Below are positions 1-40,654 of a DNA stretch of 40,654 nucleotides, in pieces (positions within the stretch are counted from its first letter, which is position 1; each line of letters begins with the position of its first letter). This DNA comes from Allobosea sp. (GTDB lineage: Bacteria; Pseudomonadota; Alphaproteobacteria; Rhizobiales; Beijerinckiaceae): positions 1 to 40,654 of the forward strand of contig NZ_JAFKFW010000037.1 in the NCBI RefSeq assembly GCF_017308015.1. Direction: 5' to 3'. The translations under genes and the position numbers were made by a program. The notes beneath the pieces were generated by a model, which searched no databases, had not been told where the DNA came from, and saw nothing but the letters and a program-made list of their open reading frames with translations.

Positions 1-1
1 C

Positions 2-1087
2 CGCGAATTCGCGGATGCCGTAGGGATGCTCTACGAGGCCGCGGCCGTGCCCGAAATGTGGCCCGGCACGATCGCACGCCTTGCCGAAATCGCCGGCTGC
101 GCGGGCGGGCTTCTCTTTACCCATGCCGACGGGCACACCAACTGGGTCACCTGCGAGGCCTTCGGGCCCGTTTTCCAACGTTTCATGGAAGAGGGCTGGA
201 TGGAGCGAAATGCCCGCATGGCCGGGCTGCTTGCTCATGGCGGCACCGGCTTCGTCAATGACCACGACCTGTTCAGCGACGAGGAACTGTCGCGCACGGC
301 CCTCTACCAGGAGTTCCTGCTACCGCAGGGCTATGGCTGGGGCACGGCGACACATGTGCGCGCGGCTTCCGGCGAGAACATCGTCTTCACGCTCGAGCGC
401 AACTACGACCAAGGTCCGGTCTCACGCCGGGAGATCGAGATTCTCGACGGTATCCGGCCACATCTGGCCCGAGCGACGGTGCTGGCCTCCAAGCTTCGGC
501 TCCAGCGCGCTCAAGCCAGCCTTGATTCCTTCCAGGCGGCTGGCGCGCCGGCCGCCCTGATCGGGCGTGGCACGGCGGTGCTTGCGACGAACCAGCGCTT
601 CGATGCTTTGACGGGGCAGGTCGTGGCGCGCGCGATGGGGCGTATCGCCCTCGCCGACAAGCGGGCCAACGCACAGCTTCAGGACGCTCTGGTCCAGCTC
701 TACCAGGATACCCTGAACGACCGGCGCTCGATCGTCGTACCGCATCTGGAGGACCGCGCGGCTTTCATTCTCCATATCCTGCCGATCCGGCGGCAGGCGC
801 AGGATGTCTTCTCCCGCTCCGAGGCCATCCTCGTGGTCACCACATCGGAACGCCCACTCAATGTCGATGCCGCGATCCTCTGCGAACTCTACGACCTGAC
901 CCGCGCCGAAGCTTCCGTCGCCAACAGTTTGCTGGGAGGATTGTCAGTCGGCGAGATCGCCGCATCCCGCGGGGTCGGCCGCGAGACGGTCCGGGGCCAG
1001 ATCAAGCGCGTCCTGAGCAAGACCGGCGCGCGGTCGCAGGCTGACCTCCTGCGCCGGCTGGCGCCGCTGTCGGCTGTTCCAGCGTAA
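2..1087 (+). CDS. LuxR-family transcriptional regulator (5' end outside window)
   Basis: DNA-binding regulator with a carboxy-terminal LuxR/GerE helix-turn-helix. The last 65 residues contain the block LTRAEASVANSLLGGLSV followed by GEIAASRGVGRETVRGQIKR, the typical LuxR four-helix pattern with the recognition helix at VGRETVRGQIKRV. The amino-terminal 250 residues lack a response-regulator receiver domain and any recognisable autoinducer-binding signature; they look like the undefined sensory region of stand-alone LuxR proteins of Rhizobiales. The first in-frame ATG is at 26, but the frame stays open to base 2 and reads REFADAVG before that Met, which resembles the usual start of this family. 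I therefore treat the gene as truncated by the window edge; ATG 26 is the fallback. It converges on the phospholipid gene that ends at 1135. The ligand and targets cannot be read from the sequence. Confidence 0.8.
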   Translation, partial: REFADAVGMLYEAAAVPEMWPGTIARLAEIAGCAGGLLFTHADGHTNWVTCEAFGPVFQRFMEEGWMERNARMAGLLAHGGTGFVNDHDLFSDEELSRTALYQEFLLPQGYGWGTATHVRAASGENIVFTLERNYDQGPVSRREIEILDGIRPHLARATVLASKLRLQRAQASLDSFQAAGAPAALIGRGTAVLATNQRFDALTGQVVARAMGRIALADKRANAQLQDALVQLYQDTLNDRRSIVVPHLEDRAAFILHILPIRRQAQDVFSRSEAILVVTTSERPLNVDAAILCELYDLTRAEASVANSLLGGLSVGEIAASRGVGRETVRGQIKRVLSKTGARSQADLLRRLAPLSAVPA

Positions 1088-1095
1088 ACCGCCAC

Positions 1096-1111
1096 ATCCG
1101 CCGCCGCGGAT
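1096..1111. terminator. short hairpin between convergent genes
   Basis: A perfect 6-bp inverted repeat, ATCCGC and GCGGAT around the loop CGCC, lies in the 47-base gap between the LuxR stop and the end of the convergent phosphatidyltransferase gene. There is no T-run on either side, so it may be a weak bidirectional terminator or merely chance in GC-rich DNA. Confidence 0.3.
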
Positions 1112-1134
1112 TCGAACTTCGCCCCTGACTATCG

Positions 1135-1776
1135 TCAGGAAGCGCGCAGCTTGCGAACGATATTCGCCGCGCGCCGGATTGCAGTGATCGCAGCGCCAGT
1201 ACCGATCAGCCAGAGCGCTCCGACGAGGACCTGATTGTGGCCGCTCCAGAGCGGCTCCGCCAGCGACAGGACAGCCGCAGCCGTGATCACCGCCATGCGG
1301 TGCTGCTTGGCCATCGGCCCCGAGAAATCGGCTGGCAATCCGCAATTGCGGCCGAGCTCGCGGGTATAGGCGGTCAGCACAGCGAAGGCCGCAGCAGCCC
1401 AGCCCAGGGTCGGCACGCCCGCGCCATAGCCGGCACCGACGAGGATCAGGATATCGGCAACGCGGTCGGGAAACTCGTTCCAAAACGGCCCGTCCGGCGC
1501 CTGCTTGCCGCCTTCGATCGCGACCATCCCGTCGAACAGATTGCAGAGCAGCCGGAACTGGCAGAACAGGGCCGCGAGCAGGAGCAAGGCAACGCGGGAG
1601 CCGCCTGTAGCCGTGCCCGCCTGCCAGAAGGCGATGCCGGCAGCGGCGGCCATCACCATACTCGCCATCGAGATCTGGTTCGGCGTGACGGAGGCCGTGC
1701 TCAACTTGCGCGCGACGGCGCGAGCCCAGCCGGAATCGCGGCTGGCGAGCGGGCGGCGGTTCTCGTCCTGCGCCAT
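1135..1776 (-). CDS. CDP-alcohol phosphatidyltransferase family protein (YnbA-like)
   Basis: Integral membrane enzyme of 213 residues expected to move a phosphatidyl group from CDP-diacylglycerol to an alcohol. Four or five hydrophobic segments are visible. The family signature D-x2-D-G-x2-A-R...G-x3-D-x3-D is only partly kept: N79-L-F-D82-G83-M-V-A86-I87, then N100-E-F-P-D104-R-V-A-D108. The first Asp is Asn, Arg after Ala is Ile, and Gly before the third Asp is Asn. The pattern DGM-x-A...NE-x2-D-x3-D is, from memory, that of the E. coli YnbA subgroup, whose neighbour YnbB is CdsA-like, just as here. It is last in a four-gene minus-strand cluster (acyltransferase, cytidylyltransferase, small membrane protein, this gene), starting 2 bases after the preceding stop. 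The alcohol substrate is unknown. Confidence 0.8.
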   Translation of the reverse strand: MAQDENRRPLASRDSGWARAVARKLSTASVTPNQISMASMVMAAAAGIAFWQAGTATGGSRVALLLLAALFCQFRLLCNLFDGMVAIEGGKQAPDGPFWNEFPDRVADILILVGAGYGAGVPTLGWAAAAFAVLTAYTRELGRNCGLPADFSGPMAKQHRMAVITAAAVLSLAEPLWSGHNQVLVGALWLIGTGAAITAIRRAANIVRKLRAS

Positions 1777-1778
1777 GT

Positions 1779-2168
1779 TCAGGCCTTCCGGATGCGCCAG
1801 AGCGAATAATTGTAGAGCGCGGCGTAGCTCGTCGCGACGGTGAGCGGCACGGCGATGGTCTTCAGTATCTCGGGCGTGCCGCCGATCGTGTGCAGGATCG
1901 TCAGCAGACTCGCGGAGACGAGGCCGGCGATCACCGGCGGCGCCAGCAAGGCGGCAAGGCCAGAAAAGCGGTCGGCGAGAAATTCGATCGCGCGTTTCAG
2001 GACCAGCGTGATCATGGCCGAGATCGCGCCCTGCAGCAGGCCGGCATAAAGCGGCGCCGGCATCGGATGGGTACGGTTGGCGAAGGCCGCCCAGCTCCCC
2101 ATGGCGATAAAGGCGAAGCCGATATGGACGATACTACTTCGCATCAGGCGCGCGAACGGGCCGCTCAT
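1779..2168 (-). CDS. small integral membrane protein of the phospholipid cluster
   Basis: Protein of 129 residues that I do not recognise. Three or four hydrophobic segments are visible, for example around residues 12-27, 38-56, 68-87 and 100-115, with a basic carboxy terminus (SLWRIRKA). The start is set by a four-base ATGA overlap (2165-2168) with the stop of the cdsA-like gene; a longer reading frame begins at 2276 but its extra 36 residues are Arg- and Pro-rich shadow of the upstream gene. It sits between the CDP-diacylglycerol synthase-like and phosphatidyltransferase-like genes, so it is probably a partner or accessory subunit of that lipid pathway. No catalytic motif is apparent. Confidence 0.75.
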   Translation of the reverse strand: MSGPFARLMRSSIVHIGFAFIAMGSWAAFANRTHPMPAPLYAGLLQGAISAMITLVLKRAIEFLADRFSGLAALLAPPVIAGLVSASLLTILHTIGGTPEILKTIAVPLTVATSYAALYNYSLWRIRKA

Positions 2169-3115
2169 ACGGCCGACCAGCCGTAGCGGACGAGATGGAA
2201 GAAGATCGGTGCGGAGAACACGACCGAGTCGAGCCGGTCGATGAAGCCGCCATGGCCGGCGATCAGGTTGCCCCAATCCTTGACGCCGCGATCGCGCTTG
2301 ATCGCGGACATGACGAGCCCTCCGAAGAAGCCCATGAGGACGATGACCAGCGCGAGGAAAGCCGCCTGAAGTGCTGAGAACGGCGTCATCCAGGACAGAC
2401 CGGCACCGACTGCGGTGGCGCTCAACGCCCCGCCGACGAAGCCCTCGACCGTTTTGGAAGGCGAGAGTTTCGGCGCGATCCTGGTGCGGCCGATGAGCTT
2501 GCCCCAGACATATTGCAGGACGTCACTGATCTGCACGACGATGACGAGGAAGGCTATCAGCAGAACGTTGCGGCCCTCGTAGCCGGCGATATCGAGGCTG
2601 AGCAGCGCCGGCACATGCGAGGTGGCGAAGACGCAGATCATCATCGCCCATTGCACCTCGGCAACACGGACGAGGAAATGCTCGGTATCGCCGCGTGCCG
2701 CCGCGATGATCGGCATCAGCAGGAAGGCGTAGACCGGGATGAAGATCGAATAGAGCCCGTACCACTCGATCCAGATCAGGTAGTACTGAACCGGCAGCAC
2801 AACGAAAAACGCCGCGGCCAGCGCCCAATGATCGGCCCGGCGTGTATCGGTGAGCGTGATGAATTCGCGGAGCGCCGCGAAGGAACAGAAGCCGAAGAGC
2901 AGGGTCACGCCGGTCTTGCCGCCGATCAGCGCCAAGCCCATCAGCACCACCATGACCCACCAGGCCCGGATGCGATCGTTGAGGTTCTCGACCACGGCAT
3001 TGGAACCATCGGGCGAGAGCTTGCGCTGCAGGACGAAGCCGATGGTGGAGGCGACGACGAGGACGCCGAGGATGCCGGCGAGTACGGCGACCAGATCGGG
3101 ATGCGGCATCGTCAT
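2165..3115 (-). CDS. phosphatidate cytidylyltransferase (CdsA/YnbB-like)
   Basis: Membrane enzyme of 316 residues that makes CDP-diacylglycerol from phosphatidic acid and CTP. The CDS signature is intact near the carboxy terminus: SAIKRDRGVKDWG followed by HGGFIDRLD, matching S-x-x-K-R-x4-K-D...H-G-G-x-x-D-R-x-D. About eight hydrophobic segments precede it. The start ATG at 3115 overlaps the acyltransferase stop by four bases (ATGA); the reading frame stays open further upstream but that part is shadow of the acyltransferase gene. Because housekeeping cdsA normally sits with uppS, dxr and lpx genes, this copy, placed with plsC-like and YnbA-like genes, is more likely an accessory paralogue supplying the next enzyme in the cluster. 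Confidence 0.88.
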   Translation of the reverse strand: MTMPHPDLVAVLAGILGVLVVASTIGFVLQRKLSPDGSNAVVENLNDRIRAWWVMVVLMGLALIGGKTGVTLLFGFCSFAALREFITLTDTRRADHWALAAAFFVVLPVQYYLIWIEWYGLYSIFIPVYAFLLMPIIAAARGDTEHFLVRVAEVQWAMMICVFATSHVPALLSLDIAGYEGRNVLLIAFLVIVVQISDVLQYVWGKLIGRTRIAPKLSPSKTVEGFVGGALSATAVGAGLSWMTPFSALQAAFLALVIVLMGFFGGLVMSAIKRDRGVKDWGNLIAGHGGFIDRLDSVVFSAPIFFHLVRYGWSAV

Positions 3116-3750
3116 GTCGCGTTCGCCTTCGGGGACAGGGCGAGCAAGGCCGCTTCGGCTCTCGCCAGGAAATCCTGCTTGGTTTCGCCCTCGGAAAGAC
3201 GAAGCGGCGCGCCGAAGGTCACGGTGCAGATCAGTGGGATCGGCACGAACTCGCCCTTGGGCATGACCCGGTTGAGATTGTCGATCCAGGCCGGCACGAG
3301 CGCCACGTTCGGCCGCGCCTGGGCCAGATGGAACAGGCCGCTCTTGAACGGCAGCAGCCGCGCCTCGGTGGTGTTGCGCGTGCCCTCGGGGAAGACGATC
3401 AGCGAGGAGCCGGCATCGAGCGCCTCGGTCATCTGCGCGATCGGATCGCTGGTGCGGCTCTCGCGATCGCGGTCGATCAGGACGGCATTGAAGACGTCGC
3501 GGCCGATGAAACGGCGCAAGGCACCCTTCAGCCAGTAATCGCTCCCGGCAACCGGACGGGTCGTGAAACGCAGCCGCCGCGGCAGCACGGTCCAGATCAG
3601 GACGAAATCGCCGTGGCTGGCATGGTTGGCGAAATAGATACGCTGCTCGTCGGACGGCTCGACACCAGCCCAACGCCCGCGAACGGCCGTGATGAAGCGG
3701 GCGAAGAAGAGAATGAGCGCGCTCGCCAGACTTGCCGCCGCCCTGCGCAT
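3112..3750 (-). CDS. 1-acyl-glycerol-3-phosphate acyltransferase family protein (PlsC-like)
   Basis: Acyltransferase of 212 residues that should acylate lysophosphatidic acid or a related lysophospholipid at the inner membrane. The catalytic motif H-x4-D is present as NHASHGDF (H43, D48) and the glycerolphosphate-binding motif as FPEGTR (residues 120-125). A hydrophobic segment at residues 5-22 would anchor it. I chose the Met at 3750 because the membrane segment then comes first, as in related proteins; an in-frame ATG at 3846 would add 32 polar residues and cannot be excluded, since neither start has a strong ribosome-binding site. It is the first gene of the four-gene lipid cluster and lies only 28 bases (from 3846) or 124 bases (from 3750) after the preceding gene. 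Confidence 0.85.
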   Translation of the reverse strand: MRRAAASLASALILFFARFITAVRGRWAGVEPSDEQRIYFANHASHGDFVLIWTVLPRRLRFTTRPVAGSDYWLKGALRRFIGRDVFNAVLIDRDRESRTSDPIAQMTEALDAGSSLIVFPEGTRNTTEARLLPFKSGLFHLAQARPNVALVPAWIDNLNRVMPKGEFVPIPLICTVTFGAPLRLSEGETKQDFLARAEAALLALSPKANAT

Positions 3751-3874
3751 CCCCGTCGATCCCGCCCTCAATTCGACTTTCCTGAGGAGGTAGCGCCTGT
3801 TTCCGATCCTGTCGATATCCCCAGCAAGCCAGGGCAAGGCAGCCATTTCGGCAAAGGGACAACCTTTCCCGGAC

Positions 3875-4891
3875 TCAATGCCCGTAGGGATCGGGTGCCG
3901 TGCCGTCCTCGGGATCGGCCTCGCGCGGGTCGAAAGCTGCCGACCATGCGCTCAATCGCTCCTTGTCGCTGCCTTCGAAAGCCGCCTGCCTGAGATATAC
4001 GCGCAATGCCTGCCGCTCGAAACGGCTGCGGGGCGGCTCGAAAGTGTCGGGAGCGAACCCGGCCGCGATAGCCTGTTTGGCTTTTCGCTTAAGGGCAACC
4101 TGCGCGGGCTCGCCGAAGCGCTCGAGAAGTGTTTGGAACCCTTGGAAGGCCTCCCTGTCGAAGGCGTGCGGCCGGCCCAACCCGTCCTTGAGCGGGTGCG
4201 CCGGTACGAGATGAGCGCAGGGCACGAAGCCCTCCGGCACCGGCTCGGTCGCGGCATGGGTGCGGCCACTGCGCAGGAGTTGGGGCAGCACATGGGTATG
4301 CGGGCCTTCGGGGCTGCGGCCATCGGCCGGGGGGATGGGCTGATAGACCTCGCAGCGGCCGAAGCGGGCGAGGAAGACCCGATGCGGGCCGGCCGCGACG
4401 ATCGCGCCCATGGCGCGATTGCCGGGCTCGAACAGGGAGCGCCCGGCCTCCCCCCGCAATGCCGCGATCAGGGCGGGATCGGCGGTGCGGATGCAGATAT
4501 CGGCCTGAAGTGTGCCCAACCCCATGTCGAACAGGATGCCCGCCGCATCCTGCGGGCGCAGCGCCCCCGCGTCCGGGCCGAGCTCGGTCAGGACGGTGCG
4601 CCGGTTCATCGCGCAGGCCTGCTCGGGCAGGCAGAGCGCGACGCGGTGGTTCCAGCCGCTGCCGACAGCGCTTTCCGATGCATGCAGGCGAACACCGTCG
4701 AGCCGCTCGAAACCGATACCACCGCGCGCCGTCGTCACCGAAAGCCGACCGGGTTCGTCCACGATCTCGAACGGCTCGCCCGCGTCGCGCATGAATTCCG
4801 CGATGGCGCCGAAGGTGCCGAGATTCCACTGGCTGCCGGCGTCGAGCAGATGATCCCGCAGGAGGCAGAGCACCGTATCGGTTCCGGTCAT
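3875..4891 (-). CDS. uncharacterised protein in the B12 uptake operon (possibly DUF6925)
   Basis: Protein of 338 residues with no signal peptide or membrane segment, so probably cytoplasmic. I do not recognise a catalytic motif; I have a weak recollection of a DUF6925 family in this context. Visible blocks include an amino-terminal FGAIAEFMRDAGEPF region, a central DMGLGTLQADICIRT stretch, and a basic, helical carboxy half (VALKRKAKQAI). Scattered Cys and His residues show no clear metal site. Its ATG overlaps the stop of the transporter ATPase gene by four bases (ATGA, 4888-4891), which ties its translation to the B12 importer and places it under the riboswitch upstream of the operon. A role in intracellular handling of the imported corrinoid is inference from position only. 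Confidence 0.75.
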   Translation of the reverse strand: MTGTDTVLCLLRDHLLDAGSQWNLGTFGAIAEFMRDAGEPFEIVDEPGRLSVTTARGGIGFERLDGVRLHASESAVGSGWNHRVALCLPEQACAMNRRTVLTELGPDAGALRPQDAAGILFDMGLGTLQADICIRTADPALIAALRGEAGRSLFEPGNRAMGAIVAAGPHRVFLARFGRCEVYQPIPPADGRSPEGPHTHVLPQLLRSGRTHAATEPVPEGFVPCAHLVPAHPLKDGLGRPHAFDREAFQGFQTLLERFGEPAQVALKRKAKQAIAAGFAPDTFEPPRSRFERQALRVYLRQAAFEGSDKERLSAWSAAFDPREADPEDGTAPDPYGH

Positions 4892-5679
4892 GAAGTAGTC
4901 TTTTCGTTCTCGAGGGTGCGCCAGGGCAGGAGGAAGGGCTCACCGGCATGGGCACCGCGCAGGGCATGGATGCCGAAGACCTGCGCGAGCCTGGCATCGT
5001 CCAGGACTGCGGCGGGAGGACCCTCGGCTATCCCCCGACCGTGATCGAGCAGCAGGAGACGGTCGCAGAAGCGGGCGGCCAAGCTGAGATCGTGCAGCAC
5101 GACGACCACGCCGGTACCTTCACGGCTGATCCGGCGCAGCAGTTGCAGCGTATCGAGCTGATGCTGCGGATCGAGCCCCGCCAGCGGCTCATCCGCGAGG
5201 AGATAGGGCGCCTCGACCGCGAGCGCTCGCGCCAGCAGCACGCGACGTCGCTCGCCGCCCGACAGTGTACCGACAGCGCGGCAGGCGAAGCCGGAGACGT
5301 CGCAGAGTGCCAATGCCCGCGCGACCGCCTGCCGGTCGGCATCGCCGGCTTCGGCGAAGGGGCGGCGATGCGGCAAGCGGCCGAGCCCGACCAGGGCCTC
5401 GACAGAGAGAGCCACCGGCGCCTCCCCGCCCTGGGCCAGAAAGGCGATGCGGCGCGCAAGCGTGGTTCGACCGAGCTCTCGTGCGGTGGCGCCTTCATAG
5501 TCGACGCTGCCACCGTCCGCCGGCTGCAGCGCCGTCAGGACACGCAACAAGGTCGTCTTGCCCGCTCCGTTGGGGCCGATCAGGCCGAGCAACTCGCTCG
5601 GCCGAACCTGGGCATCGACCTCTTGCAGGATCGGCCTGCCGCCGAGCGAAACCGTGACGCCGGAAGCCGTGATTGCCAT
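4888..5679 (-). CDS. btuD: cobalamin ABC transporter ATP-binding protein (BtuD-type)
   Basis: ATPase of 263 residues that powers import through the FecCD-type permease encoded just upstream. Walker A is GPNGAGKTT (residues 35-43), the ABC signature is LSGGERRRV, and Walker B is YLLADEPLAGLDP, followed by the switch His in VVLHDLS. The start is either ATG at 5679, sharing one base with the permease stop (TGATG), or GTG at 5682 (GTGA overlap). The family also contains haem and siderophore ATPases; B12 is preferred because of the riboswitch at the head of the operon. No unusual residues were seen in the nucleotide-binding motifs. Confidence 0.88.
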   Translation of the reverse strand: MAITASGVTVSLGGRPILQEVDAQVRPSELLGLIGPNGAGKTTLLRVLTALQPADGGSVDYEGATARELGRTTLARRIAFLAQGGEAPVALSVEALVGLGRLPHRRPFAEAGDADRQAVARALALCDVSGFACRAVGTLSGGERRRVLLARALAVEAPYLLADEPLAGLDPQHQLDTLQLLRRISREGTGVVVVLHDLSLAARFCDRLLLLDHGRGIAEGPPAAVLDDARLAQVFGIHALRGAHAGEPFLLPWRTLENEKTTS

Positions 5680-6692
5680 CACACGGCCTCCCGGCGCAGA
5701 CGCTGGACCAGAGCGAAGAGGAAGGGCGCGCCGATCAGCGCGGTGACCACGCCGAGCTTGAGCTCAGGTCGCACCGGCACGAGCCGGACGCCGATATCGG
5801 CCGCAAGCACCAGAATGGCGCCACCGAAACCGCTGGCGATCAGCAAGCGACCCGGTCGATGCCCGACCAGCGGGCGCAGCAGATGCGGCACGACGAGCCC
5901 GACGAAGCCGATCGCGCCGGTCACCGCGACCGCGCTGCCGACGGCCAGCGCCGCGCCGCCGATCAGGCGCGCCCTGAGCCAGCCGAGATCGAAGCCGAGG
6001 CTCGCCGCCGTATCCTCGCCGAGGCCGAGCGCATCGAGCGCCGGCGCCGTCGAGGCCAGCAAGGCCCAGCCGAGCAGCATCAACGGCAGCGCGAGGGCGA
6101 CATGGTTCATGCTGCGGTCGGCCAGCGAGCCCATCAGCCAGAACACGATCTCCAGCGCCGCGTAAGGGTTGGGTGCGAGGTTGAGCGCGAGCGCGGTCGC
6201 CGCTCCCGCGAAGCTGTTGAGCGCCACGCCTGCGAGAATCAGGGTGGTCGTGCTCGCACCGCGGCCGAGCAGGATGAAGAGGATCACGGTCGCCACAAGC
6301 GCGCCCGCGATCCCGCCGAGCGGCAAGACCAACGCGAGGCTGGCGGAGAGCCCGCTATAGAAGGCGAGAACGGCCCCGAAGGCGGCGGCGCTGGAAATGC
6401 CGATCACGCCCGGCTCGGCCAACGGGTTGCGCAGCAGCCCCTGCATCGCGGCACCCGCCATGCCGAGGCTGAAACCGACAAGCACGCCGAGCAGGGCACG
6501 CGGCAGGCGCAGTTCGTAAAAGACCAGTGCCGGCAGACTTTTCTGTCCTGCGAGGAGGTCCGTCACCGCCTCGCCAAGCGGCAAGGGCGCATAGCCCACG
6601 GCCATGGAGACAATGGTGAGGGCCAAAACGGCCAGGGCGAGCAGGCCCAGCAGCGGTGCCGGCCTCATGCCGGGTGAAGCGTTCGGCGTCAT
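5679..6692 (-). CDS. btuC: cobalamin ABC transporter permease (BtuC/FecCD family)
   Basis: Inner-membrane permease of 337 residues with the hydrophobicity expected for about ten transmembrane helices. FecCD-family hallmarks are visible: RLPRALLGVLVGFSLGMAGA near residue 100, then GLLRNPLAEPGVIGIS, and towards the end GFVGLVVPHLLRPLVGHR, where the family couples to its ATPase. The start ATG at 6692 overlaps the stop of the binding-protein gene by four bases (ATGA), and its own stop overlaps the ATPase start. With the riboswitch and TonB receptor upstream it is assigned to cobalamin uptake; sequence alone would not distinguish it from haem or siderophore permeases. Confidence 0.88.
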   Translation of the reverse strand: MTPNASPGMRPAPLLGLLALAVLALTIVSMAVGYAPLPLGEAVTDLLAGQKSLPALVFYELRLPRALLGVLVGFSLGMAGAAMQGLLRNPLAEPGVIGISSAAAFGAVLAFYSGLSASLALVLPLGGIAGALVATVILFILLGRGASTTTLILAGVALNSFAGAATALALNLAPNPYAALEIVFWLMGSLADRSMNHVALALPLMLLGWALLASTAPALDALGLGEDTAASLGFDLGWLRARLIGGAALAVGSAVAVTGAIGFVGLVVPHLLRPLVGHRPGRLLIASGFGGAILVLAADIGVRLVPVRPELKLGVVTALIGAPFLFALVQRLRREAV

Positions 6693-7549
6693 CGCTTCTC
6701 ATCCACGGCGCGCACCAGCAATTCGATCGCATCGAGCACGCTCGGACCGGCGCAGGTCCAGAGCCGCGACGGCAGGGCGACGAGCTTCAGGCGGTCGCCG
6801 AGCCGCTCGATCACGGGATGTTGCAGGATCTCATGCGCGAGCGACGGGGGGCCGTCCGGCGTCTCGTTCAGGATCAGGACTTCGGCACGGCCGAGCACCA
6901 CGGTTTCGAGCGCGATCTGGCCATAACTCTCGACGCCAAGCTCGGCCGCGATGTTGACGAGGCCGGCGCGGGTCAGGATCTCGTCGACGAGCGAGCCCCG
7001 GCCGACCGTGAAGCCGCTGGGCCGCAGCACGATCGCCCGCAATGGTGGCTCGACCCGCCGCGCCGCCAGCGCCTGCAGGCGCTGCTCGATCCCGTCGACC
7101 AGGGCCTCGCCGCGCGCGGGCTCGCCGAGCAGCTTCGCCATCTCCCCGATCTGCGCCTTCATCTCCGCGAGGTTGCGGGGAACGCCAAATTCCCGGACGT
7201 CAACGCCGACGCGCCCGAGCAGCGACACCGTCGCGCGCGTCGTATAGGCCCCGGCGACGACGAGGTCGGGCCTGAAGCCCATCACCTCCTCGGCGAGGCC
7301 GTGATTGGCCGGGATGTGACGCGCGGCCTCGGCCATATTGGCGTTGCGCGGGTCCTGCGACAGCCAGGTCACCGAGGCGATGCGCGAAGGATCGGCCAGG
7401 CGCAGGACCAGCTCATCGGTGCACATGTTGAGCGAGACGATGCGCATCGGCCGCTCCCCCGTGGACGCAGCCGATGCCACCGCGCCCGAGAGCGCGATGG
7501 AGAGCAGGCACGCGCCGCTCAGGCGCCGCAGGACGCGGGGCAGGTTCAT
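6689..7549 (-). CDS. btuF: periplasmic cobalamin-binding protein (BtuF-type)
   Basis: Substrate-binding protein of 286 residues. A signal peptide covers about residues 1-27 (basic start, hydrophobic LLSIALSGAVA, cleavage near ASA). The mature part opens with RIVSLNMCTDELVLRLAD, the usual first strand and helix of BtuF/FhuD-type binding proteins, and the block GFRPDLVVAGAYTT is the second characteristic strand. The start overlaps the receptor stop by four bases (ATGA, 7546-7549) and its stop overlaps the permease start. It would collect cobalamin delivered to the periplasm by the TonB-dependent receptor and hand it to the permease. Specificity is inferred from the riboswitch. Confidence 0.87.
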   Translation of the reverse strand: MNLPRVLRRLSGACLLSIALSGAVASAASTGERPMRIVSLNMCTDELVLRLADPSRIASVTWLSQDPRNANMAEAARHIPANHGLAEEVMGFRPDLVVAGAYTTRATVSLLGRVGVDVREFGVPRNLAEMKAQIGEMAKLLGEPARGEALVDGIEQRLQALAARRVEPPLRAIVLRPSGFTVGRGSLVDEILTRAGLVNIAAELGVESYGQIALETVVLGRAEVLILNETPDGPPSLAHEILQHPVIERLGDRLKLVALPSRLWTCAGPSVLDAIELLVRAVDEKR

Positions 7550-9489
7550 CCGCCGAAGGCCACCTTGATGCCGCCGAAAGCGCCGAGGCCCGGCACGAGG
7601 AAGCCGACCGGATTCTCCCAGCGCTTGTCGAAGAGGTTATCGACCCGCCCGAACACCGTCACCTTGTCGGTCGCCTTGTACTCGGCGGCGAGATTGACCA
7701 GCGTCGCCCCCTTCGCGTTCATGCGGCGCACTGAAAAGTCGCGATTGCCGTCAACCCAGGATCCGACATGGATCAACGTCGCCGACAGGCTGAGCCTGTC
7801 GATCGGCGTCCAGGTCGCGGTCACGCTCGCCTTGTGGCGCGGCCGGCGCAGCAGTTCCTGCCGCGCGATCTCGTCTTTGGCGAGGGTGAAGGTATAGTCT
7901 CCGCGGATGCGGAACTGCGGCGAGATTTCCAACGCCGCGAAGGCCTCCACGCCCCTGGTCCGCGCCTTGCCGACATTGGCGTAGGAATCGCCCTTCGCAT
8001 TGGTGACGATCAGGTTGTCGATATCGTTCTGGAACCAGGTCGCGCCAACCAGCAGGCGCTTGTCGAACAGAGGCTGCTCCAGACCGACATCCCACCCGCG
8101 GCTCTGCTCGGGCTTGAGGTCCGGATTGCCGTGGAAATTGAAGCCGGGGCGATAATCGACGAACAGCTCGTTCAGGGTCGGGGCCTTGAAGCCGGTACCA
8201 TAGCTCGCCTTCAGCTTGGTCTCCGTGCCCGGCAGGATCATCGCCGGCGCGACGCGCCAGGTCGTGTGCCCGCCATAGCTGTCGTCGACGTCATGGCGGA
8301 TATTCGCCGCCAGGAAGTAGCGATCCTGGATATTGCCCTGGTACTCGATATAGCCTGCCTTATTGCCGTTGGAGGCGACGAGGCTCGTCGTGTCCAGCCG
8401 CTCGCGCTCGTATTGCAGACCCATGATGACGTTATGGCCCTTGGCGACCTCGAGATTGCCGCGCCAATCCAGCTTGGTACGCTCGCCGAGATACTCGGTC
8501 GGACGCCCCAGGATACCAATGATCGAAGGCGTCCGCGACGACCGGTCCTGGTTGGAATAGGAGACGCCGAAGGTGTTGACGAAACGGCCGCCGAGCGGGT
8601 CCCAGACGATCTCGCCGCGCGTAAAGGCCTGGGCATAGTTCTGGCTGGAGCGATAGGCCGTCGGGCGGCTCGGGAAGCCGGCATCATAGGCCGACAGGAA
8701 CTTGCCGTCAGTATAGCGGCCGACCCAGTTGAGGCTCAGCGTATCGGAGAGCGCGACGCCGATCCGGCTGGAATAGGTATAGGAATCATAGGCGTTGGGC
8801 CGCACCCGCACGCCCCGCGGAATCAGGCCTGGCGGAACTGAATCGGTCGAGTCCGAGCGGGTATGGGCGACATTGAAGGCGTAGTTGAAGCGATCGTCGC
8901 CGCCGCTGAAGCCGACCGACTGATTGAAGGTGCCTTGCGAGCCGGCCTCGACGCGGGCCGTCACCTTCGGCGGGCCTTCGCCGCGCTTCGTGATGATCGA
9001 GATCACGCCGCCGATCGCATTGGCGCCGTAGAGGCCGCTCTGGGGTCCGCGCAGCACTTCGATGCGCTCGATATCGTCGGTCATCATCGAACCGAAATCG
9101 AAGGCGCGGTTCGGCGTCGAGGCATCGTTGGCCTCGATGCCGTCGATGAGCACCTTGACGTGGTTGGAATTGGTGCCGCGCATGAAGACCGAGGTCAGGC
9201 CGCCCGGCCCGCCGATCTGGACGATATTGAGTCCCGGCACGGCGGCGAGCGCCTGCGGCAGGGTGCGGCGCTGCTGCTGCTCGATCTCCTTCGCCGTGAT
9301 CACGGTGACGGAGCTCGCGATCTCGCGCGCCGGGGTCGGCGTGCCCGTGGCGCTGACGACGATCTCGTCGAGCGCAACGGTGGCGGGTCCGTTCTGGGCA
9401 AAGGTCGGAGCAGTGGCGCCAGCAATGGCGAGACAGGAGGCGGATAGCAGCAGACGGCTGCGGCCAGCGGCCGGGAGGAAGACGTTCAC
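7546..9489 (-). CDS. btuB: TonB-dependent outer-membrane receptor, cobalamin (BtuB-type)
   Basis: Outer-membrane active transporter of 647 residues. Signal peptide at about residues 1-31 (ending TAPTFAQ), then a TonB box around DEIVVSA, then a plug domain with TPAREIASSVTVITAKEIEQ, MRGTNSNHVKVLIDGIEAND and RIEVLRGPQSGLYGANAIGG, then a beta-barrel ending in a short aromatic-poor carboxy terminus (GGIKVAFGG). I chose the GTG at 9489 because a GAGG ribosome-binding site lies 8 bases upstream (9498-9501) and because it gives a normal signal peptide; an upstream ATG at 9546 adds 19 residues not expected in front of one. The cobalamin riboswitch lies directly upstream, which makes B12 the likely ligand. 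First gene of the btuB-btuF-btuC-btuD operon. Confidence 0.92.
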   Translation of the reverse strand: MNVFLPAAGRSRLLLSASCLAIAGATAPTFAQNGPATVALDEIVVSATGTPTPAREIASSVTVITAKEIEQQQRRTLPQALAAVPGLNIVQIGGPGGLTSVFMRGTNSNHVKVLIDGIEANDASTPNRAFDFGSMMTDDIERIEVLRGPQSGLYGANAIGGVISIITKRGEGPPKVTARVEAGSQGTFNQSVGFSGGDDRFNYAFNVAHTRSDSTDSVPPGLIPRGVRVRPNAYDSYTYSSRIGVALSDTLSLNWVGRYTDGKFLSAYDAGFPSRPTAYRSSQNYAQAFTRGEIVWDPLGGRFVNTFGVSYSNQDRSSRTPSIIGILGRPTEYLGERTKLDWRGNLEVAKGHNVIMGLQYERERLDTTSLVASNGNKAGYIEYQGNIQDRYFLAANIRHDVDDSYGGHTTWRVAPAMILPGTETKLKASYGTGFKAPTLNELFVDYRPGFNFHGNPDLKPEQSRGWDVGLEQPLFDKRLLVGATWFQNDIDNLIVTNAKGDSYANVGKARTRGVEAFAALEISPQFRIRGDYTFTLAKDEIARQELLRRPRHKASVTATWTPIDRLSLSATLIHVGSWVDGNRDFSVRRMNAKGATLVNLAAEYKATDKVTVFGRVDNLFDKRWENPVGFLVPGLGAFGGIKVAFGG

Positions 9490-9548
9490 GATGGAGACCT
9501 CGGGCGTTGACGTCAGTGGCACGTCACCGCGAACGCGATCTCCCATCA

Positions 9549-9565
9549 GCCGCGCGAGAGGCGGC
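9549..9565 (-). promoter_or_regulatory. hairpin in the riboswitch-to-btuB leader, possible expression platform
   Basis: Between the riboswitch and the btuB start there is a perfect 5-bp stem, GCCGC and GCGGC, around a 7-base loop. No T-run follows, so it is not a classical terminator; it might take part in folding that hides the ribosome-binding site at 9498-9501. The link is speculative. Confidence 0.25.
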
Positions 9566-9620
9566 GAACGGTCGAATCAGCGATCGGCGCACCCCGGCCG
9601 AACGTGTCCGCGTGTGACCA

Positions 9621-9795
9621 CGGCTGACGGCAGGTCTCCTGGCTCGCGGGTCGGTGCCTTTCGCCGCCTTCCCAGGTCCGAGGCCCCAGTGGCGTCTGGC
9701 GAAAGGCTCGCCGCTTACAGTTGCGGGGGCAGCCACGGCATGGGGTGGCTGGCCACCCGCACCGCGTTCCCTTTTGATCCCGTGAGGGAACCGTC
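9621..9795 (-). ncRNA. cobalamin riboswitch
   Basis: Read on the minus strand the segment has the order of conserved elements of the adenosylcobalamin aptamer. It opens with a GGTTCCC / GGGAACGCGGTG helix (about 9766-9792), continues with GCTGCCCCCGCAACTGTAA (about 9716-9734), then the CCACTG and GGGAAGGC elements of the central core, and ends with the B12 box GAGCCAGGAGACCTGCC (9630-9646). It lies 130 bases before the TonB receptor gene, so bound cobalamin should lower expression of the whole uptake operon. The outer ends are approximate. Similar cobalamin riboswitches commonly precede btuB in proteobacteria. Confidence 0.95.
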
Positions 9796-9802
9796 GCGCT
9801 CA

Positions 9803-9831
9803 GGCTTATGAGGAGATCGGGCCGGCGTCAA
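9803..9831 (-). promoter_or_regulatory. candidate promoter for the riboswitch-btu operon
   Basis: On the minus strand TTGACG (9826-9831) is followed after 17 bases by TAAGCC (9803-9808). The -35 is a good match to the primary sigma consensus, the -10 is poor. The -35 lies inside the last codons of the cyclo-ligase gene and the -10 includes its TAA stop. Transcription would start near 9796, exactly at the 5' end of the aptamer. Confidence 0.4.
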
Positions 9832-10543
9832 ATGAAGGCTCGCCGTCCCGCTGTGCGCGAGGAAACCTGATGCCGCTTTCCGTCACGATGTAGCGCATCG
9901 GGATGTCGAAGCCGTGCGGACGAATCGTCGCCATCTCCGCCATCTCGTAGCCGACACCGATCGCGATGGTGTCTGGCGGCAGGGCCGCGAGCGTGCGGTC
10001 GAAGAAGCCGCCGCCATAGCCGAGCCGATAGCCGGAGGCATCGAAACCGACCAGGGGCGCGATCACGATCCGCGGGAAGACCGGGGCACCCGCAGCGGGC
10101 GCGGGAATGTTCCAGACCCCGCGCTCCAGCCGCTCGCCCTTGCGCCAAAGCCGGAACAAGAGCGGCTTGCCGCGCTCGACCACGACGGGCAAGGCGACGA
10201 GGCCACGGCGCTCGCGCAGATCGCGGAACCAGTCGCGCAGGTCCGGCTCGCCCCGAAACGGCCAGTATCCGCTGACGAGGATGCCAGCCGGATCGCCGAT
10301 CAGCCCGTCCAGATGCCCGATGATCCGGCGCGCGAGCGCGTTCCGGGCGCGCGCAGGCATCGTCAGGCGGGCGGCGATCAAGCGCGAACGCTCCGCGCGC
10401 CGCCACTCCGTCAGGCTGGGCTCGATCTTCACCGGCACGGAAGCGAGGGAGGATGGCGCGAGGCCGGAATAAGCGGGATCGACCTCGTGCAGCAGGCAGG
10501 GCGGGGATGCATAGTCGTTCAGATCGTCATCGCCGCCGCTCAT
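9806..10543 (-). CDS. 5-formyltetrahydrofolate cyclo-ligase family protein
   Basis: Enzyme of 245 residues expected to convert 5-formyl-tetrahydrofolate to 5,10-methenyl-tetrahydrofolate with ATP. The family motif near the carboxy end is clear: GYRLGYGGGFFDRTL (residues 171-185). The segment SGYWPFRGEPDL (91-102) and the basic helix TEWRRAERSRLIAARL (45-60) fit the substrate- and nucleotide-binding amino part. In front of the domain are about 40 extra residues holding the block YASPPCLLHEVDPAY (11-25), which is not part of the canonical enzyme. The ATG at 10543 shares a base with the stop of the Tim44-like gene (TGATG), so the two are translationally coupled. Its stop lies at the very edge of the cobalamin riboswitch. 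Confidence 0.88.
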   Translation of the reverse strand: MSGGDDDLNDYASPPCLLHEVDPAYSGLAPSSLASVPVKIEPSLTEWRRAERSRLIAARLTMPARARNALARRIIGHLDGLIGDPAGILVSGYWPFRGEPDLRDWFRDLRERRGLVALPVVVERGKPLLFRLWRKGERLERGVWNIPAPAAGAPVFPRIVIAPLVGFDASGYRLGYGGGFFDRTLAALPPDTIAIGVGYEMAEMATIRPHGFDIPMRYIVTESGIRFPRAQRDGEPSFDAGPISS

Positions 10544-11187
10544 CAACTTTCGGCCTCCGTCGCCACGACGCGCCAGTCGTCCCCGGGGCCTGCGAGGCGG
10601 CGCGCAAAGGTCCAGACGTCAGAACTGCGACGCATAGCCGAGGCCCCGTGGGTCAGCAGGCCGATCGAATCCTGCGCGAATTCGAAATAGGCTCCGGTGA
10701 AGCGGATCGCGATCTCCATCTGCTCCGCCTCGATCCGGGCCTCGACGATCTCCGAGGGCTCGATCCAGGCGAAGGCGGTCTCGACCCGCTGACCGCGGAT
10801 CTCGCGTATGTCGATCGCGGCGCGAAAAATCTCGAAGACCTCCGGCGAAACCAGCCCGCACAGGGTTTCGCGGTCACCCGCGTCGAAGGCCGCCACCACC
10901 GTCTCATAAGCCGCCAGCCGTTCCTGCAGAAAGGCCTCGACGGTCACTGCGCTTTCGCGCCGGAGGATGTCGTCGACCCGTCCGGCCAGAGCAGGCGGCA
11001 TCAGCTTCACTCCCGTTACCGGCATTCTCTTGGCCGGCAGGGCTTCCCCCGCGGCATCGCCGGCGGCATCGGTCTTCCCGGCTTGCTCAAGCGCGCCCAG
11101 ACGCTCCAGGCACCAGTAGAGATTCCAATACATGCAAGCGAGCCAGATCAGCGAGATCAGCCCTGCTCCGTCGGCATCCTGAGGCAT
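10543..11187 (-). CDS. Tim44-like domain protein
   Basis: Protein of 214 residues with one amino-terminal membrane segment (about residues 9-27, LISLIWLACMYWNLYWCL) and a carboxy-terminal Tim44-like domain: AYETVVAAFDAGDRETLCGL, PEVFEIFRAAI, and the ending SDVWTFARR...WRVVATEA, which is the usual family ending. Tim44-like proteins of alphaproteobacteria are membrane-anchored and of uncertain function, thought to be adaptors. I chose the ATG at 11187 because GGAGG lies 5 bases upstream (11193-11197); the 50 residues before it in the open frame are non-coding in character. The linker between anchor and domain is short and the amino end differs from the usual family start, so this may be a second copy. 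It is coupled to the cyclo-ligase gene. Confidence 0.8.
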   Translation of the reverse strand: MPQDADGAGLISLIWLACMYWNLYWCLERLGALEQAGKTDAAGDAAGEALPAKRMPVTGVKLMPPALAGRVDDILRRESAVTVEAFLQERLAAYETVVAAFDAGDRETLCGLVSPEVFEIFRAAIDIREIRGQRVETAFAWIEPSEIVEARIEAEQMEIAIRFTGAYFEFAQDSIGLLTHGASAMRRSSDVWTFARRLAGPGDDWRVVATEAES

Positions 11188-11334
11188 TCCGACCTCCGTG
11201 GAACAGCGGCGACGGTTGCCCGAAAGCCGCCCGCGATCCCGGTCGACGCGCCAGATGCGGACAAACAGATCAACGGTTCCGCACGGGTCATGACGGCGCC
11301 CGGCCGTGAGACCATTGTGCCCAGTCAGAATATG

Positions 11335-11361
11335 CAATCAAACGAATTTAACTGGTGATTG
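11335..11361. promoter_or_regulatory. inverted repeat in the divergent promoter, candidate LysR operator
   Basis: CAATCA (11335-11340) and TGATTG (11356-11361) form a perfect 6-bp inverted repeat with 15 bases between the arms, in an AT-rich patch unusual for this window. It lies about 40 bases before the LysR gene and about 150 bases before the divergent Tim44-like gene, a usual place for a LysR binding site. Confidence 0.45.
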
Positions 11362-11401
11362 AGCGCAGTAAAAATGCACTATCCGGGCAAGGAGACCATG
11401 C

Positions 11402-12268
11402 ATGGATACCGAGCTCGCCCGCACCTTCCTGGAGATCGTCCGGACGCGCAGCTTCGTGCGCGCCGCCGAGCAGCTTCATGTCAGCCAGACGACCGTCAGC
11501 GCCCGCATCAGGGCGCTCGAGGATCGGCTCGGCCGGCCGCTGTTCATTCGCAACAAGAAGGGTGCGGCGCTGACGCCCGCCGGCGAGCAGTTCCTGCGCT
11601 ATGCGCCGAGCTTCCTCCAGCTCTGGCAAAGAGCCCGGCATCAGGTCGCGGTGCCGCCCGGTCGGCGGGCCGTGCTGGCGATTGGCGGCGAGCTCAGCCT
11701 CTGGCATCCCTGGCTGATCGAATGGCTGCACTGGATGCGGCAGGCCGCGCCGGACGTGGCGCTGCGCGTCGAGGTCGGCGTGCCGGAAAGCCTGACCGGC
11801 CAGGTTTCGAGCGGCGCTCTCGATGTCGCGGTAATGTACCAGCCGGAATATCGGCCCGGCGCACGCGTCGAATTGCTGCTGGAGGAAAAGCTGGTCCTCG
11901 TCACGACGACGCCGCCCGGAAGTGCCGCGAACGAGCGTCAGGCCTATGTCTATGTCGATTGGGGGCATGATTTCGCGCAGCATCACGAACTCAGCTTCCC
12001 CGACGACGGCAATCCAGGCCTTTATGTCAATCTCGGCCCTCTCGCCCTGGACTACGTGCTCGCAGCCGGCGGCTCCGGCTATTTCCGCCAGCGCATCGTC
12101 GCGCCGCATATCGCTGCCGGCCGGTTGTACCCGGTGCCCGGCGCGCCGAGCTTCTTCTATCCGGTCTATGCAGTCTGCTCGGCCCAGGCCGATGACGAGC
12201 TGGTCGCTCTCGCGCTCAAGGGCCTGCGCGTCATCGCTGCCGCGGACAAGGATGAAAAGGCACCCTGA
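11402..12268 (+). CDS. LysR-family transcriptional regulator (HdfR-like)
   Basis: DNA-binding regulator of 288 residues. The winged helix-turn-helix fills residues 1-60, with TRSFVRAAEQLHVSQTTVSA as the helix-turn-helix and LEDRLGRPLFIRNKKG as the wing. The rest is the periplasmic-binding-like effector domain (VLAIGGELSLWHPWL onwards). The amino end, MDTELARTFLEI, resembles HdfR of enterobacteria. A GGAG ribosome-binding site precedes the start (11391-11394). It is divergent from the Tim44-like/cyclo-ligase pair, so it may control that pair and itself through the inverted repeat at 11335-11361. The effector is not known. Confidence 0.88.
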   Translation: MDTELARTFLEIVRTRSFVRAAEQLHVSQTTVSARIRALEDRLGRPLFIRNKKGAALTPAGEQFLRYAPSFLQLWQRARHQVAVPPGRRAVLAIGGELSLWHPWLIEWLHWMRQAAPDVALRVEVGVPESLTGQVSSGALDVAVMYQPEYRPGARVELLLEEKLVLVTTTPPGSAANERQAYVYVDWGHDFAQHHELSFPDDGNPGLYVNLGPLALDYVLAAGGSGYFRQRIVAPHIAAGRLYPVPGAPSFFYPVYAVCSAQADDELVALALKGLRVIAAADKDEKAP

Positions 12269-12337
12269 ACCTCGGTACCCATCGCTCCCGGAAATGCTTT
12301 ATGCTGCCGGGATCAGAAGCAGATAGGCACCCGCTCG

Positions 12338-13054
12338 ATGCTGGCCGACACACTGCCCCCCGCGAGCGTGGGCGTCACCGTCAAACTCTACGACGATCTT
12401 TCCTCGGCCATCGTCTCCGGGGAGATCGCCCCCGGCGCCAAGCTGAGCGAGCCGGCGATCGCCCGCCGCTTCGGCGTCAGCCGCGCGCCGGTGCGCGAGG
12501 CGATCCGGCGGCTGCAGGAGCGCGGGCTCATCACCTATGTCGCCAATCAGGGCGCGCGCGTCGCCGAGCCGAGTGCAGCCGAATTCCTCGCGCTGCTCGA
12601 CGTGCGCGAGGCCACCGAAGGCATGGCCGCCCGCCTCGCGGCAGAAAGCATGAGCGACGACGAGATCGCGGCGCTGGAGGCCCTGGTCACCGGGCATCGC
12701 GGCGAGATCGAGCGCAACCCGATGGGCGCCTATCTCCAGGACGAGCCCGAAGCGGATTTTCATCGACGGATCGCCAAGGGCAGCGGCAACCCGATCTTGG
12801 CCGAACTGCTCTGCGAGCAGTTCTATCCGCGGCTGCGCCTGTGCCGGCGCTTGCATTCCACCGTCCCGGGCCGCGGCCGCGAGGCCTGGCGCGAGCATAT
12901 GCGGATCACCGAGGCGATCAGCCACCGCGACGGCGAACTGGCCGAGATCCTGATGCGGCGCCATATCCGTGCCGCGCGCATGGCGCTTCAGGCGGCGCTC
13001 GCCGCGAGCGAAGCCAGCAAGCCGGGCAAGCGCCGGGTCGCAACGAAGCGCTAG
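12338..13054 (+). CDS. GntR-family regulator with FCD domain
   Basis: Repressor-type regulator of 238 residues. The winged helix lies at residues 15-80, with the hallmark LSEPAIARRFGVSRAPVREAIRRLQERGLI. The helical FCD effector domain follows (about 85-215) and holds the usual polar residues for a metal-bound organic acid: D at VREATE's neighbourhood, H at EADFHRRI, and H at REHMRITEAI and MRRHIRAA. FCD-type GntR proteins generally bind organic acids such as citrate, malonate or glycolate. The adjacent tricarboxylate transporter and prpBD-like genes make it the likely local repressor, acting at the GTCGAC sites between prpD and the second tctC. It converges on the first tctA with only 5 bases between the stops. 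Confidence 0.88.
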   Translation: MLADTLPPASVGVTVKLYDDLSSAIVSGEIAPGAKLSEPAIARRFGVSRAPVREAIRRLQERGLITYVANQGARVAEPSAAEFLALLDVREATEGMAARLAAESMSDDEIAALEALVTGHRGEIERNPMGAYLQDEPEADFHRRIAKGSGNPILAELLCEQFYPRLRLCRRLHSTVPGRGREAWREHMRITEAISHRDGELAEILMRRHIRAARMALQAALAASEASKPGKRRVATKR

Positions 13055-13059
13055 CCTTC

Positions 13060-14580
13060 TCAGCCGGCGGAAGTCGCGGGCTCGCCTTCGGCACGGTCGC
13101 GGCGGCGCAGGCGCGCGATCGCAGGCGGCACCACGAGCACCAGCGCCGCGATCGTCAGCAGCGTCGCCGCGATCGGCGTCCCGACCAGGACGCTCCAGTC
13201 GTTCTGGCTGACCGCGAGCGCGCGCCGGAGCTGGATTTCCGCCTGCGGGCCGAGGATCAGGCCGATCAGGGCCGGCGCGATCGGAAAATCATGGACGCGC
13301 GCGACATAGCCGACGAGGCCGACGCCGAACATCAGCGCCAGATCCATCCAGGAGGTCGACAGGCCCCAGACGCCGACCATCGCGAAGACGACGATGCCGC
13401 CATAGATGTAGTGCCGGGGGATCAGCAGGAGCCTGACCCAGATTCCGACCAGCGGCAGGTTGAGGATCAGCAGGATGACGTTGCCGATATAGAGCGAGGC
13501 GATCAGGCCCCAGAGCAGGTCAGGATTGGTCGCGAAGAGCAGCGGGCCGGGCTGGAGCCCGTAGTTCTGGAAGGCGGCGAGCAGCACGGCCGCAGTGGCC
13601 GTCGAGGGCAGGCCGAGCGTCAGGAGCGGCACGAGGATGCCGGCGGCAGCCGCGTTGTTGGCGGCCTCGGGCCCGGCGACGCCCTCGATCGCGCCCTGCC
13701 CGAACTCCTCGGGATGCGGGGTCAGGCGGCGCTCCAGCGCATAGGAGAGGAAGGTCGGGATTTCCGTTCCGCCAGCCGGCAGGGCGCCGATCGGAAAGCC
13801 GATCACGCTGCCCCGCAGCCAGGGTTTCCAGGATCGCTTCCAGTCCTGCTTCGTCATCCAGCTTCCGCCGGAGAGCGGATTCACGGCGGCGGGCGCGACG
13901 CTGTGCCGGCTCGCGACATAGAGCGTCTCGCCGATCGCGAAGAGCGAGACCAGCACGACCGTGAAGGAGATGCCGTCGAGCAGTTCGAGCGTGCCGAAGA
14001 CCATGCGGGTCTGACCGGTCTGGGTGTCGATGCCGATCGTGCCGAGCGCCAGACCGAAGAACAGAGCGGCGAAGCCGCGCACCATCGAGCGCCCCATCAC
14101 CACAGCGACCGAAGTGAAGGACAATATCATCAGCGCGAAGTAGTCCTCCGGGCCGAAGACGAAGGCGAGTTCGGCGATGGCCGGGGCGAGGAAGGTGAGC
14201 GCCAGCGTGCCGATCGTACCGGCGACGAAGGAGCCGATCGCGGCGGTCGCCAGCGCCGCGGCGCCGCGGCCGCGGCGGGCCATGCGGTTGCCTTCGAGCG
14301 CCGTCATGACCGAACCGCTCTCGCCCGGCGTGTTCAGCAGGATCGAGGTGGTCGAGCCGCCATAGAGCGCGCCGTAGAGGATGCCGGCGAACATGATGAA
14401 GGCCGAGGCCGGATTGACCTGCGCCGTCACCGGAAGAAGCAGCGCGATGGTCAGGGCCGGGCCGATGCCCGGCAGGACGCCGACCGCCGTGCCGAGCCCG
14501 CAGCCGACGAAAGCCCAGAACAGATTCATCGGCTGCAAGGCAACCGCGAACCCGCCGATCAACTGGTTCAGGATGTCCAT
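13060..14580 (-). CDS. tctA: tripartite tricarboxylate transporter, large membrane subunit TctA (system 1)
   Basis: Integral membrane protein of 506 residues, about twelve hydrophobic segments, the transport subunit of a TctABC importer. TctA landmarks are present: [21 protein letters not shown] (family motif, residues about 30-50), [22 protein letters not shown] (about 68-90), and [23 protein letters not shown] in the second half. The start is 3 bases after the TctB stop. It is the last gene of the leftward operon prpD-prpB-tctC-tctB-tctA. Such transporters are secondary carriers driven by ion gradient and supplied by a periplasmic TctC protein. Substrate probably a tricarboxylate. Confidence 0.92.
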
Positions 14581-14583
14581 CGT

Positions 14584-15081
14584 TCAACCCAATAGCGGGA
14601 AGAAGGGGCCCAGGCTGATGCCGAGGCGGGAAAAGCCGAGCCAGGCGAGGCTGGCGATCAGCGCGCCAATCCCGAGATCGAGCATGGTTCGGCGCGAGCC
14701 GAAAGCATGCGTCACCAGCGTGAAGGCGAGCATCGCGCTGAACGGAAAGCCGAGCCAGCAGATCGTCAGCAGCGGCACGCCGACACCGGCCAGCGCCATC
14801 AGGAAAGCCGGGCGCGAGAACGACGCCTCCTCCTCCTCATCCTCAGCGGAGGATGCCAATTGCCCTTTCAACGCCTGCACGATCAGCAGGAAGCCGAGCA
14901 GGACGAGGACGAGCCCGACGGCAAGCACGATCGCAGCCGGGCCGAGACCGACATAATTGGTGGTCGACGCAATCCCGCGCGCGCCGTTGAGCCAGAGCGC
15001 GCCCATGATCAGGATCGCGAGCCCCAGCCACCAGGGCCGTCGACCGCCGGCTGCGACGGAATCGTTCTTCATCGACGACAT
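14584..15081 (-). CDS. tctB: tripartite tricarboxylate transporter, small membrane subunit TctB (system 1)
   Basis: Small membrane protein of 165 residues with four hydrophobic segments (about 18-35, 46-68, 95-120 and 135-155). Between helices 2 and 3 is a strongly acidic linker (EDEEEE). TctB proteins pair with TctA and are poorly conserved, so the assignment rests on size, topology and place between tctC and tctA. I chose the ATG at 15081, preceded by a CAAGG-type ribosome-binding site; the open frame extends to 15144 but those 21 residues are not membrane-like. An ATG at 15072 is also possible. Confidence 0.83.
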   Translation of the reverse strand: MSSMKNDSVAAGGRRPWWLGLAILIMGALWLNGARGIASTTNYVGLGPAAIVLAVGLVLVLLGFLLIVQALKGQLASSAEDEEEEASFSRPAFLMALAGVGVPLLTICWLGFPFSAMLAFTLVTHAFGSRRTMLDLGIGALIASLAWLGFSRLGISLGPFFPLLG

Positions 15082-15153
15082 GGCCTTGCCCTGCCCTTTT
15101 CGCGACGGATCACGAGCGACGCGCCCATGCGCGCCGCCCGGCATCGACGAAGG

Positions 15154-16104
15154 CTATTTCAGGATGCCGACTTCCTTGAGCGCGCTGGTCCAGTTCACCT
15201 CCTCGCTCTTGAGGAAGTCGTTGAAGGCGTCGCCCGGCAGATAGGCATCCTCCCAGCCTTGCGTCTTCAGCGTCTCCTTCCACTCCTTGGTAGCGTGGAG
15301 CTTGGCGAAACGGTCGAGCCAGGTCTTCCTAGCGGCGTCGCTCATGCCGGGCGCGCCGACGAAGCCGCGCCAGTTGCCGACCTCGACCGGGATGCCGGCC
15401 TCCTTCAGCGTCGGGGCGTTGAGGCCCTCGACCCGCGTCGGGCCGGAAGTCGCGATGATGCGGATGCGGCCGGATTCGGCGAAAGCGCGGAACTCCGAGG
15501 CGCCGGAGATCGCCGCCTTGATCTTGCCGCCGCCAAGCGCGGCCAGAATCTCGCCGCCGGAGAAGGCGACGAAGTTGATCTTGCCGACGGGCGCGCCAGC
15601 ATGCTTGGCGAGCAGCGCCAGCATGACATGGTCGGCGCCGCCGGCCGAGCCGCCGCCGACGGAGAGCGCGCCGGGATCGGCCTTGAGCGCGGCGATGAAG
15701 TCCTGGGGCGTCTTGATCGGCGAGTTCGCCGGCACGGCGATGGCGTTGTACTCGTTGGTCAGGCGCAGCAGCGGCGTCGTGTCCTTGAGCGAGACCGGCG
15801 TCTGGTTGGTGATGACACCGCCGACCATGATGACGCCGGTGACCAGCAGGGCGTTGTCGTCGCCCTTGGCGGTACGGACGAATTCGGCGAGGCCGATCGT
15901 GCCGGCGGCACCGCCCTTGTTGGTGAAGGAAGCCCCGTCGGTGAAGACCTTGGACTGGGCGAAGGCCGCCATGGTGTGACGCCCTGCCCCGTCCCAGCCA
16001 CCACCGGGATTGGCCGGGATCATGACCTTCGCCGGCTCGGCCAGGGCCGCGCCGGTGCCGAGTCCCAGGGCCAGAACGCCGGCCATCGTCAAACTCTTCA
16101 GCAT
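15154..16104 (-). CDS. tctC: tripartite tricarboxylate transporter substrate-binding protein TctC (system 1)
   Basis: Periplasmic Bug-family binding protein of 316 residues. Signal peptide residues 1-22 (MLKSLTMAGVLALGLGTGAALA). Family landmarks: IPANPGGGWDGAGR (about 29-42), which contacts the substrate carboxylate, NKGGAAGTIGLAEFVRT (about 62-78), and the second-lobe block SVGGGSAGGADHVMLALL (about 148-165). A strong ribosome-binding site GGGAGGAG lies upstream of the start. It is preceded by a stem-loop in the gap after prpB. Ligands of this family include citrate, tricarballylate and various aromatic or dicarboxylic acids; the neighbours favour a tricarboxylate. Confidence 0.9.
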   Translation of the reverse strand: MLKSLTMAGVLALGLGTGAALAEPAKVMIPANPGGGWDGAGRHTMAAFAQSKVFTDGASFTNKGGAAGTIGLAEFVRTAKGDDNALLVTGVIMVGGVITNQTPVSLKDTTPLLRLTNEYNAIAVPANSPIKTPQDFIAALKADPGALSVGGGSAGGADHVMLALLAKHAGAPVGKINFVAFSGGEILAALGGGKIKAAISGASEFRAFAESGRIRIIATSGPTRVEGLNAPTLKEAGIPVEVGNWRGFVGAPGMSDAARKTWLDRFAKLHATKEWKETLKTQGWEDAYLPGDAFNDFLKSEEVNWTSALKEVGILK

Positions 16105-16176
16105 CTTTCATCTCCTCCCGTTGTCGTTATGCCGCCTGTTTCGGCTGGTCGCTTCTTGCCGCGTCATCCGCGGTTC

Positions 16177-16200
16177 GGGCGCCGGGTCGCTCCGGCGCCC
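16177..16200 (-). repeat. intercistronic stem-loop between prpB and tctC
   Basis: A perfect 9-bp inverted repeat, GGGCGCCGG and CCGGCGCCC, with the loop GTCGCT lies 8 bases after the prpB stop in the leftward operon. There is no T-run after it, so rather than a full terminator it may protect the upstream mRNA or mark a processing point that lets enzyme and transporter messages differ in level. Confidence 0.55.
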
Positions 16201-16208
16201 CGCTGTCC

Positions 16209-17141
16209 TCATGCGCTGCGCTCGCGCTGCGGCATGCCTTCCGGCGTGATCGTCGCGACGATCGAGGCATCGAGCGCCTCGTAACCGGCGAGCCCGATCG
16301 TCTTGTAGAGCTCGGCCCGCGTCTGCATCTGGTCGACCATGGCATGGGTGCCGCCGTCGCGGGCGAGCGCCGCATAGAGCTTCTCCTGCGCCTTGTTGGC
16401 GACGCGCAGCGAAGAGACCGGCCAGATCACCATGCGATAGCCCATCGCCTCGAACTCGGAAGCCGTGAAGAAGGGCGTGCGGCCGAACTCGGTCATGTTG
16501 GCGAGCAGCGGCACACCGGGAACGCGGCGGGCGAACTCGCGGAACATCTCGGCCGTGGTCAACGCTTCCGGGAAGATCGCATCGGCGCCGGCCTCGAGAT
16601 AGAGCTTGGCGCGCTCGACCGCGCCATCGATGCCCTCGCTCGCGGCGGCATCGGTGCGGGCGATCACGTAGAGATGCCGGCGGGCCTTCGCGGCAGCGGC
16701 AACCTTGGCCGCCATGTCATGGGCGTGGGCGAGCTTCTTGTCGTTGAGATGGCCGCATTTCTTCGGCAGCAGCTGGTCCTCGATATGGACGGCGCCCGCA
16801 CCGGCCTCCTCGAAGACGCGCACCATATGCATGACGTTGAGCGCCTCGCCATAACCGGTATCGCCATCGACGAGCAGCGGCAGGCCAGAGGCCCGCGCGA
16901 TCTGGCGGATAAAGAAGGCGACCTCATCGACGGTGATGATGCCGAGATCGGGGATGCCCATCGACGCCGTCATCGCCGCGCCCGACAGATAGAGGCCCTC
17001 GAAGCCGGCCATCCTGGCCTGAATCGCGGCCATGCCGTTATGGGCGCCGGGCAGGCGGGCGATGCCGCCGCGCTCGACCAGCGTCCGGAAACGCTGGCCG
17101 GCCGGCTCGGACGGAAGCTCAGAGGCGACGAGATAGGGCAT
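16209..17141 (-). CDS. prpB: isocitrate lyase/PEP mutase family protein, 2-methylisocitrate lyase-like (PrpB)
   Basis: Enzyme of 310 residues of the PEP mutase/isocitrate lyase superfamily, which cleaves a C-C bond of a hydroxy-tricarboxylate such as 2-methylisocitrate to give succinate and pyruvate. The lyase loop with the catalytic Cys is KKCGHL (residues 127-132), the metal-binding strand is DGDTGYG (92-98), and HIEDQ (119-123) is another active-site block. This combination is that of methylisocitrate lyases rather than PEP mutases or oxaloacetate decarboxylases. An alternative GTG start at 17147, immediately after the prpD stop, adds two residues. Together with the PrpD-like protein it could process an imported tricarboxylate; no methylcitrate synthase gene is visible, so the substrate may come from outside the cell. 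Confidence 0.87.
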   Translation of the reverse strand: MPYLVASELPSEPAGQRFRTLVERGGIARLPGAHNGMAAIQARMAGFEGLYLSGAAMTASMGIPDLGIITVDEVAFFIRQIARASGLPLLVDGDTGYGEALNVMHMVRVFEEAGAGAVHIEDQLLPKKCGHLNDKKLAHAHDMAAKVAAAAKARRHLYVIARTDAAASEGIDGAVERAKLYLEAGADAIFPEALTTAEMFREFARRVPGVPLLANMTEFGRTPFFTASEFEAMGYRMVIWPVSSLRVANKAQEKLYAALARDGGTHAMVDQMQTRAELYKTIGLAGYEALDASIVATITPEGMPQRERSA

Positions 17142-17147
17142 GGGCAC

Positions 17148-18599
17148 TCAGTTGCAGTAGAGATCGACGTAGTCGTTGACCGGCATCGCCTCGAGCCGGG
17201 CCTGATCCAGCGAGACGTCGAGGATCTGGCGCTGGCGCTTCTCGACGAAGCGGCGGCCAAGATTGGTGCGGAACTTGGCTTCCAGCAGCGGAATGCCGTC
17301 GGCCCGGCGGCGCTTGTGGCCGATCGGGTATTCGACGACGAGCTCGGGCAGCACCGTGCCGTCCTTGAGCGTCACCGTCATGCCGTTGGCGATCGAGCGC
17401 TTCTCGGGATCGTGGTAGTCCCTGGTGAAGGCCGGGTCCTCGACGCATTCGATCTTGTCGCGGAGCGCATCGATGCGCGGATCGGCGGCAACATCATCCT
17501 CGTAGTCGGCGGCGGTGAGGCGACCGAAGATGAAGGGCACGGCGACCATGTACTGGATGGTGTGGTCGCGATCGGCCGGATTATGCAGCGGGCCGCGCTT
17601 GTCGATGATGCGGATGCAGGCCTCATGCGTCCTGATCCTGATCGAGGCGATGTCGTCGCTGCTGCGGCCCATCGCCTTGAGCCGATCGTGCAGCGTCATC
17701 GCCGCTTCCACCGCAGTCTGCGAGTGGAACTCGGCCGGGTAGGAAATCTTGAACAGCACGTGCTCCATCACATAGGAGCCGTAGGGGCGCTGGAACTTGA
17801 AACTCTGGCCGCGGAACGAGGCGTCGTAGAAGCCCCAGGTCTTCGCGGTGAGCGCTGACGGATACCCCATCTCGCCGGTGCGGGCGATCAGGGCGAGCCT
17901 GACGGCGCGGCTGGTGGCATCGCCCGCCGCCCAGCTCTTGCGCGAGCCGGCATTGGGAGCGTGTCGATAGGTGCGCAACGCCTGACCGTCGACGAAGGCG
18001 AGCGAAAGCGCGTTCACGATCTCGTCGCGGTCGAGTCCGAGCATGCCGGCGACCACCGCGGTCGAGGCGACCTTGACCAGGATGACATGGTCGATGCCGA
18101 CCTTATTGAAAGCGTTCTCCAGTGCGAGGCAGCCCTGGATCTCATGCGCCTTGATCATCGCGGTGAGCACATCGCGCATCGTCAATGGCGCCTTCCCGGC
18201 AGCGACGGCGGTCCGCGACAGCCAGTCGGCGACGGCAAGGATGCCGCCGAGATTGTCGGACGGATGGCCCCATTCGGCGGCGAGCCAGCAATCGTTGAAG
18301 TCGAGCCAGCGGATCATGGTGCCGAAATTCAAGGCCGCCTGGATCGGATCGAGTTGATAGGGCGTGCCCGGCACGCGAGCGCCGTTCGGCACGACCGTGC
18401 CCGGCACCACGGGGCCGAGCAGCTTGGTGCAGGCGGGATATTCGAGCGCCTCCATCCCGCAGCCCATCGTGTCGATCAGGCAGTTGCGGGCGGTTTCGTA
18501 AGCGAGCGCGCTGTCGACGCGGTAATTCAGCACGTAGTCGGCGATATCGACCAGCACACCGTCCGGAGCCGGACGCTCATTGTTGTTGGACATCGCCAT
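17148..18599 (-). CDS. prpD: MmgE/PrpD family protein, 2-methylcitrate dehydratase-like
   Basis: Cytoplasmic dehydratase of 483 residues of the MmgE/PrpD family, which removes water from 2-methylcitrate or a similar tricarboxylate. Landmarks: LIDTMGCGMEALEYPACTKL (about 40-60), the block IRWLDFNDCWLAAEWGHPSDNLGGILA (about 93-120) with Asp and His residues of the active site, and RHAPNAGSRKSWAAGDA in the middle. First gene of the leftward operon; prpB follows directly at the stop. The ATG at 18599 is chosen; ATG at 18593 is equally possible, and both lie downstream of a GAGGAA sequence. It is divergent from the second tctC across a control region rich in GTCGAC palindromes. Confidence 0.9.
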   Translation of the reverse strand: MAMSNNNERPAPDGVLVDIADYVLNYRVDSALAYETARNCLIDTMGCGMEALEYPACTKLLGPVVPGTVVPNGARVPGTPYQLDPIQAALNFGTMIRWLDFNDCWLAAEWGHPSDNLGGILAVADWLSRTAVAAGKAPLTMRDVLTAMIKAHEIQGCLALENAFNKVGIDHVILVKVASTAVVAGMLGLDRDEIVNALSLAFVDGQALRTYRHAPNAGSRKSWAAGDATSRAVRLALIARTGEMGYPSALTAKTWGFYDASFRGQSFKFQRPYGSYVMEHVLFKISYPAEFHSQTAVEAAMTLHDRLKAMGRSSDDIASIRIRTHEACIRIIDKRGPLHNPADRDHTIQYMVAVPFIFGRLTAADYEDDVAADPRIDALRDKIECVEDPAFTRDYHDPEKRSIANGMTVTLKDGTVLPELVVEYPIGHKRRRADGIPLLEAKFRTNLGRRFVEKRQRQILDVSLDQARLEAMPVNDYVDLYCN

Positions 18600-18637
18600 T
18601 TTAGGCCGTTCCTCGCATCGATCGCTCGCCTTTTCGT

Positions 18638-18661
18638 GTCGACCAGCATTTATTGTCGACA
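18638..18661. promoter_or_regulatory. two GTCGAC operator-like sites on the prpD side
   Basis: GTCGAC occurs at 18638-18643 and again within the perfect 8-bp palindrome TGTCGACA at 18654-18661, the latter flanked by AT-rich arms (ATTTAT before, TAAAT after). They lie in the presumed 5' leader of prpD. A GT-N2-AC core is typical of GntR-family operators. Confidence 0.5.
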
Positions 18662-18683
18662 TAAATTGCATCCATACGGCGAT

Positions 18684-18711
18684 TTGACAAGCAGTTCGGG
18701 GTCGTTAATCT
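18684..18711 (+). promoter_or_regulatory. candidate promoter of the rightward tctCBA operon
   Basis: TTGACA (18684-18689), a perfect -35 hexamer, is followed after 16 bases by TAATCT (18706-18711). Transcription would begin near 18718, inside the operator palindrome at 18717-18726. Confidence 0.5.
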
Positions 18712-18716
18712 AAAAG

Positions 18717-18726
18717 TTGTCGACAA
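18717..18726. promoter_or_regulatory. perfect TTGTCGACAA palindrome, candidate GntR operator
   Basis: A perfect 10-bp palindrome, TTGTCGACAA, covers the expected start point of the rightward tctC transcript. It shares its core with the sites at 18638 and 18654. A repressor bound here would block transcription; the FCD/GntR protein encoded at 12338 is the obvious candidate. Confidence 0.6.
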
Positions 18727-18811
18727 TCAAACCGGGAGAGCCAAGAGCCCGGGCAGGCGACGCAAGCCCGCCGCCCACAGGTGGGACCAACAAGACTTTC
18801 GGAGGAACGCC

Positions 18812-19783
18812 ATGAGGACAACGATCGCCACCTGCTGCGCGCTGCTGCTCTCGGCAACCGTCCACGCACAGGACTTCCAGCCGCAGAACCCGGAATGCAT
18901 CGCACCCGCCGCGCCCGGCGGCGGCTTCGACCTGACCTGCCGGCTCACCAGCCGCATGCTGAACGAGACGGGGCTGGTCGGCCCGTCGATCCGCACCACC
19001 AACATGCCCGGCGGCATCGGCGCCGTCGCCTATAACAATATCCAGGCGCAGCGCGCCGCCGATGCCAATGTCATCGTCGCCGTTTCGACCGGCTCCTGGG
19101 TCAATCTCGCCCAGGGCAAGTTCGGCCGCTTCAGCGAATCCGACGTGCGCTGGCTCGGCGCTATCGGCGCCGATTACGGCGTGCTTGCCGTGCGCAAGGA
19201 CAGCCGCTTCAAGACCCTCGCCGATGTCGTCGAGGCCCTGAAGAAGGACCCGACCTCGGTGAAGGTCGGCGCCGGCGGCACCGTCGGCAGCCAGGACTGG
19301 ATGAAGCCGGCACTGGTGCTGAAGGCGGCGGGCGTCGACCCCCGCAAGATGCGCTATCTCGCCTATGAGGGCGGCGGCGAGGCGATCGGCGCACTGCTCG
19401 GCGGCCATATCGACCTCTTCCCCGGCGATGCCTCCGAGGTGCGCGGCCAGCTCGAGGCCGGAGAAATCCGCCTGCTCGCGACGTTTTCGGACAAGCGGCT
19501 GCCCGGCGCCTTCGCACAGGTGCCGACCGCCAAGGAACAGGGCTACGACGTGCAATGGCCGATCGTGCGCGGCTTCTATACGCCGCCAAAGGCTTCCGAG
19601 GCGTCTTACACCTACTGGACGGGGGTGCTGACCAAGCTCAATGCCGATCCGCGCTGGCAGAAGGCGCGCGGCGAGCAGGGCCTGTTCGAATTCAACATGG
19701 TCGGCGCGGAATTCGACGCCTTCGCCAAGAAGCGGACGGCCGATTTCCGGACGCTGGCGGCCGAGGTTGGCCTCGCCAAGTAA
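18812..19783 (+). CDS. tctC: tripartite tricarboxylate transporter substrate-binding protein TctC (system 2)
   Basis: Periplasmic Bug-family binding protein of 323 residues. Signal peptide about residues 1-19 (ending SATVHAQ). Landmarks: CIAPAAPGGGFDLTCRL (about 29-45), the carboxylate-binding loop, NMPGGIGAVAYN (about 64-75), and the second-lobe block VKVGAGGTVGSQDWMKPAL (about 149-167). The extra Cys pair near residues 29 and 43 (ECIAP and LTCRL) could form a disulphide and differs from the system 1 protein. A CGGAGG-type ribosome-binding site precedes the start. First gene of the rightward tctC-tctB-tctA operon, under the GTCGAC operator. Confidence 0.9.
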   Translation: MRTTIATCCALLLSATVHAQDFQPQNPECIAPAAPGGGFDLTCRLTSRMLNETGLVGPSIRTTNMPGGIGAVAYNNIQAQRAADANVIVAVSTGSWVNLAQGKFGRFSESDVRWLGAIGADYGVLAVRKDSRFKTLADVVEALKKDPTSVKVGAGGTVGSQDWMKPALVLKAAGVDPRKMRYLAYEGGGEAIGALLGGHIDLFPGDASEVRGQLEAGEIRLLATFSDKRLPGAFAQVPTAKEQGYDVQWPIVRGFYTPPKASEASYTYWTGVLTKLNADPRWQKARGEQGLFEFNMVGAEFDAFAKKRTADFRTLAAEVGLAK

Positions 19784-19825
19784 GGGCTGAAGCCCTTCGC
19801 CCCAGCAGCGGGACGGGAGAAGATC

Positions 19826-20251
19826 ATGGTCGATCGCCTGGTCGGGTTGATCTGTGCGCTGCTCGGTGCGGGCGCGATCTGGCATGCGCAGACCCTGCAT
19901 GTGCCCTTCGCGGCCGATCCGGTCGGGCCGCGCGTGTTTCCGACGATCACCGGTGGCGTGCTGATCCTGGGCGGGTGCATCCTGATGCTGCGCCCGGGAC
20001 CGGTCGCGATGGAATTCGGGACCTGGCCGCGTGCTCTCGCGGTACTCGTCGCCAGCCTGATCTACCCGCTGCTCCTGCTGCCGATCGGCTTCATCGCGGC
20101 CACGGCCATGCTCTGCTTCGTGGCCGCGCTGGCCTTCCACGCCCGGCCACTGCCTGCAGCCGTCTCGGCGGTCGGCACAGCCATCGTCTTCTTCGTACTG
20201 CTCGACAAGATGCTCGACCTGCCGCTGCCGCGCGGGCCTCTGGGAATCTGA
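19826..20251 (+). CDS. tctB: tripartite tricarboxylate transporter, small membrane subunit TctB (system 2)
   Basis: Membrane protein of 141 residues with four hydrophobic segments, starting MVDRLVGLICALLGAGAIWHAQTLHV. The block ADPVGPRVFPTITGGVLI (about 30-48) is the best conserved TctB feature (A-D-x-x-G-P-R-x-F-P). It lies 42 bases after tctC and one base before tctA. It would form the membrane complex with the TctA encoded next. Confidence 0.87.
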   Translation: MVDRLVGLICALLGAGAIWHAQTLHVPFAADPVGPRVFPTITGGVLILGGCILMLRPGPVAMEFGTWPRALAVLVASLIYPLLLLPIGFIAATAMLCFVAALAFHARPLPAAVSAVGTAIVFFVLLDKMLDLPLPRGPLGI

Positions 20252-20252
20252 G

Positions 20253-21755
20253 ATGGACGCATTCGCTGCCCTCCTCACCGGCTTCCAGGTCGCACTGACC
20301 CCGCTCAACCTCGCTGTGGCCTTCGCCGGCGTGGCACTCGGCACCGCCATCGGCGCGTTGCCGGGCATCGGCCCGATCAATGCGGTCGCCCTGCTGCTGC
20401 CGCTCTGCTTTGCGCTGAAACTGCCGCCCGAGACGGCGCTGATCCTGCTCGCCGGGCTGTATTACGGCAGCGGCTATGGCGGCCGCATCTCCTCGATCCT
20501 GCTCAACATCCCCGGCGACCCCGGGCTGGTGATGACCACGCTCGACGGCTATCCGCTCGCCAAATCCGGACGCGGAGCAGCCGCGCTGGCGATCAGCGGC
20601 ATCGGCAGCTTCGTCGGCGGCACCAGCGCCGTCATCCTGATGACTTTCCTCGCCGTGCCGCTGACAAGGCTCGCGCTCTCCTTCGGTCCGGCCGATTATG
20701 TCGCGCTGATGGTGCTCTCGTTTGCGCTGCTCGGCACGATGAGCGAGGGCAAGGCGGTGAAGACCTGGATCGCGGTGGCGCTCGGTCTCCTGCTCGCCAT
20801 GGTCGGCATCGATGGCGGCACCGGCGTCGAGCGCTTCACTTTCGGTTCGCTGGAACTGCTGGGTGGCATCGACTTCACCAGCCTGACGATCGGGCTCTTC
20901 GCCGTCGCCGAGATCCTCTTCCTGGCAGAAGGCATGATCAGCGGCGTGGTCTCCCGCACCGGCAGCGGCGCCCGGCTGACCTTCCGCGAAATCATCTACT
21001 GCATCCCGGCGATGCTGCGCGCGACAGGGCTTGGCTTCTTCCTCGGTGTATTGCCCGGCACCGGTGCCTCCGTCGCTTCGGCGATGGCCTACACCGCCGA
21101 GAAACGCATCTCGGACAAGGGTACGTTCGGGAAGGGCGATATGCGAGGCCTCGCCGCGCCAGAAACTGCCGACAACGCAGCGCAGACCGGCTCGATGGTG
21201 CCGATGCTGGCGCTCGGCATTCCCGGCTCCGGCACGACCGCCGTGATGCTCGGCGCCTTCATGATGTATTCGATCACGCCCGGCCCGCTGCTGTTCACGC
21301 AGCGCCCGGAGGTCGCCTGGGGCCTGATCGCCTCGATGTATATCGGCAACCTGATGCTGCTGGTGCTCAACCTGCCGCTGGTCGGACTGTTTGCGCGACT
21401 GCTGCTGGTACCGGCCTGGATTCTCTATCCCGGCATCCTCGCCCTGTCCTATGCGGGTGTCTACGCCGTATCGAACTCCGCCTTCGAGCTGATCATCACC
21501 ACCGGCATAGGTGTCCTCGCCTATATCCTGCGCAAGGTCGGCATCCCGCTGATCCCGCTGATGCTGGCCTTCGTGCTCGCCCGGCTGCTGGAAGACAATT
21601 TTCGCCGGGCGCTGTCCTTGTCGGATGGCGGCTACGAGATTCTGTTCTCGACGCCGACCAGCATCGTGCTCTGGCTGCTGGCCATCGTCGCGATCGGCCT
21701 GCCATTGATCCGCAAGCCGAAGCTTCATCCAGCCGTGATCGGTGAGGCCGGATAG
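20253..21755 (+). CDS. tctA: tripartite tricarboxylate transporter, large membrane subunit TctA (system 2)
   Basis: Transport subunit of 500 residues with about twelve hydrophobic segments. TctA landmarks: LGTAIGALPGIGPINAVALLLPL (about 30-52), YYGSGYGGRISSILLNIPGDPGL (about 70-92), and APETADNAAQTGSMVPMLALGIPGSGTTAVML (second half). It is clearly related to the system 1 TctA but not a recent duplicate: the corresponding motifs differ at many positions. Last gene of the rightward operon; a hairpin follows its stop. Confidence 0.92.
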   Translation: MDAFAALLTGFQVALTPLNLAVAFAGVALGTAIGALPGIGPINAVALLLPLCFALKLPPETALILLAGLYYGSGYGGRISSILLNIPGDPGLVMTTLDGYPLAKSGRGAAALAISGIGSFVGGTSAVILMTFLAVPLTRLALSFGPADYVALMVLSFALLGTMSEGKAVKTWIAVALGLLLAMVGIDGGTGVERFTFGSLELLGGIDFTSLTIGLFAVAEILFLAEGMISGVVSRTGSGARLTFREIIYCIPAMLRATGLGFFLGVLPGTGASVASAMAYTAEKRISDKGTFGKGDMRGLAAPETADNAAQTGSMVPMLALGIPGSGTTAVMLGAFMMYSITPGPLLFTQRPEVAWGLIASMYIGNLMLLVLNLPLVGLFARLLLVPAWILYPGILALSYAGVYAVSNSAFELIITTGIGVLAYILRKVGIPLIPLMLAFVLARLLEDNFRRALSLSDGGYEILFSTPTSIVLWLLAIVAIGLPLIRKPKLHPAVIGEAG

Positions 21756-21778
21756 CCGGGCGCCCGAGCAGCGCCCGG
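21756..21778. terminator. hairpin between convergent tctA and dehydrogenase genes
   Basis: CCGGGCGC and GCGCCCGG form a perfect 8-bp stem with the 7-base loop CCGAGCA, filling most of the 31-base gap between two convergent genes. No T-run follows on either strand, but position and strength suit a bidirectional terminator. Confidence 0.6.
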
Positions 21779-21786
21779 AATCATGG

Positions 21787-22491
21787 TCAGATCGCGCGGG
21801 TGATGCCGCCGTCGACGCGCAGGTTCTGGCCGGTGATATAGGCCGCGTCCTTCGAGGCGAGGAAAGCGATCGTGCCGGCGATCTCGGCGCTGGTGCCGTA
21901 GCGCCGCATCGGCACGCCCTGCCGCCGCTCTTCCGTCGCCGGCAGGCTGTCGATCCAGCCCGGCAGGACGTTGTTCATGCGAATATTGTCGGCCGCATAG
22001 GCGTCGGCGAATATCTTGGTGAAGGAGGCAAGCCCCGCCCGGAACACCGCCGAAGTCGGGAACATCGCGCTCGGCTCGAAGGCCCAGGCGGTCGAGATGT
22101 TGATGATCGCGCCGGCTTTCTGCTTCTGCATGATCGGCGTCACCAGCCGCGTCGGGCGGATGGCGTTGAGCAGATAGGTGTCCATGCCGCGGTGCCAGTC
22201 TTCGTCGGTGATGTCGAGGATCGGCGCGCGCGGCCCGTGACCGGCGCTGTTGACGAGCACGTCGATACGGCCCCAGCGTTCCATCGCGAGATCCACCAGG
22301 CGCTTCAGGTCCTCGTTCGACTGGTTCGAGCCGGTGACGCCGACGCCGCCGAGTTCGGCAGCCAGCGCCTCGCCCTTGCCGGAGGAGGAGAGAATGCCGA
22401 CTGCAAAGCCGTCCTGCGCCAGGCGCTTCGCCGCCGCCGCCCCCATGCCGCTGCCGCCCGCGGTGACCAGTGCCACTTTTTCTGCCGCCAT
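21787..22491 (-). CDS. short-chain dehydrogenase family protein with altered active site
   Basis: Rossmann-fold protein of 234 residues of the short-chain dehydrogenase/reductase family. The nucleotide loop is TAGGSGMG (residues 10-17, usual form TGxxxGxG), NSAG is at 81-84, the tetrad Asn is N109 and the catalytic Ser is S133 (NISTAW). The Tyr and Lys of YxxxK are missing: the place reads S147-A-V-F-R151 in SAVFRAGLASFTK. The usual ending ITGQNLRVDGG is present. Loss of Tyr and Lys suggests that it is not a normal dehydrogenase, or uses other residues. An AGGAGG ribosome-binding site precedes ATG 22491; a much longer frame upstream is shadow of the amidohydrolase gene. It is divergent from that gene. 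Confidence 0.87.
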   Translation of the reverse strand: MAAEKVALVTAGGSGMGAAAAKRLAQDGFAVGILSSSGKGEALAAELGGVGVTGSNQSNEDLKRLVDLAMERWGRIDVLVNSAGHGPRAPILDITDEDWHRGMDTYLLNAIRPTRLVTPIMQKQKAGAIINISTAWAFEPSAMFPTSAVFRAGLASFTKIFADAYAADNIRMNNVLPGWIDSLPATEERRQGVPMRRYGTSAEIAGTIAFLASKDAAYITGQNLRVDGGITRAI

Positions 22492-22671
22492 TTCATCCTC
22501 CTGCTTCGGCCGGTTCCAACCTGAGACGTTCCTAGCATTCGGATCGGGGTGCGACGAAGCGGCCTCCTGCCGCTCAGCGAAAGAAATTTGCACCGGGCCC
22601 GCACGATTGCAGCGCTTCTTTCGGCCCATCTGCACTATCCCTTCGACACCCCGTGACGCGAGGCCGCTCCG

Positions 22672-23835
22672 ATGCCCAAGCTCGATCTCGACGCCCTGCA
22701 ATCCGAGATGACCGCATGGCGGCGTCATCTGCACACACATCCCGAATTCGGCTTCGAAGAGAAGCAGACGGCAGCCTTCGTCGCCGGGAAACTGCGCGAA
22801 TTCGGCCTGGACGATGTCGTCGAGAACATCGGCGGCACCGGGGTCGTCGGCACGCTCAGGCGCGGTAGCGGCAACCGCGCCATCGCCTTGCGCGCCGATA
22901 TGGATGCGCTGCGGATCACCGAGCAAGGCGAACACCCCTATCGCTCGCAAAAGCCCGGCGTGATGCATGCCTGCGGCCATGACGGCCATACCAGCATGCT
23001 GCTCGGGGCAGCCAAGCTGCTCGCGGAGGAAGGCGGCTTCGACGGCACCGTGCGCTTCCTCTTCCAGCCGGCCGAGGAATGGGGACGCGGGGCGCTCGCC
23101 ATGCTCGACGACAGACTGATGGAGCGCTTCCCCTTCGACGAGATCTACGGCCTGCACAACATGCCGGGCCTCGCCATCGGGCAATTCCAGACGCGCGCCG
23201 GGTCGTTTATGTCGGCCGAGGACAATTTCGAGATCGTCCTGAACGGCGTCGGCGGACATGCCGCCAAGCCCCATGCCGGCCACGAGGTCCTCGTCGCCGC
23301 CTGCGCGCTCGTGATGCAGCTCCAGACCATCGTATCGCGCCGCCTGAGCCCGGCCGATATCGCCGTGCTCTCCGTCACCGAACTGCTGACGGACGGCACC
23401 CGCAACGTGCTGCCGGGAACGGCGCGCATCCTCGGGGACGCCCGCAGCTTCCGCCCCGAGGTCAGCGCCGAGATCGAGCGCCAGATGGGCATCATCGCGC
23501 GCGGCACCGCCGAGAGCTACAACCTGACCTGCGAGATGATCTACACGCGCGAATTCGTGCCGCTGGTGAATGACGCCGCGCTCTCGCTGGAGGCGCTCGC
23601 CGCCGCGCGGGCCGTGCTGAGCGATGACAACGTCGCGATCGCGAAAGAGCCGATGACGGGTTCGGAGGATTTCGCCCGCTTCCTGGAGCATGTCCCCGGC
23701 TGCTTCGCCTATGTCGGCAATGGCGAAGGCTCGGCGCCGCTGCACAACCCATCCTATGACTTCGATGATCGCGGCCTGATTCATGGCGCGCGTTTCCACG
23801 CCGCAATCGTCCGGCACAGGCTGCACGCCCGCTGA
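22672..23835 (+). CDS. M20-family amidohydrolase (hippurate/N-acyl amino acid hydrolase-like)
   Basis: Metal-dependent amidohydrolase of 387 residues that removes an acyl group from an N-acylated amino acid or related amide. Metal-binding motifs: ALRADMDAL (72-80), HACGHDGHTSML (99-110), FQPAEEWGRGA (Glu pair of the active site), and LHNPSYDFDD near the end. The dimerisation lid domain lies between (about residues 185-300), with GGHAAKPHAGHEVLVAA. It is divergent from the dehydrogenase gene, 180 bases apart. The subgroup containing HipO, auxin-conjugate and aminoacylase enzymes cannot be resolved further. Confidence 0.9.
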   Translation: MPKLDLDALQSEMTAWRRHLHTHPEFGFEEKQTAAFVAGKLREFGLDDVVENIGGTGVVGTLRRGSGNRAIALRADMDALRITEQGEHPYRSQKPGVMHACGHDGHTSMLLGAAKLLAEEGGFDGTVRFLFQPAEEWGRGALAMLDDRLMERFPFDEIYGLHNMPGLAIGQFQTRAGSFMSAEDNFEIVLNGVGGHAAKPHAGHEVLVAACALVMQLQTIVSRRLSPADIAVLSVTELLTDGTRNVLPGTARILGDARSFRPEVSAEIERQMGIIARGTAESYNLTCEMIYTREFVPLVNDAALSLEALAAARAVLSDDNVAIAKEPMTGSEDFARFLEHVPGCFAYVGNGEGSAPLHNPSYDFDDRGLIHGARFHAAIVRHRLHAR

Positions 23836-23924
23836 GCTTCAGACCCGCAAGAGACCAATCTTTCCCGCTGCCGCGTTTCCGGGGGAGGGTCTTGCAAACA
23901 TCCCCTGATCTATGGAGCCAAACC

Positions 23925-23942
23925 CTACGCCGGCCGGCGTAG
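23925..23942. repeat. perfect 18-bp palindrome
   Basis: CTACGCCGGCCGGCGTAG reads the same on both strands. It lies 90 bases after the amidohydrolase stop and touches a second, larger inverted repeat. It could be a strong hairpin acting as a terminator or part of a dispersed repetitive element. Confidence 0.7.
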
Positions 23943-23986
23943 ACATGAGCCTCATCCCGTCCAACCGACGTCGAACGGACTCATGT
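23943..23986. repeat. inverted repeat ACATGAG...CTCATGT with inner stem
   Basis: ACATGAG (23943-23949) and CTCATGT (23980-23986) are perfect 7-bp arms. Between them CCGT (23957-23960) can pair with ACGG (23975-23978), and the centre holds the palindrome CGACGTCG (23966-23973). It begins on the base after the 18-bp palindrome. Confidence 0.6.
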
Positions 23987-24204
23987 TTCAACACTCAGGC
24001 GCGCTTGCTCATGCGCGCTTCCCCCCCGGCACGCGGCCCGCAGCGCGCTCTTGCCGTTATCCTCCCAGATGCCGTGTCACACATCGCCTTCGACCCGGGT
24101 TGCGTCGGTCACGAAGCGGCTGGTCTCGAGGCTGCACGCCGCGCCGAAGCCTTGCCTGGAAGCCGCCCATGGCGCGCAGTTTAGCACGACGCCGGCAAAG
24201 CTCA

Positions 24205-24233
24205 TTGACGCAGCGCAAATTCGCTGCTTCATT
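24205..24233 (+). promoter_or_regulatory. candidate promoter and operator of the ten-gene operon
   Basis: TTGACG (24205-24210) is a good -35; after 17 bases the -10 position reads TTCATT, a poor match. Overlapping the spacer is a perfect 6-bp inverted repeat, GCAGCG (24210-24215) and CGCTGC (24222-24227), around CAAATT. A regulator bound there would cover the promoter; the LysR protein encoded inside the operon is a candidate. Confidence 0.4.
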
Positions 24234-24264
24234 CGCATAAAGCATCAAGCAATGGAGTTGATGC

Positions 24265-24759
24265 ATGAAAGGGATTGCCATGGCCCAGCCCGCCACCCCT
24301 GAGGCGTCTCCCTGGCTCGCCGCCGCCACCTCGGCCGCCGCAAGCTCGCGCAGCACGATTTTCGAGATGAGCCAGCAGGCCGAAAGCGCGGTGATCGACC
24401 CGCGCGATCCTGGCGGTTTTCCCTCCGCCTGGCGCCGCGCCGTCGCCGCCCGGATCGCGACCCTGAACGCCTTGCCGGAGCTGGCCACCCACTATCTCTC
24501 CGACGTGGCCGACGCGACGCTACGCGGCCTCGCCGATCCCGCCTACGCCGGACGCGATGACCGCGAGCGCGGCGTCATCACCTTCATGGATCGGGTCGCA
24601 ACCCAGCCGCGCGACGTGCAGGCCGAGGAGATCGAGGCGCTCAAGGCGGCCGGCGTCGCCGAGGCTGACATCGTGCGGCTCTGCGAACTCAACGCCTTCA
24701 TGAGCTATCAGTGCCGCGTCCTCGCCGGGCTCGCGGCTCTCAAGGGAGCCTCAGCATGA
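24265..24759 (+). CDS. CMD-domain protein (Avi_7170-like), no CxxC
   Basis: Protein of 164 residues resembling, from memory, the family named CMD domain protein Avi_7170 (TIGR04029), which is found next to its AhpD-like partner. It is largely helical and Ala-rich. Unlike catalytic AhpD/CMD proteins it has no C-x-x-C; the only Cys residues are near the end (RLCELNAFMSYQCRV). GGAG precedes ATG 24265; ATG 24280 is an alternative. Its stop overlaps the next start by four bases (ATGA), so the two proteins are probably made in equal amounts and may form one complex. Role unknown. Confidence 0.75.
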   Translation: MKGIAMAQPATPEASPWLAAATSAAASSRSTIFEMSQQAESAVIDPRDPGGFPSAWRRAVAARIATLNALPELATHYLSDVADATLRGLADPAYAGRDDRERGVITFMDRVATQPRDVQAEEIEALKAAGVAEADIVRLCELNAFMSYQCRVLAGLAALKGASA

Positions 24760-25337
24760 GCCGCGTCGTGCATCGCTTCACCCGCAACGTGCCGGAATGG
24801 CAGCCGCGGATCACCCCGGTGGATCTCTCCAAGGCGAACCCCGAGCAGCTCGACGCGCTGAAGGTCACGCCTTCCAACACCAAGGTCTCGGACTACGTGC
24901 TGGTACTGGCACATGACCCGGAAACACTGGCCGTGCGCTCGCCGCTGTTCAACGGCATCATGTACGATCCCGGCGGGTTGAGCCGGGCCGAGCGCGAACT
25001 CGGGGCGATCGGCGCCTCGATCGTCAACCGCTGCATCTTCTGCGCCGCCGTGCATGCCGCCCGTCACGCGCAGCTCAGCAAGGACACCGCCGTCACCGAC
25101 GAATTGTTCGCCAATGGCGAGAAAGCCAAGCTCGGCCCGCGCGACCAGGCGATCTTCGATTATTCCGTCAAGCTCTCGCAATCGCCGCCGACCGTCACCG
25201 AGGCCGACACCGCCCGCCTGCGCGAGGCCGGGCTGAACGAGGCCGAGATCGTCGATCTCATTCTGTCCACGGCCCTGTTCGGCTGGGCCAACCGGCTGAT
25301 GCACATCCTCGGCGATCCGGTTCGCAAAGACGGGTGA
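24756..25337 (+). CDS. alkylhydroperoxidase/CMD-domain protein (Avi_7169-like)
   Basis: AhpD-fold protein of 193 residues. The redox motif is complete: C93-I-F-C96-A-A-V-H100, preceded by E81 in RERELGAIGAS, as in AhpD and related peroxidases. From memory it fits the family named alkylhydroperoxidase domain protein Avi_7169 (TIGR04030), reported as a steady neighbour of the preceding CMD protein and of peptide-type ABC transporters. The ATG at 24756 overlaps the previous stop (ATGA); the frame is open upstream to 24711 but that is shadow. The likely task is removal of a peroxide or oxidation of a thiol linked to the monooxygenase downstream; this is inference. Confidence 0.83.
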   Translation: MSRVVHRFTRNVPEWQPRITPVDLSKANPEQLDALKVTPSNTKVSDYVLVLAHDPETLAVRSPLFNGIMYDPGGLSRAERELGAIGASIVNRCIFCAAVHAARHAQLSKDTAVTDELFANGEKAKLGPRDQAIFDYSVKLSQSPPTVTEADTARLREAGLNEAEIVDLILSTALFGWANRLMHILGDPVRKDG

Positions 25338-25338
25338 G

Positions 25339-26295
25339 ATGAGCCGCCTCAAGATACTCGAGGCCTATCTGCAGGTCGCCTCGCTCGGCAGCGTCACGGC
25401 GGCAGCGAAGCATCTGGGCGTGTCCCAGCCTTCGGTCAGCCGCATGATCCAGGAGCTGGAGCGCGACCTCGGCCAGCCACTCTTCGAGCGTGTCGGCCAG
25501 CGGCTGGTGCTCACGCAGAAGGGCATGGTGCTGCGCGACGATGTCGAGCGGGCATTGGCCGGCTTCGTGAATCTGTGGGAACGCGCCCGCGAGGTGATCG
25601 GCGAGGCGGAGCCGCCCATCCGGATATCGGCCGTGTCCTCGCTCGCCTTCGGCCTGCTCACCGATGCCTGGAACGGGGCCGATGCACCCCGGCTCGCGAT
25701 CGAGGTCGAGAACCCCGATCGCGTGCAGAACGCGGTGATCTCCGGCAACGCCCAGCTCGGCGCCACCAGCGCGCCCCTGCTGCATCGCGACCTCGCGCTC
25801 GAATGGCTGGGCACCGCGCCTTGCGTGCTCGCCGTGCCGGAGACCGATCCGCTCGCACAGAGCGAGGGGCCGATCGACCTCCAGGCCCTTTCCGGGCGGG
25901 ACCTCGTCGGCATGTCCCTGCGCCGGGGTGTCCCGGCGCGCATCCGCGCAGCACTCAACGCGGCCGGCGTCGATGTCCGCGTCCGAATCCGCACGACCTC
26001 GACCATGAACGTATTGTCCTTCATCCGCGCCGGCGCCGGCATCGCCATCGTCGAGCCCCTGACGCTGACCGGCAACCCGACGCCCGGTATCCGCATTCTG
26101 CCGCTGGCGACGCCGATCCCCTATTGCTTCGGCGTCGTCACCGCGCGCGGCGTCACCATCTCCGACAAGGCCCGCGACCTGATCGCCGCGCTCAAGGCGA
26201 CGGCCCAGAAGCGGCTCGCCGATTTCACCCTGATTCCACCCGAAGAGCACCAGACGCTCCTCGCCTCGCTGACCAAACAGGAGACGCGGCTGTGA
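25339..26295 (+). CDS. LysR-family transcriptional regulator inside the operon
   Basis: Regulator of 318 residues with the helix-turn-helix in residues 1-60 (GSVTAAAKHLGVSQPSVSRMIQELERDLGQPLFERVGQ) and an effector domain starting at about 90 (IRISAVSSLAFGLLTDAW). It starts one base after the stop of the AhpD-like gene and its stop overlaps the next start (GTGA), so it is translated as part of the operon, not from a divergent promoter as most LysR genes are. That arrangement would give autoregulation as the operon is induced. The carboxy end is long and polar (PPEEHQTLLASLTKQETRL). Confidence 0.88.
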   Translation: MSRLKILEAYLQVASLGSVTAAAKHLGVSQPSVSRMIQELERDLGQPLFERVGQRLVLTQKGMVLRDDVERALAGFVNLWERAREVIGEAEPPIRISAVSSLAFGLLTDAWNGADAPRLAIEVENPDRVQNAVISGNAQLGATSAPLLHRDLALEWLGTAPCVLAVPETDPLAQSEGPIDLQALSGRDLVGMSLRRGVPARIRAALNAAGVDVRVRIRTTSTMNVLSFIRAGAGIAIVEPLTLTGNPTPGIRILPLATPIPYCFGVVTARGVTISDKARDLIAALKATAQKRLADFTLIPPEEHQTLLASLTKQETRL

Positions 26296-27746
26296 CGACG
26301 AACCAGGCCGGGTCGCCGGAAGGGCTGGCGGCGCTGAACCGGCGCGTCATCCGCGAACTCGAACTGCTGACCCTGCCGGCCGCGCCCTGGGTGCCGGAGC
26401 GGAGCGTGAACGGCGAACCGGTGCTCGACGTCGCGATCATCGGGGCCGGCATGGCCGGGCTCGCTGCGGCCGCGGCCTTCCGCAATATCGGCCTGCGCGC
26501 CGTCAATTTCGACCGGCGCCCACAGGGCTTCGAAGGGCCCTGGGCGACGACGGCGCGGATGGAGACGCTGCGCTCGCCCAAAACGCTGACCGGGCCGGCG
26601 CTCGGCATCCCCTCGCTGACCTTCCGCGCCTGGTACGAGGCACAGTTCGGCGCGGCCGACTGGGAGGCGCTCGACAAGATCCCGCGCCTGATGTGGATGG
26701 ACTATCTGCGCTGGTTCCGCGAGGTTCTCGCTCTCGATGTCCGCAACGGCCATGAGATCGCGATGATCCATCCCGGCCCCGAGCATGCGACGCTGGAAAT
26801 CGACGCCGCCGGCAGGCGCCAGCGCGTCCTCGCCCGCCATGTCGTGCTCGCAACCGGGCGCGACGGGCTCGGCGGCCCGGCCGTGCCGGAAATCGCGGAG
26901 AGCCTGCCGCGCGAGCGCTGGGCGCATTCCTCGGATGAGAACGACTATACGCAACTCCGTGGCAAGCGCGTCGCGGTGATCGGCGCCGGCGCCTCGGCGA
27001 TGGACAGCGCCGGCACGGCGCTCGAAGCGGGCGCGGCCAGTGTCGACCTGCTGATCCGCCGCCGCGACATTCCCCGCATCAACCGCGGCAAGGGCATGGG
27101 CCATCCCGGCTCGACCGCCGGCTACCGCCATCTGCCCGATGCCTGGAAATGGCGGATCAACAGTTACATCGCTCGCGAGCAGGTGCCGCCGCCGCGCGCC
27201 AGCGTGCTGCGCGTCTCACGCCATCCCAACGCCTTCTTCCGGCAAGGAACCGCGCTGATCTCGGCCCGGATGGACGGCGACGAGATCGTGGTCGAGACCA
27301 GCGTGGGTATGATGCGCTTCGACTTCATGATCTTCTCGACCGGGTTCAAGGTCGACTGGGGCAGCAGGCCCTTCCTCAAGGAGATCGCGGCCAGCGCCCG
27401 CAACTGGGTCGATCGCGGCGTGCCCGAGGATGCCGAACCCAGCCTCGGCGCCATGCCCGATCTCGGGCCTGCCTTCGAGTTCCAGCCGAAGGTCCCCGGC
27501 ACCTGCCCCGGGCTCGAGCGCATCCACTGCTTCTGCTATCCGGCGATGATGTCGCACGGCACAGTCTCCGGCGACATCCCCGCGATCAGCGACGGCGCAG
27601 AGCGGCTGTCACAGGCCATCGCCTCCAGCCTTTTCCGCGAGGATATCGAGGTTCACTTCCAGCGCGGCCAGGATTATGCCGAGCCGGAAATCTTCGGCGA
27701 CGAGTGGGTCCCGATCCTGCCCGAACCCGCGAAGGTGCCAGTCTGA
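26292..27746 (+). CDS. FAD/NAD(P)-dependent monooxygenase-like oxidoreductase
   Basis: Flavoprotein of 484 residues. Two dinucleotide-binding motifs are clear: FAD site DVAIIGAGMAGLAAAA (residues 46-61) and NADP site RVAVIGAGASAMDSAG (226-241), with the ATGR strand (187-190) between them. This is the layout of flavin-containing monooxygenases and Baeyer-Villiger-type enzymes, but neither class fingerprint (FxGxxxHxxxW/P) is present in clear form, so a ferredoxin-reductase-like function is also possible. The GTG at 26292 overlaps the LysR stop (GTGA); the frame is open much further upstream as shadow of the LysR gene. Its stop shares a base with the next start. It probably oxidises the compound imported by the adjoining ABC transporter. 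Confidence 0.83.
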   Translation: MTTNQAGSPEGLAALNRRVIRELELLTLPAAPWVPERSVNGEPVLDVAIIGAGMAGLAAAAAFRNIGLRAVNFDRRPQGFEGPWATTARMETLRSPKTLTGPALGIPSLTFRAWYEAQFGAADWEALDKIPRLMWMDYLRWFREVLALDVRNGHEIAMIHPGPEHATLEIDAAGRRQRVLARHVVLATGRDGLGGPAVPEIAESLPRERWAHSSDENDYTQLRGKRVAVIGAGASAMDSAGTALEAGAASVDLLIRRRDIPRINRGKGMGHPGSTAGYRHLPDAWKWRINSYIAREQVPPPRASVLRVSRHPNAFFRQGTALISARMDGDEIVVETSVGMMRFDFMIFSTGFKVDWGSRPFLKEIAASARNWVDRGVPEDAEPSLGAMPDLGPAFEFQPKVPGTCPGLERIHCFCYPAMMSHGTVSGDIPAISDGAERLSQAIASSLFREDIEVHFQRGQDYAEPEIFGDEWVPILPEPAKVPV

Positions 27747-28720
27747 TGCTCGGGTGGCTGCTCCAGCGCGTCGCGCAGGCGCTGCTCGTGATCTTCGCGA
27801 TGTCCCTCGTGGTCTTCCTCGGGCTGCATGCCGTCGGCAACCCCGCCGACCTGCTGCTGGCGCCGGACGCGACGCAGATCGACCGGGCGGAACTCGTGGC
27901 CAGGCTCGGCCTCGACCGGCCGCTCTGGGAACAGTATCTGAACTTCGCGGGCAGCGCCCTGCAGGGCGATCTCGGCCGCAGCTTCGTCTACAACGTGCCC
28001 GCCGTGACGCTGATCCTGCAGCGCCTGCCGGCGACGCTGGAACTTGCTTTCGCCGCGATGGTCTTCGCGATCATCATCGGCGTGCCGCTTGGGCTCTATG
28101 CGGGGCTCCATCCCGAGCGCCTGCTGTCGAAACTGATCCAGACCGGGAGCATCCTCGGTTTCTCGCTGCCGACGTTCTGGGTCGGGCTGCTGCTGATCAT
28201 GACCTTCAGCGTCTCGCTGGGCTGGCTGCCGGCGAGCGGACGCGGTGAGACAGTGCGCGTCTTCGGCGTCGAGTGGTCGTTCCTGACGCTGAACGGCTGG
28301 CGCCACCTGCTGCTGCCGGCGATCAACCTGTCGCTGTTCAAGGTCTCGCTGGTGATCCGGCTGACGCGGGCCGGTGTGCGCGAGGTGCTGCCGCTCGACT
28401 ATGTCCGCTTCGCGCGGGCCAAGGGCCTGCGCCGCGGCCGGATCGTGATGATGCATATCCTGCGCAACATCATGATCCCGCTGGTCACCGTGCTCGGGCT
28501 CGAACTCGGCTCGACCATCGCCTTTGCGGTGGTGACCGAGAGCATCTTCGCCTGGCCGGGCTCGGGCAAGCTCATCCTCGACAGCATCAACGCGCTCGAT
28601 CGGCCGGTGGTGATGGCTTACCTGCTGGTGGTGGTGACGCTCTTCGTCATCATCAACCTCATCGTCGACATTCTCTACCGCGTGCTCGACCCGCGCGTCC
28701 GCGAGGAGGCCTCGGCATGA
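27746..28720 (+). CDS. ABC transporter permease, DppB/OppB type
   Basis: Inner-membrane permease of 324 residues with six hydrophobic segments. The amino-terminal signature of the DppB type is intact (RVAQALLVIFAMSLVVFLGLHAVGNPADLLL), as is GLDRPLWEQYLNF and the cytoplasmic EAA-like loop DYVRFARAKGLRRGRIVMMHILRN (about 225-250). The ATG at 27746 shares a base with the previous stop (TGATG); its own stop overlaps the next start (ATGA). It forms the channel with the DppC-type protein encoded next. Confidence 0.92.
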   Translation: MLGWLLQRVAQALLVIFAMSLVVFLGLHAVGNPADLLLAPDATQIDRAELVARLGLDRPLWEQYLNFAGSALQGDLGRSFVYNVPAVTLILQRLPATLELAFAAMVFAIIIGVPLGLYAGLHPERLLSKLIQTGSILGFSLPTFWVGLLLIMTFSVSLGWLPASGRGETVRVFGVEWSFLTLNGWRHLLLPAINLSLFKVSLVIRLTRAGVREVLPLDYVRFARAKGLRRGRIVMMHILRNIMIPLVTVLGLELGSTIAFAVVTESIFAWPGSGKLILDSINALDRPVVMAYLLVVVTLFVIINLIVDILYRVLDPRVREEASA

Positions 28721-29615
28721 CCACGGTTCCCGCCGCCGCTTCGGCCCGCCGCCCGTCGAGCAGCGCGCTCCGCCGCTTCCTGCGCGCCCCTTCCGCGTGG
28801 ATAGGACTCGGCCTGATGATCCTGCTCGTGATCGGAGCCGTATTCGCACCGCAGATCGCGCCGCAAAACCCGTTCGATCTCGCCGCCATCGACGTGCTCG
28901 ACGCCCGGATGACGCCGGGTTCGGTCTCGTCGGGCGGAGACATCACCTATCTGCTCGGCACCGACGGGCAGGGGCGCGACCTGTTCTCGGCGATCCTCTA
29001 CGGCCTCAGGACGAGCCTCACCGTCGGCGTCGGCTCGGCCGCGCTCGCCGGAATCATCGGCATCCTGCTCGGGCTGATCGCGGCCTGGAGCGGCGGCTTC
29101 GTCGACGCGCTGATCATGCGGCTCGTCGATCTCATCATGTCGCTACCCTCGATCCTGGTCGCACTTCTGATGCTGGCGCTGCTCGGCAAGGGCATCGGCA
29201 ATGTCGTGCTGACGCTGGTCCTGCTGGAATGGGCCTATTACGCCCGCACGGCCCGCGCTCAGGCCCTGGTCGAGCGCAAGCGTGATTATTTCGAAGCCGC
29301 ACGAGGCCTGGGCCTGCCGATCTCGCGCATCCTGTTGCGCCATGTCCTGCCCAATTGTCTGCCGCCGCTCCTGGTCATCGCCGCCCTGCAGGTCGCGCGA
29401 GCCATCACGCTGGAAGCGACCCTCTCCTTCCTCGGCCTCGGCGTCCCGGTCACGCAGCCCTCGCTCGGCCTGCTCATCGCCAACGGCTTCCAGTTCATGC
29501 TGTCCGGCGAATATTGGATCAGCTTCTTTCCCGGCCTGACGCTGCTGACAGCCATCGTCGCGATCAATCTCGTCGGCGATCGCCTGCGCGAAGTGCTCGA
29601 CCCGAGGGCGCTGAA

Positions 29616-29619
<4 letters not shown>
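28717..29619 (+). CDS. ABC transporter permease, DppC/OppC type
   Basis: Inner-membrane permease of 300 residues. The amino end has the DppC-type first helix preceded by a basic cytoplasmic tail, the conserved [23 protein letters not shown] block (about 80-102), the cytoplasmic coupling loop [26 protein letters not shown] (about 188-213) and [11 protein letters not shown] near the end. Overlaps at both ends (ATGA) show tight translational coupling within the importer. Substrate class for this pair includes di- and oligopeptides, opines and glutathione. Confidence 0.92.
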
Positions 29620-30601
<982 letters not shown>

Positions 30602-30605
<4 letters not shown>

Positions 30606-31627
30606 CGAAGACCTCCACCCCTGCCGCTCCGGCGCTGGAGACGCGCAAGCTGACCCGGCATTTCGGCCGCCCGGCCGGGCTTGCCGTCAAGCTGCACCTG
30701 GCGAAGCGCCAGCCAATCATCCGGGCGCTCGACGGCATCGACCTGACCATCCCGACCGGCGAGTTCGTCGGGCTTGTCGGCGAATCCGGCAGCGGCAAGT
30801 CGACGCTGGGCCGCATCGCCGCCGGCCTGCTGCCACCCAGCACCGGCGAAGTCGAAGTATTCGGGCGCACGCCCCAGGGCGACCGCTCGGTGCATCGCGA
30901 CGTGCAACTGATCTTCCAGGATCCGCAGGCGAGCCTCAATCCGCGCATCCGCGTGGCCGAGGCGATCGGCGAGGCGCCGCTGGTCCATGGCATCGCCTCG
31001 CGCGCCGAGATCGACGACTATGTCTGCGCGCAGATGCGCCGGGCCGGGCTCGACCCCGCCTATCGCCAGCGCTTCCCGCACCAGTTTTCCGGCGGCCAGC
31101 GCCAACGCATCTCGATCGCGCGGGCGCTGGCGCTGCAGCCACGCTTCCTGGTCTGCGACGAATCCGTGGCGTCGCTCGACGTCTCGATCCAGGCGCAGAT
31201 CCTCAACCTGTTCATGCAGCTCCGGCGCGAGCTCGACCTCACCTATCTCTTCATCAGCCACGACCTGCGCGTCGTCCAGCACATCGCCGACCGCGTCGTG
31301 ATCATGTATCTCGGCCGCATCGTCGAGGATGCGCCGGCGGCCCGGTTCTTCGCCCATCCCAACCACCCCTATACGCAGGGCCTGCTGGCGGAGATTCCCG
31401 ACCTGAAGCAGCGCAGGCGCGTCTATGCCCCGGTGAAGGGCGAAATCCCGAGCCCGGCCGCACCGCCGCCAGGCTGCCACTTCCACCCTCGCTGTCCGGC
31501 CGCCTTCGACCGCTGCCGGATCGAGCGCCCGGTCCTGCGCACGATCGCGCCGGGCCATCGTTCCGCCTGCCACCTCAACGACGCCTCCGCGGTTCCAGCC
31601 CGCGCGCAAACAGGAGAGATCGCATGA
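30602..31627 (+). CDS. ABC transporter ATP-binding protein, DppF/OppF type
   Basis: Second ATPase, 341 residues. Walker [10 protein letters not shown] (about 61-69), signature FSGGQRQRISIARAL. Walker B reads FLVCDESVASLDVS, with Ser in the place where most family members have Pro (CDEPVSALDVS); the catalytic Glu is kept. The DppF carboxy extension with paired Cys is present (GCHFHPRCPAAFDRC...SACHL). It ends by overlapping the binding-protein gene start by ATGA. Together with the DppD-type protein it would energise the importer as a heterodimer. Confidence 0.92.
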
Positions 31628-33195
31628 CGACCAAACTGAGCACGTTCGCCCTCTCGGCTGCACTGAGCCTCGCGGCAGGCGCGGCCAGCGCAGAAGACCT
31701 GCGCATCGGCTTCGGCGATCCGGTCTCGGCAATCGACCCGCAGCTCAACAACCATGCCGGCGACCACTCGGTCTCGCAGCATTTCTGGTCGCGCCTCGTC
31801 GCGCAGAAGACCGAGGGCGGCGTGGTGCCCGACATCGCGGCATCCTGGAAGAACCTCTCGCCCAATACCTGGGAGTTCAAGCTGCGCGAGAACGCGGTCT
31901 GGACCGACGGCAAGCCGGTCACGGCCGAGGACGTCGCCTTCTCCTATGAGCGCGCCCAGGCCGTGCCAGGCTCCGTCGCCAGCTTCAAGGGCTTCCTGCG
32001 CAACGTGGCCAAGGTCGAGATCAAGGACCCGCATACGCTGATCATCACCAGCCGCGCGCCCGATCCGCTGCTGCCGATCAACATCTCCAGCGTCTATGTC
32101 GTCAGCAAGCATGTCGGCCAGACCGCCACGACGGACGATTACAACAGCGGCAAGGCGATGGTCACCGACGGCCCCTACGCCTTCGTCAGCTATACGCCCG
32201 GCGACCGCATCGAGATGAAGCGCAACGAGCGCTTCTGGGGCCCGAAACCCGAATGGGAGAAGGTCAACTACCGCTATATCGCCAATCCTGCGGCGCGCAC
32301 CGCCGCCCTGCTCTCGGGCGATGTCGACGTGATCGACAAGGTCTCCTTCTCCGATATCGAGAAGCTGGAGAAGAATCCCAAGGTCAAGGTCTGGTCCTAT
32401 CCGGGCCTGCGCGCGCTGATCATGCAGCCGAGCTTCAACCCGAACCCGTCGAAATTCCTCACCGACAAGGCCGGCAAGCCGCTCGACAAGAACCCGCTGC
32501 TCGACGTGCGCGTCCGCCAGGCACTCAACATCGCGATCAACCGCGAGGCGATCGCCGACCGAGTCGCGCGTGGCGGCGTCACGGTCGCGACGCAGTGGAT
32601 GCCGGCCGGCAGTTTCGGCTACGATCCCGACCGCTCCAAGATCGACGTCGACCCCAACAAGGCCAAGGCCCTGCTGACCGAGGCCGGCTATCCCAACGGC
32701 TTCAAGCTGACCATGCATGTGCCAGGCGAACGCTACCCGCTGGCGCCCGAGACCGCGCAGGCGATCGCCCAGTTCTGGACCCGCATCGGCGTCGAGACGC
32801 AGGTCGAGGTCGTGCCCTTCTCGGTCTATTCCGGCGCGGCCAACAAGAACGAATATGCGATGAGCATGATCGGCTGGGGCAACGGCACCGGCGAGGGCAC
32901 CTATGCGATGACCGCGATCCTCGCGACCGTCGATCCGGCCAAGGGTCTGGGCGCCTCGAACTGGGGCCGCTACAGCAACCCGAAGCTGGACGAGGCCCTC
33001 GCCAAGGCCGGCGCCGAGTTCGACGACGCCAGGCGCGAGGCGATCATCAAGGACGCGGTCAAGGTCGTGATGGACGATGTCGGGATCATGCCGCTGTACC
33101 ACTACAAGAACATCTGGGCGAGCCGCCCGGACCTGAAGGTCGTGCCCTGGCACAGCGACCGCACGGTCGCGATGCAGGTCAGCAAGGCCAAGTAA
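31624..33195 (+). CDS. ABC transporter peptide/opine-type substrate-binding protein
   Basis: Periplasmic binding protein of 523 residues of the extracellular solute-binding family 5. Signal peptide residues 1-23 (ending AASA, then EDLRIG). Landmarks: AIDPQLNNHAGDHSV, DIAASWKNLSPNTWEFKLRENAVWTDGKPVTAEDVAFSYERA, and INREAIADRVARGG. No lipobox, so it is soluble. The gene is last in the importer, whereas family members are often first; its stop is 10 bases before the hydrolase gene. Ligand cannot be read from the sequence, but the AhpD and monooxygenase neighbours argue against an ordinary nutritional peptide. Some homologues in this setting are described in the TIGR04028 group, which I recall but did not check. 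Confidence 0.9.
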   Translation: MTTKLSTFALSAALSLAAGAASAEDLRIGFGDPVSAIDPQLNNHAGDHSVSQHFWSRLVAQKTEGGVVPDIAASWKNLSPNTWEFKLRENAVWTDGKPVTAEDVAFSYERAQAVPGSVASFKGFLRNVAKVEIKDPHTLIITSRAPDPLLPINISSVYVVSKHVGQTATTDDYNSGKAMVTDGPYAFVSYTPGDRIEMKRNERFWGPKPEWEKVNYRYIANPAARTAALLSGDVDVIDKVSFSDIEKLEKNPKVKVWSYPGLRALIMQPSFNPNPSKFLTDKAGKPLDKNPLLDVRVRQALNIAINREAIADRVARGGVTVATQWMPAGSFGYDPDRSKIDVDPNKAKALLTEAGYPNGFKLTMHVPGERYPLAPETAQAIAQFWTRIGVETQVEVVPFSVYSGAANKNEYAMSMIGWGNGTGEGTYAMTAILATVDPAKGLGASNWGRYSNPKLDEALAKAGAEFDDARREAIIKDAVKVVMDDVGIMPLYHYKNIWASRPDLKVVPWHSDRTVAMQVSKAK

Positions 33196-33205
33196 GGACA
33201 CTGCC

Positions 33206-34492
33206 ATGCCCGCCGCCTTCTCGATCAGCCCTGCCGTCGATCTGATCGACGTGCCCCGTCGGATCGCCCTCGCCGGGCTGCCGGCGGGCGCGGAGGTGAC
33301 CATCGCCGCGGAGACCCCGCGCGACGGCCATGTCTGGCGGGCTGAGGCTGTGTTCGCGGCGGGAGCAGACGGCAGCATCGACCTCGAACGCGATGCTCCC
33401 TTGCTGGGCGACTACGCGGGCGTCGCGGGAATGGGGCTGATCTGGGCGCAGACCGGTCAAGGCGAGCTGTTCCCGGCCGACCTGTCCCACCCGCTCGAAA
33501 CAACGCTCACCGCCCGCATTGGCGGTGAGCACGCCGCTACCGGGCACTTCAGCCAGATCCTGATGGCGAAGGGCGTGACGCGGCACCCCGTCGCCGAAGA
33601 CGGGGTGATCGGAACGCTGTTCCTGCCGGCCGATGCCGGCCCGCATCCCGCGATCATGATCCTCAACGGCTCGGGCGGCGGCATCAACGAGCCGCGCGCG
33701 GCACTCTGGGCTTCACACGGCGTGGCCGCGTTGGCGCTTGGCTATTTCGGCGCGCCCGGCCTGCCGAAATACATTTCGAACACGCCACTGGAATATTTCG
33801 CCCGTGGACTCGACTGGCTGCGGGCCAGGGTTCGCCCGCTGAACGATTTCATCGCCGTGGCCGGACAGTCACGCGGCGGCGAGCTCGCGCTGCTGCTCGG
33901 CGCCACCTTCCCAGACAAGGTCTCGGCGGTGCTGGGCTATGTGCCGAGCGCCTTCGTCCATAGTGGCCAGGCCGCAGCCGACCCGGCTCCGGGGCTCGGC
34001 CGCGACGGTCCCGGCTGGACGCTGGATGGCAACCCACTCGTCCATCAATGGCAGGACAACGCCACGGCGAGCTGGAAGCCTTACGATGAAGCGACCGACA
34101 CGCGCCGCAATGCCGATGCGATGCTGACTGCACTCGGCGACCCCGCCGCCATGGCCCGCGCCCGTATCCCGGTCGAGCGGATCGCGGGGCCGGTCCTGCT
34201 GCTGTCCGGTGGCGACGACGGCGCCTGGCCTTCCGATCTCTATTCGCTGATCGTGCAGTCGAGCCTGCTCGCGGCCGGGCATCCGCACGAGGTTCTCTGG
34301 AAGAACTGGCCGGCGGCCGGGCATTCGATCCTGTTCCCGCATACACCGGCAACCCGCATCGCCCATCGACACCCGGTCAGCGGCATTGCCACGACGATGG
34401 GCGGCACGCCTGCCGCGAATGCCGGGGCCAATGTCGGCGCCTGGGAGACGGCGCTTGCCTTCGTCAGGCGCCATGGCGGGCAGGCAGGCTGA
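33206..34492 (+). CDS. alpha/beta-hydrolase, acyl-CoA thioesterase/BAAT-dienelactone hydrolase type
   Basis: Hydrolase of 428 residues. The amino-terminal 120 residues form a beta-sandwich like the acyl-CoA thioester hydrolase/BAAT amino-terminal domain; the rest is an alpha/beta-hydrolase fold of the BAAT carboxy-terminal/dienelactone hydrolase kind. The nucleophile motif is G-Q-S222-R-G-G, the acid is Asp in SGGDDGAWPS (337-338) and the His is in AAGHSI (H373). In human BAAT the nucleophile is Cys; Ser here suggests an esterase, thioesterase or lactonase. No signal peptide, so cytoplasmic. It closes the ten-gene operon and may open or release the product of the oxidation step. Confidence 0.83.
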   Translation: MPAAFSISPAVDLIDVPRRIALAGLPAGAEVTIAAETPRDGHVWRAEAVFAAGADGSIDLERDAPLLGDYAGVAGMGLIWAQTGQGELFPADLSHPLETTLTARIGGEHAATGHFSQILMAKGVTRHPVAEDGVIGTLFLPADAGPHPAIMILNGSGGGINEPRAALWASHGVAALALGYFGAPGLPKYISNTPLEYFARGLDWLRARVRPLNDFIAVAGQSRGGELALLLGATFPDKVSAVLGYVPSAFVHSGQAAADPAPGLGRDGPGWTLDGNPLVHQWQDNATASWKPYDEATDTRRNADAMLTALGDPAAMARARIPVERIAGPVLLLSGGDDGAWPSDLYSLIVQSSLLAAGHPHEVLWKNWPAAGHSILFPHTPATRIAHRHPVSGIATTMGGTPAANAGANVGAWETALAFVRRHGGQAG

Positions 34493-34525
34493 AGCGGCGG
34501 CAATCCGATCGGGCGGGGAAGTCCG

Positions 34526-34545
34526 GCGATCGGCTGGCCGACCGC
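34526..34545 (+). terminator. hairpin after the hydrolase gene
   Basis: GCGATCGG and CCGACCGC can form an 8-bp stem with one mismatch around CTGG, followed by CTGTTGTGT. It lies 33 bases after the stop of the ten-gene operon and is a weak candidate for its terminator. Confidence 0.35.
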
Positions 34546-34649
34546 CTGTTGTGTGCGGAAGAATTTTCGCGTCATGGTCGCGCTGACTTCGCGCCGGCGA
34601 CACGCTATTGCTGTGCCGGCTTAACATACCTCGGCTCACCGGATCGCGA

Positions 34650-35687
34650 ATGGTTTCTGTAGCGCTGAAGACGGTTTCGAAGACCTGGGGCGGCACCCCC
34701 GCCGTCGATGCCATCAGCTTTACCGTCGAGGGCGGCAAACTCGTCGCGCTGCTCGGCCCGTCCGGCTGCGGAAAGTCGACGACACTGCGGCTGATCGCCG
34801 GGCTGGAGGAGACCAGCAGCGGCACGATCGAGATCGGCGGGCGCGACGTCACCCATGCCTCGCCATCGCAACGCGGCATCGCCATGGTGTTTCAGAACTA
34901 TGCGCTGTTCCCGCATCTGAGCGTGGCCGAGAACATCCTGTTCGGGCTCAAGGTCCGCAAGGTCTCGCGCGCCGAGCGCGACGAGCGCCTCGCCCGCGCC
35001 GCTTCGATCCTCGGCCTCTCCGCCCTGCTCGAACGCAAGCCCTCGCAGCTCTCCGGCGGCCAGCAGCAGCGCGTTGCGCTCGGCCGCGCCATCGTCGCGG
35101 AAGCCCCCGTCTGCCTGATGGACGAGCCGCTCTCCAATCTCGACGCCCAGTTGCGCGTCGAGATGCGCCGCGAGATCCGCGAATTGCAGCAGCGGCTCGG
35201 CATGACCATGGTCTATGTCACGCATGATCAGGTCGAGGCGATGACCATGGCCGATCAGGTTGTGCTGATGCGCAACGGCCGGATCGAGCAGGATGCCCCG
35301 CCGGACGTGCTCTACGAGAACCCGGCGACGATCTTCGCGGCCCGCTTCGTCGGCACGCCGCCGATGAACGTGGTGCCGCTCGCGACCGTGCACGCGCGCG
35401 GCGGCACGCTGATCCCGCCACCGGACATCGACCCGGCCGCTCTCGCCGTCGGAATCCGTCCGGAAATGGTCGAGATCACCGAACGCGGCGTCGCCGCCGA
35501 TGTCGTCGCCGTCGAATATCTCGGCTCCGACACGCTGCTCGAAACCCGCATCGACGGCCATTCCTTCATCGTCAAGCGCCCCGGCAAGGTGCGAGCCACA
35601 GGCGGCGAACAGATCTACATCACGTTGTCACAATCGGCGCTGCACTGGTTCGACCAAGCGTCGGAACGGAAGGTGGTTCGCAACTGA
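34650..35687 (+). CDS. ABC transporter ATP-binding protein, UgpC/MsmK type
   Basis: ATPase of 345 residues. Walker A GPSGCGKST (36-44), signature QLSGGQQQRVALGRAI, Walker B VCLMDEPLSNLDAQLR, and the switch His in YVTHDQVEAM. After residue 240 comes the TOBE-type regulatory region with VGIRPEMVEI and the GAD-type linker FVGTPPMN. This is the class that serves glycerol-phosphate and sugar importers of the UgpABCE or MalK family. I chose ATG 34650; a TTG at 34608 would add 14 residues not seen in the family. First gene of a rightward operon; 53 bases separate it from the binding-protein gene. Confidence 0.9.
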   Translation: MVSVALKTVSKTWGGTPAVDAISFTVEGGKLVALLGPSGCGKSTTLRLIAGLEETSSGTIEIGGRDVTHASPSQRGIAMVFQNYALFPHLSVAENILFGLKVRKVSRAERDERLARAASILGLSALLERKPSQLSGGQQQRVALGRAIVAEAPVCLMDEPLSNLDAQLRVEMRREIRELQQRLGMTMVYVTHDQVEAMTMADQVVLMRNGRIEQDAPPDVLYENPATIFAARFVGTPPMNVVPLATVHARGGTLIPPPDIDPAALAVGIRPEMVEITERGVAADVVAVEYLGSDTLLETRIDGHSFIVKRPGKVRATGGEQIYITLSQSALHWFDQASERKVVRN

Positions 35688-35740
35688 ACCTGCCAGAGCG
35701 TCGGACGTGCGGACCATCCCAACAAGGGAGAGAGGACATT

Positions 35741-37033
35741 ATGGACAGGCGTGAATTTCTCGGCGGCACGGCCGCCCTTGCGGGCGCGACCGCCCTGCCC
35801 GGCATCGCCCGCGCGCAGAGCGCAACCGAGCTCTCCTTCTTCTACCCCGTCGCCGTCGGCGGGCCGATCACCAAGCTGATCGACGCCTATGCCGCCGGCT
35901 TCGAGAAGGATAACCCTTCCGTCAAGCTGAAGCCGATCTATGCCGGCACCTATCAGGAAACCATCGTCAAGGCGCTCACCGCCCACAAGAGCGGCACGCC
36001 GCCGGCACTCTCGGTGCTGCTCTCGACCGACATGTTCACGCTGATCGACGAAGAGGCGATCGTGCCCTTCGACGATTTCATCAAGACCGACGAGGACAAG
36101 AAGTGGCTCGCCAGCTTCTATCCCGGCTTCATGGAGAACAGCCAGACCGGCGGCAAGACCTGGGGTATCCCGTTCCAGCGCTCCACGGTGGTGCTCTACT
36201 GGAACAAGGACCTGTTCAAGGAAGCCGGCCTCGACCCCGAGAAGCCGCCGAAGACCTGGGCCGAGCAGGTCGAGTTCGCGCAGAAGCTGACCAAGCGCGA
36301 CGCCGCCGGCAACACCACGCAATGGGGTATCCAGATCCCCTCCTCCGGCTTCCCCTACTGGCTCTTCCAGGGTCTCACGACGCAGGCCGGCGCGATCCTC
36401 GCCAACAGCGCCGGCGACAAGACCGACTATGCCAATCCGGGCGTGGTCGAGGCGTTGCAGTACTGGGTGGACCTGTCGCAGAAGCACAAGGTTCATCCGC
36501 CCGGTATCGTCGAATGGGGCACCACGCCGCGCGACTTCTTCGAGAAGAAGGTCGCGATGATGTGGACCACCACAGGCAACCTGACCAATGTCCGCGCCAA
36601 CGCCAAGTTCCCCTTTGGGGTCGCGGTGCTGCCGGCCGGCAAGAAGCCGGGCAGCCCGACCGGCGGTGGCAACTTCTACCTCTCCAAGAAGGCGACCAGG
36701 GCCGAGCAGGAAGCCGCCTTCAAGTTCGTGCGCTGGATCACCACGCCCGAACGCGCGGCGCAGTGGAGCGCCGAGACCGGCTATGTCGGCGTGACGCCGG
36801 CCGCTTACGAGACAGAGGCGATGAAGAAATATGTCGCCGACTTCCCGCAGGCGATCGTCGCACGCGACCAGCTTTCGAGCGCGGTGGCCGAGCTTTCGAC
36901 CCACGAGAACCAGCGCGTCACCAAGGCGCTGAACGACGGGTTGCAGGCAGCGCTGACCGGCACCAAGGCGCCGCAGAAGGCGATGGAGGACGCGCAGGCA
37001 GAGGCCGAGCGCATCCTCAAGGCCTATCGCTGA
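35741..37033 (+). CDS. ABC transporter substrate-binding protein, UgpB-like (family 1)
   Basis: Periplasmic binding protein of 430 residues of the extracellular solute-binding family 1. The start MDRREFLGGTAALAGA has a twin Arg motif (R3-R4-x-F-L), so export by the Tat path is likely; cleavage after about residue 25 (GIARA). UgpB-type landmarks: ELSFFYPVAVGGPITKLIDAY, KPIYAGTYQETIVKALTAHKSGTPPALSVLLS, and WGIPFQRSTVVLYWNKDLFKEAGLDP. The block GTYQETIVKALTA and the position beside UgpA/UgpE-type permeases favour glycerol 3-phosphate or a glycerophosphodiester. The ribosome-binding site GGGAGAG lies upstream. Exact ligand not known. Confidence 0.9.
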   Translation: MDRREFLGGTAALAGATALPGIARAQSATELSFFYPVAVGGPITKLIDAYAAGFEKDNPSVKLKPIYAGTYQETIVKALTAHKSGTPPALSVLLSTDMFTLIDEEAIVPFDDFIKTDEDKKWLASFYPGFMENSQTGGKTWGIPFQRSTVVLYWNKDLFKEAGLDPEKPPKTWAEQVEFAQKLTKRDAAGNTTQWGIQIPSSGFPYWLFQGLTTQAGAILANSAGDKTDYANPGVVEALQYWVDLSQKHKVHPPGIVEWGTTPRDFFEKKVAMMWTTTGNLTNVRANAKFPFGVAVLPAGKKPGSPTGGGNFYLSKKATRAEQEAAFKFVRWITTPERAAQWSAETGYVGVTPAAYETEAMKKYVADFPQAIVARDQLSSAVAELSTHENQRVTKALNDGLQAALTGTKAPQKAMEDAQAEAERILKAYR

Positions 37034-37043
37034 TCCTGCCCAG

Positions 37044-37922
37044 ATGACGAACCGCGCGACCGCGACGATCCATGGCTGGCTGCTCCTGCTGCCGGCCATG
37101 GCTTGCCTGGCCCTGTTCACGCACTGGCCCGCGGTCGCGAGCTTCATCGAGAGCTTCTACTCGACCCCGAAGGCGCGCCGCCCGGCGCGCTTCATCGGGC
37201 TCGAGAACTACCAGCAGATGCTTGCCGACCCGATCTTCTGGAAGGCGATGAGCAACAATCTCTGGTTCGCGCTCGGCACCATCCCGACCTCGATCGCGCT
37301 GGCGCTGCTGATGGCAGTCTGGGTCAATGACAGGATCGCGGGCCGCACACTCGTCCGCATGGCCTATTTCACCCCGACGATCCTGCCGATGATCGCGGTC
37401 GCCAATATCTGGCTGTTCTTCTACACGCCGCAATATGGACTGCTGGAACAGATCACCGGCCTGTTCGGGGCGCGCTCGACGAACTGGCTGGGCTCGCAGG
37501 ACACCGCGCTCTACGCCATCACCGTCGTCGCGATCTGGAAGGAAGCGGGCTTCTTCATGATCTTCTACCTCGCGGCGCTGCAGGCGATCCCGCCCAGCCT
37601 CGGCGAGGCCGCGGCGATCGAGGGCGCCTCGCGCTGGACCTACTTCCGGCGCATCCAGTTCCCGCTCCTGATGCCGACGACGCTGTTCGTGCTGATCAAC
37701 GCCGTGATCAACGCCTTCCGCATGGTCGACCATGTCTTCGTGATGACGCGCGGCGGCCCGGACAATGCGACGACGCTGCTGCTCTTCTACATCTATCAGG
37801 TTGGCTTCGGCTTCTGGGACACGGCCTATGCGGCGACGCTGACCTGCGTGCTGCTGGCACTGCTCGCGCTCGTCGCCTTCGTCCAGTACGGCTGGCTCGA
37901 ACGCAGGACGCATTATCAATGA
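37044..37922 (+). CDS. ABC transporter permease, UgpA type
   Basis: Inner-membrane permease of 292 residues with six hydrophobic segments (ATIHGWLLLLPAMACLALFTHWPAV at the start). The cytoplasmic EAA-type loop is SLGEAAAIEGASRWTYFRRIQFPLLMPT (about 188-215), as in UgpA. Begins 10 bases after the binding-protein stop and overlaps the next permease start by four bases (ATGA). Forms the channel with the UgpE-type protein. Confidence 0.92.
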   Translation: MTNRATATIHGWLLLLPAMACLALFTHWPAVASFIESFYSTPKARRPARFIGLENYQQMLADPIFWKAMSNNLWFALGTIPTSIALALLMAVWVNDRIAGRTLVRMAYFTPTILPMIAVANIWLFFYTPQYGLLEQITGLFGARSTNWLGSQDTALYAITVVAIWKEAGFFMIFYLAALQAIPPSLGEAAAIEGASRWTYFRRIQFPLLMPTTLFVLINAVINAFRMVDHVFVMTRGGPDNATTLLLFYIYQVGFGFWDTAYAATLTCVLLALLALVAFVQYGWLERRTHYQ

Positions 37923-38782
37923 GCGCCCCGACGCAACCCGCTCCGGCCGCGACGCGCAGCGACCCTTACGCGCCGAAGGGCCTGTCGCTGACGCTGGAAT
38001 CGACCGGCGCGATCCTGCTTGCGCTGCTCTGGGTACTGCCGCTCGCCTATGCCGTCTGGGCGGCATTTCACCCGGCCGAATACACCACGCGCTTCGTGCT
38101 GACCGCGCCATTGACGCTCGACAATTTCACGCGCGCCTGGGCGGCGGCGCCCTTCGCGCGCTATTTCCTCAACACCTTCATCCTGGTCACCCTGATCCTT
38201 GTCTTCCAGATCGTGCTGGGGACTCTCGCGGCCTATGCGCTGGCCCGGCAGGATTTCTGGGGCCGCGACGTCGCCTTCGTGCTGATCCTGGCGCAGCTCA
38301 TGATCATGCCGGACGCGCTGATCGTCGAGAACTACCGCACGCTCGCCAAGCTCAACCTGATCGACACGATCCCGGCCATCGCCCTGCCCTATATCGCTTC
38401 GGCCTTCGGCATCTTCCTGCTACGGCAGACCTTCAAGACCGTGCCGAAGGAGCTGGACGACGCCGCCCGTGTCGAGGGCGCAAGCCCGCTGCAGGTGCTC
38501 ATGCGGGTCTATGTGCCGCTGGCGAAGCCGACCTATGTCGCCTATGGCCTCGTCTCGGTCAGCTATCACTGGAACAACTTCCTCTGGCCGCTGCTCGTCA
38601 CGAACTCGGTGGAGTCGCGCCCGTTGACCGTCGGCCTCCAGGTCTTCTCCTCGGCCGACCAGGGCATCGACTGGGCCGTGATCTGCGCGGCGACGCTGAT
38701 GACCTCGGCACCGCTGCTCGTCGGCTTCCTGCTGTTCCAGCGCCAGTTCGTGCAGAGCTTCATGCGCGCCGGCATCAAGTAA
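37919..38782 (+). CDS. ABC transporter permease, UgpE type
   Basis: Inner-membrane permease of 287 residues with six hydrophobic segments and a 30-residue polar amino end (APTQPAPAATRSDPYAPKG). The coupling loop is KELDDAARVEGASPLQVLMRVYVPLAKPT (about 175-205), the UgpE/MalG kind. Overlaps the UgpA-type stop by ATGA. Its stop is 10 bases before the next gene, so the following enzymes are probably co-transcribed. Confidence 0.92.
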   Translation: MSAPTQPAPAATRSDPYAPKGLSLTLESTGAILLALLWVLPLAYAVWAAFHPAEYTTRFVLTAPLTLDNFTRAWAAAPFARYFLNTFILVTLILVFQIVLGTLAAYALARQDFWGRDVAFVLILAQLMIMPDALIVENYRTLAKLNLIDTIPAIALPYIASAFGIFLLRQTFKTVPKELDDAARVEGASPLQVLMRVYVPLAKPTYVAYGLVSVSYHWNNFLWPLLVTNSVESRPLTVGLQVFSSADQGIDWAVICAATLMTSAPLLVGFLLFQRQFVQSFMRAGIK

Positions 38783-38792
38783 CGGCGCTCCG

Positions 38793-39635
38793 ATGAAGCT
38801 GATCACCTGGAACATCCAGTGGGCCCGCGGCGTCGACGACAAGGTCGACCCGCACCGCATCATCCATCATGCCCGGCAGATGGCGGATTTCGACGTGCTC
38901 TGCCTGCAGGAAGTCGCGGCCAATTTCCCCGATCTCGACGGCAATGACCGTACCGACCAGTTCGCGCTGTTCAGCGGATTGCTGCCCGGTTTCACCGCGA
39001 TCGAGGCTGTTGGCGTCGATGTTTCGGACGGGGCAGGCGGCCGCAAGCGCTTCGGCAATCTCGTCCTGTCGCGCTTGCCGGTGGCGCAGGCACTGCGTCA
39101 CACCCTGCCCTGGGAGGCGGCGGCGACACGCAACATGCCGCGCGTGCTGGTCGAGGCGATGGTCCAGACGCCCTTCGGTCCGGTCCGGGTGATGACGACC
39201 CACCTGGAATATTCCTCGCCCGTCCTCCGCGCCGCGCAGGTCGAAGGCATCCGGCAGATCCACCGCACGGCTGCGGCGCGGCAGGCGACGCCACGCCAGC
39301 CCGGCCCCCACACCTATGCGCCAACGCCAAACGCGGCGAGTGCGATCCTGACCGGCGATTTCAACATGCGCCCCGATGATGCCGGGATGGCGCAACTGCT
39401 CGCACCGTTCGCGGGCGACGTGCCGCCGCTGGTCGATCTCTGGGCAGTGTTGAAGGACAAAGAGCCGCATCCGCCCTCCGCCTTCATCTGCGACCAGACC
39501 TATGGCCCGCCCGGCTGCCTTGACTATGTGCTGGCGACACCGGACCTCGCAGAGCGGGCGCGCTCCATCACCTACGACATCGAGACGCGGGCTTCGGACC
39601 ACCAGCCGATCCTGGTGGAGTTCGATCTGGGATGA
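38793..39635 (+). CDS. endonuclease/exonuclease/phosphatase-fold enzyme
   Basis: Metal-dependent phosphohydrolase of 280 residues. The fold's catalytic residues are in place: MKLITWNIQW (N7), FDVLCLQEV (E40), MTTHLEYSS (His), ILTGDFNMRPDD (Asp, Asn) and ASDHQPILVEF (Asp, His) at the end. No DNA-binding features; the neighbours suggest a phosphodiesterase acting on a small molecule. Directly follows the importer and overlaps the next gene by four bases (ATGA). A close parallel is UgpQ after ugpABCE, although UgpQ has a different (GDPD) fold. It has no signal peptide, so it works in the cytoplasm after uptake. Confidence 0.87.
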   Translation: MKLITWNIQWARGVDDKVDPHRIIHHARQMADFDVLCLQEVAANFPDLDGNDRTDQFALFSGLLPGFTAIEAVGVDVSDGAGGRKRFGNLVLSRLPVAQALRHTLPWEAAATRNMPRVLVEAMVQTPFGPVRVMTTHLEYSSPVLRAAQVEGIRQIHRTAAARQATPRQPGPHTYAPTPNAASAILTGDFNMRPDDAGMAQLLAPFAGDVPPLVDLWAVLKDKEPHPPSAFICDQTYGPPGCLDYVLATPDLAERARSITYDIETRASDHQPILVEFDLG

Positions 39636-40456
39636 TCTTCACCCGGCAGGATCACGAGCGGCTCGACGCCATTCTTCGCGAGACGGCGAGGCGCGAGGTG
39701 ATGCCGCGTTTCCGCCGATTGGCGGATGGCGATATCTGGGTCAAGCAGAGCCCGGTCGATGTCGTTACGGAAGCCGACGAGGCCGCAGAGCGCGTCATCT
39801 GCGCCGAATTGGCCAAGGCCTTTCCGGGCGCGGCGCTGATCGGCGAAGAGGCGGTGACGCAGGACCCATCCCTCCTCTCGAAGCTTACCGAGGCGGAGCT
39901 CGCCTTCGTCATCGACCCGATCGACGGCACGCTGAACTATGCCAGCGACCTATCGCTCTTCGCCGTGATGGCCGCTGCCATCGTTCGGGGCGAGGTCGTC
40001 GCCGCCGTGATTCATGAACCGACGGCCGAGGACAGCGCCATGGCCCTGCGCGGAGAAGGCGCGTGGATGCGTTATACAGACGACACCAGCCGCGACCTGC
40101 GCGTCGCCCCGGCTGTCGCGACCGGGCAGATGAACGGCATGGCTGGCTGGCAGTATTTTCCCGAGCCACTGCGTAGCACGCTTCCCGGTCGCTTCCCGGC
40201 CTTCCTCGAAGTCGGCTCATTGCGTTGCTGCGGACACGAATACCGGCTGGCCGCGGCAGGGCGCCTGCAATTCCTGCTCTACGGCGTGCTCAATCCCTGG
40301 GACCATGCGCCGGGCGTATTGCTCTACAGCGAGGCTGGCGGCCATGCGCGCCTGCTCAATGGCCGGCCCTATGCGCCGACAGAGCGCCCCGCCGGCCTGC
40401 TCTGCGCGCCCGACGAGGCGAGCTGGCGGGAGATCAGGTCGATCCTGCTGGACTGA
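39632..40456 (+). CDS. inositol monophosphatase family protein
   Basis: Phosphatase of 274 residues of the Mg-dependent inositol monophosphatase family, which also includes histidinol-phosphatase, bisphosphate nucleotidase and fructose-bisphosphatase. Motifs: SPVDVVTEADEAAERVI (residues 40-56), GEEAV (71-75), DPIDGTLNYA (95-104) and WDHAPGVLLYSEAGG near the end. Overlaps the preceding gene by ATGA, so the two hydrolases are made together. The likely chain is import, cleavage of the diester, then loss of the remaining phosphate. Subgroup specificity cannot be assigned from the sequence. Confidence 0.88.
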   Translation: MIFTRQDHERLDAILRETARREVMPRFRRLADGDIWVKQSPVDVVTEADEAAERVICAELAKAFPGAALIGEEAVTQDPSLLSKLTEAELAFVIDPIDGTLNYASDLSLFAVMAAAIVRGEVVAAVIHEPTAEDSAMALRGEGAWMRYTDDTSRDLRVAPAVATGQMNGMAGWQYFPEPLRSTLPGRFPAFLEVGSLRCCGHEYRLAAAGRLQFLLYGVLNPWDHAPGVLLYSEAGGHARLLNGRPYAPTERPAGLLCAPDEASWREIRSILLD

Positions 40457-40470
40457 ACGGCAACTGCCGC

Positions 40471-40654
40471 TCAGTCATCCTCATCGCGCTGGCGCGAGCC
40501 GTCCGCGAGGATCTCGCGTTTTCCGGCGTGGTTTGCTGGTCCTACGATGCCCTCGTTCTCCATGCGCTCCATGATGGATGCGGCGCGGTTGTAGCCGATC
40601 TGGAGGCGGCGCTGGATGTAGGAGGTCGAAGCCTTCTTGTCGCGCAGCACGACC
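40471..40654 (-). CDS. ftsK: DNA translocase FtsK, carboxy-terminal end (5' part outside window)
   Basis: Last 60 residues of FtsK, read on the minus strand and cut by the right edge. The winged-helix gamma domain is recognisable: [20 protein letters not shown] then [25 protein letters not shown], followed by an acidic tail (RQRDEDD). This domain reads KOPS sites and contacts XerD in chromosome dimer resolution. It converges on the inositol-monophosphatase-like gene with 14 bases between the stops. It was found by translating the sequence outside the longer frames. Confidence 0.93.

What the first reader, a model, noticed from the sequence alone, without database searches (positions are those of the whole stretch)
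24265..34492. Ten-gene coupled operon for uptake, oxidation and hydrolysis of an unknown compound
A CMD/AhpD protein pair, a LysR regulator, a flavin monooxygenase-like protein, a complete Dpp-type importer and a BAAT/dienelactone-like hydrolase follow each other. Eight of the nine junctions overlap or have at most one base between genes; the last has a 10-base gap. I recall that the Avi_7170/Avi_7169 pair and related ABC transporters recur together in other bacteria but have no assigned substrate, and here a flavin oxidoreductase and a hydrolase replace the luciferase-like monooxygenase that I associate with those loci. The set looks like a full pathway: import, oxygenation, peroxide or thiol handling, hydrolysis. 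This is the best candidate for an undescribed system.
Basis: partly seen in the sequence, partly recalled or inferred. Interest (0 to 1): 0.72.

Follow-up and report, generated by a model that had tools for sequence, protein, structure and literature searches.

The report
Mobile ten-gene flavin-oxidation operon, substrate unknown
Ten tightly packed genes in a Bosea-like bacterium form a real, conserved uptake-and-oxidation operon whose core enzyme trio recurs in many bacteria with different importers, probably to break down a sulphur-containing amino-acid-like compound that has not yet been identified.

Summary
The ten genes and junctions are as described and are not chance neighbours. The full set recurs in order in Bosea and Pseudochrobactrum, and in Caballeronia and Variovorax with CMD and AhpD at the 3' end, fused in Variovorax. 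Of 64 FMO loci with 3.5 kb flanks, 53 have AhpD and 52 CMD within 3.5 kb. AhpD keeps CxxC...H in 86 of 86 sequences; CMD has the AhpD fold without it. The trio travels with Dpp, PotF-type, TRAP or polar amino-acid importers. The BAAT/ACOT-like hydrolase marks the window's branch: 8 of 8 loci against 0 of 56. Best reading: a heteroatom-oxidising module, probably on sulphur of an S-substituted cysteine or peptide; relatives lie near a desulfurase-like enzyme, persulfide-dioxygenase-like protein, TauE exporter, S/N-oxide-reductase-like protein, GGT and dipeptidase genes. Against: 0 of 8 window-type loci has the desulfurase-like enzyme, the FMO fold resembles amine N-hydroxylases, and a S. meliloti relative was reported in a nitrogen study. 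New variant of the TIGR04027-04030 kind; substrate unproven.

The parts
24244..24262 (.). dyad ATCAA-N9-TTGAT, likely operator just upstream of the operon (or an mRNA hairpin)
   Evidence: Same place in the window and in 6 of 6 Bosea loci that reach it (L027-L030, L032, L033), arms invariant, spacer drifting; 9 matches in 2.44 Mb scanned: these 7, a second copy of the window's own (L001), and one unrelated in L141
24280..24759 (+). CMD: AhpD-fold partner without catalytic cysteines (TIGR04029-like); first ATG 24265, likely start 24280
24756..25337 (+). AhpD / peroxidase-related enzyme with CxxC...H motif (TIGR01926)
25339..26295 (+). LysR-type regulator
26292..27746 (+). FAD/NAD(P)H flavin monooxygenase-like protein (FMO), GTG start
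27746..28720 (+). Dpp-type permease B
28717..29619 (+). Dpp-type permease C
29616..30605 (+). Dpp-type ATPase D
30602..31627 (+). Dpp-type ATPase F
31624..33195 (+). family-5 solute-binding protein
33206..34492 (+). ACOT/BAAT-family serine hydrolase (GQSRGG loop, DD and AGH motifs; their catalytic reading is recalled)

Best explanation
A ten-gene catabolic operon with its own LysR regulator and one upstream dyad. The Dpp-type importer takes up an amino-acid- or peptide-like compound; the FMO oxygenates a heteroatom in it with NAD(P)H and O2; the AhpD (CxxC...H) with its cysteine-free partner CMD acts as a thiol-redox enzyme that resolves the oxidised, sulfenate- or hydroperoxide-like product; the serine hydrolase splits an ester, thioester or amide. 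The heteroatom is most likely sulphur: an S-substituted cysteine or a glutathione-derived conjugate, ending in release of the thiol. SHOWN here: gene content, linkage, conservation, motifs, the CMD-AhpD fusions, co-occurrence of sulphur-type genes near relatives. INFERRED: substrate, reaction order, and each enzymatic step.
For: Linkage: AhpD within 3.5 kb of FMO in 53 of 64 genome-contig loci (16 of 80 dropped for short flanks). In 149 family genomes, 10 of 10 AhpD places at 50% identity or more (the window's own included) lie within 2 kb of an FMO, against 0 of 2 places at 43-44%, one of these in a genome of 460 contigs. CMD and AhpD belong together: one polypeptide in L037, L048 and L136 beside FMO and in L141 beside an LLM (CMD profile on the N-terminal half, AhpD match on the C-terminal half in 4 of 4). 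Sulphur: a SufS-like class-V enzyme (TIGR01979 125 bits, below its cut-off of 475) with a conserved GGC[AS]CA loop in 22 of 22 full-length copies was found in only 11 of 337 class genomes (E 1e-60, at most 4 candidates scored per genome) but within the held flank of 21 of 53 triad loci (19 full-length, fragments at L083 and L097) against 0 of 11 FMO loci without AhpD. It lies beside a Blh-like persulfide dioxygenase half (NF040641 538 bits, cut-off 625) and a TauE/SafE exporter at L110, L111 and L114, and beside the same dioxygenase at L159 and L160 where no FMO is held. Relatives of a BisC-like S/N-oxide reductase (TIGR00509 590 bits, cut-off 1018, for L055) lie at 7 FMO loci. M19 dipeptidase lies by FMO at L105, L125 and L162 (further off in L044), DsbA-like proteins at L044, L112, L115 and L125, gamma-glutamylcyclotransferase at L162. 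Homologues of the hydrolase adjoin a GGT-family gene at L138, L144 and L145. Precedent: CmoO/CmoJ S-oxidise and cleave S-alkyl cysteine, giving a sulfenic acid that is then reduced (PMC10863075, part 1 of 3 read).
Against: 0 of 8 full-flank window-type loci carry the class-V enzyme or ODH, and the window's own genome has no match to that enzyme at 1e-60. Away from FMO the class-V enzyme has the Blh-like partner in only 2 of 5 loci fetched (L159, L160; only a 26% MBL match at L161, none at L158 or L163). ODH (30 of 53 triad loci) and Kbl/Tdh (11 and 10 of 80 loci) are not explained by a sulphur substrate. The FMO model (pLDDT 72; hits at TM 0.30-0.39, rmsd over 11 A) matches amine N-hydroxylases best. 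The S. meliloti group was found in a nitrogen-stress study (PMC3596328). 11 of 64 FMO loci lack AhpD. Two AhpD-CMD pairs with AhpD at 65-66% identity have no FMO in the 18.0 and 13.6 kb held; one (L118) sits by a TauD-family gene.
Confidence: 0.4

Rival explanations
1. Same module, but the FMO oxygenates nitrogen: it N-hydroxylates an imported amine, polyamine or opine-like secondary amine, which then collapses to a carbonyl and a hydroxylamine; AhpD reduces the product and ODH, where present, handles opine or imine chemistry.
For: PF13434 is the best Pfam hit of the FMO (2.1e-16); Foldseek top hits are PvdA, DesB and SidA; ODH is near 30 of 53 triad loci against 1 of 11 without AhpD; PotF-type importers are the commonest class in the tree (34 of 108 rows with AhpD and PotF-type alone); nitrogen-linked expression of the S. 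meliloti group (PMC3596328).
Against: Persulfide-dioxygenase-like, TauE and cysteine-desulfurase-like genes are not expected; 0 of 8 window-type loci have ODH; the model is of moderate quality and the fold does not fix the heteroatom.
Confidence: 0.3
2. Baeyer-Villiger pair: the FMO turns an imported ketone into an ester and the alpha/beta hydrolase cleaves it; CMD/AhpD remove leaked peroxide.
For: Two different hydrolases go with the FMO in two Dpp branches: BAAT-type (8 of 8 window-type loci) and PcaD/iminopeptidase-like ABH. Profile hits include the monooxygenase entries 4a9w, 4c5o and 4usr; that such enzymes do Baeyer-Villiger reactions is recalled, not read.
Against: In the tree 17 of 108 rows have either hydrolase near (short loci make this a lower bound); CMD/AhpD are more constant than the hydrolase; neighbouring genes of relatives point to amino acids or thiols.
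Confidence: 0.15
3. Chance neighbours: an unrelated importer, regulator and enzymes that happen to be adjacent.
For: The hydrolase and the CMD/AhpD pair each also occur elsewhere.
Against: Ten-gene conservation in Alpha- and Betaproteobacteria, overlapping junctions, purifying selection.
Confidence: 0.02

Closest known systems
TIGR04027-TIGR04030 gene set (KPN_01858 LLM, Avi_7170 CMD, Avi_7169 alkylhydroperoxidase, TIGR04028 SBP)
   Same: Dpp-type importer + flavin monooxygenase + CMD + AhpD in one run; CMD and AhpD fused in some members of both (L141; L037, L048, L136)
   Different: Here the monooxygenase is an FAD/NAD(P)H FMO, not an FMN LLM; CMD, AhpD and SBP score below the equivalog cut-offs; a LysR and a BAAT-type hydrolase are added
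S. meliloti SMb20278-20285 (LysR, potFHIG-like ABC, oxidoreductase, hypothetical protein, CMD)
   Same: Same make-up as L113 of another S. meliloti strain, whose FMO is 48.6% identical to the window's; the equation of L113 with these gene numbers rests on gene content, not on a sequence match
   Different: PotF-type instead of Dpp-type importer, ODH nearby, no BAAT hydrolase annotated; no tested function in the passages read (PMC3596328)
CmoO/CmoJ and YxeK cysteine salvage (Bacillus subtilis)
   Same: Working analogy: flavin S-oxygenation or C-S cleavage, thiol release, an ABC importer in the yxe cluster (PMC10863075 part 1 of 3, PMC9706529 passages)
   Different: No luciferase-like (CmoJ/YxeK-type) monooxygenase and no acetyltransferase among the ten genes; analogy only
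Ornithine/lysine N-hydroxylases (PvdA, SidA, KtzI)
   Same: Closest solved folds and Pfam PF13434
   Different: 13-22% identity over the 50 hits listed, moderate model; no siderophore-type gene among the ten
Acyl-CoA thioesterases ACOT2/ACOT4 and BAAT
   Same: Hydrolase matches 3hlk and 3k2i (1.5e-41, 2.1e-40) and has both BAAT Pfam domains
   Different: Bacterial, in an uptake-and-oxidation operon; substrate untested

Membership tests
TIGR04027-04030 set | CMD at TIGR04029 cut-off | tested here: not met
   68.3 bits vs 100.75
TIGR04027-04030 set | AhpD at TIGR04030 cut-off | tested here: not met
   154.6 vs 233.15
TIGR04027-04030 set | SBP at TIGR04028 cut-off | tested here: not met
   87.3 vs 468.5
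TIGR04027-04030 set | luciferase-like monooxygenase | tested here: not met
   none among the ten proteins; TIGR04027 passes in L142 (560 vs 413 bits)
TIGR01926 peroxidase-related enzyme (AhpD family) | subfamily cut-off and CxxC...H motif | tested here: met
   200 vs 81.8 bits; motif in 86 of 86 FMO-linked AhpD sequences, two of them the window's own
AhpD fold (gene 1, CMD) | fold | tested here: met
   model pLDDT 92; the 48 best-ranked Foldseek hits are AhpD/CMD-type chains, best E 3.7e-4, TM 0.60-0.67 for the top four
AhpD enzymes (gene 1, CMD) | catalytic CxxC | tested here: not met
   absent in 82 of 83 CMD sequences; the exception L048 is a CMD-AhpD fusion
N-hydroxylating monooxygenase (Lys_Orn_oxgnase) | Pfam gathering score and fold | tested here: inconclusive
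   60.4 vs 21.3 bits but only residues 130-259; fold TM 0.30-0.39 with a pLDDT 72 model
N-hydroxylating monooxygenase (Lys_Orn_oxgnase) | amine N-hydroxylation | not testable with these tools
   needs enzyme assay
ACOT/BAAT hydrolases | BAAT_C and Bile_Hydr_Trans domains, Ser-Asp-His type motifs | tested here: met
   89.2 and 76.7 bits; GQSRGG, DD and AGH seen in 9 of 9 homologues printed
ACOT/BAAT hydrolases | acyl-CoA thioester hydrolysis | not testable with these tools
   needs enzyme assay
CmoO/CmoJ-type cysteine salvage | luciferase-like monooxygenase and N-acetyltransferase | tested here: not met
   no such families among the ten proteins

The most novel reading that the evidence does not exclude
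The FMO-CMD/AhpD trio is an unrecognised interchangeable catabolic cartridge: an N-hydroxylase-fold flavoenzyme that opens thioether conjugates (S-substituted cysteines or glutathione conjugates), with an AhpD heteromer of one active and one cysteine-free subunit as dedicated sulfenate reductase, moved between at least four importer families.
Probability: 0.25. Interest if true: 0.75.

Novelty: new variant of a known kind. Interest (0 to 1): 0.5.

Why it matters
It gives a defined, recurring set (FMO + CMD + AhpD) in place of three vaguely annotated genes ('NAD(P)/FAD-dependent oxidoreductase', 'hypothetical protein', 'peroxidase-related enzyme') found in soil, plant-associated and marine bacteria with at least four importer types. 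It suggests a dedicated role for paired AhpD-type proteins beside flavin monooxygenases, which would also bear on the unassigned TIGR04027-04030 set. If the sulphur reading holds it is another, FAD-based route for thioether salvage beside the FMN-based CmoO/CmoJ and YxeK routes.

Tried and rejected
Selenocysteine in the AhpD of G011: the reported in-frame TGA is its terminal stop. TctCBA and M20 upstream as part of the operon: rejected; in L027-L030 and L033 other genes lie between M20 and CMD, and M20 gives no match in the stretches held for L032 and L035. Downstream ABC genes (34650 on): not next to the hydrolase in L032, L035, L036 or L137. Same dyad in other branches: TCAA-N9-TTGA was not found near CMD, LysR or FMO starts in 20 other loci, two of which have it elsewhere. 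A riboswitch for the operon: Rfam at gathering scores found only a cobalamin element 14 kb away. sigma-70 scan of 23000-36000: none found, 0.8 expected. Literature for the trio: 9 answered searches listed nothing on it beyond the S. meliloti mentions; most subscription papers and preprints are not in that library. Papers seen: PMC10863075 part 1 of 3; passages of PMC9706529, PMC3596328 and PMC3484140; the rest only as search listings.
Full report
Observation. The window lies in a genome whose nearest named relatives are Bosea (six loci titled Bosea, FMO 86-96% identical). Pfam and NCBIfam give the families named in the parts list. The only change of coordinates I suggest is the CMD start, 24280 rather than 24265, since the upstream ATG is missing in L030, L032 and L033 while the downstream one is kept.

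Is it a unit? Yes. All ten genes stand in the same order in L027-L030, L032 and L033 (Bosea) and in L035 and L036; L079 (Paenochrobactrum) shows no LysR match, L034 and L031 are short contigs with six and four of the genes. In Caballeronia L137 and Variovorax L136 the order is LysR, FMO, permB, permC, atpD, atpF, SBP, hydrolase, CMD, AhpD, the last two being one 390-residue frame in Variovorax. All ten genes are under purifying selection against L027 and L028 (dN/dS 0.04-0.27). A dyad ATCAA-N9-TTGAT begins 36 bases before the likely CMD start in the window and in L027-L030, L032 and L033, with fixed arms and a changing spacer; in 2.44 Mb of loci the only other distinct copy was one in L141.

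What is the core? From 80 named FMO loci, 64 had at least 3.5 kb on both sides; 16 were set aside. AhpD lay within 3.5 kb in 53 and CMD in 52. The 11 without AhpD are L044, L058, L062, L069, L088, L089, L093, L094, L104, L105 and L106. Because these loci were chosen by the FMO, I asked the reverse with AhpD: in 149 family genomes, 12 AhpD places were found at 1e-30, 10 of them (own included) at 50% identity or more, all 10 within 2 kb of an FMO; the other two (43-44%) are not linked, one in a genome of 460 contigs. In 337 class genomes the result is weaker: of three places at 65-67% besides the window's own, one is linked (G163) and two are not (G227, G341), and three more at 38-41% were not counted as linked. 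In an FMO tree of 108 rows all rows labelled with AhpD fall in one clade of 88 rows (SH-aLRT 95; quick method, no bootstrap, drawn with a midpoint root; labels are lower bounds because some loci are short). The window type lies in a branch of 14 rows (99) that also holds five rows with neither Dpp nor BAAT or with BAAT out of reach; a branch of 48 rows (99) is mostly PotF-type with some TRAP. So FMO + CMD + AhpD is the core, and the importer is exchanged: Dpp, PotF-type, TRAP or polar amino-acid ABC.

Anatomy of the core. AhpD has CxxC...H in 86 of 86 FMO-linked sequences, two of which are the window's own. CMD lacks it in 82 of 83, the exception L048 being a fused CMD-AhpD frame. The CMD model (pLDDT 92) matches AhpD-like peroxidase-related proteins, so CMD is an AhpD relative without the catalytic pair. 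Fusions in L037, L048 and L136 with FMO and in L141 with an LLM (4 of 4 tested carry a CMD half and an AhpD half) say that the two work together. FMO has two dinucleotide-binding motifs by eye and an invariant H212 in 41 sequences; its model is only moderate (pLDDT 72) and its best matches are N-hydroxylases. The hydrolase is an ACOT/BAAT relative with a serine loop in 9 of 9 homologues printed. It is found with 8 of 8 window-type loci (FMO 60% or more) and none of 56 others, but homologues also occur elsewhere: in 149 family genomes the two other places are unlinked, 9 of 12 plasmid records with it are not the Caballeronia/Variovorax operon, and at L138, L144 and L145 it adjoins a gamma-glutamyltransferase-family gene (TIGR00066 298 bits, cut-off 358, for L144).

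What does it act on? No tool here shows the substrate. Neighbours of relatives were used as hints. A SufS-like class-V enzyme (below the curated cut-offs) with a conserved cysteine loop (22 of 22 full-length copies; that this cysteine is catalytic is recalled) is near 21 of 53 AhpD-linked loci, two of them fragments, and 0 of 11 unlinked ones, although a search of 337 class genomes found it in 11. It is next to a Blh-like persulfide dioxygenase half and a TauE/SafE exporter at L110, L111 and L114, and next to the same dioxygenase at L159 and L160 where no FMO is held; at L158, L161 and L163 it has no close Blh-like neighbour. Relatives of a BisC-like S/N-oxide reductase lie at L043, L048, L052, L055, L075, L126 and L132 (L052 and L055 are one species). 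FMO loci without CMD/AhpD can carry a DsbA-like protein and an M19 dipeptidase instead (L044, L125; M19 also at L105 and L162), and L162 has gamma-glutamylcyclotransferase, the class-V enzyme, M19, an FMO of 47% identity and a TRAP importer together. These point to cysteine or glutathione-derived thioethers. The known CmoO/CmoJ pathway shows how such chemistry yields a sulfenic acid that is then reduced (PMC10863075).

Results against that. None of the 8 window-type loci has the class-V enzyme or ODH, and the window's genome has no class-V match at 1e-60, so for this operon the sulphur reading is carried over from cousins. ODH (30 of 53) and Kbl/Tdh (11 and 10 of 80) are unexplained. The FMO's fold and Pfam match lean to N-oxygenation. 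The S. meliloti group was picked up in a nitrogen-stress study and described as putative polyamine transport (PMC3596328, passages). I put the sulphur version at 0.4, nitrogen at 0.3 and Baeyer-Villiger at 0.15.

Known or new? The closest described kind is the NCBIfam set TIGR04027-04030, confirmed here in L142 and L141. The window fails its cut-offs and has no LLM, so it is not a member; it looks like an FMO version of it. Nine answered paper searches listed no account of the FMO-CMD-AhpD trio as such (calls in Tried and rejected). Hence new variant of a known kind.

Noticed in passing
window 9612-9810 (-): Cobalamin riboswitch (119.5 bits) just upstream of a TonB receptor (7546-9546) with a FecCD permease further on: probably a B12 uptake locus.
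   Followed up: no
window 24006-24160, against L027-L030 and L033: In L028 3.6 kb stands between the two stretches that match either side of this point (including a DUF899 and a DUF2182/PpoB2 gene in these Bosea loci); in the window about 150 bases do.
   Followed up: partly
L118 7113-10084: AhpD-CMD pair (AhpD 65% identical) next to a TauD-family gene and an LLM gene, with no FMO in 18 kb: perhaps another oxygenase partner for the pair.
   Followed up: partly
L138, L144, L145: Homologues of the BAAT-type hydrolase adjoin a gamma-glutamyltransferase-family gene; L144 also has an NMT1-type binding protein and an Ldh_2 dehydrogenase nearby, with look-alikes in L145.
   Followed up: partly
L035: A contig titled Bacillus subtilis SK6B4 is 91-94% identical in DNA to Pseudochrobactrum L036 over most of 21 kb, operon included: probably a mislabelled or mixed assembly.
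   Followed up: partly
window 13060-16104 and 18812-21755: Two separate TctA/TctC tripartite tricarboxylate transporter sets on opposite strands, with an MmgE/PrpD gene between them.
   Followed up: no
G426 C1 308410-321226: An AhpD of 41% identity lies 11 kb from an FMO of 44% identity: a looser linkage not counted as linked.
   Followed up: no
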